DNA of 64,000 nucleotides from Mesorhizobium denitrificans. Lineage in GTDB: Bacteria; Pseudomonadota; Alphaproteobacteria; Rhizobiales; Rhizobiaceae. Below, in pieces: positions 1-64,000 of the stretch (its first letter is position 1; each line of letters opens with the position of its first letter). The DNA lies in assembly GCF_003403035.1 (NCBI RefSeq), contig NZ_QURN01000011.1, positions 62,001 to 126,000 on the forward strand. Direction: 5' to 3'. A program made the translations under genes and the position numbers. The notes below the pieces were generated by a model, which searched no databases, was not told the origin of the DNA, and worked only from the letters and a program-made list of their open reading frames with translations.

Positions 1-847
1 TCTGGATGTTGAGTTCCGGAGTGCGGAAGGTCGAGAGCGGGCGGAAAATCTCGCCGGAAATCGCGGGGTCGTATGGCGTCTGCGTGGTCTGCAACTGGTC
101 GGGATCGACAACGATGTGATCGACCAGAACGCCGGGCACGCGCACATCATGCGGCTTGAGCGTGCCGTTTTCGACGACGCGCTTGACCTGAGCGATGACG
201 ACACCGCCATTGTTGCGCGCAGCAAGCGCCTGTTCCAGTGCGCCGAGATAAGCGCCTTCGTGCTCGTAAGTAAGGTTGCCGCGCTCATCCGCAGTGGTGG
301 CGCGGATGATCGAGACATGCGGCGCAATGGCCGGGAAGTAGAGCCATTCCTCGCCGTCGAACTGCTCTATGCGCACGACCGGATCGCTCGCAGCGTCGTT
401 CATGGCGCAACCTTGATGGCGCGGGTCGACAAAGGTATCGAGGCCGACCTTGGTCAACACGCCGGGACGCTTGGCGGCGGCTTCGCGGTGCATATCGAAC
501 AAAATGCCGGAGGGGATGTTGTAGGCGGCAACCTCATTGCTTCCGATCATCTGCCAGATGAGCGGCGGCTCGGCGGAAGAAGGGCCGGACGGATATGAGC
601 CGCACAGCGTCTTTTTCAGGAGGCCCGGCTTGGCGAGATGATCGATGCCCTTGATGCCCGACATGTCGCCCGCCGCGATGGGGTGCAGTGTGGTGATGTC
701 GCGCGGATGGCCTTCGGCCTCAAAGCGCTTACCGATGGCGGCCAGCATCGCATCCGGGCAGCCAAGGCCGCTGGATGACGAAACGGAGACAATCGCGCCA
801 TCCGCTATGAGCTTTGCAGCTTTTTCGAAAGTGGTCTGCTTGCTCAC
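1..847 (-). CDS. CoA transferase (acetate/3-ketoacid type), C-terminus outside window
   Basis: The reading frame is open from a GTG at 847 to the left window edge, giving 282 visible codons. The protein starts MSKQTTFEKAAKLIADGAIV and has the early Ser/Gly-rich stretch SSSGLGCPDAML typical of the first domain of family I CoA transferases (acetate/propionate/3-ketoacid type). The catalytic Glu of this family lies in the C-terminal half, which is not in the window. The gene begins 2 nt after the Gfo/Idh stop, so it is the third gene of a LacI-headed operon. That suggests it activates or transfers an acid made by the same sugar pathway. The substrate cannot be read from sequence. Confidence 0.8.
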   Translation of the reverse strand, partial: MSKQTTFEKAAKLIADGAIVSVSSSSGLGCPDAMLAAIGKRFEAEGHPRDITTLHPIAAGDMSGIKGIDHLAKPGLLKKTLCGSYPSGPSSAEPPLIWQMIGSNEVAAYNIPSGILFDMHREAAAKRPGVLTKVGLDTFVDPRHQGCAMNDAASDPVVRIEQFDGEEWLYFPAIAPHVSIIRATTADERGNLTYEHEGAYLGALEQALAARNNGGVVIAQVKRVVENGTLKPHDVRVPGVLVDHIVVDPDQLQTTQTPYDPAISGEIFRPLSTFRTPELNIQ

Positions 848-849
848 AA

Positions 850-2888
<2,039 letters not shown>

Positions 2889-2911
2889 GACGGTCAATTC
2901 CTCCCAAATCG

Positions 2912-2925
2912 TTGGAACGTTCTAA
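2912..2925. promoter_or_regulatory. Candidate LacI-family operator, proximal to lacI-like gene
   Basis: TTGGAACGTTCTAA contains a near-perfect palindrome with the central CG step typical of LacI-family operators. It lies about 24 bp upstream of the regulator's start, where binding would repress its own operon. It shares TTGGAACGTTC with the site at 3019. Confidence 0.7.
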
Positions 2926-3018
2926 ATTCGCGTTAGAGTTGAGTCAAGCGGGGTCCGAAAAATAAAGATATTGACGGGTTTTTGACGGGAAATAGGCGCT
3001 TAGTTGCTACTTGAACAA

Positions 3019-3032
3019 TTGGAACGTTCCTA
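3019..3032. promoter_or_regulatory. Candidate LacI-family operator, proximal to DUF993 gene
   Basis: TTGGAACGTTCCTA contains the perfect palindrome GGAACGTTCC at 3021-3030, 32 bp before the DUF993 start. It is 107 bp from the equivalent position of the site at 2912, about ten helical turns, a spacing that would allow a looped repressor tetramer. Confidence 0.7.
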
Positions 3033-3063
3033 TTATAGACGCCGGAGGCTACGGAGGAAAGCC

Positions 3064-4221
3064 ATGCAAATCAACCTGCCATTGCAGAACGGAAGCGTTG
3101 AAGCCTACCGGCTGGCGGGTACGCCTGTTGCGGGCTTGCCGGGCGCTGAGTTCAATCGGGTGGCCTATGCGGCGGCGCATGTTGTGGCCGATCCGTTTGG
3201 CACGAACGATCCCTGGTCGGTTGCTGCGGTCGACTGGGATCGCACCATGGCGTTCCGTCATCACTTGTGGCGGCTGGGATTTAGAATCGCGGAGGCGATG
3301 GACACGTCACAGCGCGGAATGGGCTTCGACTGGGGCAGCGCGAAGGAATTGATCCGCCGCTCGATTGCCGAAGCGCGCACGGTGCCGGGCGCAGATTTGG
3401 CGTCGGGGGCTGGTACGGATCAACTTGCGCCGGGCGATGCTCGCTCGCTGGACGACGTGATCCGAGCCTATGAGGAGCAGTTTGAGTTTATCGAGGGGCA
3501 AGGCGGCAAGACGATCATGATGGCAAGCCGTGCGCTTGCCGCCGTGGCGCGCGGGCCGGACGATTACGCCTCGGTGTATGATCGGATTTTGTCCCAGGCG
3601 TCGAACAAGGTGGTTCTGCACTGGCTCGGCGACATGTTCGATCCTGCGCTGAAAGGTTATTGGGGCAGCGGCTATTTCGGACCGGCGCTGGATACAGTGG
3701 TGGCCATCATCGAGCGGCATAAGGACAAGGTCGAAGGCATCAAGATTTCGCTTCTCGAGACGGAGAAGGAAGTGGCGTTGCGCGACCGTCTGCCGGACGG
3801 CGTGATGATGTTTACTGGCGACGATTTCAACTATGCGGAATTGATTGCCGGGGATGGTCAGCGGCACTCGCACGCGCTGCTTGGAATATTTGACGCGATT
3901 GCACCCGTCGCCAATGCCGCACTGGCGAAACTCGCACAGGGTGATGAAGCCGGGTTCCACGCGCTGCTCGGCCCGACCGTGCCGCTGTCGCGGAAGATAT
4001 TCGAGGCGCCGACGCAGTATTACAAGGCGGGCGTGGTGTTTCTTGCATGGCTCAACGGCCATCAGGACCATTTCCAGATGGTGGGCGGTATGCAGTCCGC
4101 GCGGCCGATTGCGCATTATGCCGAGATTTTCAGGTTGGCCGATGTGGCAGGATTGCTGGCTGATCCTGACAAAGCCGTGCAGCGGATGAAAGCGCTGTGC
4201 GCCGCGGCGGGTGTGGCTTGA
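3064..4221 (+). CDS. DUF993 family protein (dihydrodipicolinate synthase/aldolase-like)
   Basis: A 385-residue protein starting MQINLPLQNGSVEAYRL. I chose the ATG at 3064 because GGAGG lies about 8 nt upstream; the open frame begins further upstream at 3004 but that part overlaps the operator and has a non-protein-like Arg-rich composition. The body (for example GQGGKTIMMASRALA and EGIKISLLETEKEVALRD) matches the DUF993 group of class I aldolase-like TIM barrels, where the Lys of KISLL is a plausible Schiff-base residue. No reaction is established for the family to my knowledge. Divergent placement from the LacI/oxidoreductase/CoA transferase genes suggests a retro-aldol or dehydratase step in that catabolic route. 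Confidence 0.75.
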   Translation: MQINLPLQNGSVEAYRLAGTPVAGLPGAEFNRVAYAAAHVVADPFGTNDPWSVAAVDWDRTMAFRHHLWRLGFRIAEAMDTSQRGMGFDWGSAKELIRRSIAEARTVPGADLASGAGTDQLAPGDARSLDDVIRAYEEQFEFIEGQGGKTIMMASRALAAVARGPDDYASVYDRILSQASNKVVLHWLGDMFDPALKGYWGSGYFGPALDTVVAIIERHKDKVEGIKISLLETEKEVALRDRLPDGVMMFTGDDFNYAELIAGDGQRHSHALLGIFDAIAPVANAALAKLAQGDEAGFHALLGPTVPLSRKIFEAPTQYYKAGVVFLAWLNGHQDHFQMVGGMQSARPIAHYAEIFRLADVAGLLADPDKAVQRMKALCAAAGVA

Positions 4222-4257
4222 GAAGGTTCCGATTTCGCAGAAATGTTGATGCAACTC

Positions 4258-4290
4258 GCCTCTCTCCGTAAACGGGGAGAAGGGAGAAGT
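4258..4290. repeat. Short RIME-like palindrome fragment
   Basis: CTCTCCGTAAACGGGGAGAA forms a small hairpin in the 93-bp gap between convergent genes. The same core appears in the longer intergenic palindromes at 44805-44866, so it looks like a decayed copy of the same family. It could also act as a transcript end. Confidence 0.4.
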
Positions 4291-4314
4291 GGCGACGTCT
4301 CGCAATTTCTGGAG

Positions 4315-4836
4315 CTAAGGCGCGTAGGGCTGTTCTTCAACCAATGGCAGGCCGGCTTTTTCCCAGCCATCCGAGCCCAGGGGATACCAGAGCACAGAGG
4401 TGTATCCCCATGCGACGGCGCGCTTCGCGGCGTTCCACGACATCCAGCAATTGGTCATGCAGTAAAACAGAATCGGATGCGATTTGTCCGTGCCAATCTG
4501 TGCGTCGATACCCTTTCGGAAATACGCTTCTGTCTCGGCGTTGATTTCACCATAGCCGACATTTGCAAGCCAGATGCTGCCGGGGATACCGGAGCGCGGT
4601 TTGTCGCGCCAGATGGTACCCTGCGGTAGATTGGCGGGCTTGGGCGTGCGGGGCATGACGTCAAAGAAAACAGCGGCCTTTTCGCGCCATAGTTTTTCAG
4701 CTTCGGCGGTGGTGACGACCCGCGCGCCTTTAAGCGTTGCAGGAACCGGCGCGCGGTATTCGTCCATGCGGTAGTCGGAAGGCTCCGCGGCGGTTTCGGC
4801 GTGGAGTGGGGTTGGGACCAGAAGCGCGAGCAGCAT
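4315..4836 (-). CDS. PQQ-dependent catabolism-associated CXXCW motif protein
   Basis: A 173-residue exported protein. The rhodanese-like domain ends with the hallmark FYCMTNCWMSW around residues 130-140, the CXXCW motif that names this family, which accompanies PQQ-dependent alcohol oxidation genes. I use the ATG at 4836. The frame is open upstream to 5073, but that stretch is a RIME-like repeat, not protein. The resulting signal sequence (MLLALLVPTPLHA) is short. It is the last gene of the xoxF-xoxG-xoxJ series, separated from xoxJ by the repeat. The role is unproven; the two Cys may serve in redox or maturation of the quinoprotein system. Confidence 0.8.
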   Translation of the reverse strand: MLLALLVPTPLHAETAAEPSDYRMDEYRAPVPATLKGARVVTTAEAEKLWREKAAVFFDVMPRTPKPANLPQGTIWRDKPRSGIPGSIWLANVGYGEINAETEAYFRKGIDAQIGTDKSHPILFYCMTNCWMSWNAAKRAVAWGYTSVLWYPLGSDGWEKAGLPLVEEQPYAP

Positions 4837-4866
4837 GAAAATTCTACAAAGTAAGCGCGCTGCTGA

Positions 4867-5019
4867 CCCCTCATCCGCCTGTCGGCACCTTCTCCCGCAA
4901 GGTGAGAAGGTGGATCGTTGAGACGTCGAATTAAATCGCAGACGCTGCAGAATTTGCGATGCGTTGACACTGCTGCCTTCTCTCCTTGCGGGAGAAGGTG
5001 CTGGCAGGCGGATGAGGGG
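4867..5019. repeat. RIME-like intergenic element: two 44-nt inverted arms
   Basis: Arms at 4867-4910 and 4976-5019 are inverted copies of one another with few mismatches; each begins or ends with CCCCTCATCCGCCTG-type sequence and contains its own palindrome (CCTTCTCCCGCAAGG). The 65-bp centre is unrelated to the arms. The arrangement and the CCCCTCATCCG...GAGAAGG consensus match Rhizobium-specific intergenic mosaic elements (RIMEs). It lies between xoxJ and the CXXCW gene and would be transcribed with them. Confidence 0.75.
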
Positions 5020-5044
5020 CATCTTCCCCATGACAGCGCCCGCG

Positions 5045-5896
5045 CTATTCCGTGATGGGCCGGTTCTGCTCATCGATAAGCGGCACGCCGTAATCGAGAA
5101 GGATCTTGTTTATCGCTGGCTGGTTTTCACGGATCACCGTGTTCAGCGTGCGCTTCCATTCCTGATCGGAAGGGCGAACGCCCATGGTGATGCGATAGAT
5201 CATGCGTGAGCCGGTTGTCTCTTTGGTAAGCGGAACAATAGCGAGGTCGGCCTTCATCTGCTTGGCGAAATAGCCGCCCATCGGGCCCCATACAACCGCG
5301 GCGTCGATCTCGCCGGATTCGATGTCCTTGATCATGAGTTCGGCAGGCGAATGGGTGAAGCGCGTGTCGCGCATCAAGTCATAGATCTTTGCCTTCTTCA
5401 TGAGGTTCGCCTTGGCCATGTTCGAGGCGGGCGGCGTGCTTTGCACTACCCCGACGCGCTTGTCCGCGAGCTTGGGGTCTTCGATGGTTTCGACGCCTTC
5501 CAGCGGACCTCCCTTCTTATACATCAGGACGTAAGGCGCACGCAGATAGGCATTGGTGTTCTGCACCAGCTCGTCACCCTGCGCGTAACCCATGATGATA
5601 TCGCAGCGATTGGCGCGCAGCGTATTGCGCACGAAGCCCATGACCATCGGGAACCATGTGTAGCTGATCGACTTGCGGCCGGTCTTTTCGGCCACGAGTT
5701 GGGCAAGCTTGTTTTCGTAACCTTCGCCCTTTTCGTCGGTGAAGGGCAGATTTGCCGGGTCCGCGCATACGCGCAGCACATCGGGATCCACCAGTTCGCC
5801 CGCCGCGCCAAGGCCGGCGGTTTGTGCGTAGACAGACCCAGGCAGGATCGCCAAGGCCAGTGTCAGGCTGATTATCTGCTTGCGCATGGTGCGCAT
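5045..5896 (-). CDS. xoxJ: XoxJ-like quinoprotein dehydrogenase-associated periplasmic binding protein
   Basis: A 283-residue protein with signal peptide (IISLTLALAILPGSVYA) and a solute-binding-protein fold opening with LRVCADPANLPFTDEKGEGYE, characteristic of the MxaJ/XoxJ family. I start at ATG 5896, directly after the xoxG stop; a second ATG at 5887 is possible. The upstream open frame to 6052 is the shadow of xoxG. XoxJ proteins are thought to assist activation or maturation of XoxF in the periplasm. Gene order xoxF-xoxG-xoxJ is the standard one, which supports the call. Confidence 0.9.
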   Translation of the reverse strand: MRTMRKQIISLTLALAILPGSVYAQTAGLGAAGELVDPDVLRVCADPANLPFTDEKGEGYENKLAQLVAEKTGRKSISYTWFPMVMGFVRNTLRANRCDIIMGYAQGDELVQNTNAYLRAPYVLMYKKGGPLEGVETIEDPKLADKRVGVVQSTPPASNMAKANLMKKAKIYDLMRDTRFTHSPAELMIKDIESGEIDAAVVWGPMGGYFAKQMKADLAIVPLTKETTGSRMIYRITMGVRPSDQEWKRTLNTVIRENQPAINKILLDYGVPLIDEQNRPITE

Positions 5897-5897
5897 A

Positions 5898-6425
5898 TCA
5901 TCCGCCCATGCAGGATTTTTCCTGCTCTTTTGCGGCCTGCGACTTGTCTTCCTTCTTCGGCGGACGACCGCGTGGGGCAGCACCCACGGCGCGCGCGCGA
6001 AGATAAATATAGAGATCGTCCATGTAGCAATAGACGTTCTTGTTGTCGCCAAAGGCGGGCATCACGTTTTCCTTGCCGCCGCCGACATTCTTGCGACCTT
6101 CGGCAACGATGGACAGGAACGTGCCGTAGTCCATGGTCTTGAGTGAATCGACAAGTGCGGGAGCGTAGCTGGAGCCTACGCCATCGGGGCCGTGACAAAC
6201 GTGGCAATCGGAATGGTAGCGGCGATAGCCGCTGAACGTGTACCAGTCGACCGTGCCGTCAGGCTGGATATTGAAAGTAGGGTTGCCGTCCGCGTCGTAA
6301 TATTTGCCGTCTTCATCACGAACGGCCTTCGCTTTCTCGATGCTGTCCTGCGCAAAAGTGATCTGCGTGGGAGCAAAGACTGCGCCGGACAATGTGAGCA
6401 GGAGAAGCGCTTTACCGAATTTCAT
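5898..6425 (-). CDS. xoxG: Cytochrome c XoxG, electron acceptor of methanol dehydrogenase
   Basis: A 175-residue secreted cytochrome c with signal peptide ending ITFAQ near residue 26. The heme site is CHVCH around residues 74-78, and NVMPAFGDN supplies the axial Met. The C-terminus is Lys-rich (PPKKEDKSQAAKEQEKS), which could serve docking. XoxG takes electrons from the reduced PQQ of XoxF. It sits 158 bp downstream of xoxF, with two strong hairpins in between, and one base before the xoxJ start. Confidence 0.93.
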   Translation of the reverse strand: MKFGKALLLLTLSGAVFAPTQITFAQDSIEKAKAVRDEDGKYYDADGNPTFNIQPDGTVDWYTFSGYRRYHSDCHVCHGPDGVGSSYAPALVDSLKTMDYGTFLSIVAEGRKNVGGGKENVMPAFGDNKNVYCYMDDLYIYLRARAVGAAPRGRPPKKEDKSQAAKEQEKSCMGG

Positions 6426-6511
6426 ATGTTCCTCGTTTCTTACGCCACGGACAAAGCTCGTCTGTCGTGATGCGGCGATGACAGGTGCATTGTGGGTGTG
6501 TGGCGAAAATC

Positions 6512-6540
6512 GAGAGCCCGATCAGAGGGTACGGGCTCTC
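6512..6540 (-). terminator. Hairpin 1 downstream of xoxF (attenuator or terminator)
   Basis: GAGAGCCCG at 6512-6520 pairs perfectly with CGGGCTCTC at 6532-6540, with an 11-nt loop. No clear T-run follows on the minus strand. It lies in the xoxF-xoxG gap, so it may reduce readthrough into xoxG or protect the xoxF transcript 3' end. Confidence 0.55.
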
Positions 6541-6544
6541 GCAT

Positions 6545-6574
6545 CTCCAGCCGCACCCGTGGGCGCGGCTGGAG
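6545..6574 (-). terminator. Hairpin 2 downstream of xoxF (attenuator or terminator)
   Basis: CTCCAGCCGC at 6545-6554 pairs perfectly with GCGGCTGGAG at 6565-6574, loop 10 nt, starting 9 nt after the xoxF stop codon. With the adjacent hairpin it forms a double stem-loop between xoxF and xoxG. Confidence 0.6.
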
Positions 6575-6583
6575 CACGTGGAC

Positions 6584-8487
6584 TCAGTCTGGGAGGCCGA
6601 AGACGGTAAGCTGGCCACCGAGCGCGGTGTACTGCGCAAGACCGGCATAACCGCCGACCGCACCTAGACCTGCGGTCGAAACTGACGCTTCTGCATTGGC
6701 GTCTGGCGCCTTGTCACCGGCAACAGCAGTCTGCCATGCGGCAGCGTTTTCCGGAGCAAGCAGACCACCTGCCAGACCGATGCCGGCCCAGCCACCAACG
6801 CCTGACAGCACGCCGATATACTGCTTGCCGCCATGCTCATAGGTGTTGACGTTGCCGATAATGCCCGACGGCGTCTTGAACTTGTAGAGTTCCTTGCCGT
6901 TGTTATCGACTGCCTTGAGATAGCCTTCCAGGGTTCCGTAGAACACTATGTCGCCAGCCGTCGAGAGAGCGCCGGACCATACCGAGAATTGCTCCGGTAC
7001 TGACCAGACGATTTCACCCTTAGAAGCATCCCAGGCAATGAAATTGCCCATGCCGCCATGGCTGTTCGGTGCAGGATACATCGACACGGTTGCGCCCACA
7101 TAAGGCTGGCCGGCCGTGTAGCTTACCCGATATGGCTCATAGTCCATGCAGACGTGGTTCGTCGGAATGTAGAAGAGGCCAGTTTTCGGCGAGTAGGACG
7201 AAGGCTGTTGGTCCTTCGTGCCGAGCGCGGCGGGGCAGATGCCCGTCGTGTTCACGTCTTCACCGTTGAACTGCGTCGAGTATTTGTCGACCACTTGCGG
7301 ACGACCATACTGATCGCTGTTCTTGTCCATAACGACTTCCGTCGCCCAGTTGACTGCAGGGTCATACTTCTTGGCAACAAGCAGTTCGCCGGTATCGCGA
7401 TCAAGCGTGTAGGCAAAACCGTTACGGTCCGGGTGGACCAGAACGTTATGCTTCGCGCCGTTGACCTCCATGCCGTCGACGAGCATCATTTCGTTGACGC
7501 CATCGTAGTCCCATTCATCATGTGGGGTCATCTGGTAGACCCACTTGGCAACGCCCGTATCCACATCGCGCGCGAAAATGGTCATTGACCAACGGTTATC
7601 TCCGGGACGCTGTACCGGGTTCCAGGTTGACGGGTTACCGGAGCCGTAGAAAACAAGATTTGACTTCGGATCATAGGAATACCAGCCCCAGGTTGAGCCG
7701 CCGCCAGTTTTCCATTGCTCGCCTTCCCAGGTCGAGATGCCGGAATCCTTGCCGACAGGCTTGCCGAGCTGTGTGGTCTTTTCAGGATCGAGCAGCGTGT
7801 CTGCATCCGGTCCCATCGAGTATCCGCGCCAGACCTGCTTGCCATCCTTGAGACTGTAGGCAGCAACCCAGCCGCGAACGCCAAACTCGCCGCCGGAAAT
7901 GCGACGATGACCTTGTCCTTCACGATGATTGGCGCGTGGGTCGAGGATTCGCCCTTGCCGCCGTCTGTCTGATCGCCATTCTTGACCGACCAAACGACCT
8001 TGCCAGTCTTGGCGTCGAGCGCCGTAAGCATCGTGTCGGCCTGGTTCAGAATGATCTTGCCGTCGCCATATGCAACACCACGGTTCACCGTGTCGCAGCA
8101 CATGATTGGAATGACGTTCGGGTCCTGCTTCGGCTCATACTTCCACAGAATCTTGCCGTCATTGTTCAGATCGAGCGCGTAGACGATGTTCGGAAATGGC
8201 GTGTGCACATACATCACGTCGCCAATGACCAACGGGCCGCCTTCATGACCGCGCAGAACGCCGGTCGAGAAGGTCCATTTGACCTGCAGGTTCTTCACAT
8301 TGTCTTTATTGATCTGATCAAGCTTGGAGTAGCGAGTATTCGCGTAATCGCCCGTAGGCATGGCCCAGTTCTTGGGGTCTGCCGAAAGTTTTTCCAGTTC
8401 CTCATTTGCCCACGCTCCAACGGCCGATGCGCATACGAGCAATGCGGTGGCTGATAGGAGATGGGTGGCATTTTTAAGTACACGCAT
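6584..8487 (-). pseudogene. xoxF: xoxF, lanthanide-dependent PQQ methanol dehydrogenase, interrupted by a one-base deletion
   Basis: Two overlapping reading frames together give a full-length XoxF of about 634 residues. The first part (8487 to about 7903) has the signal peptide ending AVGAWA and the vicinal disulfide of PQQ dehydrogenases (MCCDTVNRG, codons at 8095-8100). The second part (to 6584) has WGWYSYDP and [11 protein letters not shown]. In the last motif the extra Asp (codons 7502-7510 read D-Y-D) is the lanthanide ligand that separates XoxF from calcium-type MxaF, which has Ala there. The frame breaks near 7898-7905: VIVGISGGEF is expected but one G is missing, giving VIVAFPAAS. All motifs on both sides are intact, so this is either a very recent mutation or a sequencing error. 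The C-terminus carries an Ala-rich insertion of about 25 residues before the conserved GLGAVGGY end. Confidence 0.9.
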
Positions 8488-9139
8488 TCGATATCCTCCC
8501 GAGATTCACAACGAAGAATCGATCATCGAACCCCAAGGGGTTCGCGCAAGCGATCCATGTGGTGGGAAGTATTTCCGGCAGCGTGTCACGACCTAAGCCA
8601 GGTGAGCAGAGGGCACCATTGCTGCCCACCTCACTTGGCCTACGAAAGGCTGTCGCCGCTCCCTATGACGGTGACGCCCTTGAAGCCGGAAACAGTTCAA
8701 AGGCTATGTTATTAATATGCAGGGCGCAAGCAAAAAACTTTTCGGGCGTGTTGCGTCGCATATATCTAATTTTGCATCGCAATATGAAGGTGAACCCAAC
8801 AATAGATAGCCTAGGTTCCAGCGAGTATGTACTATTAATTTGTTGTGTTCGCTGATGATAACGATGCTCCGGCGTTTATAGATATTGGCGGTAGAACAAA
8901 ATAATCTTTATTCATTGCGATTTGATTTTACGTATAATTCGATGGCCTCCGGCGGATGCTCGGGCTGCGCAGCCTGCTTGCCGCTGCTTTAGCGAGAGCA
9001 AAGATAAACTGAAATCATGGCGTGCCGATGCGGGGAAGGGCTCCAGAGGTGCGACAATGCCGTCTCCTTCTTTGGTCGAATTTGATTGTGTTGACGGTGA
9101 GCGCTGAATGTCGAAACTGAAGCCCATAGGAGAAGACTC
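8488..9139. promoter_or_regulatory. 650-bp xoxF upstream region with repeated motif
   Basis: No convincing gene is present; the middle (about 8700-8940) is much more A+T-rich than the surroundings. Direct repeats TTGCGTCGCA (8751-8760) and TTGCATCGCA (8772-8781) are 21 bp apart, and ATTGCGAT (8914-8921) matches part of their inverse. An imperfect hairpin (CCAGGTGAG 8598-8606 with CTCACTTGG 8630-8638) and the stem GAACCCC/GGGGTTC at 8530-8545 lie in the likely xoxF leader. This is the expected place for the xoxF promoter and the promoter of the divergent gene at 9140. Confidence 0.5.
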
Positions 9140-9496
9140 ATGTTTTCGAAAATGAGTGCCTCGATTGCGGTGCTTGGTGCGGCGCTGGGTTTTTGTCTCA
9201 GCCCGGTTTCCGCACACGCGGCAGCGGATTACCCGACCACCGCAGTTGCCGATTATGTCTACGCCTGCATGAAGTCGAATGGCGAGACGCGCGAGGCGCT
9301 TGAGCGGTGTTCGTGCTCAATCGACGTGGTGGCGTCCATCGTTCCCTATGACGATTATGTTGCTGCTGAGACGTTTCGGCGCATGGCGCTGACGACAGGT
9401 GAGGCCGCCGGGCTGTTCAGGGAAAGCCCGCCAGCCAAGGCTGCAGGCGCGGAATTGAAGCGCGCGCAAGCAGAAGCGGAGATTCGCTGCTTCTAG
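9140..9496 (+). CDS. Small secreted Cys-containing protein, conserved in quinoprotein loci
   Basis: A 118-residue protein with a signal peptide (residues about 1-28, ending SAHAAA) and a mature part with four Cys: YACMKSNG, ERCSCSID and the C-terminal IRCF. A GGAG Shine-Dalgarno lies about 9 nt upstream of the ATG. It is divergent from xoxF and convergent with the SoxYZ-like gene (4-nt overlap of the ends). I recognise no catalytic domain. Two possible disulfides and the location suggest a periplasmic accessory of alcohol oxidation; that is inference only. Confidence 0.7.
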   Translation: MFSKMSASIAVLGAALGFCLSPVSAHAAADYPTTAVADYVYACMKSNGETREALERCSCSIDVVASIVPYDDYVAAETFRRMALTTGEAAGLFRESPPAKAAGAELKRAQAEAEIRCF

Positions 9497-10359
9497 TTTG
9501 AAACAGGCGTGGTCAGCGGCCACTCGCTTTCGAACTGCTTGCCTTCCGTATCGCTGGCGATGACCTTGAGCGGTTCCTTGCCCTGCGCGGTAAAATCAAA
9601 ACGGAAATTCGGATCTTCGGAAATCGAGATTCCACCCTCCATCGCGAGGATCAGGCGGTCGCCCTGCGATACGCTGAGCTTGTCCACGAAATGCGCCGGG
9701 ATGAAATATTGAGTCAGCGGGTCGCGCTGCAGCCCGGAATTGTTCGGATGGCGGATCATGAGTTGCAATTCTTCAGCCTTGCTCATGTTTTCCGTACTCT
9801 CGAACTGACGAAGCTTCATTTGCCCCATCGCTGCGAGCGCTTCCTTCGAGTTTTTTGCGGCAGGCGCAGAGCAGCCACCCGATGCCTTGATAAAGGTCTG
9901 GGACATGTGGAGCTTGCCATCGGCTGTTTCGGCGATGGCGCGGATGTATGAATAGTCGTTCACACGCACGCGGGTCGAAATATGCGTGATGCCGGCGTCC
10001 TTGCCGATATCGAATTTCGCGGCAACCGGCGCGGGGTTCACGTCGATAATCATTGTGACGGTCTTGACGCCTTCGGGTGCCTTGGCTGGATCGAGAAAGA
10101 TATCCACCGGCACGATTGCAGCATCCTGCGCGCGCTTCGGCGCTTCGACACGCACCACGCCATCATCCAGAACGATAGCGCGATCTCCGAAAACATCGTC
10201 CTTAAGAGACAGCCAAACTTGCTCCGATGAGGCTGGTGTTTGCTGCGCGGATGCGTATGCCGTTAGTACGACGAGCACGCCAAGCGCGAACACCAAAAGA
10301 GTCAAATAATGGGCGACGGGCGAAACGGCTTGGCGTTTGACCTTAACTTTCGCTGGCAT
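9493..10359 (-). CDS. Quinoprotein dehydrogenase-associated SoxYZ-like carrier protein
   Basis: A 288-residue protein starting MPAKVKVKRQAV at 10359 with GGAGG upstream; earlier in-frame starts give no signal peptide. A hydrophobic segment at residues about 17-37 exports or anchors it. The N-terminal SoxY-like part contains SGGCSAPA, comparable to the GGC sulfur-binding tail motif of SoxY, and the C-terminal part is SoxZ-like (PAHFVDKLSVSQGDRLILAMEGGISISEDP). Such SoxYZ fusions occur next to PQQ dehydrogenases, not sulfur oxidation genes, and are proposed to act in a relay with the zinc hydrolase encoded just upstream. It is the last gene of a six-gene minus-strand operon. Confidence 0.85.
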   Translation of the reverse strand: MPAKVKVKRQAVSPVAHYLTLLVFALGVLVVLTAYASAQQTPASSEQVWLSLKDDVFGDRAIVLDDGVVRVEAPKRAQDAAIVPVDIFLDPAKAPEGVKTVTMIIDVNPAPVAAKFDIGKDAGITHISTRVRVNDYSYIRAIAETADGKLHMSQTFIKASGGCSAPAAKNSKEALAAMGQMKLRQFESTENMSKAEELQLMIRHPNNSGLQRDPLTQYFIPAHFVDKLSVSQGDRLILAMEGGISISEDPNFRFDFTAQGKEPLKVIASDTEGKQFESEWPLTTPVSN

Positions 10360-10464
10360 TGATGCCTCCACCGGAATGAACTGGTGGTGCCCTTGGCTGG
10401 TTGGGATGATAGCCGCCGCGAACGATGATGGCAATCTTCGTAAATCATAACCCCTCATCCGCCG

Positions 10465-11400
10465 CTATTCCCACTCTAGTTCGGCATAGGCAGTTGTGGC
10501 GTTGCGTTCGTTATATTCGTCGAACAATTTCCATTTTGCGCGCTCGCTTTGACCGGCGGTGGTGACGGCTTCCGCGAGCGGAACGCCAGCCTTGATTGCA
10601 GCGCGGAGATCGCTCGCTAACGTTTCGAAATAGCGGCGCTCAGGCGCGATTGCATCCGGCCATGCCGACGGCGAGGGACCATGACCCGGCACAACGCCAC
10701 TCGCCGCGATGGCAGCGAGTTCATCGAGCTGGCGCATCCAGCCAAGAAGAGAGCCGTCCATTGTTGGAAGATGTCCGAGAAACACGAGGTCGCCCGCGAA
10801 AAATGTGCCGCTGGTGCGGTCCATGACGGTCAGATCATTATCCGTGTGGGCGGGCTGCCATGCGCGCAGGTCAAGCTTGCGGTCGCCAAGGTCCAGCTCC
10901 GTGCGGTCTGCAACCAGCACTGTCGGCGGGATGATTTCGACTCCGCGCATGAGTTCCTCGCCAAGCTGGCGGCGGAAGCTCTGCAGATAGAACGCGCCGC
11001 GCGCTTCCAGCGCTGCTGGCAGGTTGGTGTGACCGACGATTTGCGCGCCGGTTTCCTTGAACGCGGCATTTCCGAAAATGTGGTCGGGATGCATATGCGT
11101 GTTGATCAGATAGCGGAGCGGTTTGTCCGTGATTTCGCGCACGGCGCGCAGGAGTTCCACGCCTTCCAGATAGCTGCCGCCGCTGTCGATCAATGCCGCT
11201 GATTCCGTGCCGACGATGAGGCCGACATTGCAGATGGCGCCCTGATTGGCTGGCTCCATCATCTCTTCCGCGCCAGTGAAAGCATAGACGCCATCGGCAA
11301 GCGCGCTCAGCTTAGGCTCGACGGCGGCGCGCGCGGGGGTGTGAATGAGAGCGGAGGATGCGGCCCAACCAAGAATTTGGCGGCGTGTGAGTGTACTCAT
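10465..11400 (-). CDS. Quinoprotein relay system zinc metallohydrolase (MBL fold), Tat-type signal
   Basis: A 311-residue metallo-beta-lactamase-fold protein. The metal site THMHPDH (His102, His104, Asp106, His107) is complete, and later GDLVFLGHLPT and VPGHGPSPS supply further ligands. The N-terminus TLTRRQILGWAASSA looks like a twin-arginine signal. The family accompanies the SoxYZ-like carrier and PQQ dehydrogenases; it may hydrolyse a thioester-bound product, but the substrate is not established. It lies 5 nt after the ABC ATPase stop, so it is co-transcribed with a transporter. Confidence 0.85.
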   Translation of the reverse strand: MSTLTRRQILGWAASSALIHTPARAAVEPKLSALADGVYAFTGAEEMMEPANQGAICNVGLIVGTESAALIDSGGSYLEGVELLRAVREITDKPLRYLINTHMHPDHIFGNAAFKETGAQIVGHTNLPAALEARGAFYLQSFRRQLGEELMRGVEIIPPTVLVADRTELDLGDRKLDLRAWQPAHTDNDLTVMDRTSGTFFAGDLVFLGHLPTMDGSLLGWMRQLDELAAIAASGVVPGHGPSPSAWPDAIAPERRYFETLASDLRAAIKAGVPLAEAVTTAGQSERAKWKLFDEYNERNATTAYAELEWE

Positions 11401-11405
11401 CGCTG

Positions 11406-12149
11406 TCAGCCTGTGTGCGGAAATTTTTCCCTGAAGGAAAGGTGGAGATCGTTCATGACCTGGGGGTTGCGATATTCACGTGGGAGTCGCACGTCGAATA
11501 TGCCAAGCACATGCGCAGGACGCGGCGACAGGACGACAATGCGGTCCGATAGCATCAGCGCTTCATTGAGATTGTGCGTAACCATCAATGCAGTGGTCGG
11601 GCGCTCGGACCAGACGGTCAGCAAGAGGTAACGCAGACGCTGCGCGGTTTGCTCATCCAGCGAAACGAAGGGTTCGTCCAGCAGCAGGATCGAGGGCTCT
11701 ATCGCGAAGGCGCGGGCAAGAGCGGCGCGGCGGGCAAGGCCAAGTGAGAGTTCGGACGGGTAGAGCTTGCGCATGGCGGAGAGGCCGAGCGTTTCGAAAA
11801 GCGCGTCGAGCGATTTGCTGCGCATTTCGGGCGGCATGGCCAGCCTGACATTTTCCTCGACGGTGCGCCACGGCAGGAGCGTTGGTTCCTGAAAGACGGC
11901 AGCGATGCGCCCGCCATCCGGGAGTTGCACGGAGCCGGTGTAATGCTTGTCGAGGCCGAGCAGAATGCGCAGTGTCGTGGTCTTGCCGCAGCCGGAAGGG
12001 CCAAGCAGGCAGGCAAATTCGCCATGCCGCACCTCGAAGGAGAGGTCGCGCACGGCGGTGAGCGGTTCGCCGCCAGCCGGATGAAATGTCTTGTCGGCGA
12101 TTTCGACCCTAAGCGGGACGCCGGCGCCAACGGGTCGCATGTCGTTCAA
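11406..12149 (-). CDS. ABC transporter ATP-binding protein (TauB/SsuB type)
   Basis: A 247-residue ATPase with Walker [10 protein letters not shown] (about residues 51-59), Q-loop FQEPTLLPWR, a divergent signature LSLGLARRAALARA and Walker B ILLLDEPFVSLDE. The FQEPTLLPWRTV form is typical of nitrate/sulfonate/taurine-type importers. It overlaps the permease gene by 41 nt and is followed 5 nt later by the zinc hydrolase. The substrate is unknown; the context links it to the alcohol oxidation system. Confidence 0.9.
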   Translation of the reverse strand: MNDMRPVGAGVPLRVEIADKTFHPAGGEPLTAVRDLSFEVRHGEFACLLGPSGCGKTTTLRILLGLDKHYTGSVQLPDGGRIAAVFQEPTLLPWRTVEENVRLAMPPEMRSKSLDALFETLGLSAMRKLYPSELSLGLARRAALARAFAIEPSILLLDEPFVSLDEQTAQRLRYLLLTVWSERPTTALMVTHNLNEALMLSDRIVVLSPRPAHVLGIFDVRLPREYRNPQVMNDLHLSFREKFPHTG

Positions 12150-12942
12150 AGGGCTGCACCAGCATGAGTTCGATCAAGAGCATTATGGCTACGAAAGCCA
12201 GCGTGTAAGCAAGGATCGCGGCCACGTCGAATGTTTGGAAATAGAGGTAAATCTGAAAGCCGACGCCGTTTGAGCGCCCAAGCAGTTCCACAACCAGCAC
12301 GATTTTCCAGATGAGCGCTATGCCCGAGCGCGAAGCAGCGGCGATGTAAGGTTGCAGTTGCGGGAGCAGGATATGACGCAGGCGCTCCCATGCGCTGAAA
12401 CGATAGACGGTTGCCAGTTCGCCATAGCGCGGGTCGAGCGCTCGCGCGCCTTCGCGCATGGTTACGATGACGTTTGGTATCTTGTTGACCGCGACTGCGC
12501 CGATTGCCGCGAACTCATTCAGGCCGAACCAGATATAGGCGAGCACGATGATGACCAGCGCGGGGAGGTTCAGGAACAGCACCACCCACGGGCTGAAAAA
12601 ATTGTCGGCGCGCTGTCGCATGCCCAAGGTTACACCGATCACCGAGCCGACAATCATGGCCAGGATGAACGCCGCCACAACGCGCATCAACGTCATACCG
12701 AGATGATAGAAGAGTTCGCCGCTGGCGGCGTCTCGAATGAGAACATCCAGCACGGCCGCGGGAGAGGGCAAAGCACGGCTTGGCCATATGGTCGATGCAA
12801 TGGCCCAAATGGCAAGGAGCGCTGCGAGCGAGGCTGCGACAGTCACCAAGGGTAACAGGGACGGCCTTGCGCGTTTGCTGGCGGGGGCTGGTTTCGATGC
12901 GGCTGCGGGTCGATTGTCGATACCTATGCCCGGCGCGGTCAT
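12109..12942 (-). CDS. ABC transporter permease (TauC/SsuC type)
   Basis: A 277-residue membrane protein. After a basic, Pro/Ala-rich N-terminus (residues 1-28) there are about six hydrophobic segments. The loop EGARALDPRYGELATVY followed by ILLPQLQPYIAAASRSG matches the EAA motif region of binding-protein-dependent permeases. Its ATG overlaps the stop of the binding-protein gene by 4 nt, and its 3' end overlaps the ATPase gene by 41 nt, showing tight coupling. Confidence 0.9.
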   Translation of the reverse strand: MTAPGIGIDNRPAAASKPAPASKRARPSLLPLVTVAASLAALLAIWAIASTIWPSRALPSPAAVLDVLIRDAASGELFYHLGMTLMRVVAAFILAMIVGSVIGVTLGMRQRADNFFSPWVVLFLNLPALVIIVLAYIWFGLNEFAAIGAVAVNKIPNVIVTMREGARALDPRYGELATVYRFSAWERLRHILLPQLQPYIAAASRSGIALIWKIVLVVELLGRSNGVGFQIYLYFQTFDVAAILAYTLAFVAIMLLIELMLVQPFERHATRWRRRPA

Positions 12943-13937
12943 TCAAACAGACCCGACCAATAGGTTCCGGGGGCCATTGTCGCTGCCTTGCCGACCAGCT
13001 TTTCGCCGCCGACAGAAGCAAGCACCTCGTACAGCTTTGCGGCGTCTGAGGCGTCGTCGACGATAGGGCGGGTCGGAATGCCTTCGCGGTAGCGATCCCG
13101 CAGAGTTTCCAGCTCCTTGCCTTCCGCGCGCATGACCGGCGCAAGGCGCTGCCATTCTTCATTCGAGGTGCCGAGCAGCTTTTTCGTGTCGGACGATGCC
13201 GCGATGAAGCCGCGCAGAGCTGCATCGTTTTCCTTCGCCCATTTGTCGTGAACCACATAGCCAAGTGAGGCCACGGGGCCAGTCGCGCCGAGAGCGAGCG
13301 CGGCGTCGTTTGCGCTGGCAAGGCGGCGGAAGCCATTGGCTTCGAGGCGCGCGCAGAAATGCCAGAAGTTGAGAACAGCGTCGAGTTCGCCCTGCATGGC
13401 TTTTTCGGACATGAGAGGCGGCGCGCCGTAGGCAATTTCCGCTTCGGTCGCGAGGTCGACGCCATGATCGCGCTTGGCGAGCGCCTGCAAGAGCAGCCAG
13501 CTTTTATCCAGCGGGCCGCCCGCGACGCCGATTTTCTTGCCTTTCAGATCGGGGATCGCCTTGATGGGCGAATCCTGCTTGACCATGATTGCGCCAACAG
13601 CGGTGGAATAGGGAATGAGCGCGAGGTCTTCGCCTTCGGAACGCAAGCGCGACACCCAAAGCCAATCAGAAACGATCAGGTCAATCTCGCGGGCCAGAAT
13701 GGCGACATTGGTAGCGTCTTCGCCGGCGAAATAAACGACCTCGACATCGACATTGTGGGCCTTGTCGAAGGCGTTGTGCTTCAGACTGTCCAGCTCCCAG
13801 TTGACCGTGCCGAACTTCAAGACGCCGACACGAACCTTCGGATTGCCTTGCGCGCGCAGTGCAGGCGAAAAGGCCAGAGTTGTTGCACCCACAAGTGCGC
13901 CGAGCGCCGTGCGACGGGAAACGGGAACGGTAATCAT
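12939..13937 (-). CDS. ABC transporter substrate-binding protein (TauA/SsuA type)
   Basis: A 332-residue periplasmic binding protein. I start at ATG 13937 (MITVPVSRRTALGALVG), where SRRTALG is compatible with Tat export; the frame is open to 13967 but without a better start. The mature part opens KVRVGVLKFGTVNWELDSL, similar to aromatic/sulfonate/nitrate binding proteins. The ligand is unknown. Its start overlaps the stop of the 67-residue gene upstream as ATGA. Genes of this type in PQQ loci may take up an acid made by periplasmic oxidation. Confidence 0.85.
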   Translation of the reverse strand: MITVPVSRRTALGALVGATTLAFSPALRAQGNPKVRVGVLKFGTVNWELDSLKHNAFDKAHNVDVEVVYFAGEDATNVAILAREIDLIVSDWLWVSRLRSEGEDLALIPYSTAVGAIMVKQDSPIKAIPDLKGKKIGVAGGPLDKSWLLLQALAKRDHGVDLATEAEIAYGAPPLMSEKAMQGELDAVLNFWHFCARLEANGFRRLASANDAALALGATGPVASLGYVVHDKWAKENDAALRGFIAASSDTKKLLGTSNEEWQRLAPVMRAEGKELETLRDRYREGIPTRPIVDDASDAAKLYEVLASVGGEKLVGKAATMAPGTYWSGLFE

Positions 13938-14137
13938 ATGCTTCTGCCTCGGTCCGGGAATGCGCACTTCCAGCGAACGACCTTAACGCTTGGATGCAAT
14001 TCGGACCATTTCGCAATTTCCATGGGAGCAAGCCACATGCAATGCATGAGAGAGCCGCGACTTTCGAAATAGAGATGTTCGTCACGGCAGCTTGTCGGAT
14101 TTGCCGACAGGCAGACTGTGAGGATCAGATCGACCAT
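13934..14137 (-). CDS. Small conserved Cys-containing protein at head of quinoprotein operon
   Basis: A 67-residue protein starting MVDLILTVCLSANPT at 14137. It has Cys at residues 9, 17, 33 and 58 in the pattern LTVCL...SCRDEHL...MHCMW...RWKCAFPD, which I recognise as a small family recurring beside alcohol-oxidation genes. There is no clear signal peptide. The stop overlaps the next start as ATGA, strong evidence that it is translated. An upstream extension to 14221 is open but lacks support. Function unknown. Confidence 0.65.
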   Translation of the reverse strand: MVDLILTVCLSANPTSCRDEHLYFESRGSLMHCMWLAPMEIAKWSELHPSVKVVRWKCAFPDRGRSI

Positions 14138-14385
14138 GTTCACGCGAGCACCCTCCTCCCCGCCTGCGCAGGTCTGGATCAGAATATGTGTAACCGCCGG
14201 TGCCGGAGCAGTTCTTTGCAAAATTTTAAGCCCGACGAGCGGGCTGCGTCAACAAGACATGGCTCCATGGACCTTGGTATGATTGACTTGGCAGGGCTTG
14301 GGACTAGGTTGCACATGTCTGGCTGCGCCTTTCCCGGTGCGGCACGGCTGCGGATGGGCACCGCGAGCGATCTGAAGGAAACCAA
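14138..14385. promoter_or_regulatory. Divergent promoter region, quinoprotein operon and cytochrome c
   Basis: A 248-bp non-coding gap from which the SoxYZ/hydrolase/ABC operon runs left and the cytochrome c gene runs right. I see no convincing operator or RNA element by eye. Confidence 0.35.
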
Positions 14386-14763
14386 ATGCGATTTGCTGCA
14401 ATTGTGGCTGCTCTAGCGGCATTGACCGTTTCGGCAAGCCAAAGCTGGGCGCAGGATGCTGCCGCGGGAGAGAAGGTATTCGCCAAGTGCAAGGCGTGCC
14501 ATGTGGCCGATACGGATCAGAACAAGGTCGGGCCTTCGCTGTTCAAGTTGAACGGTCGTACTGCCGGTACGCACCCAGACTTCAAATATTCACCAGCGAT
14601 GACGGACGCGGGCAAAAATGGCCTTGTTTGGGACGATGCCAAGCTGACCGAATATCTGAAAGACCCGCGCGCTATGGTGAAAGGCACCAAGATGGCGTTT
14701 GCCGGGCTGAAGGATGACGCCGATATCGCCAACGTCATCGCCTATATCGATCAGTTCAAATAA
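14386..14763 (+). CDS. Class I cytochrome c (soluble, c2/c-550 type)
   Basis: A 125-residue protein with a signal peptide ending SQSWAQ at residue 23. The heme motif CKACH is at residues 35-39 and the axial Met lies in KGTKMAFAGL near residue 101. The sequence KVGPSLFKLNGRTAG is typical of mitochondrial-type cytochromes c. It likely carries electrons from XoxG to a terminal oxidase, in the role of cytochrome cH of methylotrophs. A GGAA-type Shine-Dalgarno precedes the ATG. It ends 3 nt from the convergent gph-like gene. Confidence 0.9.
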   Translation: MRFAAIVAALAALTVSASQSWAQDAAAGEKVFAKCKACHVADTDQNKVGPSLFKLNGRTAGTHPDFKYSPAMTDAGKNGLVWDDAKLTEYLKDPRAMVKGTKMAFAGLKDDADIANVIAYIDQFK

Positions 14764-14766
14764 TCT

Positions 14767-15456
14767 CTAGGCAGCCTGCTTGCCCTGAAGCGCGGCAGGC
14801 AGGTCTGCGAGACTATCCAGAACAAGATCGGCGCCAAGTTCTTCGACCGGAACTTTGCTGTATCCGCCACGAATGATGATGACGGGAAGCCCTGCGTTGC
14901 GCGCGGCTTCCACATCGGTGGTGCTGTCGCCGACCATCACCGCATTGTTTCGATCTGCGTGGAGCCGCTCCAGCGCCAGATAAAGCGCCTCCGGCGAAGG
15001 CTTCTTGTTGGTGACGGCGTCACCGCCGATAACAGCGCCGAAATCCTCGAAAATGTGAAAATGCTCAAGCACCTCGCGCGTTGGAGCCTGCGGCTTGTTT
15101 GTTACGAGCGCGAGCTTGACGCCCGCGGCGCGCAATTGCTGCAAGGCGGTGCGCGCGCCGGGCATGAGCGTGGTCAAGCCGGTGAGGTGGCTATTGTATA
15201 TGGGCGTCATGTCACGCTGGGCCTGCTCCAGTTCGGCCCCGGCGAGTGGGCTTCCAGAGGCGGCAAAGGCGCGCTCAACCAGCTTGGCGACACCGTTGCC
15301 GATCATCGCCTTGGCCTGTTCCAGCGTGACCGGCGGCAGATTGCGTGTTTGCAGGAGTTCGTTGACGGCGGCGTGGATGTCCGGCGCTGAATCGATCAGC
15401 GTGCCGTCAAAATCAAACAGAACCGCATCAGGCAATCCGCCAGCCTTGGAGGTCAT
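14767..15456 (-). CDS. gph: HAD family hydrolase, phosphoglycolate phosphatase-like
   Basis: A 229-residue HAD-superfamily phosphatase with motif I LFDFDGTLID (about residues 14-23), a conserved Lys in NKKPSPEAL and motif III VMVGDSTTDVEAARNAG. The length and order match Gph. The start at 15456 overlaps the redoxin stop as ATGA. It is the last gene of the H4MPT biosynthesis operon that starts at 21037. It may remove 2-phosphoglycolate or act as a general phosphatase on a cofactor intermediate; the sequence does not decide. Confidence 0.85.
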   Translation of the reverse strand: MTSKAGGLPDAVLFDFDGTLIDSAPDIHAAVNELLQTRNLPPVTLEQAKAMIGNGVAKLVERAFAASGSPLAGAELEQAQRDMTPIYNSHLTGLTTLMPGARTALQQLRAAGVKLALVTNKPQAPTREVLEHFHIFEDFGAVIGGDAVTNKKPSPEALYLALERLHADRNNAVMVGDSTTDVEAARNAGLPVIIIRGGYSKVPVEELGADLVLDSLADLPAALQGKQAA

Positions 15457-16010
15457 GCAGCGTCCTTCCATTTGATTGAGCAGCCGATGGAGGCAATCTG
15501 GTCTTGCGGGCCGTTGCCGGTTTGCGCAACTTGCAGCATGGCAAGGTAGAGGTCGCGGCGCAGATCCGGCTCGCCAGCTTCCTTGCGCGAGGCGTCAAGC
15601 CGCCCGCGATATTGAAGTTTCAGATCCTTGTTGAAGCCGAAGAAATCCGGCGTGCAGGCGGCATTGTAGGCGCGCGCCACGCTTTGATCCTCGTCGTAGA
15701 GATAGGGGAAGGTGAAGCCATGCTGCTTGGCAAAAAGCTTCATGTTCGCAAAGGAATCTTGCGGATAGGCGTTGGCGTCGTTCGAACTGATGGCGACGAA
15801 ACCGACCCCGGCGCTGGACAGATCCTGCGCGTCGCGGACAATGCGCGTGATGACCGCTTTCACATAGGGGCAGTGATTGCAGATGAAGGCGATGACGAGG
15901 CCGTTCGGCCCAGCCTGATCCAATATGGACAGCGTTTCTCCGTCCACACTTGGAAGGCGGGAGTCAACTGCGGGCCATCCGAAATCACAAACAGGAGGAA
16001 CTGCTGCCAT
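15453..16010 (-). CDS. Thioredoxin/peroxiredoxin-fold redoxin family protein
   Basis: A 185-residue cytoplasmic protein of the AhpC/TSA-like thioredoxin fold. The active site is ICNHCPYVKAV around residues 42-52, a CxxC motif typical of the 'thioredoxin family protein' group with CNHCPY. There is no signal peptide. It starts 3 nt after rpe and overlaps gph by ATGA. A peroxidase or disulfide-reductase role is likely; the link to H4MPT synthesis is positional only. Confidence 0.8.
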   Translation of the reverse strand: MAAVPPVCDFGWPAVDSRLPSVDGETLSILDQAGPNGLVIAFICNHCPYVKAVITRIVRDAQDLSSAGVGFVAISSNDANAYPQDSFANMKLFAKQHGFTFPYLYDEDQSVARAYNAACTPDFFGFNKDLKLQYRGRLDASRKEAGEPDLRRDLYLAMLQVAQTGNGPQDQIASIGCSIKWKDAA

Positions 16011-16013
16011 CGG

Positions 16014-16700
16014 TCACTTTCCCTTTTTCATGGCGCCATCCGATGCTGCGCGAATGGCGGCGATGTTCTTGCGATAGGCTTCCTCATTGCCGCCTTTGAA
16101 TACGGCAGAACCTGCGACGAGCACATTGGCACCCGCAGCAGCAACCAGCGGCGCGGTTTCGGGCGTGACGCCTCCGTCGATTTCGATGTGGATGGGGCGG
16201 TCGCCGATCATCGCCTTGACGCGGCGCACCTTTTCTACGACGGCGGGGATGAAAGCCTGACCACCGAAGCCGGGATTGACGGTCATGAGCAGGATCAGAT
16301 CCAGGCGATCCAGCACATATTCGATGACAACTTCCGGTGTGCCGGGGTTGAGCGAGACGCCTGCCTTTTTGCCGAGGTTGCGAATGGCTTGCAGCGAACG
16401 GTCGAGGTGCGGACCGGCTTCCGCATGGACGGTGATGTAATCGCAGCCAGCATCGGCGAAGGCTTCCAGATAGGGGTCGGCAGGCGCGATCATCAAATGG
16501 CAATCGAAGATCTTGTCGGTGCGGTTGCGCAGCGCCTTAATGATGGGTGCGCCGAAAGTGATGTTGGGAACGAAGTGACCGTCCATAACGTCCAGATGAA
16601 TCCAGTCTGCACCGGCGCGGACAATGGTTTCGACTTCATCGCCGAGTTTGGAGAAATCCGCCGAAAGGATCGATGGGGCGATAAGAGTCTTCGTGGTCAT
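16014..16700 (-). CDS. rpe: Ribulose-phosphate 3-epimerase
   Basis: A 228-residue TIM-barrel enzyme interconverting ribulose 5-phosphate and xylulose 5-phosphate. The diagnostic segments are present: [29 protein letters not shown] with the catalytic Asp and metal His, [11 protein letters not shown], and [10 protein letters not shown]. It is full length. It sits inside the cofactor operon between DUF447 and the redoxin gene. It could feed pentose phosphate (PRPP) to the ribofuranosyl moiety of H4MPT, but it may simply be the housekeeping copy. Confidence 0.95.
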
Positions 16701-16749
16701 TTAAGTTCTCGCTTTCCTGAGAACGCTTTGAAGCCAGAGAGCCACATGG

Positions 16750-17313
16750 TCAAGCCCCATCCAAATGCCCATTGACACGCTCCATAAGCCAGTTCCATGC
16801 CTCATGCTCGTCCGGGCCGGCGGTCTTTTCAATCGCGATTGAAAGATAGGCAAGCTCGGCTTCGATCTTCTCGCGCGGGAGCATTTTCAACCTGCTGGTG
16901 AGAATCGCGAGTTCTAGCACCGCGGCTTTTGCGCGATTGAAACCAGTGAAAGGCGCATGGTTCTGCTCAGCCGCAACGGCGCATTTAAAACGCGGACGCA
17001 CGGGGTCGTCGGCGAAATGTTCGACGCGCAAGACGGAGTGCGCGAGCGCGGCCTCGATGCGGGGAACCGGGCAATCTGTGAGCGGCACGGTTTGCCAATC
17101 TTTGCGCCCGGTGAGGCAACCCGCGAAGATGCGGACATCGTCCGTATAGTTGGCGACGGCGAATGGTATTTCGGCCAGATTGTCCAGCGTTTGCGACGGG
17201 CGGAAAGGCGCGATGATCCAACTGTCACCATCCGCGATGATGCCGAGCGGGGCGATGTGAACCCGACCGGCGGCGCTGACGGTGGTGAGGATCGTTTCGC
17301 GAATATAGGGCAT
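16750..17313 (-). CDS. DUF447 family protein of the H4MPT/C1 gene set
   Basis: A 187-residue protein starting MPYIRETILTTVSAAGRVHIAPLG. This N-terminus and the FAVANYTDDVRIFAG segment match DUF447 (split-barrel flavin/pterin-binding-like) proteins that are confined to archaea and H4MPT-using methylotrophs. Its start overlaps the DHPS-like stop by one base (TAATG). No activity is established; a role in H4MPT or methylofuran synthesis is inferred from distribution and operon. Confidence 0.85.
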   Translation of the reverse strand: MPYIRETILTTVSAAGRVHIAPLGIIADGDSWIIAPFRPSQTLDNLAEIPFAVANYTDDVRIFAGCLTGRKDWQTVPLTDCPVPRIEAALAHSVLRVEHFADDPVRPRFKCAVAAEQNHAPFTGFNRAKAAVLELAILTSRLKMLPREKIEAELAYLSIAIEKTAGPDEHEAWNWLMERVNGHLDGA

Positions 17314-18707
17314 TACGGCTCTTTCTTTCCGCGCAGCGTGTGGCCTGCTTCGCGCAGGCGCAGACGATCCTGTTCAGGCAGGTCGGCACCGACGCCCCAG
17401 TCCAGCGGTTCGTCCTGAGCGTAGCGCTTGCCGAGCTTCCATGCGGTTTCGGCTTTGGAAAGCTCTGCGCCGAGATAGAAAGCGTGGCCGCCATCGGCTT
17501 CGACGCCGAGCTTCGGGAACAGGTCGAAGGCGTCGCGGGCGACGTGATGGCCCTTGGCGTTGAAGATATGAATGCCGTCTTCGGCGGTCATGATGCGGTA
17601 ATTGCCATCACGAACGTCTGCTGCGAGGCGGTGTATGTCTTCAATTGTGGAGGGGTGTGGCTTGCGGTCGTGAACTTGCAGCAGGCCGTTGCTGTAACCG
17701 CGCGGCAGCGCGGCGTCGCGACGGGCCGCGAACAGGATGCGGCGGGCAATATCGTGTTCCTCGACGGTGCGGTGCGTGTGAGGGCTGACATTCACGACCA
17801 GCACATTGTGAATGGCCAGTTCCGAACAAATGCCGCCGAGCATCGCCGTGATGCCCGATGTGTCCGCGTCGGTTAGTTCGGTAAGGTTGCCAGTGCCCAT
17901 CAGCAGCTCGATGTCGGGCCATCGCTTGCGGGCTTCGAGAAATCGGCCAAGGGATTGCGCAAAGCCGAAATGGATCGGGTCCAGAACCGGATCTGCGATG
18001 AAGGGAATGGCGGCCGCCTGCGCTGCGGAAATGGCGCGGCCAAGCGAATCCAGATCACCGGGTTGCGAGGGTATCAGGATAGGCGCTGTGCCGGTTTCGA
18101 GCGCAAGGTGCAGCGTGTGTTCCGTCAGGCTCAGCAGATAGTGCGCGCCCGCTTCTGCGCCGGTTCGCAATTCGTCGAGGTTGGCGGAATCGACGCTGAC
18201 GGTGTGACCCTCTGCAATGAGTGCGCGCACCGCATCGGCCAGATGCGGAAAAGGCGTTTCCGGCAGGCAGCCGAGGTCGATCACGTCTGCACCTGCGTCT
18301 GCCAGCTTGCGTGCGCGGGCAAGAATGGCCGGGACGTCCATCATGGATGCTTCCACAATCTCCGCAAAAATGCGCATGTCGTGCTGCGAGAGGTCGGGCG
18401 GCAGACCCTTGCGGCCCAGAAACGCGGGGAGGTCGGCAATCTCGTCTGGTCCACGCAGGAACGGTACGCCGAAATGCTGGGAGAGCCGGTCAATGTCTCC
18501 ACGAAAACGGCCGGGGAGAATGACGCGATCAGTGCCGGGCTCTATGGTGAGCCGGCGCATGATGATCTGCTCGGTCATGAGGGCTGCGACCTTCACGCCG
18601 ATGTCGATGATCGACCATTGAAAATCGGGGTCGCGGAGATCGGCAAGCTGCCGTTCGAGCCTTGCGCGGGCCAGGTGCCCGGTGACGAAGGCCAGCCGCT
18701 CAGCCAT
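17313..18707 (-). CDS. Dihydropteroate synthase-like protein (DUF6513 type), H4MPT biosynthesis
   Basis: A 464-residue protein. The N-terminal part (about 1-140) is specific to the H4MPT group; the central TIM-barrel (about 150-330) contains DVIDLGCLPETPFPHL and VSVDSANLDEL, which correspond to the pterin-binding strands of dihydropteroate synthase. By analogy with archaeal relatives it probably joins hydroxymethyl-dihydropterin pyrophosphate to the ribofuranosylaminobenzene phosphate made by MptG. It overlaps the flavoprotein gene by 8 nt. Confidence 0.85.
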   Translation of the reverse strand: MAERLAFVTGHLARARLERQLADLRDPDFQWSIIDIGVKVAALMTEQIIMRRLTIEPGTDRVILPGRFRGDIDRLSQHFGVPFLRGPDEIADLPAFLGRKGLPPDLSQHDMRIFAEIVEASMMDVPAILARARKLADAGADVIDLGCLPETPFPHLADAVRALIAEGHTVSVDSANLDELRTGAEAGAHYLLSLTEHTLHLALETGTAPILIPSQPGDLDSLGRAISAAQAAAIPFIADPVLDPIHFGFAQSLGRFLEARKRWPDIELLMGTGNLTELTDADTSGITAMLGGICSELAIHNVLVVNVSPHTHRTVEEHDIARRILFAARRDAALPRGYSNGLLQVHDRKPHPSTIEDIHRLAADVRDGNYRIMTAEDGIHIFNAKGHHVARDAFDLFPKLGVEADGGHAFYLGAELSKAETAWKLGKRYAQDEPLDWGVGADLPEQDRLRLREAGHTLRGKKEP

Positions 18708-19251
18708 CGGCGCCCAACTCCGCCTGACGCCTGCGGATGGCGGTTACCAGGTCGGCAAGTGACTCGACCACCTGCGTGCGTTCGAAAGATTTCAGCCGTT
18801 CTGTGTTTTCGAGATCGATGGGTCGCGGATAGACTTTTACGAGACCATGCGGGGCCATTGTCGTGAGTTCGGGGGCCGTGTCACAGGCAAAGACGATGGC
18901 AGGTACGCGGCATTTGCCAGCCTGCGCAAAGATGTTGGTGGGCAGCGTGTCCGAAATACCCCAGACGCATTTGGCAACGGTGTTGGAGGTGGCGGGAGCA
19001 ATGACCGTGGTGTGATAGACGCCGTGATAAAAGCCGCCGACGGGTATGGAACTGGCGGTTTTGTCGTGCAAAACGCGGGTGGTTTCGGGGAAATCGAGCT
19101 TGAGCTTGTACATGCGAAGCACTTCATTCGCAGCCTTGGACACGAACACATCGCAATGACGCAGCTCATGGATGAGCGCGAAGCTTTCGACAAAGAAATG
19201 GCCCGATCCGGTCAAAGCCCAAGCCCAGCGCGGGGTGTGAAGCTTAGCCAT
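18700..19251 (-). CDS. Flavoprotein, archaeoflavoprotein/DmrB-like, H4MPT biosynthesis
   Basis: A 183-residue protein of the flavin-dependent UbiX/Dfp-like fold. TGSGHFFVESFALI near the N-terminus and APATSNTVAKCVWGISDTLPTN around residues 85-106 are FMN-binding features. In archaea similar proteins reduce dihydromethanopterin, so this may provide the last reduction to H4MPT; methylotrophs can also use DmrA for that step. It is packed between the kinase-like and DHPS-like genes. Confidence 0.8.
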   Translation of the reverse strand: MAKLHTPRWAWALTGSGHFFVESFALIHELRHCDVFVSKAANEVLRMYKLKLDFPETTRVLHDKTASSIPVGGFYHGVYHTTVIAPATSNTVAKCVWGISDTLPTNIFAQAGKCRVPAIVFACDTAPELTTMAPHGLVKVYPRPIDLENTERLKSFERTQVVESLADLVTAIRRRQAELGADG

Positions 19252-19253
19252 GT

Positions 19254-19871
19254 TCAGCCCGCCTTTCTGACAGGTGCGCGCGCAATCCTTTCGCCGGGGA
19301 GTGTATCGCGGGCGAAAGCAAGATGGCGCGGGCCCGCCAGGTAAAGCGCGGGAATTTGCGCCGCGAAGTGCGGGAATGCGGTGTCGACAATGCCGCGCGC
19401 GGAGAGCGTTTCCGGCGTGTCGTGGGGGGCGAAATCGTCAGTCTGCTTGATGAGAACCAGCGCGGTTGCGTCGAGGGTTTGGCAGAGCCAGGCGGCGAGC
19501 GAATCCGAGGTCACGTCCCACGACGCGGGAATTGTTGGCTCGCTCAGCGCCATCTGTGTCGGGAGCCAGACTGGTATGCGGTTTTTGCCGAGCGCGGTGC
19601 GAATGTCCTGGATGCCGCGGGCCGGATCGAGCCGCGTGGTACGGTCAATCAACACTTGGCCGAACTGCTCCATTGCAAGCAGCGCCATGACGTGCGCGGC
19701 GCGGTCCGAAAAGCCGAGCGGGGGCTGGGCTTCGCGCACGGCATCAGCGAACGGTCCGCCGCCGGGAACGATAACGAGCGGCAGGGTCGATGCTTCGATT
19801 GCGGCGAGCCAAAGCGGCAGGGAAGCCGCTGTCGCTGCGCTTCCACCAAGCTTGACGACGGCGCAGTTCAA
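19254..19871 (-). CDS. Amino acid kinase superfamily protein, MfnE-like
   Basis: A 205-residue protein. I start at TTG 19871 (MNCAVVKLGGSAAT), whose TTGA overlaps the stop of the MfnB-FolB gene; the long open frame further upstream is the shadow of that gene. VVKLGGS and VPGGGPFADAVRE are the phosphate-binding glycine loops of the amino acid kinase fold. Archaeal MfnE phosphorylates aminomethylfuran phosphate to the pyrophosphate in methanofuran synthesis. Neighbouring MfnB and an MfnF-like gene at 26324 support the same role here for methylofuran. Confidence 0.8.
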   Translation of the reverse strand: MNCAVVKLGGSAATAASLPLWLAAIEASTLPLVIVPGGGPFADAVREAQPPLGFSDRAAHVMALLAMEQFGQVLIDRTTRLDPARGIQDIRTALGKNRIPVWLPTQMALSEPTIPASWDVTSDSLAAWLCQTLDATALVLIKQTDDFAPHDTPETLSARGIVDTAFPHFAAQIPALYLAGPRHLAFARDTLPGERIARAPVRKAG

Positions 19872-21037
19872 GCGCTCGATCCTTTTTTGCCGGTGTCGGA
19901 GATGGACGGCCATTTGGCCGCCGCTTGCTCCTTGCTGCGCACACGCTCGATTTCGACGCCAACGCCGCCAGCGCCTAGTTCGAGTTTTTCGACGCGGACC
20001 CAGACCTTGACCACGCGTGGATCGACCAGCACATGCGCTGCGACCTGTTCTGCAAGGGCTTCGGCAAGCTGGACGTGGCCGGAGGCGACGATGGCGCGAA
20101 TGCCGTCCATGATGATGTCGTAAGACAGCACATGGCGCATGTCTTCCGGGTTGCTGACCGTGCGCAGAACATCGGCGGTGACGTCGAAGCGGACTTTCTG
20201 CGTGTGCCCATGCTCGAAGCTGTACGCGCCGATTTCGACCGGCAGCACGAAGTCGCGGACAAAGATGCGGTTGGTTTTGAGCGATTGATCGGCGCTGTCC
20301 GGCGAATAACCGCGCGCGGCCAGCAGGCGGTAATCCACCTGGCCGTCGCGTGCGGATGGCTGCTCTTCCGGGATGAGGGAGCGAATGAGCCGTGTGGCCT
20401 CCAGATCGATCTGGCCGGTGCGAGAATCCGCGCCGCATAGAGCGCCGCGAAAGCCGAGAAAATCGGGCAGAAAGGGCAGGAGGCGTGGAACGTCCGGCGC
20501 TTCAAGCGAGCCAGCCAGCCCGCACATCAGGCCGCTTGCCTTTGCAAGATTGATGAAGCCGGGAATGTATTGCGGTGGCAGGTGGTCGAGGAGCCGCCCG
20601 CCGGATTTGTTCGCCGTGTCCATCATGACGCCGTTGAAGCCGTGACGCTGGAAGACATCGATCAAGGCGAGGTCGGGCGACAGGTCTGCGAACAGGACCG
20701 CGATGATCTTGGCGCGCTTTGCGAGGGGCGCGAGGGCCGCTGCGCAGGCTTCGGCCTGATCGGACGGAAAGAAGCCGACCTTCACATAGCTGACGCCTGT
20801 CTCGGCGATTTCCTCGGCAGCGCTGCGAATGCGGTCCGGCTGCATGGGGAGATCGCCGCATACCGCGCTGACCGGCCTGCGTCCTGCGACGGCCTTTATC
20901 GTTTCGCGAATCGTGGCCGGAGCGAGTGCGCCGAGCGCGCCCGTCGAGGGGTCCTTCAGGTCGATGATGTCTGCACCAGCAGCGAGTGCGATGGCAGCTT
21001 CTTCCGGGCCGGTAACGCTGGCGAGCATTTTTGTCAT
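19868..21037 (-). CDS. Fusion of (5-formylfuran-3-yl)methyl phosphate synthase (MfnB) and dihydroneopterin aldolase (FolB)
   Basis: A 389-residue two-domain protein starting MTKMLASVTGPEEAAIA. Residues about 1-240 are DUF556/MfnB: DIIDLKDPSTGALGA and SYVKVGFFPSD hold the conserved Lys residues of this aldolase-like enzyme, which builds the furan precursor from two triose phosphates. Residues about 265-370 are FolB-like: KTNRIFVRDFVLPVEIGAYSFEHGHTQKV and DIIMDGIRAIVASGHVQLAEALAEQ. It therefore couples a methylofuran step with a pterin step. It is the first gene of the operon; the open frame reaching 21172 lacks a better start. Confidence 0.88.
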   Translation of the reverse strand: MTKMLASVTGPEEAAIALAAGADIIDLKDPSTGALGALAPATIRETIKAVAGRRPVSAVCGDLPMQPDRIRSAAEEIAETGVSYVKVGFFPSDQAEACAAALAPLAKRAKIIAVLFADLSPDLALIDVFQRHGFNGVMMDTANKSGGRLLDHLPPQYIPGFINLAKASGLMCGLAGSLEAPDVPRLLPFLPDFLGFRGALCGADSRTGQIDLEATRLIRSLIPEEQPSARDGQVDYRLLAARGYSPDSADQSLKTNRIFVRDFVLPVEIGAYSFEHGHTQKVRFDVTADVLRTVSNPEDMRHVLSYDIIMDGIRAIVASGHVQLAEALAEQVAAHVLVDPRVVKVWVRVEKLELGAGGVGVEIERVRSKEQAAAKWPSISDTGKKGSSA

Positions 21038-21195
21038 GGCGTTACGCGCTCCGGTGCCGAACGGGCAAATAGTATACTTGTCACTAAAAGTTGACTTCGT
21101 GGCATTGCCGAAGCGGTCGAGGTAGGTAAGATCATCATCGGCACCCAAATCTTTTGTTCTCAGCCTCGGCATGATCGGGCAGAGGAGTCGAGGTT
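21038..21195. promoter_or_regulatory. Divergent promoter region, H4MPT operon and lut-type operon
   Basis: A 158-bp gap between the starts of two divergent operons. A GAGG-type Shine-Dalgarno precedes the ATG at 21196. No operator could be identified by eye. Confidence 0.35.
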
Positions 21196-22446
21196 ATGCG
21201 TCCTATCAAGAGCACGGTGCCAATTACTCTTGCGGTTTTCATGGGTCTTTTTGCGGCGTGCGTCAACGTCGAGTTAGCGGTTGCGCAGGATCAGCCCAAG
21301 CCGCAAGCTGCAAAGCCAGAGAAAAAGATCACTGAAATCAACGTAGGTTATCTGCGCGCTTATGCGCCGCAGCTAGCGCTTTCCGTGCTGGACGTTCCGC
21401 CGCGCGATGAAGGCGTTGCGGGCGCGAAAGTCGCGATTACGGACAACAACACGACCGGCGCGTTCACCGGGCAGAAGTTCAATCTGGAAGTGGTCCAGGT
21501 TAAGCCCGACGAGGATGTCACGGCGGCGTTCGATGCCATGATGGAAAAGAGCGACCGCTATATTCTGACCGACCTTTCGGCAAAACAGCTTCTCTCGATT
21601 GCTGACAAGGCGCGCGACAAGGGCGTGCTGTTGTTCAATGTGGGCAATACGGACGACAGCCTGCGCGAAGAAGACTGCCGGATAAATGTGTTCCACACCG
21701 CGCCGACCCGCTCGATGCTGGCGGATGGGCTCGCGCAATATCTGATCTGGAAGCAGTGGCCGAAATGGGTGCTGATTTACGGCTCGCATGAGCGCGACAA
21801 GCTGTTCGCAGATGCGCTGCGCCGGGCGGCAGAGCGTTTCGGCGGGCAGATCGTTGGTGAAAAGGAATTCAAGGATACGGGCACGGCCAAGCAGACAGAT
21901 TCAGGCGTTGTGCAAATTCAGAAGCAGATGCCGGTGTTTACGCAGGATCTGCCGGACCATGACGTGGTGCTGGTGGCCGACGAAAGCGAAGTGTTCGGCA
22001 GCTATGTGCCGTTCCGCACATGGATTCCAAGGCCGGTCGCGGGAACTGCCGGCATGATACCGTCGATCTGGCATCCTGCGAGCGAACAGTGGGGCGGTGC
22101 GCAAATCCAGAATCGGTTTGAGAAAGCGTCTGGCCGCCGGATGCTTTCCAAAGACATGGCCGCATGGACAGCGGTGCGCGTGGTTGGCGAGGCGGCAACG
22201 CGCACACCCGATGCCGATCCCGCGAAGATGGAAGAGTTCATCAGGTCCGACAAATTTTCGGTGGCGGCGTTTCGCGGACAAAAGGCCACGTTTCGGAGCT
22301 GGAACCTGCAGATGCGCGAGCCGATTTTCCTCGGTGACGGGCGCGGCGTGATTACGACTTCCCCGCAGGAGGGCTTCCTGCATCAGGTTTCGGAACTCGA
22401 CACGCTGGGCGTCGACAAGCCGGAGACGAAGTGCGTGCTGAAGTAA
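21196..22446 (+). CDS. PQQ-system ABC transporter periplasmic binding protein, LutA-like
   Basis: A 416-residue type I periplasmic binding protein. The signal region is residues about 1-30 (ending VELAVAQ), followed by a Lys/Gln/Pro linker and INVGYLRAYAPQLALSVLD. The family is the ABC-binding protein found with PQQ-dependent dehydrogenases. The gene order of binding protein, beta-propeller, small exported protein, ATPase, permease and exported protein is that of the lanthanide utilisation (lut) cluster of Methylobacterium extorquens. I infer a role in lanthanide import for XoxF. Confidence 0.8.
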   Translation: MRPIKSTVPITLAVFMGLFAACVNVELAVAQDQPKPQAAKPEKKITEINVGYLRAYAPQLALSVLDVPPRDEGVAGAKVAITDNNTTGAFTGQKFNLEVVQVKPDEDVTAAFDAMMEKSDRYILTDLSAKQLLSIADKARDKGVLLFNVGNTDDSLREEDCRINVFHTAPTRSMLADGLAQYLIWKQWPKWVLIYGSHERDKLFADALRRAAERFGGQIVGEKEFKDTGTAKQTDSGVVQIQKQMPVFTQDLPDHDVVLVADESEVFGSYVPFRTWIPRPVAGTAGMIPSIWHPASEQWGGAQIQNRFEKASGRRMLSKDMAAWTAVRVVGEAATRTPDADPAKMEEFIRSDKFSVAAFRGQKATFRSWNLQMREPIFLGDGRGVITTSPQEGFLHQVSELDTLGVDKPETKCVLK

Positions 22447-22467
22447 AAAATGATCGGGAGGAGTTTA

Positions 22468-23445
22468 ATGAAAGCTGGGCCACTGGTTGCGGGAACCGCG
22501 TTTGCTGTCCTGATGTCGGGCAGTCCCGCCTTTGCCTACATGGCGTATGTCTCCAATGAGAAGGACAACACAGTCACCGTTGTGGACACCGATACCAAGG
22601 AGGTCGTGAAGACGATCAAAGTGGGGCAGCGGCCTCGCGGCATCACCATCTCGCATGACGGGAAGTTTGTTTATGTCTGCGCCAGCGATGACGACAACAT
22701 CGAGATCATCGATACGGTGACGAGTGAGATCGTCGGCTCGCTGCCATCCGGACCGGACCCGGAGCTTTTCGTGCTGTCGCCCGATGGCAAGACACTCTAC
22801 GTGGCCAATGAAGACGACAATCTGGTCACGGTTATAGACATTGAGAGCAAGAAGGTGCTGGCGGAGGTGCCTGTTGGTGTCGAGCCGGAAGGCATGGGCG
22901 TGAGCCATGACGGCAAGACGATGGTGAACACGTCGGAAACGACGAATATGGCTCACTTCATCGACACGGGGACCAACGAAATCACGGACAATGTGCTGGT
23001 GGATTCACGGCCGCGCTTTGCGGAATTCAAACCGGACGATTCGGAAGTCTGGGTGAGTGCTGAAATCGGCGGCACAGTTTCGGTGATCGACAATGCGACG
23101 CGCCAGGTGAAGCACAAGATCACGTTCGAGATTCCGGGGCTGAGGGCGGAATCGATCCAGCCTGTCGGCATACGAATCACCGATGATGGCAAGAAAGCCT
23201 ATGTCGCGCTGGGGCCTGCCAATCGGGTCGCGGTAGTGAACGCGGAAACCTATGAAGTGGAGAAATATGTGCTGGTCGGCCAGCGTGTTTGGCAGCTCGC
23301 TTTCACGCCTGACCAGAAAACGATCATCAGCACAAACGGCATTTCCAACGACATTACCTTTATCGACGTGGCGACTGATGAGCCGGTGCAATCCGTGACC
23401 GTTGGCGCGCTGCCTTGGGGTGTCGTGGTTTCGCCGACGAAATAG
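22468..23445 (+). CDS. PQQ-dependent catabolism-associated YVTN beta-propeller protein (lut-type)
   Basis: A 325-residue exported protein. I use the ATG at 22468 (MKAGPLVAGTAFAVLM), which has GGGAGGAG 6-13 nt upstream. The mature part is a seven-bladed YVTN propeller: blades repeat VSNEKDNTVTVVD, CASDDDNIEIID, VANEDDNLVTVID and so on, each with an acidic turn before the strand. These Asp/Glu/Asn-rich loops could hold metal ions. Position two in the lut-type operon supports a periplasmic role in lanthanide handling. Confidence 0.85.
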   Translation: MKAGPLVAGTAFAVLMSGSPAFAYMAYVSNEKDNTVTVVDTDTKEVVKTIKVGQRPRGITISHDGKFVYVCASDDDNIEIIDTVTSEIVGSLPSGPDPELFVLSPDGKTLYVANEDDNLVTVIDIESKKVLAEVPVGVEPEGMGVSHDGKTMVNTSETTNMAHFIDTGTNEITDNVLVDSRPRFAEFKPDDSEVWVSAEIGGTVSVIDNATRQVKHKITFEIPGLRAESIQPVGIRITDDGKKAYVALGPANRVAVVNAETYEVEKYVLVGQRVWQLAFTPDQKTIISTNGISNDITFIDVATDEPVQSVTVGALPWGVVVSPTK

Positions 23446-23479
23446 GGAACCAAGCTTATGCCAAGGGAGAGAGAGCATA

Positions 23480-23983
23480 ATGTCCAACTATCGTAAGATT
23501 GCGTTTGCCGTTCTGCTGGGGTCGGCAATGTCATTGTCTCACGCTTTTGCGCAGGACAACGACGGCGACGATGATGATGCAGCCGCGCCTGCTGCGACTG
23601 AAACGGCAGCGCCCGCGGATGCTGAAAAGCCGACGCGTGCCAGCAAGGATGTGCCCGAACTGGTTCTGGGGACGAAGGACGATCAGTTCGCCGTGAACCA
23701 AAAGGATTTCACGCTTATTTCCGGGCAGGGATACCGCTGGAAGATCACTGCGCAGGGCGGTCTGGAGTACAAGTTCGCGACGGACCTTTTCCGCAATGTC
23801 TGGAACAATCAGATCGTTATCAGCGATCTGGAAGTACACATGAATGGCGCGCCAGCATGGCTGGAATTCGATGCGGACGGCACGATTCAGGTGCAGTTCA
23901 CGACCGTGCGGCCGGGCATCTACACATGGTCGGTTCCCGACCTTGCGGACAAGGGCATGAAGGGCACGATCACGATCAAGTAG
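23480..23983 (+). CDS. Small exported protein with acidic N-terminus and cupredoxin-like domain (lut-type)
   Basis: A 167-residue protein. The true start is ATG 23480 (MSNYRKIAFAVLLGSAM) after GGGAGAGAG; the upstream frame is the shadow of the propeller gene. After the signal peptide (ending SHAFAQ) comes DNDGDDDD and an Ala/Pro/Glu-rich linker to about residue 60. The rest resembles a cupredoxin: the ending PGIYTWSVPDLADKGMKGT matches the copper loop region but lacks the Cys and His ligands. There is no Cys at all. It may bind lanthanide with the acidic segment; that is inference. Confidence 0.7.
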   Translation: MSNYRKIAFAVLLGSAMSLSHAFAQDNDGDDDDAAAPAATETAAPADAEKPTRASKDVPELVLGTKDDQFAVNQKDFTLISGQGYRWKITAQGGLEYKFATDLFRNVWNNQIVISDLEVHMNGAPAWLEFDADGTIQVQFTTVRPGIYTWSVPDLADKGMKGTITIK

Positions 23984-24051
23984 TTGCCGAAAGTAGCACT
24001 GCGTGCGGCGGTCTTTAAGCATAGGATCGCCGCGTTGCGGAGGAGAATGGT

Positions 24052-24840
24052 GTGCAGCATATGATGCCCGCCGGTGGTGCGCAGGATGTCGCGGCGCTCG
24101 ACGTTGCCGCCGTCAGCCATTCCTATGGCAAGAAGCGCGCGCTGGATAATGTGTCATTCACGATCAAGCCGGGCAGCTTCACCGTGCTGCTTGGCCTGAA
24201 CGGTGCGGGCAAGACGACGCTGTTTTCGCTCATCAGCCATCTTTACGACACGCGGCAAGGCGCAATCCGCATTTTCGGACACGATATTGTACGCACCCCC
24301 GGCGAGGCACTGCGACGGCTGGGGATCGTGTTTCAGGCGCGCACGCTCGACCTCGATCTGACCGTGCAGCAGAACCTTTCCTATCACGCCGCTTTGCATG
24401 GCATATCGGGCGCTGAGGCGACGAAGCGCATCGCCGCGCGGCTGAACGAAGTGGAGATGGGCGGACGGCTGCACGACAAGGCGCACAGCCTTTCCGGCGG
24501 GCAGATGCGGCGCGTGGAAATTGCCCGCGCGCTGTTGCACGAGCCGCCGCTTTTGCTGCTGGACGAGGCGACCGTGGGTCTGGATGTGCAGTCGCGCGCT
24601 GGCATTCTCGCCAATATTCGCAAGCTGGTCGCGACGCGCGGCATCAGCGTTTTCTGGGCAACGCATTTGATCGATGAGGTGCAGCCAAGCGATGACGTGG
24701 TTGTGCTCTCACAGGGGCGATTGGTGGCGAATGGGCGGATTTCCGATGTTGTGACGCAGACCGGCGCAAGGGACATAGGCGAGGCATTTCGCACGTTGAG
24801 CCGGGCAGGTGAAATCGTGCCGACGGGTCATGGGCAATGA
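24052..24840 (+). CDS. lutE: PQQ-system ABC transporter ATP-binding protein, LutE-like
   Basis: A 262-residue ATPase: Walker A GLNGAGKTTLF (about residues 46-56), signature LSGGQMRRVEIARALL, Walker B LLLLDEATVGLDV and the H-loop WATHL. The GTG start at 24052 has GGAGGAG 6 nt upstream. It belongs to the ABC-2-type ATPases of PQQ loci. It overlaps the permease gene as ATGA. The symbol is assigned from cluster order, not from a computed alignment. Confidence 0.82.
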   Translation: MQHMMPAGGAQDVAALDVAAVSHSYGKKRALDNVSFTIKPGSFTVLLGLNGAGKTTLFSLISHLYDTRQGAIRIFGHDIVRTPGEALRRLGIVFQARTLDLDLTVQQNLSYHAALHGISGAEATKRIAARLNEVEMGGRLHDKAHSLSGGQMRRVEIARALLHEPPLLLLDEATVGLDVQSRAGILANIRKLVATRGISVFWATHLIDEVQPSDDVVVLSQGRLVANGRISDVVTQTGARDIGEAFRTLSRAGEIVPTGHGQ

Positions 24841-25691
24841 GCGCGGTCGAGACAACGCCGGTCAAGGCGCAGCCCTTTACCGTTGGGCAGTATCTGGTCT
24901 GCCTCAAGGGCATTCTGGTGCGCGAGGGTATGCGGTTTTTGAACCAGCGGGAGCGGTTCATTTCCTCGCTGGTGCGACCTTTGCTTTGGCTCTTCATTTT
25001 CGCAGCGGGGTTCCGGCAGGTGCTCGGTGTTTCGATCATTCCGCCATACAAAACCTATGTGCTGTATGAGGTTTACATCACACCCGGCCTGTGCGGCATG
25101 ATCCTGCTTTTCAGCGGAATGCAGTCGTCGCTCTCGATGGTGTATGACCGCGAGATGGGAAATATGCGGACGCTGTTGGTCAGCCCATTTCCGCGCTGGT
25201 TTCTGTTGATGTCGAAACTGTTGGCCGGCGTGACCGTATCGGTTGCGCAGGTCTATGCGTTTCTGGTCATAGCCTATTTCTGGGGGGTTAAGCCGCCGCC
25301 CATTGGCTATGCGCTGGTTCTGCCCGCACTGTTTTTATCAGGCATGATGTTATGTTCGCTCGGTCTGCTTCTGTCGTCGGTCATCAACAAGCTGGAGAAT
25401 TTCGCTGGGATCATGAACTTCGTGATTTTCCCGATGTATTTTGCTTCTCCAGCGCTCTACCCGCTGTGGCGGATTCAGGAATCCAGCCCGCTTTTATACA
25501 AAATCTGCGTGGCGAACCCTTTCACCTATGCGGTCGAGCTGATCCGGTTCGCATTTTATGGGCAGATCGAGTGGACATCGCTTGCGGTGGTGGTCGCGTG
25601 TACGGCGATTTTCCTACTCGGCGCGATCATCGCTTATGACCCTTCGCGCGGCCTTATGGTTCGCAAGCAGGACACGGGAGGAAACGGATGA
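24837..25691 (+). CDS. lutF: PQQ-system ABC-2 type permease, LutF-like
   Basis: A 284-residue integral membrane protein of the ABC-2 family with about six hydrophobic segments (for example LLWLFIFAAGFRQVL, GLCGMILLFSGMQSSLSM and LSGMMLCSLGLLLSS). The conserved cytoplasmic region DREMGNMRTLLVSPFPRWF is the family signature. Both ends overlap neighbours by ATGA, so ATPase, permease and the next protein are coupled. Symbol from cluster order. Confidence 0.82.
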   Translation: MSAVETTPVKAQPFTVGQYLVCLKGILVREGMRFLNQRERFISSLVRPLLWLFIFAAGFRQVLGVSIIPPYKTYVLYEVYITPGLCGMILLFSGMQSSLSMVYDREMGNMRTLLVSPFPRWFLLMSKLLAGVTVSVAQVYAFLVIAYFWGVKPPPIGYALVLPALFLSGMMLCSLGLLLSSVINKLENFAGIMNFVIFPMYFASPALYPLWRIQESSPLLYKICVANPFTYAVELIRFAFYGQIEWTSLAVVVACTAIFLLGAIIAYDPSRGLMVRKQDTGGNG

Positions 25692-26305
25692 GGTATGCTC
25701 TGCCCGCCTTTGGCTTGGCGATTTTGATGGGCGGAAATGCCTATGCCGCCCAGGGAGCCGACCCAAGCTGGCCATGTATTCAACGCAAGGTGCCGGAACT
25801 CTCGATGGGTCAGATATGGAACGGGCCGGACCTGACTCCCGCCGCGGCAGACTGGCAGAACGATAAGGGCGTTTCAGAACTTGTAACGGAACTTGCCGCG
25901 CGTCGTGTTCCAATCGCAGACGCGCAAACAGAAATACGCGGACTGCCGCAGAAGCTTGGCCCGGACAAATTGAGCGAACGGCTGAAAATGCTCGTGCAAG
26001 GGCTGTTCGACCATATGAACCGCGAGCGTTCGCAGGTGATTTCCGGCATAGGGCGTTACGCGCAAAAGCAGCGTGATCTTGCAGCGGAACTGCGCAAGGA
26101 AGCGTCTCAACTGGGTGAATTGCAGGCCAAGCCCGGAGCCGATCAACAACAGGTTTCGGCCATGGTGGATAGGCTCAATTGGGAAACGCGCGTTTTTGAA
26201 GAACGCGTGCAGTCGCTGACTTATGTGTGCGAAGTTCCGACGATCATCGAGCAACGGCTCTACGCGCTCGCCAAGACAATCGGCGAGGTGATGCCGAAGG
26301 AGTGA
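25688..26305 (+). CDS. Exported helical protein closing the lut-type operon
   Basis: A 205-residue protein with signal peptide (MRYALPAFGLAILMGGNAYA). The mature part begins ADPSWPCIQRKVPELSMGQIWNGPDL and is otherwise long and helical, with coiled-coil-like stretches at about residues 100-185 (ERSQVISGIGRYAQKQ; ELRKEASQLGELQA). Two Cys (PC and YVC) may form a disulfide. It overlaps the permease gene as ATGA. Its position is that of LutG-type exported proteins. Function unknown. Confidence 0.75.
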   Translation: MRYALPAFGLAILMGGNAYAAQGADPSWPCIQRKVPELSMGQIWNGPDLTPAAADWQNDKGVSELVTELAARRVPIADAQTEIRGLPQKLGPDKLSERLKMLVQGLFDHMNRERSQVISGIGRYAQKQRDLAAELRKEASQLGELQAKPGADQQQVSAMVDRLNWETRVFEERVQSLTYVCEVPTIIEQRLYALAKTIGEVMPKE

Positions 26306-26323
26306 TGTTGGGGCCAGGTGCAG

Positions 26324-27352
26324 CTATCCTAACAACAAAGCAACCGCTGTGGCGGCGGCGCCGTTGCTGGCTTCGTTTCGCACGGCGCGGGATGCCGGGA
26401 TTATATCGGCCAGATCGACAAAAGGCCGCCCAAGCCGATCTGCCAGCCGCCTGATCTGCCAGCGGCCAATGCCAGCGCCGACGATTGGCGCGTTGTCATC
26501 CAACCTTGAACCGACACGAAACGCGGCTTCGTGGATGGTGCGAAGTTGCTGCTCGCTGAACCATTCCGCAATGGAGCGCCAGTCGCGCGCATCGAGATCG
26601 TCGGCGTCGCGCCCAACCATCCGGGCCAACCGCGTGGTCGATGCAGCGACGGTCTTTTCCTTGCCGTCGGCGGTGTCGTGCCGATCGTCGTCTTCGTCCA
26701 GCACACCCATGATGCGGTGAACATCGGCGATGGAGGCGAAATACTCGTTCATCAGCGGCGTGACTTGTCCGCGCACGATGGCGGTGGGCGAGACGCCAAA
26801 CAGGAAGGTGCGAGTGAATCCGGTATAGACCAGCTCGCCCGTCGCGAGGCGTTCGGAGTCGGTGTAGCCGATATTCGCGATTGAGCCATTGCGGGTGGCG
26901 ATGATGTCTGTGGTGGTAGAACCCATATCGACAAACAGGGCGTTGCCAGTCTGCTTGCCGACGAGAGCGGCAGTGGCGTGCCAGTTTGCTGACGCGATGT
27001 CGGTTGAGTGGGCGGGTGCATCAGCCAATGACACGAAGCCGGAGCGACCAGCATAAATGCGGGTGTCGGGAACGGGCACGTCTTGACCGACCATCTCCAG
27101 CAAGGCCGCGACGCCTGCCTGGCGTGAGGGAAAGGCGTCCGTCAATTCGCCAGTCATCGTGACGCCAGCGATGGAACAATCGCGGCAATGTGGAGCGGCT
27201 TTCGCGAATGCATCGGTGAGCAGATGCAGTCCGCGCCAGAGCGGAGTCGCAAATGTCTCGGCGTGTGTTACGCGGCCATTGTCCAAGCGACTGAATTTCA
27301 GGTGCGCGCCGCCAACATCGAAGCCTGCAATTGATGTATGCTGTACTTTCAT
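26324..27352 (-). CDS. H4MPT-linked C1 pathway protein, hydantoinase/oxoprolinase fold, MfnF-like
   Basis: A 342-residue protein of the actin-like ATPase fold with phosphate-binding motifs IAGFDVGGAHLKFSR at the N-terminus and FVDMGSTTTDIIATR near residue 140. Proteins of this group occur only with H4MPT pathways, and the archaeal counterpart MfnF performs the last condensation of methanofuran synthesis. A methylofuran role is therefore likely. It converges on the lut-type operon (18-nt gap), and its start overlaps or abuts that of the HisA-like gene on the other strand. Confidence 0.82.
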   Translation of the reverse strand: MKVQHTSIAGFDVGGAHLKFSRLDNGRVTHAETFATPLWRGLHLLTDAFAKAAPHCRDCSIAGVTMTGELTDAFPSRQAGVAALLEMVGQDVPVPDTRIYAGRSGFVSLADAPAHSTDIASANWHATAALVGKQTGNALFVDMGSTTTDIIATRNGSIANIGYTDSERLATGELVYTGFTRTFLFGVSPTAIVRGQVTPLMNEYFASIADVHRIMGVLDEDDDRHDTADGKEKTVAASTTRLARMVGRDADDLDARDWRSIAEWFSEQQLRTIHEAAFRVGSRLDDNAPIVGAGIGRWQIRRLADRLGRPFVDLADIIPASRAVRNEASNGAAATAVALLLG

Positions 27353-27370
27353 GCGTCTTGCCGTAATGAA

Positions 27371-28081
27371 GTGGTTTCAGCCTTGCGTATCATTCCAGTT
27401 CTCGACTTGAAAGGCGGCGTTGTTGTTCGAGCGCGCGCGGGCCGTCGAGACGAATATCTGCCGATAGAAACTCCCATGAGCGCGAGCGCGCATCCGGCAG
27501 CGGTGGCGGCAGGACTGCGCACGCTTTTCCCGTTTGACACGTTCTATTGCGCCGACCTCGATGCCATTGGCGGAGCCACGCAGAACCGGAGCGCATTGGA
27601 TGCGCTGGCAGCAATGCCCCTGCCGCCGACAGTCTGGCTCGATGCCGGATGCAACGAAGCGGGACCGCTTGAGGCGATGTTGTCCAAGCCGAATATGCGC
27701 ACGGTCCTGGGGACGGAATCGCAGGGAGATGCGGGCCTGCTGGCGAAGTTTGCGAGGCATCCATCGCTTATCCTGTCGCTCGATTTTTTTGGCGACGGAT
27801 ATCGCGGGCCACGCGAAATCCTCGACGACGCGACGCACTGGCCGCAGACGATTATTGTCATGACGCTGGCGCGCGTTGGCGTTGGTGCGGGGCCGGATAT
27901 TGAACGGCTTGAGGATGTCAAACGCCGTGCGGGAAGCAGGACGATTGTTGCTGCCGGAGGCGTGCGGGATGCGGGTGATATCGAAGCGCTGGCGGCGATT
28001 GGTGTCGATGCGGTGCTGGTCGCGACTGCACTGCATGACGGGCGATTGACGCCCGCGCAACTTGCCGATCTTCAAGCCTGA
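27371..28081 (+). CDS. HisA/HisF-like TIM-barrel protein of the H4MPT gene set
   Basis: About 236 residues from GTG 27371; an ATG at 27338 is in frame but would overlap the divergent MfnF-like start. It opens ALRIIPVLDLKGGVVVRARAG, the beta-1 strand of phosphoribosyl-formimino isomerases, and has LSLDFFGDGYRGP and VAAGGVRDAGDIEAL with the C-terminal phosphate site. It is shorter and more divergent than real HisA. Such genes recur in methylotroph C1 islands, suggesting an undefined step of H4MPT or methylofuran synthesis rather than histidine synthesis. Confidence 0.75.
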   Translation: MVSALRIIPVLDLKGGVVVRARAGRRDEYLPIETPMSASAHPAAVAAGLRTLFPFDTFYCADLDAIGGATQNRSALDALAAMPLPPTVWLDAGCNEAGPLEAMLSKPNMRTVLGTESQGDAGLLAKFARHPSLILSLDFFGDGYRGPREILDDATHWPQTIIVMTLARVGVGAGPDIERLEDVKRRAGSRTIVAAGGVRDAGDIEALAAIGVDAVLVATALHDGRLTPAQLADLQA

Positions 28082-28091
28082 AAAATCAGGA

Positions 28092-28111
28092 AGGAGGGCG
28101 ATTGCCCTCCT
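28092..28111 (-). terminator. Rho-independent terminator of fae
   Basis: AGGAGGGC at 28092-28099 and GCCCTCCT at 28104-28111 form a perfect 8-bp stem with a 4-nt loop. Read on the minus strand it is followed by TCCTGATTTTTC, which has a five-T run. It lies between the convergent HisA-like gene and fae, and may also stop transcripts from the plus strand. Confidence 0.75.
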
Positions 28112-28199
28112 GTCCCTATAGCCCCAGGAGCTTCATCAGCCGCTGCAACAGACCCTGCGGCTCAGCCGAGGGCTTCGCCTGCGCGGGGCTGTCTCCTGT

Positions 28200-28709
28200 C
28201 TAAGAAGCACCGAAAGGATGCTTGACGGAATCGCGCAGCTTGGTCGCTTCGGCAGCAGTTGGCGTGCCTGCGATTGCACGGGCAAGAGCTTCCTTGGTTG
28301 CGCGATAGTTGTAGTCCTGAATCTTTGCGTCGTCCGATGCTTCCCAGTGAATGAAAACGCCGACGCAGATGAACAGGTCGTCCGCTTCATTTGCGGGGAT
28401 CGTGCCGTCTGCCACGCTATCCTGGACGGCCTTGGCAACAGCGAACTGCGCCGGGCCGAACATCTGCACAGCCTGCTTTGCACCCTTGATCGTGACCTTG
28501 TTGAACATAACCGTGTTCGGTTTGCAGGGCAGATTGGGTGCGATCACTGCGAGAAGGCTCGTGAAGCCGTCTTTATTGTTCGTAAGTGCGTTGCAGAATG
28601 CAGCTTCGACCGGACTGCCGCGTGGGCCAATCAGAAGGTCGATGTGAGCAACTTCGTTGCCGTCGCCGACAAGCGATTCACCCACCATTACTTTGTTGAT
28701 TTTTGCCAT
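28200..28709 (-). CDS. fae: Formaldehyde-activating enzyme
   Basis: A 169-residue enzyme that condenses formaldehyde with H4MPT to methylene-H4[23 protein letters not shown] and [15 protein letters not shown] are hallmarks; His22 is the conserved catalytic residue. [20 protein letters not shown] is also invariant-like. The ATG at 28709 has GGAGG 9 nt upstream; an in-frame TTG six bases earlier is too close to it. It is transcribed alone, between a 170-bp upstream gap and a terminator. The frame continues for 27 codons after the TAG stop in protein-like sequence (see findings). Confidence 0.96.
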
Positions 28710-28881
28710 TGCCAATTTCCTCCACAGATATCCTTGGAGTCCAAAGACGCCGCAACCGAGCGGGCGCTCGATGGACGACTATCCTTGTTGGCAGCGCCCG
28801 GAAACGGACCGGACCGGTTGGCTAGATAGCCGCGAAAACACTTGTGTCTCCGCTTTCAAAATTCAAGCATTAACCCCGGCA

Positions 28882-29712
28882 TTATGCAAGGCGCTCTGTC
28901 AACCTTTGGACGAAAAGACTAGCGACGGTCAAATCTGCTGAAGTGCCGGGATTGATGTCGCGGCTCTTGAGGCTCGTGTCGAAGGCAAGCAGCAGATCGT
29001 GCTGAAGGTTTTTCTGGCTGGTGGCCCTCAGGCTCGATTGAATCTCCTGCGCTTCGTGCTGAACGGCTTTGGCGACTTGCAGCCCCTGCTTTCGCGCGAC
29101 GTGACTGTCGGGAAAGCTGGCAAGGAAAGCTAGGTAGGCATTGATTGCGGGCGACATTCCCTCATCGGACGAGGCTTTCAGCGCGGGGATGCCGAGTTCG
29201 AAAATATCCTGATAGCCCGTTGTGTACTGATAGGCGATGCGGTCGCGGCTTGCCGCTTCGCGCATGGCTTCGGTCAGCGTGATCTTCGGTGGCTCGCGGA
29301 CGTCGTTTTCGCCGCCATCGCCTAGTCCGCCGGGATTCGCAGTTGCGATGGCTTCGAATATGTCCGCGGTGTCGTCCATCGTGATTGAGTCGAGTATTTT
29401 GCCGATATTTGCGCGCAAATGAGCGGGGCCTGATTCGGCGGCGGCTGCAATCGGCGCGCCGAGCAGAACTATGCCGAGATTGGTGTTCATGCCGACCGCC
29501 GCGTGGGTTGCGAGAACCGCTCCAAGAATGCGTTTGCCGAGGGATAGGGTGGGATCTGTCAGCGGGCCGGACGAGACGGCAGCGCTGGTCAGAAAATGTG
29601 CGACTTCCATGCCGTGACCATCGGCAAAGCGGTGTACATTGCCGGGCTTCAGCGCATTGATTTCCTGCTCGCAGGCGTACTCATAGGCTTCGCGAATGCG
29701 GGCTCTGCTCAT
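28882..29712 (-). CDS. Triphosphoribosyl-dephospho-CoA synthase-like (CitG-type) protein
   Basis: A 276-residue helical protein starting MSRARIREAYEYACEQEINALKPGNVHRFADGH-type sequence; ALKPGNVH and LGIVLLGAPIAAA are CitG/MdcB-family features, along with TADIFEAIATANPGGLG. No citrate lyase or malonate decarboxylase genes are nearby. CitG-like genes recur in methylotroph H4MPT islands, so it likely makes or transfers a ribosyl-nucleotide part of a C1 cofactor. It overlaps the RimK-like gene as ATGA. Exact reaction unknown. Confidence 0.82.
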   Translation of the reverse strand: MSRARIREAYEYACEQEINALKPGNVHRFADGHGMEVAHFLTSAAVSSGPLTDPTLSLGKRILGAVLATHAAVGMNTNLGIVLLGAPIAAAAESGPAHLRANIGKILDSITMDDTADIFEAIATANPGGLGDGGENDVREPPKITLTEAMREAASRDRIAYQYTTGYQDIFELGIPALKASSDEGMSPAINAYLAFLASFPDSHVARKQGLQVAKAVQHEAQEIQSSLRATSQKNLQHDLLLAFDTSLKSRDINPGTSADLTVASLFVQRLTERLA

Positions 29713-30617
29713 CGATAGGATGCGACGAGCCGCAAGCGGCGTTCGCCAAGACTTGCAAGGAGAGCGTCTGCAATGGCGGCGGAAATATCGACCTTGACGA
29801 CAGATTGCAGGCCGGACCATGCAGGCATGCTGTTGACTTCCAGAACGAAGAGCCGCCCGCTGGTGTCGCGCACGAGATCGACGCCGGCAAAGTCTGCGCC
29901 GACCGCTTGCGCTGCTGCGATGGCGAGGCGTTCCAATTCTGTGCGGTCTTCGTCCGTGGCGGTTTCCGGCGATGCGCCGCGATTGACGTTGGAAATCCAA
30001 TCCGTGCTGCGCCGTCGCATGAGAGCGATGGCGCGGTCTGCGCAGACGAAGACGCGAAAATCGTGGAAGGGCGGACCGTGGCGCTCGATGTAATGTTGCA
30101 GATAATAGGTGTCGGCGACTGCTTCGCGCGGCGGTAGGTCCGCGACTGATTCGATGCGCTTGATGCCGCGTCCCTGAGCGCCGAACAAGGGTTTGATGAC
30201 GAGCGGCACGCGCTCGCGCTCCACGATTTCGCGCGCGGCGTCGAAGCCTTCGACTGCGAAGGTGCGCGGCGTTGGTATGTTGGCATTGGCGAGCAGGAAG
30301 CTCGTCATGGATTTATCGACGCAGCGCTCTATGGCTTTCGCGGTATTCCAGACGGGTACGCCGAGCGCTTCCATCGCGTGCAGAATGCCGAGGCGGCGGG
30401 TGACGGCTTCAAAGCTGCCCGCCGCGATAGATCGGACGATTATTGCATCCGGGAGGTGGTTGAAGCCGGGGATGGCGATGCCGTGGGGCGCGCCGGTGTC
30501 GAACGCCAGCGAGGCGAGCGGAATGCTTGTGACCTTGGCGCCGCCTGCGCGCAACGCACGCGCAAGCGCTTTCGATTGCGGGCCGGTGCGATCATTGCAG
30601 ATGAGGATGTGCTGCAT
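29709..30617 (-). CDS. RimK-type ATP-grasp ligase of the H4MPT gene set
   Basis: A 302-residue ATP-grasp enzyme. PLVIKPLFGAQGRGIKR near residue 140 is the ATP-binding loop; DFAGVDLVRDTSGRLFVLEVNSMPAW near the C-terminus provides the Mg-binding acidic residues. Related archaeal enzymes (MptN) add glutamate to H4MPT, and bacterial cofactors carry polyglutamate on methylofuran, so it is probably an amino-acid ligase in cofactor tailoring. It starts 1 nt before the mch stop region and overlaps the CitG-like gene. Confidence 0.82.
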   Translation of the reverse strand: MQHILICNDRTGPQSKALARALRAGGAKVTSIPLASLAFDTGAPHGIAIPGFNHLPDAIIVRSIAAGSFEAVTRRLGILHAMEALGVPVWNTAKAIERCVDKSMTSFLLANANIPTPRTFAVEGFDAAREIVERERVPLVIKPLFGAQGRGIKRIESVADLPPREAVADTYYLQHYIERHGPPFHDFRVFVCADRAIALMRRRSTDWISNVNRGASPETATDEDRTELERLAIAAAQAVGADFAGVDLVRDTSGRLFVLEVNSMPAWSGLQSVVKVDISAAIADALLASLGERRLRLVASYR

Positions 30618-30618
30618 T

Positions 30619-31560
30619 TTATCCCAGACTCGCCTCGAGCATGGCCATGTGGCGCGTGCCGGTGCGGAACGTTTCGCCAGTGTCGATGGCGGTCACAATG
30701 GCCTCGGCTGGGCTGAACAGCAGCGGGTCGATGGCGTAGAAATCACCCTTGAACGCCTTGAAGATTTCCGCGAAGGGCCTGCCGTGATCGCGCGAGGTCG
30801 CACTAGGAAGTTTCTCTGCGAGACGTCGCGCTTCGTTGGCCGGGCCCTTGACGAATAGCTGCACCAGACTGCCATAGATGATGGCGTCGTTGGTGCGCCC
30901 CATCGCCGTGAGAAAATCGGGATGCGGTGCAGGCAGCGGCGCAGAGGCCGCGCCATCAATGATATTATCAAGCGGGAATTTCAGATCATTGGCCTTGTGC
31001 AGCGCCACTTCCAGTACCCGTGCGACGATCTGCGCGGTTCCGGCCAGACTTTGCGTCGGCGCGTATATGAAGGCGAGATGATCCGGCGCGAGGCCGGTGG
31101 CGTCTGCGACCTTACGCACGACAGCTTCAACAGGGGGCTTGGAGGTTTCGAGGATGAGTACGCCGTTTTCGGCCTGCTCGCGATAGCCAAGGGTTTCAAA
31201 CAGGGGCTCGACACGGGCGAGCGCGCGGGCGGGGCCGGAACCCATAGCGAAATAATCGCCACTGGAAAGACTCCAGCCCGCATATTGCGCGGCGAGGCAG
31301 GCGAGAACCGGCTGCGACGAGCGAACCTCAAGCGTCAAAGGCCATAGCGGGGTGGAGCGGTCCATGCCGGTGGTGATGGTGCCGAGGCCACCCATAGCTG
31401 CGCGTGCCATTTGCAGGCCGGCTTCGATGCTGCCGATACATTTTGCTCCGGCGTCGATCAGGGTTTCACCCAGCGGACCCTTTGAAGAGGTGATGCGCAG
31501 GCTCGCGGCGTCACGCTGCATTTGTTCAACGATTTGCGTTGCGCTCGCATTTAGCGACAT
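30619..31560 (-). CDS. mch: Methenyl-H4MPT cyclohydrolase
   Basis: A 313-residue enzyme that hydrolyses methenyl-H4MPT to formyl-H4MPT. SLNASATQIVEQMQ at the start and KCIGSIEAGLQMARAAMGGLG, SSQPVLACLAAQYAGWSL and YFAMGSGPARAL are characteristic. Full length for the family. It lies between the two ATP-grasp genes, overlapping the upstream one by 10 nt. Confidence 0.95.
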   Translation of the reverse strand: MSLNASATQIVEQMQRDAASLRITSSKGPLGETLIDAGAKCIGSIEAGLQMARAAMGGLGTITTGMDRSTPLWPLTLEVRSSQPVLACLAAQYAGWSLSSGDYFAMGSGPARALARVEPLFETLGYREQAENGVLILETSKPPVEAVVRKVADATGLAPDHLAFIYAPTQSLAGTAQIVARVLEVALHKANDLKFPLDNIIDGAASAPLPAPHPDFLTAMGRTNDAIIYGSLVQLFVKGPANEARRLAEKLPSATSRDHGRPFAEIFKAFKGDFYAIDPLLFSPAEAIVTAIDTGETFRTGTRHMAMLEASLG

Positions 31561-32675
31561 AGCCGTTCCCTCATAGTGCGCGCATTGCGGTTCAGGTTAA
31601 GGCGGGCGGCGGCGGCTGTTTCGCCAGCGCCGAAAATGCTGCAAATGGGATCGCCTGCCGCAAGCTTGCTGCCTGCCGTTTGGTGGTCGGCTGTCCAGAC
31701 GGGCCATTCGAAAGCGGGCAGGCTGATAAGCTCGCGGTCTGCATAGGCAATCATGGACGCGGCGGAGCCGGATTGGCGAGGGAGCGCAAACGGCTGCCCA
31801 CGACAGGCGTGCAAATGCGCTTCAAAAAGTGGAGCGACGGGGTCGTCGAAGATGTCGAGCGTTGCGCCGGGACGCGGATTGATTTCCAGCAGGATGTAGC
31901 CGTCGCGCGTGCGGATGAAATCGGCGCTGCACAGGCCGATGAGGCCGGTTCGTGCAGTGAGATCATCAAGCCATTTGCCGAACAGTGCGGCGGCGCGGCG
32001 GGAAAAGCGCGTGAGGCGAACGGCGCCGCCGTAGCGATAAGGGGCGCCCGGCGCAGGCGATTGCCACTGACGGCTGAAGCCGACGACATGCGCGCGCTGA
32101 CCGTCGCCGATAAAGAGTGCGGAAATCGGAGTGCCGATAAGACGCTGCTGATAGTAGCTGCCGCGTTTCCCGAAATTCGCAGCAGACTGCACATGTGCGC
32201 CACCTGCGGCCCCCGCGATCTTCGCCAGCCAGTTTTCAGGATCGGGCGGGGTGGTGCGGCGCATTGCGGGATGCGGGATGCCAAGCGCAGCGCAATCGGC
32301 AGCAAGCGTTTCAGGGTGCTTGATGCGCTGGATGGTGGCTCCGCCGTTACCGGCAAGCGGAAATTGCGTTGCCAAGCGGTCGACGAGATCGGGTTGACGT
32401 TCGAAACCGGAACCGAGAACAAGGCCTTCCAGCGGTTCGCCATTGGCGAGTTGCTGGAGCGTATCGACAAGGCCGGCGGGTTCGATGCCGTGATGCAATG
32501 CGCCCGGCAAGCGGACCGTGCGCGCGCAGGCGGCGACCGTGTCCAGATCTTCAAAGAAGTCTGCCGCTAACACGCAATAGCCAGCCCGCCGGGCGGCCTG
32601 AGCCAGGGCGCGAGATGAAACCGCTGCAATGAGAACGGTCTTATTTGGCGATTTCGCGAGCAAACGAGAACGCAT
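31551..32675 (-). CDS. ATP-grasp domain protein of the H4MPT gene set
   Basis: A 374-residue protein. I start at ATG 32675 (MRSRLLAKSPNKTVLIAAV), which overlaps the mtdB 3' end by 35 nt; earlier codons have no support. The N-terminal domain (VLIAAVSSRALAQAARRAG) is a preATP-grasp fold, and GLCSADFIRTRDGYILLEINPRPGATLDIF near residue 260 is the metal-binding end of the ATP-grasp fold. This corresponds to the conserved ATP-grasp orf found next to mch in methylotrophs. Its substrate is unknown, probably a cofactor precursor. Confidence 0.82.
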   Translation of the reverse strand: MRSRLLAKSPNKTVLIAAVSSRALAQAARRAGYCVLAADFFEDLDTVAACARTVRLPGALHHGIEPAGLVDTLQQLANGEPLEGLVLGSGFERQPDLVDRLATQFPLAGNGGATIQRIKHPETLAADCAALGIPHPAMRRTTPPDPENWLAKIAGAAGGAHVQSAANFGKRGSYYQQRLIGTPISALFIGDGQRAHVVGFSRQWQSPAPGAPYRYGGAVRLTRFSRRAAALFGKWLDDLTARTGLIGLCSADFIRTRDGYILLEINPRPGATLDIFDDPVAPLFEAHLHACRGQPFALPRQSGSAASMIAYADRELISLPAFEWPVWTADHQTAGSKLAAGDPICSIFGAGETAAAARLNLNRNARTMRERLCR

Positions 32676-33537
32676 CCTGAAAATCGAAAGCGACAACTTT
32701 ATCCGCCTCGATCATCTTTCTGAAAAGCCCGGATTCGACTTTGTACTTAACATTCCCAATGGCGAGAGGGCCGATGCCCACAGCTTTTGTGTCCGGAATG
32801 GCTTCGCTGTCGGCGTGGACGGTCAAACCCTCGACGCCTGCAGGTGGCACGGCGTTGACATCCGCAGCGACCAGCAGATGTTTCGCGTCTTTCAAATGAT
32901 CTTTGGCGAGAACCTGAACGCCCGCCTTTGCGGCGGACAGAACAACCTCGGCGTCAGCCGCGACGGAGCTCTTGTGGATATCGGTCGAACCATCGGCCAC
33001 ATCGACATCCACGCCGAAGCGGGCTTTCATTTCTTCAGCAATGGCTTTGACGCGCTTAGTGCCGTCATGCCCGACGATCGTTACCTTTGCGCCTTCCTTC
33101 GCAGCGATGACGGCAGTGCAGAAGCCGACCACGCCTGTTGCGCCGAATATGGCGATCCTGGTGCCCTGCAGCGTGCGGTCGAACTTCTTTGCCAATGCCT
33201 TTTCGACCTTGGCGACCATCGCGGCAGCGGTGGTGAAGGAGCCGGCGGGATCGGCAAAGACGGAGAGCTGGAATGGCGGCAACATCGCCTTTTTCGCGGC
33301 CTTGAACATGTCGAGCGATAGCGTGACGTCCTTGCCTGCGATGAAAAAGCCGGTATCGACACCAGCGTCCGGCGGACGCGAGAAGATCGCGTCCTGCACC
33401 AGCCCGGTGACTTCATCAAGCGTGACGCCAGTGTATGGAATGACGGCGTCGAAACCGGCGTCGAGCGCCATGTTCACGTCGAACGGACTCATGTGCTTGA
33501 GGGGAGTGATCATATGCAGAATGTGCTTGCGTGGCAT
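32641..33537 (-). CDS. mtdB: NAD(P)-dependent methylene-H4MPT dehydrogenase
   Basis: A 298-residue enzyme oxidising methylene-H4MPT to methenyl-H4MPT. It begins MPRKHILHMITPLKHMSPFD and has a Rossmann loop IFGATGVVGFCTAVIAA near residue 130. SPFDVNMALDAGFD and AADVNAVPPAGVEG are typical of bacterial MtdB/MtdA. MtdA (NADP, also H4F) is shorter and serves the serine cycle; the placement between mptG and mch favours MtdB. Confidence 0.92.
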   Translation of the reverse strand: MPRKHILHMITPLKHMSPFDVNMALDAGFDAVIPYTGVTLDEVTGLVQDAIFSRPPDAGVDTGFFIAGKDVTLSLDMFKAAKKAMLPPFQLSVFADPAGSFTTAAAMVAKVEKALAKKFDRTLQGTRIAIFGATGVVGFCTAVIAAKEGAKVTIVGHDGTKRVKAIAEEMKARFGVDVDVADGSTDIHKSSVAADAEVVLSAAKAGVQVLAKDHLKDAKHLLVAADVNAVPPAGVEGLTVHADSEAIPDTKAVGIGPLAIGNVKYKVESGLFRKMIEADKVVAFDFQDAFSFAREIAK

Positions 33538-33552
33538 CGGTTCTCTCTTGAA

Positions 33553-34521
33553 TTAGCTGCCGACAAGGCCGAGTTCGGTGGTGCTGATGATCGCACCACC
33601 ATTGCGCCCACGGACGATCCTGATTTCCAGGCCATCGGCAAGGGGTGGACTGTTTTGCAGCATGGCTTGCGCGGCCTGATCGCTTGGCGCGAAGGCAAAG
33701 CCGGTCGGTCCCCACGAGCTTTGGCCAATGCCCGCCGCGCCCTGAGCTTGCAGGTGATGGATTGTCTGCTCCACGCGCTTCGACGTGAAAATACCGCCGC
33801 CCTGCGCTGGTGCAAAGTGATTGCCGACAAGCTGCTGAATGCGGGTGATGGCAGAGCCGAATGAATTGAAGTCGCGATTGACGAGCGCTGGCATGACACT
33901 CAGCAAAACGAGACGGGCAATCTCGCCAATGCCTGATTGCGGAAAGGCAGGCAGCGCGCGAAACGCGTCGATTTCATTTTCGCCATGAAGGCCCTGCGTA
34001 TCATGGTCCAGCACGAGGATGGCGCGCCATTCTTCGGGGAAAGGCAGGCGCGCGACGACCGGCGGCGGCGCTCCGCTGCCGTCATTTCCCGCATCGACGA
34101 TGATGCCGCCTTCGGCAAAGCTGGCGATGCCCACGCCGGAGCGCGCGCCGCGCGACAGGATCATCGCGTCTCCGTCCGGGTCTAGCGGCAGGCCATGCAA
34201 GGTGCGAAGCGCAGCGGCGACAGCCAGCGCGATCTGCGTGCCGGAGCCCAGACCAGCGTGGCGGGGGATGGCTTCTTCGACGATGAGCCGGTGATTGCTG
34301 CGAATGCCGAGGTGCCGTTCCATCAAGGCAAGATGGGCGGCTGCGCGGTTCGCTTCCGGTCCTTCGACAACGGTTTCGCTGCCACGCGAGAGCGTCAGCA
34401 CGGTTTCCGGTTCGGAAAGCGGCAGGCCGAGACTGCCGAAGCGACGGCCTGTACCGCCGCTCGGGTCGAGAAAGCCCAGATGCAGACGGGCAGGCACTGT
34501 TATGGTGACGGAACGCGTCAT
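33553..34521 (-). CDS. mptG: Beta-ribofuranosylaminobenzene 5'-phosphate synthase (MptG)
   Basis: A 322-residue GHMP-kinase-fold protein that makes the first committed intermediate of H4MPT from PRPP and 4-aminobenzoate (or 4-hydroxybenzoate). VTITVPARLHLGFLD opens the protein, RHAGLGSGTQIALAVAAAL near residue 85 is the GHMP phosphate loop, and SWGPTGFAFAPS near the end fits. It is the first gene of the mptG-mtdB-ATP-grasp-mch-RimK-CitG operon. Confidence 0.92.
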   Translation of the reverse strand: MTRSVTITVPARLHLGFLDPSGGTGRRFGSLGLPLSEPETVLTLSRGSETVVEGPEANRAAAHLALMERHLGIRSNHRLIVEEAIPRHAGLGSGTQIALAVAAALRTLHGLPLDPDGDAMILSRGARSGVGIASFAEGGIIVDAGNDGSGAPPPVVARLPFPEEWRAILVLDHDTQGLHGENEIDAFRALPAFPQSGIGEIARLVLLSVMPALVNRDFNSFGSAITRIQQLVGNHFAPAQGGGIFTSKRVEQTIHHLQAQGAAGIGQSSWGPTGFAFAPSDQAAQAMLQNSPPLADGLEIRIVRGRNGGAIISTTELGLVGS

Positions 34522-34623
34522 CTGCTCCCCTGCGGGTGCACTGAAAGGTTCAGTAATGTTAAGGTGCCCACACGCATGATAGCGGCTTTCCCCGCGGGGG
34601 CAAGCGTAGATGGGAGGTTCCTG

Positions 34624-35004
34624 ATGAGTGAGAAATCGACCGAGCGCGTTTATACAGAAGAGGAAATCAACGGCCGCTTAGCGGCAGAGTTGCCGAAATG
34701 GCGTTACGAAAACGGCTGGATAAGGCGAAAGTACAAGACTCATAGCTGGAAATCGACGCTGATGGTGATCAACACGGTCGGGCATCTGGCCGAGGCAGCC
34801 TGGCACCATCCTGACATCGCAGCATCTTATGCATGGGTCGAGGTGCGGCTGATGAATCATGCTGCGAAAGGCATCACCGACAAGGATTTCGAGCTTGCGC
34901 GCAAGATTGAAGATGTTGTTCAGTGGCAGCCAGGCGCAGAGAGCGGTGCGCTGGAAGGCACGCCGAAAACGGACCAGCGCTTCGCCTATGTAAAATACGA
35001 CTGA
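34624..35004 (+). CDS. Pterin-4a-carbinolamine dehydratase-like protein
   Basis: A 126-residue protein starting MSEKSTERVYTEEEINGRL. The core WHHPDIAASYAWVEVRLMNH and KGITDKDFELARKIEDVV is that of 4a-hydroxytetrahydrobiopterin dehydratase, with the His-His-Pro motif (residues about 61-63) intact. No phenylalanine hydroxylase is nearby; related genes recur near fhc in methylotrophs, suggesting action on a pterin C1 cofactor. It is divergent from mptG and 73 bp before fhcB. Confidence 0.85.
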   Translation: MSEKSTERVYTEEEINGRLAAELPKWRYENGWIRRKYKTHSWKSTLMVINTVGHLAEAAWHHPDIAASYAWVEVRLMNHAAKGITDKDFELARKIEDVVQWQPGAESGALEGTPKTDQRFAYVKYD

Positions 35005-35077
35005 GTGAATTTCGCGGATTGCGTTTCTTTAATTCGCGGTTTTAGAATTACGACGGCACCAGAAAGCAGTTGAGTGA

Positions 35078-36118
35078 ATGGCGGTTGCGTGGATCGGCAA
35101 CCGGGAAGTGACTGGCGAGCAGGCCGCCCGAAGGGCTGCCGAATTGCTGGTTGCGAGCAGCTGCCCGGTTTTCAGTCTCAATGGTGATGTTCATGCTTGG
35201 CGCGCTGCGATCATGCTCGCCGAGCGCGTTGGCGCGGCCTATGACCAGTTAGATGGTGGTGTGCTGGCGCGAGAGCTCGCGCTGTTTACGGGCAAAGGGG
35301 CGATTACCGTCGCGCCCGGCGAGATGCGGCGGCGTGCCGATTGCATCGTGATTGTGGGCGAGCTTCCAGCGGTAAGTCGCGGGTGGATGAAGGAGCTCGT
35401 AGCGAGCCCGCCCGATCTTTCAGGTGGCGGCAAGCGCGATGTGTTTCGCGTCGGTACCGGTCTGGGATCGGGCAAGGAGATTGCAGCTGGCGATGGCGCT
35501 GCGCAGACGCTTGCAGCGCTGCGTGCGCAGTTGTCGGGGCGTGTCTCGGCTGTGCCGGTGAAGAATATAGAGGCGTTTCGCAAGGCGCTGGAGAAAGCTG
35601 CCTACACAGCGTTTGTGTATTCAGGCGCGGGGTTGGATGAACTCGGCATCGAAATGCTGCAAGGTGTCGTTGCCGACATCAACAAGACGAAGCGTGCGGC
35701 GATGGTGCTGCTGCCCGCCAGCGACGACGCCTGGGGAGGCGCACTTGTCTCGACATGGATGACGGGCTTTGCGCCGCGCACAGGATTTGGTCGCGGAATG
35801 CCGGAATATGATCCGTGGCGGTTCGATGTTGCGCGCATGATTGCGGATGGTGAGGCGGATCTGCACCTTGTAATGTCAGCGGGCAAGCAGGCGTTGGCGT
35901 TGCCGCGCAAGATGAACGCAATCGCGATAGCCCACACGGACAAGCCGGTGACTCATGCGGCGGTGACGATCCGGATAGGTGCGGCGGGAGTTGACCACGA
36001 GGCGGTACGTTATTCCAGCCGAACCGGGACGCTTGTTTTGGTCGAGGCGGCAAAGCCATCAAGCCATTTGTCTGCGATGTCGGCTATTCGCCTGATTGCG
36101 GAGGCGCTGCCATGCTGA
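35078..36118 (+). CDS. fhcB: Formyltransferase/hydrolase complex subunit B (FwdB/FmdB-related)
   Basis: A 346-residue homologue of the molybdopterin subunit of archaeal formylmethanofuran dehydrogenase. It is shorter than the archaeal protein and lacks an N-terminal Cys cluster and an obvious catalytic Cys; PVFSLNGDVHAWRA and DCIVIVGELPAVSRGW align with the fold. In bacteria the complex only hydrolyses formyl-methylofuran, so this subunit is structural. First of fhcBADC; it overlaps fhcA by 7 nt. The Shine-Dalgarno is weak. Confidence 0.9.
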   Translation: MAVAWIGNREVTGEQAARRAAELLVASSCPVFSLNGDVHAWRAAIMLAERVGAAYDQLDGGVLARELALFTGKGAITVAPGEMRRRADCIVIVGELPAVSRGWMKELVASPPDLSGGGKRDVFRVGTGLGSGKEIAAGDGAAQTLAALRAQLSGRVSAVPVKNIEAFRKALEKAAYTAFVYSGAGLDELGIEMLQGVVADINKTKRAAMVLLPASDDAWGGALVSTWMTGFAPRTGFGRGMPEYDPWRFDVARMIADGEADLHLVMSAGKQALALPRKMNAIAIAHTDKPVTHAAVTIRIGAAGVDHEAVRYSSRTGTLVLVEAAKPSSHLSAMSAIRLIAEALPC

Positions 36119-37743
36119 CGCAGATCAAGGGCGGTCAGGTCATCGATCCGGCGACAAATCGCTCCGGCGTGGGTGATGTGTGGTTTGAGGATGGGCGCAT
36201 TGTGGAGGCGCCGCGCGACCGCAAGCCGGACCGGGTTATCGATGCGGCAGGCTGCATTGTGATGGCGGGCGCGATCGATATTCACTCACATATCGGCGGC
36301 GGCAATGTGAACACGGCACGGCTGTTGCTACCCGAAAGTCATCGCGCACATATGCCAAGGCCGATCGCGACGCCGCTGTCCAATGCCGGTTGGTCTACGT
36401 TCCAGACCGGTACGCGTTACGCGCAGATGGGTTTCACCACAGTGGTTGAACCGGCCATGTCGCCGGGGTCGGCGCTGCATACGCATCTCGAACTGGCTGA
36501 CATACCGATCATCGACAAGGCGACCCTGGCCATTCTCGGCAATGATGATTTTCTGCTGTCGATGATACGCGACAATGCCTCACCTGCCATGATCGAGGAC
36601 TATGTGTCCTGGACGGTGGCGTCGTCGCGGGCGCTGGGCGTCAAGGTCATCAATGCGGGGGCTGCGGCGGCGTTCAAGGATAATGTTCGGACGTTTTCTT
36701 TTGACGATGTGGTGCCGTTCTATGGCGTAAGCTCTCGCAAGATCGTCAAGACGCTGCAAGGCGCGGTCAATGCGCTGGGCATCCCGCATCCGCTGCATGT
36801 TCACTGCAACAATCTGGGTGTGGCGGGCGCAGCGGACACTGCTGCGGTGACGATGGCGGCGGCTGAAGGCTTGCCGCTGCATCTGGCACATTTGCAGTTC
36901 TATGGGTACGGCACGGAAGGCAAGCGGAAGTTTTCTTCCGCAGGAGCGCAACTGGCGGAAATCGTCAACGCAAGGCCGGAGATCACCGTCGATGTCGGGC
37001 AGGTGATGTTCGGCCAGACCGTGACCGTGTCGTCGGACGTGATGCGGCAGTTTTCGGCCAGAGGAACCGCAAGCCCGAAAAAGAGCGTGATCCATGACGG
37101 CGACGCCAATGGCGGCGGGATTGTGCCGTATAATTACAAGCCGGATTATTATGGCGCGCTGCAATGGGCGGTGGGGCTGGAACTGTTTCTGCTGATCGAT
37201 GATCCGTGGCGGGTGTTTTTTACCACCGACCACCCCAACGGTGCGCCGTTTACGGCCTATCCGGCAATTTTCCGGCTGCTTATGGATAAGGAGGCGCGGG
37301 CGGAGGCTATCGCTACCTTACCGAAATCCGCGCTGGCGATGACCACGCTGCCGTCCATTACGCGCGAATATTCGTGGGACGAAATCGCCATCATGACACG
37401 AGCTGCTCCGGCGAAATTGCTAGGGCTGAAAGATCGCGGAACGCTCGCGCCGGGGGCAGTGGCGGATGTCGCTGTCTATCGCAAGCAGGACGACATTGCG
37501 AACATGCTGGGCGCTGCGGCCTATGTGTTCAAGGACGGTGATCTGGTGGTGCGCGACGGCGACGTGACACACTATCGGTGGGGCAAGGCGCTGCGGCTTG
37601 ATACGCCCGTGGAAGCTTCGATGCGCAAGCGCATGGAGGCGTTTTATCAGGAGCGGTATGGGCTGTCGCTCGACTGGTTCACCTTCCCCGACAGCGCCAT
37701 TTTGCGCGATGAACCATTTGCGGAGGTCGCATGTCGAAGCTGA
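36112..37743 (+). CDS. fhcA: Formyltransferase/hydrolase complex subunit A
   Basis: A 543-residue amidohydrolase-fold subunit that hydrolyses formyl-methylofuran to formate. Metal ligands are visible in GAIDIHSHIGGGNVN (His-x-His, about residues 58-60), PLHVHCNNLG and PLHLAHLQFYG, and FFTTDHPNGAPFTAYP carries the catalytic Asp. Length matches FhcA/FwdA. Overlaps both neighbours, showing a coupled operon. Confidence 0.94.
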   Translation: MLTQIKGGQVIDPATNRSGVGDVWFEDGRIVEAPRDRKPDRVIDAAGCIVMAGAIDIHSHIGGGNVNTARLLLPESHRAHMPRPIATPLSNAGWSTFQTGTRYAQMGFTTVVEPAMSPGSALHTHLELADIPIIDKATLAILGNDDFLLSMIRDNASPAMIEDYVSWTVASSRALGVKVINAGAAAAFKDNVRTFSFDDVVPFYGVSSRKIVKTLQGAVNALGIPHPLHVHCNNLGVAGAADTAAVTMAAAEGLPLHLAHLQFYGYGTEGKRKFSSAGAQLAEIVNARPEITVDVGQVMFGQTVTVSSDVMRQFSARGTASPKKSVIHDGDANGGGIVPYNYKPDYYGALQWAVGLELFLLIDDPWRVFFTTDHPNGAPFTAYPAIFRLLMDKEARAEAIATLPKSALAMTTLPSITREYSWDEIAIMTRAAPAKLLGLKDRGTLAPGAVADVAVYRKQDDIANMLGAAAYVFKDGDLVVRDGDVTHYRWGKALRLDTPVEASMRKRMEAFYQERYGLSLDWFTFPDSAILRDEPFAEVACRS

Positions 37744-38639
37744 CCGTTCGCGGCGTCGAAATCGAAGATACGTTTGCCGAGGCCTTCGGCATGAAGGCGA
37801 CCGCTGTGATTATCACCGCGCCGACGCTGAAATGGGCGCGGCAGGCGGCAATCACCATGACAGGGTTTGCGACTTCGGTGATCGCCTGCGGATGCGAGGC
37901 GGCAATCGATGTCGAACTGCCGGAGGCGCAAACGCCAGACGGGCGTCCGGGCGTGCGCGTGATGTTGTTTTCGATGAGCACTGATGAATTGCAGAAGCAG
38001 TTGCAGACGCGTGTCGGACAATGCGTGCTGACCTCGCCGGGTAGCGCATGCTTTGCGGCGATGGAGGGTGCCGACGAGATGAAGCTGGGGTCAGCGCTTC
38101 GCTATTTTGCCGACGGATTCCAGATTTCCAAGAAGATCGGCGGGCGACATTTCTGGCGCATGCCCGTGATGGATGGCGAGTTTTTGTGTGAGGCGACGAC
38201 CCGCATGACACGCGCGGCGGTGGGCGGCGGCAATCTGCTGCTGCTGGCGGAAACGAGTGCAAAGGCGCTGGTGGCCGCAGAGGCGGCGGTAGCCGCAATC
38301 GAGGCGGTGCCGGGCGCGATCATGCCGTTTCCGGGTGGAATCGTGCGGTCGGGCTCGAAGGTCGGCGGCAAATATAAGGGTATGATGGCTTCGACGAATG
38401 ACGCCTATGCGCCGACGCTGCGGCATTTGCCGCAATCGAAACTGCGGCCGGACATCAATGCGGTTCTGGAAATAGTGATCGATGGAGAGACGTCCGACGC
38501 GGTCGCGGCGTCCATGCGGGCGGGGATAGCCGCGGTGACGAAGCTTGGCCCGGCACGCGGCGCGAAAGGGATTACGGCGGGTAATTATGGCGGCAAGCTC
38601 GGTAAGTTTCATTATCATTTAAGGGATCTGTTGCCATGA
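37731..38639 (+). CDS. fhcD: Formylmethanofuran:H4MPT formyltransferase subunit (Ftr)
   Basis: A 302-residue protein that moves the formyl group between formyl-H4MPT and methylofuran. VEIEDTFAEAFGMKATAVIITA at the start and TSPGSACFAAMEGADEMKLGSALRYFADGFQ are strongly conserved Ftr features, as is FPGGIVRSGSKVGGKYKGM. It overlaps fhcA by 13 nt and fhcC by ATGA. Confidence 0.95.
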   Translation: MSKLTVRGVEIEDTFAEAFGMKATAVIITAPTLKWARQAAITMTGFATSVIACGCEAAIDVELPEAQTPDGRPGVRVMLFSMSTDELQKQLQTRVGQCVLTSPGSACFAAMEGADEMKLGSALRYFADGFQISKKIGGRHFWRMPVMDGEFLCEATTRMTRAAVGGGNLLLLAETSAKALVAAEAAVAAIEAVPGAIMPFPGGIVRSGSKVGGKYKGMMASTNDAYAPTLRHLPQSKLRPDINAVLEIVIDGETSDAVAASMRAGIAAVTKLGPARGAKGITAGNYGGKLGKFHYHLRDLLP

Positions 38640-39445
38640 GCGCGATTGTTTTCACGCTCCGGCACGAGCCGCCGGAACGGCTCGATCTTTCACGGTTGGT
38701 GCCTGATGTGCTGGTGGAACTGACCAAGTCCGAAATCGAAAAGATCGAGATTGGCACGACGAAATATGGCTCGCGCGTTGGCGATATTTTTCGGGTGAAG
38801 GGCAACAATGCCGCGAATGTTGTGTTCGAGGCCGGCAGTGCGCGCTTTGATGGTGTTGGCACGGGGATGACGAGCGGCGAAGTTCGCGTTGCGGGAGAGG
38901 TCGGTGCGCAGACTGGGCGACTGATGCGCGGCGGGTCGCTGTTGATCGAAGGCGATGCGGGGCCATTTGCCGCTTCATGTATGAGCGGCGGACGACTGGA
39001 AGTGCGCGGAAATGCCGGTGACAGGCTCGGCGGTCCGCTTGCTGGCGAGATGGCAGGCATGAAGGGCGGCGTCGTGATCATTCGCGGCAGGGCTGGCGAG
39101 CGCGCCGCAAACCGTATGCGGCGCGGGCTGATCGCTGTGGGCAAAGGCAGCGGCGACTATGCCGGTTCGCGGATGATTGCAGGCACGCTGGTTGTGCTCG
39201 GCAAGGCTGGTGCGATGCCGGGTTATCTCATGCGGCGGGGAACGATTGTGCTCGGCAAGACGCCGACGGAATTGTCGCCCGGATTTGTGGAGACGGGCGC
39301 GCCGGAAATTGCTTTTTCCGGTCTGCTGGATCGGTGGTTGGTGGATGAGGGTATTTTGGACAAGCCGCTGCTTGGCCGCGCCCCTCGTCGCTGGGGCGGT
39401 GATAACGCCGTGTTGGGTTTGGGCGAGGTGTTTGTGAAAGGGTGA
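38636..39445 (+). CDS. fhcC: Formyltransferase/hydrolase complex subunit C
   Basis: A 269-residue protein with the right-handed beta-helix of FwdC/GltB C-terminal domains: repeated G-x-x-x-G-x-x-x-x-x-x-V/I blocks (for example GGRLEVRGNAGDRLGG, MKGGVVIIRGRAGERA, RMRRGLIAVGKGSG, LGKAGAMPG) spanning residues about 70-210. It closes the fhcBADC operon and is followed by a RIME-like repeat. Confidence 0.94.
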   Translation: MSAIVFTLRHEPPERLDLSRLVPDVLVELTKSEIEKIEIGTTKYGSRVGDIFRVKGNNAANVVFEAGSARFDGVGTGMTSGEVRVAGEVGAQTGRLMRGGSLLIEGDAGPFAASCMSGGRLEVRGNAGDRLGGPLAGEMAGMKGGVVIIRGRAGERAANRMRRGLIAVGKGSGDYAGSRMIAGTLVVLGKAGAMPGYLMRRGTIVLGKTPTELSPGFVETGAPEIAFSGLLDRWLVDEGILDKPLLGRAPRRWGGDNAVLGLGEVFVKG

Positions 39446-39456
39446 AGTTCGCGCGG

Positions 39457-39589
39457 CCCCTCACTCTTACCCTCACCCCGCACGCAAGGAGAAGGGGACT
39501 TCAACGCTGAGTTCGATCCTTTGAAGTGCTTCATGATGAGCGCTAAGTCATCAATTCTCCCTCTCCTGCGTGCGGGGAGAGGTGAGGGG
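39457..39589. repeat. RIME-like composite element after fhcC
   Basis: Inverted arms at about 39457-39498 and 39558-39589 share CCCCTCAC...CCCCGCACGCA-type sequence and flank a 59-bp centre. The design (two arms, each partly palindromic, about 60 bp apart) is the same as at 4867-5019 although the sequence has drifted. It fills the gap between the convergent fhcC and LuxR genes and may act as a bidirectional transcript end. Confidence 0.7.
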
Positions 39590-39593
39590 CAAA

Positions 39594-40361
39594 CTATCTC
39601 AACACCGGTCCGGCCTGAAAGAATTGCAGGAACAGTTCGCGCTCGGTCGTGATGTCGAGTTTTTCGTAAATGCGGCGGCGGTGGTTCTTCACGGTGCCGA
39701 CCGTGATGCCAAGACGCTGCGCAATTGTCGCGCTGGGGTGGCCTGCCAGAATTAGTTGAACAAGCTGGCGCTCTCGGTCGCTCAGTTCGGGCCATAGCCC
39801 ATCGGGAATGCGAGGCTCGCTCAATGGTTTCATGCCGGGTTCAGATTGCCGGTCTTCGGGTTGGCGGCTTTCCAGATCGCGCAACTGCAACGCGGCGAAG
39901 GCCGGAAAGCGCTCGTTCAGGAGCGCAATTTCGGAATCGCGAAACGGTCTTTCCGTGCGGTCGAGAAAGATGCCGAGGCACCAGTCCCCTCCATCGGCCA
40001 GCAGGATTCCAACTTCGTCGCAGATTTCCGACTTCGCCAGAAAACCAGCAATGTATTGCCCACGTTTTACTTCGTCGTCGGCCAAGGCTTTAAGCGGAAC
40101 GATGCCCGGCTTCCGCTCGCGCCGCCACCAGGCGTAAAACGGATCGAAGGCGTAGTAATCCGCGAGATAGCGCTCAACCATTGCGTTGGAAAAGCGCCGA
40201 TGCTTGACGAATTGCGGCGTCTTGGTCGCGGAGTAGCGTGTCACCGTCACCAGATCGTGCTCGATGTCCGCGCCAATGAGGTCGATCAGCCGGTCGATGT
40301 GGCTGTCTGTTCCTGCTGCGCCGATGGCGCCGGACAATGCGGTCCAAACCCTGTGCGTCAT
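39594..40361 (-). CDS. LuxR family transcriptional regulator with autoinducer-binding-like domain
   Basis: A 255-residue regulator. Residues about 20-170 form a ligand-binding-like domain (HDLVTVTRYSATKTP; YYAFDPFYAWWRRERKPGI, the latter resembling the Tyr/Asp/Trp pocket region of LuxR-type sensors). The C-terminal HTH is LSDRERQLVQLILAGHPSAT and VGTVKNHRRRIYEKLDI at about 193-245. No luxI-like gene is present. It is divergent from acxABC across 89 bp, so it most likely controls that operon in response to a small molecule. Confidence 0.85.
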   Translation of the reverse strand: MTHRVWTALSGAIGAAGTDSHIDRLIDLIGADIEHDLVTVTRYSATKTPQFVKHRRFSNAMVERYLADYYAFDPFYAWWRRERKPGIVPLKALADDEVKRGQYIAGFLAKSEICDEVGILLADGGDWCLGIFLDRTERPFRDSEIALLNERFPAFAALQLRDLESRQPEDRQSEPGMKPLSEPRIPDGLWPELSDRERQLVQLILAGHPSATIAQRLGITVGTVKNHRRRIYEKLDITTERELFLQFFQAGPVLR

Positions 40362-40450
40362 GCAATCCGCCGATTGTGTCTTTTGGCATATGGCGCAAAG
40401 GGCGCCAGGAAATCTAGTCTGACTGCATCAATTCCGAACAGGGGGCAGAT

Positions 40451-42580
40451 GTGACCCATCCCATCGTTATCGGCATCGACGCCGGCGGCACCATGACGGA
40501 CACGATTCTCGTGGACGCCGATGGACATTTCAAGATCGGCAAGTCGGCCACCACGCCGCGCAATGAGTCCGAAGGGTTCATCGCTTCGGCGGAGGACGCG
40601 GCGGATGCGTGGGGGCTGTCGCTGGAGGAATTGTTCAGCGGTGTGAACGTGGTGCTCTATTCCGGCACAGGAATGCTCAACACGCTGCTATCGCGAACGG
40701 GACGCAAGCTCGGCCTCATCACGACGAAGGGCATGGAGGACATGGTGCTGATGGGGCGCGGGCTGCAGGCCTGGGCCGATTATTCCTATGCCGACCGTCT
40801 GCACGCGGTGACGCACCAGCATCCCGATCCGCTGGTTCCGCGCCGTCGCACGCATGGTGTGACGGAGCGCGTAGACCAGTTCGGCGACATTGTGCTGCCG
40901 CTCTACGAGCAAGAAGTGCGCGTCGCGGCGAAGAAGCTGATTGCGGACAAGGTCGATTCCATCTGCATCATGACGCTGTTTTCCCATGTCAATCCGGCGC
41001 ACGAAAAGCGCATCGCGGAAATCTGCCGTGAGGAAATCCAGGCGGCGGGCGCGGAAATCGGCGTCTACGCCAGCCACGAGGTGCGCCCGGTCATTCGCGA
41101 GCAATCGCGGCTGAACTCGGTGTTGATCGAAGCCTATGCGACGTCGCGCGGGCGCATGCAGCTCAAGAGCATCGAGGATGCGTCGAAGAAATATGGTTTC
41201 AAGTATGGCGTGCAGACACTGCTGTCGTTTGGCGGGCTGACGTCCATCAACCATCCGCGCCTGCATGAAACGATGATCTCCGGTCCAATCGGCGGGATTT
41301 TGGGCGCGGCCTATGTTGGCAAGCTTATCGGCAATGACAGCCTGATCTGCTCGGATATGGGTGGCACGTCGTTCGATATGGGCGTGATTACCCGCGGCCA
41401 GACGCGGATCGAAAACGAGCCACTGATGGATCGTTTCAAGCTGAATGTGCCGACGCTGCATCTGGACACGATTGGTGCAGGCGCGGGCATGATCCTGAAG
41501 GTCGATCCGCTGACGAAAAAGGTTTCGCTCGGACCTGAAAGCGCGGGCTCTGACCCCGGTCCGATCTGCTTTGCGCGTGGTGGTACGGAGCCGACCATCG
41601 CGGATTGCGATGCGATCCTTGGTCGTCTCAACCCGGACTATTTCCTCGGCGGCAAGGTGAAGCTGCAAGTGGAGAAGGCGCGCGCTGCATTCAAGGAAAA
41701 GTGCGCGGATGTGCTGGGCGTTGGCGTGGAGGAAGCGGCGGAAGGCATGATCGAAATGCTGGAGGCCGACGCGAACAATGCGCTGCGGCGCGTGATTTCG
41801 GGGCAGGGCATCCACCCGTCAGAATTCACGCTGCTCTCTTATGGTGGTTCCGGACCGCTGCATCTGGCGGGGTGTTCCAGAGGCATTGGCTTCAAGGACA
41901 TCATTACATTTCAGTTTGCCGCGGCGTTTTCGGCCTTTGGCTGCACCACGGCGGATTTCATGCGGCGGCATTCGGTATCTACGCAGATCGACATTTCGTC
42001 CAAGGCTAGCGATGCAACGCTCGTTTCCGTTGGCGAAAAGGTCAGCGAGGTCTGGCGGGACCTCGCGACCGCAGCGGTGAGTGAGTTGATGGCCGATGGA
42101 CATGCGCGCGACAAGATCACGACCACGCCGTTCCTGATGATGCGGTATACGGGTCAGCTTGAAGACGTAGAGGTGTTGGCTCCGCTGCCCGCTGTGACTT
42201 CCGCAGAGGAGATGCAGAAGGTCATCGACGAGTTCGAGCAGGTTTATGCCAAGGTCAATCATCGTGTCTCGCGCTATGGCGAGGCGGGGTATTCCATCAC
42301 CGAGCTTGGTCTGATCGCGACCGCCGACAAGGTGAAGCCGGTGCTGGTGAAACGGCCGCTGGGTAAATCGGATCCCGCCAGCGCACATAAGGGCGTGCGG
42401 CAGGCGTATATCGGCGGGCGCTGGCACGCGGCCAACTTGTACGAGATGGACGATCTGAAACCGGGTCATGAAGTGACGGGGCCGGCGATCATCGAGCATC
42501 CGGCCACAACGCTGGTGGTTCACCCTGGCGATCAAGTGTTCGTCGATGAGTGGACACTGCTGCACTATCGGCATTCCTAA
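40451..42580 (+). CDS. acxA: Acetone carboxylase beta subunit-like (hydantoinase A/oxoprolinase family)
   Basis: A 709-residue protein of the HyuA family with the phosphate-binding motifs GIDAGGTMTDTILVD at the N-terminus and CSDMGGTSFDMGVITRG near residue 300, both part of the ATPase fold. Length and the order of three genes (709, 728 and 162 residues) match the acxABC operon for acetone carboxylase. Its role would be ATP-dependent phosphorylation of acetone and bicarbonate. A hydantoinase alternative is weaker because of the third subunit downstream. Confidence 0.82.
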   Translation: MTHPIVIGIDAGGTMTDTILVDADGHFKIGKSATTPRNESEGFIASAEDAADAWGLSLEELFSGVNVVLYSGTGMLNTLLSRTGRKLGLITTKGMEDMVLMGRGLQAWADYSYADRLHAVTHQHPDPLVPRRRTHGVTERVDQFGDIVLPLYEQEVRVAAKKLIADKVDSICIMTLFSHVNPAHEKRIAEICREEIQAAGAEIGVYASHEVRPVIREQSRLNSVLIEAYATSRGRMQLKSIEDASKKYGFKYGVQTLLSFGGLTSINHPRLHETMISGPIGGILGAAYVGKLIGNDSLICSDMGGTSFDMGVITRGQTRIENEPLMDRFKLNVPTLHLDTIGAGAGMILKVDPLTKKVSLGPESAGSDPGPICFARGGTEPTIADCDAILGRLNPDYFLGGKVKLQVEKARAAFKEKCADVLGVGVEEAAEGMIEMLEADANNALRRVISGQGIHPSEFTLLSYGGSGPLHLAGCSRGIGFKDIITFQFAAAFSAFGCTTADFMRRHSVSTQIDISSKASDATLVSVGEKVSEVWRDLATAAVSELMADGHARDKITTTPFLMMRYTGQLEDVEVLAPLPAVTSAEEMQKVIDEFEQVYAKVNHRVSRYGEAGYSITELGLIATADKVKPVLVKRPLGKSDPASAHKGVRQAYIGGRWHAANLYEMDDLKPGHEVTGPAIIEHPATTLVVHPGDQVFVDEWTLLHYRHS

Positions 42581-42605
42581 TTCAATGCATGAAGGAACAA
42601 ACCCC

Positions 42606-44792
42606 ATGCTGAACAAACCGACCGCGCCAATCCGCGAACGATTGATCGAATCCGAACGGCTGATGGAAGAAACCGGATGCTATGACGGCATTACGTCACT
42701 TTCGCTGCGCAATGAAGACCCGCTGAAGTTCGAGACGCTGCACACGAAGCTGCGCGCCTATTGCGTGTCGGCACGCGAGATGGCGCGGCGCATTTCTGCT
42801 TCGCCGGGAGTGCGCGAGGTGGGCGAGATGGTCGTGGCCATTTACACGCCGGAGGGCGACGCTATTGCGCTTTCCAACGGTATCATGGTGCATGTGCATA
42901 CCATGAGCCGGTTCATCAAATGGATGATCCGCAACGGCTATGAGGAAAATCCGGGCATTCGCGACGGCGACATTTTTGCCAATAATGACGCGTTTATCGG
43001 AACGGTGCAGGTGCCGGACGTGATGGACGTCATGCCGATCTATCACGGTGATACGCTGGTCGGCTGGGCGGGTGCGGTGTGCCACGAGCTGGAAGCGGGC
43101 GGCATTACGCCCGGCGGCGACGTGGCGCTGGCGCAGGAGCGGTTTACGGAAGGACTGTTCGTCTGCGCGGAAAAGGTGGGCGAGAACGACGAACTGCGGC
43201 GCGACTATGTGATCCGCTGCGAGCGCAATCTGCGCATGCCGATTTACTGGGTGCTGGACGAGAAGGCCAAAGTGGCTTCGTGCATCGACATGCGCGAGAG
43301 CGTGAAAGCGCTAATCGATGAAATCGGGCTGGATTATTGGTTGAAGGTCTCGAAGGAGTTCATCGAGGAAGGGCGACGCGCGCAGCTTGCACGCACGCGG
43401 CAACTGACGGTGCCGGGCAAATATCGCGGCCATACGTTCTATGGTCACGTGACGGCGGGCAAGCCGGGCTATCAGCCGCTCGGCGATCCGGACTGGCTGT
43501 ACAACATTCCGATCGAAATGGAGGTCGGGCTGGACGGCAAGATTACCATGGACTTCGAGGGCACGCAGCCGTGGGGATACCATTCCATGAACTGTACACC
43601 TGCCGGTATGGATGGCGGCATGTTCGTGACGCTGACCCAGCACATGAATTTCGAAGGGCTGGTCAATGACGGCGCGTGGATGGCGACGGAGTTGAAACTG
43701 CCGCACGGCACTTGGACCAATCCTGACAATGAGATGGTGGCGACGGCGACATCATGGGCGTTGCTGCTGCCTGCGTATGGCGTGTTCCAGCGGCTGCTGT
43801 CCCGCGCGTTTCTTGGACGCGGTTTCGTGGAGGAAGCGTTTGTCGGGCAGGTGAATAGCCCGATGATCGAGATGGGCGGCATGAGCCAGTACGGCACGCC
43901 GTTCGGCATGGCGCATTTCGAATGCGCTGCGGCGGGGTCTGGTGCGCTGGCAATCAAGGACGGGCTGGACACAGCCTATGTCGGCTGGAACCCCGAATCC
44001 GATATGGGAAATATCGAGATCTGGGAACAAAACATGCCGATGCTCTACATTGGCCGTTCGATCGTTCCGAACTCCGGCGGGGCAGGCAAATATCGCGGCG
44101 GCTGCGCGTTTGAATCGACCTGGCTCATCAACAAGACCGATCACCTGCGGCTGGTGACGTCTGAGCACTCCTCGCGTGTGTTTGACAATGGCGGCATGTG
44201 CGGTGGCTATCCCGCGCCGACCTGCCAGAAGCATCGCGCAGTGCGCAACTCCAACGTTTTTGAACTGGCGGAGCACGGCAAGCCAATAGCGCATGCGCCC
44301 GGCAGAAACCCGCATCACTCCGACTTCGAGGTGCGCTTTGAAGGTGAGTTCGAACTGGTCGAGGGGCCGTATATCACCGCGCCTCACAAGAGCGGCGACA
44401 TTTTCAGCCATTCCTACAATGGCGGCGGCGGCTACGGCGATGTGCTGGAGCGCGATCCGGTCAAGACGGCGTGGGATGTCGAGAACGGATTCCTGACCAA
44501 GGAAGCGGCGGCCAGCGTGTTCGGCATTGCGTTGGCTGACGATGCCGAGGGCTTTCCAGTCGCGGACGTTGAGGCGACGGAGCGGCTGCGCAAGCGCAAG
44601 CGCGCCGAGCGGTTGGAAAAGGCCGTACCGGTTTCGCAATGGATGGCCGAGCAGCGCGAGCGCGTTCAGCAGGCGGATTTCGCACCGGAAGTGCGCAAGA
44701 TGTACGCCAGCGCCATGAAACTTTCGCCGCGCTTCACGCGCGAGTTCGTGGAGTTCTGGGATTTGCCCGAAGGGTTCCGGTACGATGGATAA
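42606..44792 (+). CDS. acxB: Acetone carboxylase alpha subunit-like (hydantoinase B family)
   Basis: A 728-residue protein from ATG 42606 (MLNKPTAPIRERLIESERLM) with GAAGGA upstream; the open frame before it is a shadow of acxA. HyuB-family features are ANNDAFIGTVQVPDV (about residues 122-136), AGAVCHELEAGG and PNSGGAGKYRGGC (about residue 495). The alpha subunit of acetone carboxylase carries the manganese active site where acetoacetate is formed; I could not map the metal ligands with confidence. Confidence 0.82.
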   Translation: MLNKPTAPIRERLIESERLMEETGCYDGITSLSLRNEDPLKFETLHTKLRAYCVSAREMARRISASPGVREVGEMVVAIYTPEGDAIALSNGIMVHVHTMSRFIKWMIRNGYEENPGIRDGDIFANNDAFIGTVQVPDVMDVMPIYHGDTLVGWAGAVCHELEAGGITPGGDVALAQERFTEGLFVCAEKVGENDELRRDYVIRCERNLRMPIYWVLDEKAKVASCIDMRESVKALIDEIGLDYWLKVSKEFIEEGRRAQLARTRQLTVPGKYRGHTFYGHVTAGKPGYQPLGDPDWLYNIPIEMEVGLDGKITMDFEGTQPWGYHSMNCTPAGMDGGMFVTLTQHMNFEGLVNDGAWMATELKLPHGTWTNPDNEMVATATSWALLLPAYGVFQRLLSRAFLGRGFVEEAFVGQVNSPMIEMGGMSQYGTPFGMAHFECAAAGSGALAIKDGLDTAYVGWNPESDMGNIEIWEQNMPMLYIGRSIVPNSGGAGKYRGGCAFESTWLINKTDHLRLVTSEHSSRVFDNGGMCGGYPAPTCQKHRAVRNSNVFELAEHGKPIAHAPGRNPHHSDFEVRFEGEFELVEGPYITAPHKSGDIFSHSYNGGGGYGDVLERDPVKTAWDVENGFLTKEAAASVFGIALADDAEGFPVADVEATERLRKRKRAERLEKAVPVSQWMAEQRERVQQADFAPEVRKMYASAMKLSPRFTREFVEFWDLPEGFRYDG

Positions 44793-44804
44793 ACGCCATT
44801 GCTG

Positions 44805-44866
44805 CCCCTCACGCTTACCCTCTCCCCGTTTTTACGGGAGGAGATGTCCGGCGGGACAGAGAGGGG
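44805..44866. repeat. RIME-like palindromic repeat inside the acx operon
   Basis: A 62-nt element with outer arms CCCCTC/GAGGGG and an inner CTCCCCGT...ACGGGAGGAG palindrome, followed by GATGTCCGGCGGGACAGAGAGG, the mirror of a common RIME consensus. It lies in the 116-bp acxB-acxC gap and would form a stem-loop in the operon mRNA. Confidence 0.65.
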
Positions 44867-44908
44867 CAGCGCCGACGTTGCACGCGAAAATATTCACGGA
44901 GTAATGTG

Positions 44909-45397
44909 ATGACCAGCTACAGCAAGGAAGTCATTGCCGATCTTGTTTCTGGCAAGCTGCCGTGGCCGCAGACGCGGCGCATTATGAGCGCTTACAAGGA
45001 CGATGATCGGTTCTTCAAATATATTCAGGTTTTGCAAGACCGCGTTGGCTGGAGCGACCCGATCCTGCTGCCGGTGAGCGATCATCTGTTTATCTGCGAC
45101 AGCGCGGAAGGCCGCGTGACAAAATGCGAATGCGGGCATTCCTTTGGCGATTATCGTCGCAACTGGAAGCTCGCGGCGAGCATCATCGTGCGAGACACAG
45201 AAGAAGCCTTGCGCGAGATCTATCCGAACAGCGATATTCCCGATCCGCAATGGATGGAAATCCGCGAATTCATCTGTCCGGAATGCGGAACGTTGCATGA
45301 GGTGGAAGCGGCTGCGCCGGGCTATCCAGTCGTGCATGATTTCGAACCGGACCTTGAGGGCTTTTATCGCGAATGGCTGGGACGACCGCTGGAATGA
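44909..45397 (+). CDS. acxC: Acetone carboxylase gamma subunit-like
   Basis: A 162-residue protein from ATG 44909 with GGAG upstream. A zinc-ribbon-like set of Cys (KCECGHSF, Cys73 and Cys75; ICPECGTL, Cys123 and Cys126) matches the small zinc-binding gamma subunit of acetone carboxylase, which is about 168 residues. Its presence separates this operon from ordinary two-subunit hydantoinases. It overlaps the short-chain dehydrogenase start as ATGA. Confidence 0.85.
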   Translation: MTSYSKEVIADLVSGKLPWPQTRRIMSAYKDDDRFFKYIQVLQDRVGWSDPILLPVSDHLFICDSAEGRVTKCECGHSFGDYRRNWKLAASIIVRDTEEALREIYPNSDIPDPQWMEIREFICPECGTLHEVEAAAPGYPVVHDFEPDLEGFYREWLGRPLE

Positions 45398-46221
45398 ATG
45401 AACTGGCAGGACGCAGTGCTGTCATTACCGGCGGGCTGACCGGACAAGGATTGGCAATTGCGCACGAGCTTGCGCGGCTTGGTGCCAATGTTGCGGTTGG
45501 TTCGTTTGTGCGTGAGGCGGCGGGACGCAGCGGCGATGCCGCTGCCTATCCCGACCCGGAAGAGATTGTTGCGGTGCGCGATGCGCTGGCGACGCATGGC
45601 GGCAAGGTGTTCGCTGGCCATCTCGACGTTCGGGATACGGATGCGATCAGGCAATTCCTGGAGGCGGCGGCGGGCGTGTGCGGCGCGCCGGACATTCTGG
45701 TGAATGCCGCAGGAACGACCGCAGAGCAGCCAGTTAGCGGCCACTCGGATGAGCTTTGGCTGAAGATCATCGATACCAATCTGAACGGCGCGTTTCGCAT
45801 GATCCGCGAAGTGCTGCCGGGCATGATGGAGCGCGGATGGGGCCGCATCGTGAATATTGGTTCGACGGCCGCGGAGGTCGGCTGGAAGGACAATCCTGCC
45901 TATTGTGCGTCTAAGTCGGGCCTGTTGGGGCTGACCCGCTGCGTAGCGCTGGAAGGTGCGCCGCGTGGCGTGACTTGCGTAATGGTGAGCCCGACATGGG
46001 TGGAGACGGAACTGATGCGCCGCAATGTCGAGCAAGTGGCGGCGCGCGAGGGCAAGGGTCGCACGGCGGCTGAACTAATGGCGGAAATTGCTGCGCAGAA
46101 CCCGCAACAGCGCATTATTCAGCCGGACGAGATTGCCGCTCTGGTGGGGTTCCTGTGCGGCGAGCGCGCCAAGGGCATCAACATGGAAAATATCAAGGTG
46201 ACGGGCGGCGCGCTCTGGTAG
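45394..46221 (+). CDS. Short-chain dehydrogenase/reductase
   Basis: A 275-residue SDR enzyme from ATG 45394 (MNELAGRSAVITGGLTGQG). The cofactor loop TGGLTGQG, the NAAG motif and the catalytic Ser (NIGSTAAE) with Tyr/Lys (AYCASKSG) are complete. Last gene of the acx operon by ATGA overlap. It might reduce acetoacetate to 3-hydroxybutyrate or oxidise a secondary alcohol such as 2-propanol to the ketone; context cannot decide. Confidence 0.85.
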   Translation: MNELAGRSAVITGGLTGQGLAIAHELARLGANVAVGSFVREAAGRSGDAAAYPDPEEIVAVRDALATHGGKVFAGHLDVRDTDAIRQFLEAAAGVCGAPDILVNAAGTTAEQPVSGHSDELWLKIIDTNLNGAFRMIREVLPGMMERGWGRIVNIGSTAAEVGWKDNPAYCASKSGLLGLTRCVALEGAPRGVTCVMVSPTWVETELMRRNVEQVAAREGKGRTAAELMAEIAAQNPQQRIIQPDEIAALVGFLCGERAKGINMENIKVTGGALW

Positions 46222-46224
46222 GCG

Positions 46225-47022
46225 TTATGCCTTCATGAGCCATTCGTGCTCGGCGGCGTTGTGGAATTTCCACGTGCGCTTCGGACCAGCCATGACGTTC
46301 AGATAATAGAGGTCGTAGCCGTGGCAGGCTGCGCAGGGGTGGTAGCCCTTCGGCACCAGCACGACGTCGCCGTCCTCGATTGCCATCGTCTCGTCCAGCG
46401 AACGATCATCTGTATAGACGCGCTGGAACGCGAAGCCCTGCGGCGGGTTGAGCCGGTGATAATAGGTTTCTTCCAGATAGGATTCGGCGGGCAGATTGTC
46501 CTGATCGTGTTTGTGGGGCGGGTAGGAGGAGGTGTGGCCTCCCGGCGTGATGACCTCCACGACGAGCAGAGAATCGGCAGGCTGCGTTTCGGGAAGGATG
46601 TTAGTAACATAGCGCGTGTTCGTGCCCTTGCCGCGAACTTCCTGCCCAAGATCGGCGGGCGCGATGACGCGAACGGGAAGCCCGCCGCCAAGGCCCGGCG
46701 CGGTGCAGACAGCAAGTTCAAGACCGGTTTCTGCTGTGACAGACCAGCTGCCATCCTGCGGCACGTAGACAGACCACGGCTTGCCGTCGAATGGCGACAT
46801 GCGCTCGCCGAGTACACCAAGGCTTTCGCCGTTTGCGGTCGCGTTGCCCTTGCCAGTGACGAAGACGAGGCAGGTTTCGCTCGTGCCCGTGTCGCCCTTG
46901 GCGGTTTCGCCGGGTTTCAGGCGATAAAGATCAAAACCGACATAAGACCAACCTGCATTTTTTGGCGTTATGTGCGTGACGCGGCCTGCTCCCTTGCCAG
47001 ATTTGACCTTCAGTTTCGACAT
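46225..47022 (-). CDS. iolB: 5-deoxy-glucuronate isomerase
   Basis: A 265-residue double cupin of myo-inositol catabolism. ITPGGHTSSYPPHKHDQDNLP around residues 160-180 provides the metal His/Glu ligands, with YHPCAACHGYDLYYLNVMAG further on. Full length. It is the last gene of iolC-iolD-iolE-DUF3329-iolB and is convergent with the SDR gene (3-nt gap). Confidence 0.95.
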   Translation of the reverse strand: MSKLKVKSGKGAGRVTHITPKNAGWSYVGFDLYRLKPGETAKGDTGTSETCLVFVTGKGNATANGESLGVLGERMSPFDGKPWSVYVPQDGSWSVTAETGLELAVCTAPGLGGGLPVRVIAPADLGQEVRGKGTNTRYVTNILPETQPADSLLVVEVITPGGHTSSYPPHKHDQDNLPAESYLEETYYHRLNPPQGFAFQRVYTDDRSLDETMAIEDGDVVLVPKGYHPCAACHGYDLYYLNVMAGPKRTWKFHNAAEHEWLMKA

Positions 47023-47024
47023 GC

Positions 47025-47237
47025 TCAGGCTCCGCTATCCGGTGTTTTATCTTCCGTGCTCGGACGGTAGTTATAGAGATATTCCCACGCGCCATAGACC
47101 GTAACCGCGCCGACCATCGTCGCCCAGAAGGTGTTCTGATGGTAGGTCTCAATGGCCGCCCAGACGGCGCAGGCCACGACCAGCAAAACCCGCCTCCATA
47201 AAGGATCGAGAAAAGGGTGGGCGGTGTTGGATTTCAT
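47025..47237 (-). CDS. DUF3329-like small membrane protein in the iol operon
   Basis: A 70-residue protein from ATG 47237 (MKSNTAHPFLDPLWRRV). HPFLDPLWRRVLLVVACAVWA and FWATMVGAVTVYGAWEYLY give two membrane segments, matching the small DUF3329 proteins. It starts 31 nt after iolE and stops 2 nt before iolB, so it is co-transcribed with inositol genes. No function is known to me. Confidence 0.75.
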   Translation of the reverse strand: MKSNTAHPFLDPLWRRVLLVVACAVWAAIETYHQNTFWATMVGAVTVYGAWEYLYNYRPSTEDKTPDSGA

Positions 47238-47268
47238 CGCAGGCTCCGTGGGGGTATTATTCCTCGAT

Positions 47269-48186
47269 CTAAGCCACAGGGAAGCCCTGTGTTTCAACCG
47301 TATAGCCTGCCGCGGTCATCACGCGCATCAATTCCTTGTGCCCGATCTGCGCCATTTTAAGAGGTGGGTTCTTCTTCGGGTCTTGTTCGGCCTCGACTAC
47401 GAACCAGCCTTCATAGCCGTGATGAGCAAGGCGCTTGACGATGGCTCCGAAATCCAGCGAGCCATCGCCGGGAACCGTGAACGCGCCGAGCGCGACGGCA
47501 TCTAGGAAGGACTGTTTCGTACGGTCGAGTGCATCGATCACCGGCATCCGTACGTCTTTGACATGCACATGCTTGATGCGCGCGTGATGATTGTCGATGG
47601 CGCGCAACACGTCACCGCCCGCAAAAACCAGATGGCCTGCATCAAGCAGCAGCGGAATTCCAGCGCCGGAATATTTCATGAAGGCATCGAGTTCCGGCTC
47701 GGTTTCGATAACCGCCGCCATGTGATGATGATAAACCAGCGGCATGCCCTGATCGGCACACCATTCGCCAAATTCGGTCAGCTTGCGGGCGTAGTCCTTC
47801 ATTTCCGAGTCGGACAGTTTCGGCTTTGTCGCGAGCGGCTTGGAGCGGTCGCCCTGAATGGAGCGGCCAACCTCACCATAGACGATGCAGGGCGCATCGA
47901 CCGCCTTGAACAGCTCGATCATTGGCTGGATGCGGTCTTTGTTGGCTGACATGTCTTCATTGACCAGCGTGCCGGAAAACCAGCCGCCGCAGAGCGTTAC
48001 GTCAGCGGTCTTGAGGATCGGCAGCATGATATCTGGATCGCTCGGAAAACGGCGACCCATTTCCATTCCGGTGAAGCCTGCAGAGCGCGATTGGCGCAGG
48101 CATTCTTCCAGCGAAACGTCGTCGCTTAATTCTGCAAGGTCGTCGTTCCACCACGCAATGGGGGACATGCCAAGTTTGGCTTTCAA
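47269..48186 (-). CDS. iolE: Inosose dehydratase (myo-inosose-2 dehydratase)
   Basis: A 305-residue xylose-isomerase-fold enzyme. I use TTG 48186 (reads as MKAKLGMSPIAWWNDD), which has GGAG 8 nt upstream and gives the family N-terminus; the longer frame to 48447 is a shadow of iolD. YHHHMAAVIE, LLLDAGHLVFAGGD and IKHVHVKDVR carry the metal ligands. Removes water from scyllo-inosose in the iol pathway. Confidence 0.93.
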   Translation of the reverse strand: MKAKLGMSPIAWWNDDLAELSDDVSLEECLRQSRSAGFTGMEMGRRFPSDPDIMLPILKTADVTLCGGWFSGTLVNEDMSANKDRIQPMIELFKAVDAPCIVYGEVGRSIQGDRSKPLATKPKLSDSEMKDYARKLTEFGEWCADQGMPLVYHHHMAAVIETEPELDAFMKYSGAGIPLLLDAGHLVFAGGDVLRAIDNHHARIKHVHVKDVRMPVIDALDRTKQSFLDAVALGAFTVPGDGSLDFGAIVKRLAHHGYEGWFVVEAEQDPKKNPPLKMAQIGHKELMRVMTAAGYTVETQGFPVA

Positions 48187-48211
48187 CTCAAATTCTCCAT
48201 TCAAAGAATGC

Positions 48212-50059
48212 TCAATTGCCGACGCGTTGCAGCTTGACGGCCTGTTCGTAGTTCTTGCGGGCGGCGTTGACCTGTTCGCGTGAACTGACTTCTGGCACCG
48301 CGACATCCCACCAATGGCCGCCAGCCTCGGTGGAGATAAGCGGGTCGGTGTCGATGACGATGACAGTTGTGCGGTCGTTCGATTTTGCGCGCCCGAGAGC
48401 GGCTTCCAACTCCGCAATGGATGCGGCCTTTTCTGCAATTGCGCCAAGGCTGCGCGCGTGAGCAGCGAAATCGACCTCGGTCAATTGTTCATGCCGCGCG
48501 TCTTTCAGCAGATTGTTGAAGTTTGCCCCGCCGGTAGCCATTTGCAGCCGGTTGATGCAGCCAAAGCCGCGATTGTCCAGCAGGACGATGGTCAGTTTTT
48601 TGCCAAGCATGACGGAGGTGGCAATTTCCGAGTTCATCATCAGATAAGAGCCGTCGCCCATCATGATGACTACTTCTGTGTCGGGCCATGCCATCTTCAC
48701 ACCGAGCCCGCCAGCAATCTCGTAACCCATGCAGGAGAAGCCGTATTCGGCGTGATAAGAGCCGGGCGCGCCGGACTGCCACAGCTTGTGCATTTCACCC
48801 GGCAGACCGCCCGCCGCGTGGAGGGCAATGACGCCTGTGCCCAGTGCGCGCTGAACCGCGCCGATCACCTGTGCGTCGGATGGCATGGCGTTGGTTGCGG
48901 CTGTTACCTTTGCCGCTGCCTTCTGCCATTCGGCCTTGCCGTCCTCGGCGTTCTTTGTCCAGCTCGCGGGAGCGGTGTACCCATCAAGCGCTTTGAGCAA
49001 TTCCTTCAAGCCTTCGCGTGCATCGGCAACCAGTGGCAAAGCACGATGCTTCGCGGCGTCAAAAGGCTGGGTGTTGAGGCCGATGATCGTTTTGCCCGCG
49101 TTCTTGAACAGCGCCCATGATCCTGTCGTGAAGTCCTGCAGACGCGTGCCGACCGCCAGAACAACGTCGGCTTCCTCAGCGAGGCGGTTGGCTGCGGATG
49201 TTCCCGTGACGCCGACTGCCGCCATGTTGAGGCGATGCGCGTCGGGCAGCGAACTCTTGCCGCCCTGCGTTTCGCAAACGGGAATGCCGGTTGCGGAGGC
49301 GAATTTGTCGAGCGCTGCGGAGGCTTCGCTGAACAGCACGCCGCCGCCTGCGATGATGAGCGGCTTCTTCGCCTTGGACAGCGCCTCGGCGGCGAGCTTC
49401 AATTCGTGAAGGTCTGCGCGCGGGCGGCGCATTGTCCAGACGCGTTCCTCGAAGAAGCTTTCGGGATAGTCGTAGGCTTCGGCCTGAACGTCCTGACAAA
49501 GCGACAACGTGACCGGGCCGCATTCGGCGGGGTCGGTGAATATCTGCATCGTGCGGGCGAGCGCGGGAATGATTTGTTCAGGCCGCGTGATGCGGTCGAA
49601 ATAGCGCGAGACGGGGCGGAAGCTGTCGTTTACCGACACGGTGCCGTCGCCGAAATCCTCGATCTGTTGGAGCACAGGGTCGGGAATGCGGTTGGCGAAT
49701 ACATCGCCGGGGAGAAGCAGGACCGGCAGGCGATTGACGTGGGCAAGGGCCGCGGCCGTCACCATGTTCAGCGCGCCGGGGCCGATGGAGGTCGTTGCCG
49801 CCATGACGCGGCAACGGAAGCTCGCCTTTGCGAAGGCGATTGCCGAATGTGCCATCGCCTGCTCATTGTGCGCGCGGAACGTAGGAAGCTGGTCGCGGAC
49901 GCCGTAAAGTGCTTCGCCTACGCCTGCGACATTGCCATGACCGAAGATGGCCCACACGCCAGCAAATAGCGGGACTTTTTCTCCGTCGATTTCCGTCATC
50001 TGGCGAGTTAGAAAATGCACCAGCGCCTGTGCCATAGTGAGCCGGATTGTCTTGGTCAT
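48212..50059 (-). CDS. iolD: 3D-(3,5/4)-trihydroxycyclohexane-1,2-dione acylhydrolase
   Basis: A 615-residue thiamine diphosphate enzyme that opens the inositol ring. The N-terminal catalytic Glu region is IFGHGNVAGVGEAL, and the ThDP-binding motif MGDGSYLMMNSEI runs to LDNRGFGCIN near residue 500. Length fits IolD. Follows iolC after a 77-bp gap with a perfect hairpin. Confidence 0.95.
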   Translation of the reverse strand: MTKTIRLTMAQALVHFLTRQMTEIDGEKVPLFAGVWAIFGHGNVAGVGEALYGVRDQLPTFRAHNEQAMAHSAIAFAKASFRCRVMAATTSIGPGALNMVTAAALAHVNRLPVLLLPGDVFANRIPDPVLQQIEDFGDGTVSVNDSFRPVSRYFDRITRPEQIIPALARTMQIFTDPAECGPVTLSLCQDVQAEAYDYPESFFEERVWTMRRPRADLHELKLAAEALSKAKKPLIIAGGGVLFSEASAALDKFASATGIPVCETQGGKSSLPDAHRLNMAAVGVTGTSAANRLAEEADVVLAVGTRLQDFTTGSWALFKNAGKTIIGLNTQPFDAAKHRALPLVADAREGLKELLKALDGYTAPASWTKNAEDGKAEWQKAAAKVTAATNAMPSDAQVIGAVQRALGTGVIALHAAGGLPGEMHKLWQSGAPGSYHAEYGFSCMGYEIAGGLGVKMAWPDTEVVIMMGDGSYLMMNSEIATSVMLGKKLTIVLLDNRGFGCINRLQMATGGANFNNLLKDARHEQLTEVDFAAHARSLGAIAEKAASIAELEAALGRAKSNDRTTVIVIDTDPLISTEAGGHWWDVAVPEVSSREQVNAARKNYEQAVKLQRVGN

Positions 50060-50106
50060 CTAATTTTCCTCCTGCCCGATATTTGCGAATAGGTCGCGAA
50101 TAATAA

Positions 50107-50128
50107 TACCCCTCATCCATGAGGGGTA
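50107..50128 (-). terminator. Hairpin between iolC and iolD
   Basis: TACCCCTCAT at 50107-50116 and ATGAGGGGTA at 50119-50128 pair perfectly with a 2-nt loop; the minus strand then reads TTATTATTCG. It may lower transcription into iolD or stabilise the iolC message end. The CCCCTCAT core resembles the RIME-like repeats. Confidence 0.55.
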
Positions 50129-50136
50129 ATAGCTCA

Positions 50137-52068
50137 TCATGCCGCCATCATCTCGCGCGTGGCGAGCCATAGGTCGCAAAGTGTCGAAAAGCGCTCCGCC
50201 ATATCATCGATAGCCTGAGTATCCGTGATTGTGCCTGCCAGCCACGCCTCTGCGGCGTCGGCAAAGATGCTGCGGCCAACCGCGAAACCCTTCACGACCG
50301 GCGAGGCGGTGGTTGCCTCAAACGCTTCGCGCAGTTCGTCGATAGGTGCTTCCAGCCCTAGCAGCACCACACCACGGCAATAGGGATCGTTGGCGGTGAT
50401 GGTTGCCTCGATGCGCTTCCACGCATCGGGTGATGCCTGCGGTTCCAGTTTCCACCAGTCCGGCTTGATGCCGAGCTCGTAAAGCTCCTGCATGGCGCGG
50501 GAAACGGTGTCTTTTTCAAGCGGTCCGTTTTTGCCCGCGATGATTTCGACCAACAGTTCGCGCCCGACTTTGCGGGAGGCGTCATAGAGCGCGACCAATT
50601 TCTCCTGCTGCTCCTGTTTCAAGGCAGCAGGATCGTCGGGGTGGTAGAAGCAAAGGCACTTGATGCAATGCGATACGGGCCATTCGACCAGTTGCGAGCC
50701 GATGTCCTGCCCGAATTCAAAACGCAGAGGCCGCGAGCCGGGAAGTTCGACCGGACGGCCGAGCCATGAGAATCCGTGCTTGGCATATTCATACAGGGCG
50801 TGGCGGCCATGCTTCTCGTCCAGCAGCATGCCGTAACCCGGCCTGCCATTTGCGACCTTGGCGGCGGCCTTGACCGCCAAAACCTTGAACGCCTCGATGC
50901 GGGAGAAGTCTGCACCGGCGCGCTTTGCGGCATCTTCAAGCTGGATGCGATGATCGCAGGCAAGGGCCATCAGCGAGGGGATCTCACCACGGCGCGTGGT
51001 CGCCCAATGAACGTGATTGATCACCTCGTCCTTGCGCAGTGCGCGGTGCGGGCTGCCGTTTTTGAGGAAGGTCTGAAGCTCTGCCCAGGTGGGATATTCG
51101 GGCGAGCAAAGCAGGCGTGACACGGCAAACGCGCCGCCTGCATTCGCCCAGGTGGCGGCGGTAGCGAGGGCTTCGCCGCCAAGCCAGCCGCGCAGAAAGC
51201 CGGACATGAAGGCGTCGCCAGCGCCAAGCACGTTGAACACTTCGATCGGGAAGCCCTTGCCGATGATGCCTGCTTCGAGGTCGTCGCTGATGGCGCCGTC
51301 ATAAACAATGCAGCCCATAGCGCCGCGCTTGAGCACGATCGTTGCCTGCGATAGCGCGCGAATCGCCTTGAGCGCCGACAGAACATCGTCCGCGCCGGAG
51401 GCGATCATGATTTCCTCTTCGGTGCCGACGATGAGGTCGCAATCGGGGAGGATGGATTTCAGCTTCGCGGATACGGCGTCCGACTTCACATAGCGCTCGA
51501 AGCCCTCGGCGTGACCAGCCAGTCCCCAGAGGTTCGGGCGGTAGTCGATGTCAAACGCAACCTTGCGGCCATGCTGCTTGGCAATGGCGATTGCCTTGCG
51601 CTGCGCGGCTTCGGCATTCTCACGGGAGAAATGCGTGCCTGTGACAACGATGGAGCGCGAGGAGGCGATGAAGTTTTCGTCAATGTCTTCCGGAGCGAGC
51701 GCCATATCCGCGCAATCGCTACGGTAGAAGATCATGGGCGACACGCCTTCGGCTTCGACGGCCAGAAGGACCAACGCGGTCAGCCGTTGTTTGTCGGTTT
51801 TCAGCCCCTCGGTCGAAACGCCTTCGCGTTCAAGCTGCTCACGGATGAAACGACCCATCTGCTCGTCGCCTACGCGCGTGAGCAGCGCTGAACGCAGCCC
51901 AAGCCGAGCCGTGCCGATGGCGATGTTGGCAGGGCAGCCGCCAACGGATTTTGCAAAGGATGCAATGTCCTCAAGGCGCGAACCGATCTGCTGGCCATAA
52001 AGATCGACTGATGCTCGCCCGATTGTAATGACATCCAGCGCCGGTGGGGCGCTGCGGGTATCCGCCAT
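50137..52068 (-). CDS. iolC: Bifunctional 5-dehydro-2-deoxygluconokinase/aldolase-like protein
   Basis: A 643-residue two-domain protein. Residues about 1-325 are a PfkB sugar kinase (GRASVDLYGQQIG at the start; the anion hole and catalytic Asp in NVLGAGDAFMSGFLRG near residue 275). Residues about 340-640 are a DUF2090 domain (LMALACDHRIQLEDAAK; VLLGLEAPIDELREAF) thought to act as the aldolase for the phosphorylated product. This fusion is normal in rhizobia. First gene of the operon, with operator-like sequence upstream. Confidence 0.94.
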   Translation of the reverse strand: MADTRSAPPALDVITIGRASVDLYGQQIGSRLEDIASFAKSVGGCPANIAIGTARLGLRSALLTRVGDEQMGRFIREQLEREGVSTEGLKTDKQRLTALVLLAVEAEGVSPMIFYRSDCADMALAPEDIDENFIASSRSIVVTGTHFSRENAEAAQRKAIAIAKQHGRKVAFDIDYRPNLWGLAGHAEGFERYVKSDAVSAKLKSILPDCDLIVGTEEEIMIASGADDVLSALKAIRALSQATIVLKRGAMGCIVYDGAISDDLEAGIIGKGFPIEVFNVLGAGDAFMSGFLRGWLGGEALATAATWANAGGAFAVSRLLCSPEYPTWAELQTFLKNGSPHRALRKDEVINHVHWATTRRGEIPSLMALACDHRIQLEDAAKRAGADFSRIEAFKVLAVKAAAKVANGRPGYGMLLDEKHGRHALYEYAKHGFSWLGRPVELPGSRPLRFEFGQDIGSQLVEWPVSHCIKCLCFYHPDDPAALKQEQQEKLVALYDASRKVGRELLVEIIAGKNGPLEKDTVSRAMQELYELGIKPDWWKLEPQASPDAWKRIEATITANDPYCRGVVLLGLEAPIDELREAFEATTASPVVKGFAVGRSIFADAAEAWLAGTITDTQAIDDMAERFSTLCDLWLATREMMAA

Positions 52069-52148
52069 ATGGTCCTCCCAATGCGCTTATGGCCGGAACA
52101 CCGGCTGCCTGATGCCATGCTTTCTTTGTTTGATTTATGAAACAACAA

Positions 52149-52182
52149 TTCCATATGAAGGTCAATATGGAATATTTATTCC
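52149..52182. promoter_or_regulatory. Candidate IolR operators upstream of iolC
   Basis: GGAATATTTATTCC at 52169-52182 fits the GGAA-N6-TTCC palindrome reported for rhizobial IolR repressors. An overlapping inverted repeat, TTCCATAT (52149-52156) and ATATGGAA (52165-52172), shares the central GGAA. Both are about 80-115 bp upstream of the iolC start. No iolR gene is in the window. Confidence 0.6.
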
Positions 52183-52193
52183 TAAACGAAAGA

Positions 52194-54128
52194 TCATGAT
52201 GCCAAACGCGCTTTCGACGTCTCGATTCGTTCGATGGTGCCGAGGATTTCCGACGAAGAAACGGGCTTTGAGAACAAAAAGCCTTGAGCCAACACGCACC
52301 CAAGGGAGAGGAGCAGCTTGGCATTTTCTTTCGTTTCCACACCCTCGGCAGAGACTTCGATTTCGAGCGCTTTGCCTAGATCGATGACTGATTTTACGAG
52401 AAGCGCATCGTCTAGGGAGGAGGTTGACCCGCTCACAAATTCCTTGTCGATCTTGATCTTGGTAATCCAGCCATTCTTGATGGAAGCGAAGGTGGAGAAG
52501 CCGGTTCCGAAATCATCTAGCGCGATTGAAACGCCCGCTTCGGCCAAGGTTCGGAGTTTCTTGTCTGCGCGAGAATAGTCGAGAGATGATTCCTCGGTGA
52601 TCTCTATCTCGAACTGAGCCGTGGACAGCCCACGCGCGCGGAGACCTTCAATGATGAGCTTGTCTACCTCGGTGATATCAAGCTCGAGCGGAGAGAGGTT
52701 CATCGCAACTTTGATTTCGGGACGGCCTGACTTATTGAGCCGCCCCATTAAGGCGCAGCAATTGGTGAAAACCATGTCGGTCAGCACCGGCAGCGCGCCG
52801 ATCTCGCGTGCGGCTGTGATGATTTCAGGCGGGGAAATCGTGCCATGCACGGGATGGGTCCAGCGTACCAGTGCTTCTATTCCAGCTACGCGCCCGGTAT
52901 CGAGATCCACGATGGGCTGAAACCAACTCGTTAAATCCGACGAAGCGATAGCGGCGCGCAAATCCCGTTCGATATGCTGGCGGCGTTCCAGTTGGTGACG
53001 GAGTTCCGTATCGAAGAAGTAAAACTCGTTACGCCCCTTCGCTTTGGCGGCGTAGAGGGCGACATCGGAGTGCAGCAGCATGTCTGCTGCGTCCAGTTTC
53101 TTCGATTCATATATACCGACGCATGCCCCGATGCGGGCTGAGGGCGCCGATGAATAGGGAGCCGTTATCGAATCGATGAGCTTCTGAACTTTCGCGTGCT
53201 CAAGACTTTTTCCGGGTTCAAGCTGATGGACGATTGCAAATTCGTCACCGCCTATGCGCGCGAGAATGGCGTCGCCAGGTGCCCAAGCGGCGGCGCGTTG
53301 GGCTAATTCGATAAGAAGATCATCGCCGATGCGGTGGCCATAGGTATCGTTGACTGACTTGAAGCCATCCAGATCAATCGCCATTGCCGCGAAGGTTTGA
53401 TTTGACGGCTTGGCCGCAGCTAACGCGTGCTCGAAACCGCGCCGGTTCAGAAGACCTGTAAGGTGATCTTCTCTCGAACTGCGCTCCATCTCCTCAGCAA
53501 ATAGCTCGGCCTTTCTTCTCAGCCGGATCAGCTCCAGAAAGCGGGCCTCGGCCATGAAGGAACTGCGAACCAGCCCGACCAGGAAAAGGGCGACGGCGAA
53601 AGCGAGCGCCGAGCTTTCAAACGTGGCACGCCAGACAAGAGTGAGCGCTGCGGTGATGAGGGGCGGGCCGATAAAATTGATGGAAAGCAGGGCACATGAG
53701 CCGCTGTAAGTGACCGCGCCTGCACAGATACCTGCCAGTATTATCAAATTGAAGGTTGATGTGGGCTGTGTGTAGCCTTCTGTGAGGACCGCCAGATAGG
53801 ACCAACAAATGCCCGACATGAACGCGAATGCTTTAAGATGAAAAAGCTGGTTCTCGGGGACGGTGGCGATCGGTCTTAGGGCGATTGCTATGCGCGCGCC
53901 GTTGATTAGATTTACGGCAACAAACCAGATTAATACGCGAATACCTTCGCCCGCAGAATATTCGATCGCAAGGATGAGCAAGGAGAGTGCAGCGCTGATG
54001 GGCATGGAAACCCAGAGGCCGGACCTTACGTCCTCCAGCTGATCGCGGACAATGCGTGTTTCGAGGACGTCATTCTGCAAAGCGGCGGACCCGATCAAGA
54101 CGCGGTTTTGGGTTTTGTCGCGATGCAA
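52194..54128 (-). CDS. Membrane GGDEF-EAL cyclic-di-GMP protein
   Basis: A 644-residue protein. Residues about 38-190 hold five or six membrane segments. The diguanylate cyclase motif GGDEF is intact at 293-297 (RIGGDEFAIV), but no RxxD inhibitory site lies just before it. The EAL domain has EALVRW at 418, then NLSPLELDI, EITEESS, DDFGTGFS and EGVETKE, all required phosphodiesterase motifs. Both activities are possible. It is 125 bp upstream of iolC in the same direction but separated by the iol operators. Confidence 0.92.
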   Translation of the reverse strand: MHRDKTQNRVLIGSAALQNDVLETRIVRDQLEDVRSGLWVSMPISAALSLLILAIEYSAGEGIRVLIWFVAVNLINGARIAIALRPIATVPENQLFHLKAFAFMSGICWSYLAVLTEGYTQPTSTFNLIILAGICAGAVTYSGSCALLSINFIGPPLITAALTLVWRATFESSALAFAVALFLVGLVRSSFMAEARFLELIRLRRKAELFAEEMERSSREDHLTGLLNRRGFEHALAAAKPSNQTFAAMAIDLDGFKSVNDTYGHRIGDDLLIELAQRAAAWAPGDAILARIGGDEFAIVHQLEPGKSLEHAKVQKLIDSITAPYSSAPSARIGACVGIYESKKLDAADMLLHSDVALYAAKAKGRNEFYFFDTELRHQLERRQHIERDLRAAIASSDLTSWFQPIVDLDTGRVAGIEALVRWTHPVHGTISPPEIITAAREIGALPVLTDMVFTNCCALMGRLNKSGRPEIKVAMNLSPLELDITEVDKLIIEGLRARGLSTAQFEIEITEESSLDYSRADKKLRTLAEAGVSIALDDFGTGFSTFASIKNGWITKIKIDKEFVSGSTSSLDDALLVKSVIDLGKALEIEVSAEGVETKENAKLLLSLGCVLAQGFLFSKPVSSSEILGTIERIETSKARLAS

Positions 54129-54170
54129 GCCAGCAGGCTATAACAGGGCGAACTCACAAGCGGACGCTGG

Positions 54171-54434
54171 TCACATCCAGAAATTCGGTTCGGGGTGTTC
54201 ACCCATTTCGCTTGACCTATCTTTGCTACGAGATCGGTAACACGCCGCGACACGCAGGCAGGTTTCAGTTCCGGGAATGTAGAAGTAGCCCTCGCCGTAG
54301 GTATCGCAGACGCGAACATATTCCATCGGTTCCGGCTCAGCCACAACCGCGACCGCATCCGCCGCGCGAGCACCTGACATAGCAACGAGCGCTGCCGCCG
54401 ATCCCAAAAGAATGCCTTTGAACGTCATTTCCAA
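54171..54434 (-). pseudogene. Truncated rhizobial-type porin (Omp2b/RopA family) N-terminal fragment
   Basis: The 87-codon frame begins [20 protein letters not shown] with a signal peptide ending ARA, followed by [20 protein letters not shown] and [11 protein letters not shown], which is the conserved start of the mature porin of Rhizobiales. The homology stops near residue 60 and the frame ends within 25 codons, whereas the family is about 330-420 residues. No remainder of the barrel is visible before the GGDEF-EAL gene 42 bp away. A remnant left by deletion is the best reading. Confidence 0.75.
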
Positions 54435-54581
54435 ACCTCACACGGGTTCAATTAACTGTGAGTCAGCTATGCGCTTTAAAGTTTACCTCGACAATAAGGA
54501 TTTAGCTCAGCGCAGAGTGGTCGATGGCGAAATCGATCCTGGCGTGGCGGATTGACAACAGGTGTCGCGGCTAAGGGACGT

Positions 54582-56000
54582 TTACGCGGCGTGAGGCGGG
54601 TAGCGACCGGGGAAATCCGTGGCGCGGTGATAGGCGTCTGCGAGGCGCAGAAGTTCTATGTCGGTATTGCGCGCGCCGATGAGTTGCATGCCCATCGGCA
54701 AGAGATTCGCAGAAAAGCCCGCAGGAATGCTGATCGCTGGCAGGCCCGCTATAGAGGCAGGAATCACGACTTCCATCCATTGATGGTAGGTAGACATGGC
54801 GCGACCGGCGATGCTTTGCGGCCAGCGAATCTCTGCATCGAATGGAAATAGCTGCGCGCTTGGCAGCACAACAGCGTCATAGCTTTGGAACAACTCGGCA
54901 GCCGTGGCGAACCATTGCGAGCGTACAACGCTGGCGGCGTGAATCTGCGATGCGGTGACGGCCATACCCGCTTCGATCTCGTAGATCATTTCAGGTTTCA
55001 GAAGCGCGCGCTTTGCCGGGTCTTCGTACAGGTCGCGCTTGGAGCCGCAATTCGCAAAGCTGCGAAGCACCAGCCATGCCTTCCAAAGCCGTTCGGGATC
55101 GAAAGGCGGGACAACAGGTTCAACCCGGATGCCAAGGTCATCGAATGTTTTGAGTGCGGTTTCGCAGAGTTCGAGAACGCCTGGTTCAGTAGGCAGATGG
55201 CCGTTCCAGTTTCCTATCCAGCCAATACGCTTTGCGCGCGTGGGGTGGTCGAGTCCAGTCAGGAATGAAGGCTGCGCCGGTAGTGCGTGAGGATCCCAAG
55301 GAACGGGTCCGGCCAAAACGTCGAGCAACAGCGCGATGTCGCGGACGTTGCGGGCCATAGGGCCGTCCATCGAAATCTGGTTGAGGAACAGGTCGCCAAC
55401 GGGATCGCGTGGAATGATGCCGAAGCTCGGACGAAAGCCATAGATGTTGCAGAAGCCAGCCGGGTTGCGAAGCGAGCCCATTGTGTCGGAGCCGTCCGCC
55501 AAGGGCACCAGCCGAAAAGCGAGAGCAGCGGCAGCGCCACCACTGGAACCGCCTGCGGTTTTGGAGTGATCGTAGGGATTGCGCGTAACGCCGTGGACAG
55601 GATTGAAACTGTGGGAGCCCAAGCCAAATTCCGGCGTGTTGGTTTTGCCGATGATGATTGCGCCGGCCGACCTTATGCGTGCTGCGAGAAGGTCATCTGA
55701 TTGAGGGATATGATCGGCATAGATGGGTGAGCCGTGCGTGGTGCGTATGCCCGCCGTTTCAACGAGATCCTTGATCGCAAAAGGAATGCCGTGCAGCGCG
55801 CCGCGTTGTTCGACCGTGTCGGCTTGCGCGGCGTCGCGCAGAAGTTCGTCGCGTGGGCGAAGAGAAATGATTGCATTGATTGCAGGGTTCAATTGCTCAA
55901 TGCGATCGAGGCACGCAGTCATAAGCTCGACGCATGACAAATTGCGCGCGGCGATTGCCTGCAAAAGCCGTTCGGCTGAAAGATTTGTAGGGTCTGCCAT
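54582..56000 (-). CDS. Amidase (amidase signature family)
   Basis: A 472-residue amidase with the Ser-cisSer-Lys centre: IPFAIKDL (Lys77), TAGGSSGGAAA (Ser152 region) and GSDTMGSLRNPA (Ser176). The usual DTGGSIR is DTMGSLR here, a mild variation. It lies 35 nt after potD-like gene and is co-directional, so it may hydrolyse an amide brought in by the transporter. Substrate unknown. Confidence 0.88.
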   Translation of the reverse strand: MADPTNLSAERLLQAIAARNLSCVELMTACLDRIEQLNPAINAIISLRPRDELLRDAAQADTVEQRGALHGIPFAIKDLVETAGIRTTHGSPIYADHIPQSDDLLAARIRSAGAIIIGKTNTPEFGLGSHSFNPVHGVTRNPYDHSKTAGGSSGGAAAALAFRLVPLADGSDTMGSLRNPAGFCNIYGFRPSFGIIPRDPVGDLFLNQISMDGPMARNVRDIALLLDVLAGPVPWDPHALPAQPSFLTGLDHPTRAKRIGWIGNWNGHLPTEPGVLELCETALKTFDDLGIRVEPVVPPFDPERLWKAWLVLRSFANCGSKRDLYEDPAKRALLKPEMIYEIEAGMAVTASQIHAASVVRSQWFATAAELFQSYDAVVLPSAQLFPFDAEIRWPQSIAGRAMSTYHQWMEVVIPASIAGLPAISIPAGFSANLLPMGMQLIGARNTDIELLRLADAYHRATDFPGRYPPHAA

Positions 56001-56035
56001 GATGAAAGGGGCGGCGTGGCCGCCCCAATCTCAGG

Positions 56036-57070
56036 TTATTTGTTTACGTCGGTCCAGATGCGCGTATAGAGATCGGACACTTCTGGCGGGCACGCCTTCA
56101 AGAATTCGCCGGCCTTTTCATATTCGGCAGGGATAACCAATTCAGGCGCCGTCTTCATTTCTTCCGGCATGAACTTGTCCGAGCCTTTGATGCCATTTGC
56201 ATATTTGGCGAAGGCCGAGATCATCGCAGCGTTTTCCGGCTCCATGATGAAGTTCATGAACAGCTTGGCATTGTCGACATTCTTGGCGTCTTTCAGGATA
56301 GCGACACTGTCCATGAACAGCGGGTAGCCTTCCTTCGGATAACCGAACTTGATGTCCGGGTTGGCGAGGCGCGAACGCATGATCGCACCGTTCCAGTAAT
56401 AGACTGCGGAGTAGTCGCCCGCGGGCAGCTTTTCGGTCACGCTATAGTCCATTGCCAACCACTTTGGCTTGGCTTCGAGCAGCTTGTCGCGGACCTTCTT
56501 GAGAAGCTCCTTGTCGTCCGTGCACCAGTTGCCGCCGAAATATTTGATCGTGGCGAACATGACGTCTGTCATTTCCGGCTCGACATTGATCTTTCCGACG
56601 AGTTCGGCAGGTGGATCGAGGAAGATGGCTGAGGTGTTGATGTCGCCGCCATAGACCTTGGTGTTTACGCCGATGCCGGAAAGACCCCACTGCCACGGCA
56701 CGGTGTAGTGGCGACCTTCATCCCAAGGCACGTTGACCCAGCGTTCGTCGACATTCTTGAAATTTTCCATCTGGTCCGGTCGTGCTTCAAGGAGCAGACC
56801 TTCCTTGATCCAGATCGGAACGTAGTTGGCCGATGGCACGACGATGTCGAAGCCGTGGCCGCCTGCACGAACCTTGGCGAGTGCGGTGTCGTTCGAGTCG
56901 TAGTCGGTGATCGTAACCTTGACCTTGTACTGCTCCTCAAACTTCTTGATCATATCCGGGCTGGTGTAGTCGCCCCAGTTGTAGATGTTCAGTTCACCCT
57001 CTGCTGCCGCAACGCCCGTAAAGGCCAGCAGCGCGATTGCCGCCGACGCGGTCGTGGTTTTCCATTTCAT
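56036..57070 (-). CDS. Polyamine-type ABC transporter substrate-binding protein (PotD-like)
   Basis: A 344-residue periplasmic protein from ATG 57070 (MKWKTTTASAAIALLAFTG). The signal peptide ends VAAAEG and the mature start ELNIYNWGDYTSPDMIKKFE is the PotD/PotF hallmark. VPWQWGLSGIGVN and YYWNGAIM line the ligand site. It could bind putrescine, spermidine or a related amine or amide. Fourth gene after A, B and C. Confidence 0.92.
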   Translation of the reverse strand: MKWKTTTASAAIALLAFTGVAAAEGELNIYNWGDYTSPDMIKKFEEQYKVKVTITDYDSNDTALAKVRAGGHGFDIVVPSANYVPIWIKEGLLLEARPDQMENFKNVDERWVNVPWDEGRHYTVPWQWGLSGIGVNTKVYGGDINTSAIFLDPPAELVGKINVEPEMTDVMFATIKYFGGNWCTDDKELLKKVRDKLLEAKPKWLAMDYSVTEKLPAGDYSAVYYWNGAIMRSRLANPDIKFGYPKEGYPLFMDSVAILKDAKNVDNAKLFMNFIMEPENAAMISAFAKYANGIKGSDKFMPEEMKTAPELVIPAEYEKAGEFLKACPPEVSDLYTRIWTDVNK

Positions 57071-57098
57071 TTGTCGTCTCCGTTCCCGTGTTTTTGTT

Positions 57099-57902
57099 TC
57101 AGTTCTTTTGGCGATTGATGAAAAAGAACGCCGTAACGAGGATGACCGATAGAGCCAGGAACGCCGTAGCGATGGCGTTGACCTCCGGCGTGACGGTGCG
57201 GCGAATCTGGCCGAGCATGTAGGTCGGCAGCGTGTCCTGTCCGCCCGACTTGACGAATTCGGTGATGACCACATCGTCCAGCGAGATGACGAAGGCCAGC
57301 ATGAAGCCCGCAATGATGCCGGGGCGCAGCAGCGGCAGCGTGATCCGTTTGAAGGCCATCCACGGAGTCGCGTAGAGGTCGGCGGCGGCGCGCTCCAGTG
57401 TCAGGTCCATGCTTTCAAGTCTTGCGCGGATCGGCAGATAGGCGAAGGGAATGCAGAAAGCCGTGTGGGCGGCGATGAGGTAGCCGAGGCCGGAATATCC
57501 GGTCCACACTTTCACGCGCGAAAATACAATCAGAAGTGCGACCGCCGTAACGATTTCCGGCACCATCAAGGGCTGGTTGATAAACGCGTATTTGAAGGTG
57601 AGGCCGGGATAGGGCGGCGTGCGGGTGGTTGCCAGCGCAGCCATCGTGGCGGTTATTGTAGCAAATGTAGCCGCGAAAACCGCAATGATGAGCGAGCGCC
57701 ATGCGGCATCCTGAACGGCAGAATTGTTCCATGCGACGCGGAACCAGTGCAGCGAAAGCCCACCCCAGATTGTTATCGAATCGCTGGCGTTGAAGGCGTA
57801 GACAACCAGAACCGCGATTGGCAGATACAGCATGAAGAAGGTGACGAGCGCCAGAAACGCAAAGCCCGGCTGAGTGCGGATCTCGAAACGCCGCCTAACC
57901 AT
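57099..57902 (-). CDS. Polyamine-type ABC transporter permease (PotC-like)
   Basis: A 267-residue membrane protein from ATG 57902 (MVRRRFEIRTQPGFAF), overlapping the PotB-like stop by 8 nt. Six hydrophobic segments, with the EAA loop RAAADLYATPWMAFKRITLPLLRPG-type sequence split across residues about 155-180. SLDDVVITEFVKSGGQDTLP is a typical PotC feature. Confidence 0.92.
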   Translation of the reverse strand: MVRRRFEIRTQPGFAFLALVTFFMLYLPIAVLVVYAFNASDSITIWGGLSLHWFRVAWNNSAVQDAAWRSLIIAVFAATFATITATMAALATTRTPPYPGLTFKYAFINQPLMVPEIVTAVALLIVFSRVKVWTGYSGLGYLIAAHTAFCIPFAYLPIRARLESMDLTLERAAADLYATPWMAFKRITLPLLRPGIIAGFMLAFVISLDDVVITEFVKSGGQDTLPTYMLGQIRRTVTPEVNAIATAFLALSVILVTAFFFINRQKN

Positions 57903-58818
57903 GCTGTGCTCCCGAGCGAGCGGCGTTTCGCACATAGAATAGCAGCGCCACCATGACGATGACCATCAAGGTGATCGACAGGGCGGCGCCGAGCGGCCAA
58001 TTTCTGCCTGCGCCGAATTGCAGCTCGATGAGGTTGCCGAGCATGAGGTTCTTGCCACCGCCAAGCACGCGCGGAATGACATATGCGCCGAGCGACGGGA
58101 TGAAAACGAGGATCGAGCCTGCGATTACGCCGGGCTTGACCAGCGGGATAATGACCCGCCACAGAACTTGTAATCTGCCCGCATAGAGGTCGTACCCCGC
58201 CTCGATCAGCCGGAAATCCAGCTTTTCCATGCTGGCATAAAGCGGCAGGATCATGAGCGGCAGATAGACATAGACCATGCCGAGCAGAATTGCCGTGTCG
58301 GTGAACATGATCTGTAAAGGCTGGTCGATAATTCCGGTCCACATCAACACACTGTTTACGACGCCTTCATTGCGGATGACCTGCTGCATGGCGAAGGTGC
58401 GGATGAGCAGATTTGTCCAGAATGGGATGGTGACGAGGAACACCCAGATTTCGCGTGTGTTCCTCGGGCGCGTGGCGATGAAATAGGCTGTTGGGAAGCC
58501 GAGCAGGAGTGTCAGCAGAGTCGTGAAGAAAGACAGCTTCAGCGAGCGCCAAAAAATCGAGAGATGCGCGTCGGCCAAGGTGAGTGTGTCGTCGAAAATG
58601 TCTCGCTGGAAGAAAACGGAAAACCAGCCGTCCAGCGAATATTGGCCGAATTTAACGTCACCATAATCGCCCTTGACCATGAAGGAATAGGCCAACACCA
58701 CGAAAAGCGGGCCGATGGCTGCAAAGAAGATAATGAGCAGGGCAGGGGCAGACAAAAGCCAGCGGTTGCGGATTTCCCTTTGCTGCGTTTGCCGGGCGAT
58801 TTCCGCTGCGCTGCTCAT
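57895..58818 (-). CDS. Polyamine-type ABC transporter permease (PotB-like)
   Basis: A 307-residue membrane protein from ATG 58818 (MSSAAEIARQTQQREI); the upstream frame overlaps potA and is not used. Six membrane segments; EAGYDLYAGRLQVLWRVIIP near residue 205 is the EAA motif, and FIPSLGAYVIPRVLGGGKN is typical of PotB. It begins 4 nt after the ATPase stop. Confidence 0.92.
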   Translation of the reverse strand: MSSAAEIARQTQQREIRNRWLLSAPALLIIFFAAIGPLFVVLAYSFMVKGDYGDVKFGQYSLDGWFSVFFQRDIFDDTLTLADAHLSIFWRSLKLSFFTTLLTLLLGFPTAYFIATRPRNTREIWVFLVTIPFWTNLLIRTFAMQQVIRNEGVVNSVLMWTGIIDQPLQIMFTDTAILLGMVYVYLPLMILPLYASMEKLDFRLIEAGYDLYAGRLQVLWRVIIPLVKPGVIAGSILVFIPSLGAYVIPRVLGGGKNLMLGNLIELQFGAGRNWPLGAALSITLMVIVMVALLFYVRNAARSGAQHG

Positions 58819-58822
58819 TGGT

Positions 58823-59929
58823 TTAGTCCCGCAGCACCTGGGCCGCATCGGCGGCGATTTCAATTCCGGCTGGATCGCCTATCTCGAAGCCACAGAATTC
58901 GCTGCGCGCATTTTGCTGCCGCACAGTGAACGGACTGCCATCTTCGAGACGAATGTGAATGTGCGTGTCGGTGCCGAAATAAACGACATTCTCGACCGTG
59001 CCGGATAGCTGCCCGCCTTTTTTGACCGCGCGCGCATGTTCCGGCCGCACTACAATGGTGGCCTCATGTTTCGGTTGCATTCCTTCCGCGACCGTCGCTG
59101 GGATTTCCTTGCCTGAACTCAGCCGCACGGTTGCTCTGCTATTGGCAATGTCGACCACGGCGGCGGTGAGGAAATTGGTTTCACCGATAAAGTCAGCCAC
59201 GAACCGGTCTGCGGGCTTATCGTAAATATCCCAAGGGGAGCCGACTTGCAGGATGCGCCCTTTCGACATGACCGCGATGCGATCTGACATGGTGAGCGCT
59301 TCTTCCTGATCGTGTGTAACGAAAATGAAGGTGATGCCGGTTTCGCTCTGCATTCGCTTGAGCTCGATCTGCATTTCCTTGCGCAGCTTGTAGTCCAGCG
59401 CGGAAAGCGGTTCGTCGAGCAGGAGCACTTTCGGACCCGGAGCCAAAGCGCGCGCCAAGGCAACGCGCTGTGCCTGACCGCCGGAAATCTGGTCGGTACG
59501 GCGATTGCCGAGTTCTTCCATGTGCACGAGCTTAAGCATGGCTGCGACGCGACTCTTGATCTCGTCCTTCGAGCGGCCAAGCATTTCGAGGCCGAAGGCG
59601 ACGTTTTCGCTGACGGTTAGATGAGGGAAGAGCGCGTAGCTCTGGAAGACCGTGTTGACGGGACGCTTGAAAGGCGGAAGGCCGGCGATGTCATCACCGT
59701 AAAGCAGGATCGCGCCTTCGGTTGGATATTCGAAACCGGCAATCAGGCGGAGCAGGGTTGTTTTTCCGCAGCCGGACGGCCCTAGCAGGGTGAAGAACTC
59801 GTTCTCGCGGATCGCGACTGAAACATTATCCAGCGCGCGTATCGCATTCGACCCTTGTCCGAATGCTTTTACGATGCTTCTCGCCTCTACAGCTACACGC
59901 TTCTGCTCTGCCTCTTCAGGCTTTGGCAT
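58823..59929 (-). CDS. Polyamine-type ABC transporter ATP-binding protein (PotA-like)
   Basis: A 368-residue ATPase from ATG 59929 ([20 protein letters not shown]); the frame is open for a further 280 codons, but that part is the antisense of the amidohydrolase gene. Walker [15 protein letters not shown]-loop [12 protein letters not shown], signature [15 protein letters not shown] and Walker [13 protein letters not shown] are complete. Residues about 280-368 are a TOBE-like regulatory domain. First gene of the potABCD-amidase operon. Confidence 0.93.
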
Positions 59930-60034
59930 GAATTGCACCCGCGCCCGTATTTCAACCACTGTTTGTGCCAGCGTATTTGACGTCTTGGCTTCGGGCAAGG
60001 CTCCTACGTATAAATGTGCGACACGGAGAGCATC

Positions 60035-61696
60035 ATGCAGCAAGCGGACATTATTGTTGAGAATGCGCGAGTGTTGACCCTTGATCCGGGAAGGCCGCGA
60101 GCGACGGCGGTTGCGATCCAGGGCGGAAAGATATTGGCCATTGGTGATACCGAGGCCGTAGCGGGTATGGCTTCGACGGCCACCAAGCGAATCGATGCTG
60201 GTGGCGCGACGGTGCTGCCCGGCTTTATCGACAGCCATATCCATATTTTTCCCGGTGGCGCGCAGATCAAAAGCCTGTCGCTGGTGGGGCTGAACGGTTT
60301 TGACGAGATCGCTGCGGCAGTAAGGAAACGCGCGGCGCAGGAGCCAGATACAAAAATTCTGATCGCCGAGCAGGCCGGCTATTTCATGTTCGGCGATAAT
60401 GAGCCGATCACAAGGCAGATACTCGACCGCGTGCTGCCGGATCGACCGCTGGCGGTGTTTGCCAGCGACCATCACACGATGTGGGCGAATACGGCGGCGC
60501 TCAAGGCTGCGGGCATATTGCACGGGCGCGAAATGCCGCCCGGCAATGAGGTAGTGATGGGGCCGGATGGACTGGCGACCGGTGAGTTGCGCGAGTTTGA
60601 AGGATTTGCGCCGATTACCGACCTGACGCCGACAGGTGGGCGCGAAATGCTGGGCTTGCAGGGAAGCGAGCCGGGCGTGCCCCCGACAGCTGCACAGCGC
60701 GCAATTGATCGCGGCATCATCAGCGACGGGCTGGCCTATTGCGCGTCGTTGGGGATCACCAGCTTTCACAACATGGATGGCAATTTTTATCAGTTGGAAT
60801 TGCTGGAGGAGATCGACCGCGCGGGAGGGCTGACGGTTCGCACGCGTATGCCATTCCGCATGATGCCGGACCGCCCGCTTTCAGACCTTGAGAAGGCCGT
60901 GGAGATGCGGTCGCGCTGGAACAGCGATGTGCTGCGCGCGGACTTTGTGAAGATTTTCATGGATGGCGTTATCGAATCCACCACCGCTCATATGTTTGAG
61001 GATTATGTCGGGATGCCGGGCGTTCGCGGCTCATCCTATTTCGATCAGGCCGCGTTCGATGCGATTTGTATCGAGGCGGATCGGCTTGGCCTGCAAATCG
61101 CAGTGCATGCGATTGGCGACGAGGCCGTCAACATCACGCTGAACGGCTATGAGGCGGCGCAGCGTGCAAATGGCAAGCGCGACAGCCGCCATCGCATCGA
61201 ACATATCGAAATGCTGTTGCCTGCTGACTTGCCGCGATTTGCAAAGCTCGGCGTGATTGCCTCAATGCAGCCGACACATGCGCCCGGCGGCTATTATCCG
61301 CCGGAGCCGATCCTTTCGATGGTTGGCCATCAGCGCATGATGACGGGCTACGCCTGGCAGTCCATTCGCGAGACGGGCGCGCGTCTGGTGTTCGCAAGCG
61401 ACTGGCCTGTTGCGCCGCTCGATCCTCTGCTTGGCATCAAGACCGCGATGGTTCGCGAGCCGGTGTTCGATGGCGCGCCTGACGAAAGTCAATCGCTTGC
61501 AGATTCCATTGCAGGGTTCACGGCGGACGGCGCTTACACGGAGTTCATGGAAGATCGCAAAGGCGTACTGAAGCAAGGCGCGCTGGCCGATCTGGTCATC
61601 CTGTCCGGCGATATTGAAAGGACCAGGCCGCAGGATGTCGATGCGTTGAAGGTGCAGGCGACGATTTGCGCAGGGCGCATTACCTACGAGCGCTGA
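60035..61696 (+). CDS. YtcJ-like metal-dependent amidohydrolase
   Basis: A 553-residue amidohydrolase from ATG 60035 ([17 protein letters not shown]) after GGAGAG; an earlier in-frame ATG at 60014 is possible. Metal sites: [13 protein letters not shown] (His-x-His, about residue 67-69), [11 protein letters not shown] and HRIEHIEML, and [14 protein letters not shown] provides the last Asp. The family cleaves amides or related bonds on varied small molecules. It is divergent from the potA-like gene and overlaps the tail of the second amidase by 17 nt. Confidence 0.88.
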
Positions 61697-63131
61697 GCGG
61701 CGGCCTGCGGTCAAACCACGGCGCAGCCTCCTCGAGCGCGGCGCAAATGCCCATCAAGAATGTGTCGCGACCATAAGCCGTGGCAAGATGGATGCCGACC
61801 GGCAGGCCGTTATCTGTCCAATGCAGCGGCACGGACGCTGCGGGCTGACCCGAGGCGTTGAACGCGGCAGTGAAGGGTGAATAGGCGAATACGCGGCCTG
61901 GTCCCATGCGGTATTCGACATAATCTTCCGGCTGGTGATTGAAACGCCCGATAGCGGCGGGTGGCTCCGCAAGCGTGGCGGTCAGCAGCAGATCGTAGTT
62001 CTGGAAGAACGCGGCCATCTCGCGCCCATAGGCGTGGACCTTGTTAATGGCTTCCAGATATTCGCTGCCATTAACCGTGCGCGCATAAGCGACCGCGCCG
62101 CGTGCTATGCCCTCGATTTCGCCGGAAAGCAGTGCTTCGCCGCGCTTGCGGACCGCAGAGTCCACCGAAAGCGCGGTGCCGCAGGCGACGATTTTTGTCC
62201 ATGCGGCCATCATGCCAGGAGTGTCGGCCTGCGGACGGGCTTCCTCCAGATTATGTCCCATCGATTCGAGCAGGCGCGCTGTTTTTTCGACCGCTGCGCG
62301 ACATTCGGGATGGATGGCCTCGCCCGTGAGCGATGTGGTGGCGAAGGCGATTTTCAGCCCACGGTCGCGGCGGCTGAGTGCTTCAAGGAACGTACCTTCC
62401 AGCGGTGGCGCAACATAGGGGGCGCCGAGGTCTGGGCCCTGTGTGGCGTCGAGCAGGACGGCGGTGTCGCGTACGCTGCGGGTGAGGAAGCCGTCAATGG
62501 CCATGCCTGCCCAACCCTCGCCGACATACGGACCATCGGGCAGGCGGGCGCGGGTGGCTTTGAAGCCGAACAGGCCGCAGGAAGATGCGGGAATGCGGAC
62601 GGAGCCGCCGCCATCCGAACCGTGAGCGGCAGGAACAATGCCCGCGGCGACCGATGCGGCTGCGCCGCCGGAGGACCCGCCGGGCGTGTGGTCGAGGTTC
62701 CACGGATTGCGTGTTGGTCCGCCATAGACAGAGGCTTCGGTTACGGGGCCGACGCCGAATTCCGGTGAGGTCGTGCGCCCGAAAGTGACTAGACCGGTTG
62801 CCTTCAAGCGCTCGTAAATGGCCGAATCTTTCGCGTAGCGGGTGTTCGCAAAAAGGCGAGAGCCGCTGTTGGACGGGAAGTCCTTCGCTTCCGCGCCAAG
62901 ATCCTTGAGCAAAAACGGAACGCCTTTGAGCGGGCCATCCGGCAGTCCATTTGCGATGAACCCACGCGCCGTATCCTCGCGCATCATGGTTACGGCGTTG
63001 ATCTGCGGGTTCAGCGCTGCAATGCGCGCGAGTGCTTCGTCCAGCAATTCATCCGGGGAGACATCGCCGCGCGCGACATGCGCTGCCAATCCCGTTGCGT
63101 CTTCGATGTCGTAAAGTGCGCTGATGCTCAT
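61680..63131 (-). CDS. Amidase (amidase signature family)
   Basis: A 483-residue amidase. VPFLLKDLGAEA (Lys), HTPGGSSGGAAASVAAG and GSDGGGSVRIPASSCG (Ser nucleophile) give a complete catalytic set. It is convergent with the YtcJ-like gene. The pair of amidases around a polyamine-type transporter suggests use of amide nitrogen sources. Confidence 0.9.
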   Translation of the reverse strand: MSISALYDIEDATGLAAHVARGDVSPDELLDEALARIAALNPQINAVTMMREDTARGFIANGLPDGPLKGVPFLLKDLGAEAKDFPSNSGSRLFANTRYAKDSAIYERLKATGLVTFGRTTSPEFGVGPVTEASVYGGPTRNPWNLDHTPGGSSGGAAASVAAGIVPAAHGSDGGGSVRIPASSCGLFGFKATRARLPDGPYVGEGWAGMAIDGFLTRSVRDTAVLLDATQGPDLGAPYVAPPLEGTFLEALSRRDRGLKIAFATTSLTGEAIHPECRAAVEKTARLLESMGHNLEEARPQADTPGMMAAWTKIVACGTALSVDSAVRKRGEALLSGEIEGIARGAVAYARTVNGSEYLEAINKVHAYGREMAAFFQNYDLLLTATLAEPPAAIGRFNHQPEDYVEYRMGPGRVFAYSPFTAAFNASGQPAASVPLHWTDNGLPVGIHLATAYGRDTFLMGICAALEEAAPWFDRRPPLSARR

Positions 63132-63182
63132 GCCGTTTCCTTGCTCCGTGGATGCGGAACATACGAACCGGCAATGTGGAAG

Positions 63183-63710
63183 TCACGCGGCTGATGGACC
63201 TGGATCATCGAAATTTCCGGCACTCGTTGGGGCAGGTTGCTTCGGGCTTCCGACTACTCGAAAGGACAAGCGCCGTTGCTCGGGCGTTGCGAAGCGTTCT
63301 GCCGCCTCCTTGTCGCGGCGTGCGGCTTCAGGCTGGTATTGTACGCTTGTCAGCAGAACATCTTCATGCTCGCCCTCTCTATTGGTGAATGCGAACGATT
63401 GGCCTTCGGTAAGGCCAAGCAGCGCGATTCCGCGGAGGGTCGAGATTGGGAGATAGAGGCCGGTAGGCGCATTCATATGGCCGTGCGTGAGAATCCGCGT
63501 GTCCGTATCGCCGCCATTTATAGCGTAGGTGACGCGGCTGCTGATCGTGGCCAGCGTTGGTGGAGCGTCTTCGCGAAAGACGATTTTCGCGGACGCAATT
63601 TTTCGATCCAGCAGGGGTCGAATAGGATCGTCAAGTCCGAGACAGCGCTCGCGCATGACTTCGATTATGGTGAAATCTTTCGTGGTGAGGATGCAAGATT
63701 CGTGAGACAT
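63183..63710 (-). CDS. Rnk/GreA-GreB C-terminal family protein
   Basis: A 175-residue protein: an N-terminal coiled-coil-like part (residues 1-50) and a GreA/GreB C-terminal-type FKBP-like domain, with VTYAINGGDTDTRIL, LYLPISTLRGIALLGLTEGQSFAF and NREGEHEDVLL. Such proteins are called regulators of nucleoside diphosphate kinase (Rnk) and bind RNA polymerase. The C-terminal 35 residues are an unconserved Arg/Pro-rich tail. A second family member follows upstream. Confidence 0.8.
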   Translation of the reverse strand: MSHESCILTTKDFTIIEVMRERCLGLDDPIRPLLDRKIASAKIVFREDAPPTLATISSRVTYAINGGDTDTRILTHGHMNAPTGLYLPISTLRGIALLGLTEGQSFAFTNREGEHEDVLLTSVQYQPEAARRDKEAAERFATPEQRRLSFRVVGSPKQPAPTSAGNFDDPGPSAA

Positions 63711-63764
63711 CGCAGTGTTCTCCGAGGCTTCGAGAGCCGTTTCCTATTGGACAGGTGGAGATAA

Positions 63765-63787
63765 CCCCTGCGCGAAACGCGCAGGGG
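63765..63787 (-). terminator. Strong hairpin between the two Rnk-like genes
   Basis: CCCCTGCGCG at 63765-63774 and CGCGCAGGGG at 63778-63787 form a perfect 10-bp G+C-rich stem with a 3-nt loop. It lies 54 nt past the stop of the right-hand Rnk-like gene on the minus strand. The T-run is poor, so it may be a terminator or an mRNA end stabiliser. Confidence 0.65.
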
Positions 63788-63840
63788 CTAGGTTCTTGCG
63801 ATCAGGCAGCCCCCTATATGCGATAGTTTGGATTTACCGG

Positions 63841-64000
63841 TCATGATGCAGCCAGATGACCGCTGTCTTGCACGACATGATTTACGGTGAGCCGGTGGGC
63901 GCGACCGTCGCGAGACTGCCACTCGATCGACTGCCCCGGCGAAAGGCCGATAAGCGCTGCGCCAATAGGGGTCAGGACCGAGATGCGGCCCGCTGCGATA
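63841..64000 (-). CDS. Rnk/GreA-GreB C-terminal family protein, N-terminus outside window
   Basis: The last 52 residues are visible, ending HHVVQDSGHLAAS-like sequence before the TGA at 63841. ISVLTPIGAALIGLSPGQSIEWQ is the core strand-turn of the GreA/GreB C-terminal domain, as in Rnk. It is a tandem relative of the gene at 63183, separated by a hairpin. The rest lies beyond the right edge. Confidence 0.8.
   Translation of the reverse strand, partial: IAAGRISVLTPIGAALIGLSPGQSIEWQSRDGRAHRLTVNHVVQDSGHLAAS

Follow-up and report, generated by a model that had tools for sequence, protein, structure and literature searches.

In the draft genome of Mesorhizobium denitrificans, the only PQQ-type methanol dehydrogenase gene that was found, a xoxF gene of the lanthanide type, has probably lost its function through a very recent one-base deletion that is real in the sequenced strain. 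The gene was analysed in a stretch of 64,000 nucleotides (contig NZ_QURN01000011.1, positions 62,001 to 126,000 of assembly GCF_003403035.1), hereafter called the window, where it covers positions 6584-8487 of the minus strand and is spread across two overlapping frames that join at 7901-7903 (Table 1).

Table 1 Features of the xoxF region and of the associated methylotrophy genes (window positions)
Feature	Position	Strand	Remarks
PQQ-linked CXXCW protein	4315..5073	-	TIGR03865, open, above cut-off
xoxJ-like periplasmic protein	5045..6052	-	TIGR03871, open, above cut-off
xoxG-like cytochrome c	5898..6425	-	TIGR03874, open, above cut-off
xoxF 3' fragment	6584..7900	-	438 residues with metal-site motif and C-terminus; mechanical ORF reaches 8101
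xoxF 5' fragment	7582..8487	-	301 aa ORF: first about 195 residues native, with N-terminal signal region; remaining about 105 out of frame
Frameshift site	7901..7903	-	1 base fewer than in relatives, immediately before GISGGEFG motif
Quinoprotein-associated SoxYZ-like carrier	9493..10458	-	TIGR04557, open, above cut-off
Quinoprotein relay zinc metallohydrolase	10465..11400	-	TIGR04559, open, above cut-off
ABC transporter genes (ATPase, permease, binding protein)	11406..13967	-	Best models nitrate/sulfonate/taurine-type and similar, all below cut-offs
lut-like PQQ-alcohol-dehydrogenase-associated ABC genes	21196..25691	+	TIGR03863, TIGR03866, TIGR03864, TIGR03861; four, open, above cut-offs
fae, formaldehyde-activating enzyme	28200..28715	-	Open, above cut-off
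mch, methenyl-H4MPT cyclohydrolase	30619..31560	-	Open, above cut-off
Methylene-H4MPT dehydrogenase	32641..33537	-	PF09176 N-terminal domain, open
fhcB, fhcA, fhcD, fhcC (formyltransferase/hydrolase complex)	35078..39445	+	Open; fhcA, fhcD, fhcC above cut-offs

A xoxF gene coded in two frames

No single frame of full length (about 600 aa) is present and, because its coding sequence lies in two frames, the locus was filed as a disrupted xoxF gene and not as a working XoxF. The 5' ORF follows XoxF through KDKVIV and then continues with AFPAAS and the remainder of the foreign tail. A reading made earlier from the sequence only had reported exactly this departure (VIVAFPAAS in place of the XoxF sequence) and attributed it to a one-base deletion at 7895-7906; both points hold, as the missing base was placed inside that interval. 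The ORF 6584-8101, usable from 7900, encodes [10 protein letters not shown]... through the C-terminus, and its first in-frame ATG lies 28 codons past the break, at 7816. Family model TIGR03075 is divided correspondingly, with model positions 4-171 matched in the 5' piece (228 bits) and 172-530 in the 3' piece (496 bits, cut-off 480), and when the whole genome was scanned the two meet end to end at C3:69900, C3 being the contig that holds the window (window 7900). In each of the ten relatives whose DNA was compared here (two of them in the reverse orientation), the glycine codon at this site is complete. That xoxF lacks one base relative to the compared relatives is hence confirmed at the level of the DNA sequence. 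Within the window, Rfam gave no match at gathering scores.

The genome searched comprises 4.38 Mb in 45 contigs and is 99.75% complete. A second xoxF or mxaF elsewhere, which the sequence-only reading had proposed to look for, was not found: genome-wide, neither PF13360 nor the XoxF C half (E up to 1) nor TIGR03075 revealed another gene of the xoxF family, although a copy could still lie in a gap of the draft. Three relatives (G002, G034 and G036) each possess an intact xoxF together with weaker related genes.

Identity as a lanthanide-type XoxF

For both halves, the best match among solved structures is the lanthanide-dependent XoxF 6OC5. Chance resemblance can be excluded, because amino-acid identity with the intact xoxF of G002, a genome of the same genus, reaches 98% and 94% in the two halves. 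Compared with XoxF of known structure (PDB 6OC5/6OC6, 6DAM), they jointly align over nearly the entire enzyme and share the motifs WDYDG, GGEFG and [10 protein letters not shown] as well as an adjacent pair of cysteines; the [20 protein letters not shown] motifs are present. Unlike in those enzymes, a complete product is not predicted here, the gene being coded in two frames. The detailed roles assigned to these motifs, except for that of the extra aspartate, are presumed, as is the choice of which Asp of the WDYDG/WDFDG motif is the additional, lanthanide-marking one. WDYDG aligns with WDFDG of 6OC5, and the additional active-site aspartate thus present is described as a mark of lanthanide dependence in the available part of PMC12628762. 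Genes for xoxG and xoxJ follow directly downstream, and the nearest named XoxF relatives belong to Rhizobiaceae and Mesorhizobium. Towards the C-terminus, about 24 residues (window 6677-6748, about residues 385-408 of the C half) do not align to 6OC5; counted by eye, the matches span 1305-1311 bases in 21 of the 80 named loci and 1227-1239 bases in the remainder.

Neighbouring methylotrophy genes

The claim that accessory, H4MPT and lut-type genes are intact beside the broken xoxF was borne out for those tested, which are open and conserved (Table 1); fhcB is open yet scores below its family cut-off. The ABC genes termed lut-like here are described by their models as associated with PQQ-alcohol dehydrogenases. 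For the xoxJ-like gene, the true start probably lies inside the tabulated ORF, whereas that of the CXXCW gene, judged from the model match, is probably near 4803, the first part of its ORF being a dispersed repeat. This palindromic repeat of 159 bases (window 4861-5019), which resembles rhizobial RIME-type elements, is located by the xoxJ-like and CXXCW genes, and positions 4850-5030 form a very strong hairpin when folded (z -11.3). With both strands counted and 40 candidates scored per genome, it has 89 matches in this genome, 93 in G002, three in G034 and none in G001 or G036.

Further markers of the pathway were sought in five chosen genomes, namely this one (G000), G001 and G002 from the same genus, and G034 and G036 as relatives with close xoxF genes. 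In all of them except G001, pqqC, fae and RuBisCO are present without internal stops, while in G001 none of these three was matched, nor was xoxF. This distribution fits a module of xoxF, pqqC, fae and RuBisCO that came or went as a whole within the genus, five genomes being few. Genes for XoxF, the H4MPT pathway and RuBisCO thus occur in one genome (window 14767-39445; G000:C6:39805-40728), and genes for ribulose-phosphate epimerase and phosphoglycolate phosphatase are situated inside the gene island. The methylamine dehydrogenase model PF06433 had zero matches in any genome, controls included, and is uninformative. Matches to TIGR03105, a name also in use for gamma-glutamylmethylamide synthetase, stayed below the cut-off in all five genomes.

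Intactness of xoxF in relatives

In each of 94 related loci, both xoxF halves lie in a single open frame without a stop. These loci (L003-L096) were drawn from a total of 109 and comprise 80 from named genomes and 14 from unnamed relatives; as the named ones were located by patterns within the C half, genes badly damaged there would be under-sampled. The remaining 15 (L097-L111), with matches of no more than 31-40% and probably encoding other PQQ enzymes, were excluded. Together with the intact gene of G002 (94-98% aa), a disabling change is thus accompanied by intact homologues in close relatives, as in a recent pseudogene.

A wider survey was carried out with TIGR03075 against 297 genomes of the same family (E up to 1e-60, at most four candidates scored per genome). 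This model also captures PQQ dehydrogenases other than XoxF, short pieces fall below the E-value limit, and some genomes had more than four candidates. Matches were obtained in 95 of the 297 genomes (128 rows), and the 126 rows outside this genome consist of 120 that are full length and open, one with an internal stop (G112) and five partial ones, which sit within about 150 bases of contig ends and cannot be judged. Within these bounds, none of the 120 full-length rows is split by a frameshift. The interrupted row, L157 (G112:C202:4001-6500), is a PQQ dehydrogenase relative with an internal TAA stop. In the plasmid collection, 158 records contain related DNA, the best place being 60-80% identical in 157 of them and 80-90% in one.

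Selection and age of the break

Relative to G002, the N half shows dS 0.81, dN 0.013 and dN/dS 0.017, and the C half dS 0.99, dN 0.036 and dN/dS 0.037; among 24 segments compared with that genome, fae alone equals the two xoxF halves in constraint. When six relatives served as outgroups, four amino-acid changes could clearly be assigned to this branch and five to the G002 branch, 22 being ambiguous. If a branch dS of 0.45 is assumed, the ceiling for the time spent as a neutrally evolving gene is about 0.6% of the branch from the four clear changes and about 4% from all 26. A second lesion was not seen in xoxF. Because the halves appear strongly constrained and this branch carries no excess of change, the break is either very young or not real, the same pair of options, recent event or assembly error, that had been offered from the sequence.

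Frameshift background of the assembly

About 178 kb was aligned to G002 (109,639 bases on contig C3 and a further 68,175 at six other places), and the xoxF shift was the one true frameshift detected on the side of this genome. A first pass over the window, run without a test of coding pattern, had given 17 frameshift rows, three of which were xoxF itself; several of the others fall where the actual gene is uninterrupted and can be aligned with G002 in one frame. Such is the case for about 23462-24054 (+), 29709-30617, 30619-31560, 33553-34521, rpe with its neighbour (15453-16010) and fae. The subsequent coding-pattern filter, which also dealt with the other rows, took ORFs of at least 100 aa, its counts of coding-like ORFs including antisense shadow ORFs and hence not being gene counts, and left six candidates outside xoxF. 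Five were rejected since they span gene boundaries or run antisense to real genes, four being judged by translation and one, upstream of fae, by coordinates, with fae itself aligning in one frame. The sixth candidate (C3 ORF 21045-21446) would place the shift in G002. As, in addition, no N occurs in the 167,479 bases read of the contig and no homopolymer of three or more lies at 7901-7903, a generally indel-prone assembly is unlikely.

Discussion

Taken as sequenced, the gene would be translated into a truncated product in which about 195 native residues, roughly a third of the protein, precede a foreign tail and which presumably lacks a complete active site. Any second product would start no earlier than the first ATG past the break and would not include the N-terminal signal region. 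Since the first product would have no complete active site and the second no signal region, no active periplasmic enzyme is expected, and methanol oxidation through XoxF would be lost in the strain. The translation stop near 7582 may also reduce expression of xoxG and xoxJ by polarity. Such a loss would be masked wherever the strain grows on alternative carbon sources, as it might in laboratory culture.

The same data would arise if the gene were intact in the organism and the consensus had dropped one base, and a sequencing or assembly error of this kind is a substantial possibility, if short of an even chance. It would account for the lack of relaxed selection in either half, for a frame that is open in all 94 related loci, and for the apparent breakage of the pathway's entry enzyme, of which no other copy was found, while pqqC, fae, RuBisCO and xoxGJ are present. 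Against it speak the position of the site outside any homopolymer of three or more, the absence of any other true frameshift on this side in the aligned DNA and the contig bases free of N. These arguments have their limits, as the missing decay is equally what an error would give and a low error rate could likewise account for one lone indel in 178 kb. With modest confidence, a real deletion in the sequenced strain is nevertheless preferred here.

Two further explanations carry far less weight. Both frames are open across about 550 bases (7582-8134), so that one recoding event could join them, and a programmed or phase-variable frameshift would permit some full-length XoxF. The first frame, however, holds no slippery heptamer of the form X XXY YYZ, the frame shifts at no homopolymer of three or more, and the split arrangement is absent from the 94 related loci and from the full-length survey rows, which makes such recoding very improbable. 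That the lineage abandoned methanol oxidation long ago and carries an old pseudogene could draw on G001, where the trait is missing within the same genus. This idea is close to untenable in view of the small dead time allowed by the branch (at most about 4% or 0.6%, depending on the changes counted and with the branch dS assumed above), the single lesion and a constraint matched only by fae. Should the preferred deletion be both real and natural, the strain may have been caught at the first step out of methylotrophy, with lut-like, PQQ, H4MPT and Calvin-cycle modules intact and perhaps kept for other uses, such as formaldehyde from demethylation; this scenario is regarded as rather improbable.

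Broken xoxF genes have been described before. Methylorubrum suomiense DSM 14458 carries a xoxF pseudogene with xoxG and xoxJ alongside, and a disabled xoxF with both partners retained is thus common to the two organisms, as far as the available text of that study goes (PMC8561711). In contrast, the Methylorubrum copy is stated there to encode only 63 aa (PMC8561711), while here two nearly complete halves are one base out of frame. For Methylobacterium aquaticum 22A, the accessible portion of PMC5784242 mentions a possibly pseudogenised xoxF2. The present gene is hence a further example of a phenomenon already reported, and the label 'striking', which the sequence-only reading had attached to a lost main methanol dehydrogenase beside intact accessory genes, goes too far given the published case (PMC8561711, as excerpted). 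A literature search on xoxF and its pseudogenes, a weak test, yielded no paper plainly on this case; in the parts seen of PMC3797975 and PMC9145241, the word 'frameshift' concerns other matters. With regard to pathway context, lanthanide-dependent growth on methanol with XoxF and the Calvin cycle is reported for Bradyrhizobium and Sinorhizobium, which employ a glutathione-linked route (PMC12628762, in the sections available). XoxF and RuBisCO genes in one genome are shared with these methanol users; different from them, the H4MPT formaldehyde pathway is present here as well and xoxF is broken as sequenced.

If the deletion is real, a metabolic model built from the many accessory genes would call this strain a methanol user despite a dead entry enzyme, and the strain would offer a natural xoxF-null background in which the accessory and lut-like genes could be studied on their own. 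If it is an error, the outcome would be a one-base correction to the genome record. Either way, the case is a warning not to infer the presence or absence of methylotrophy from a single draft sequence.
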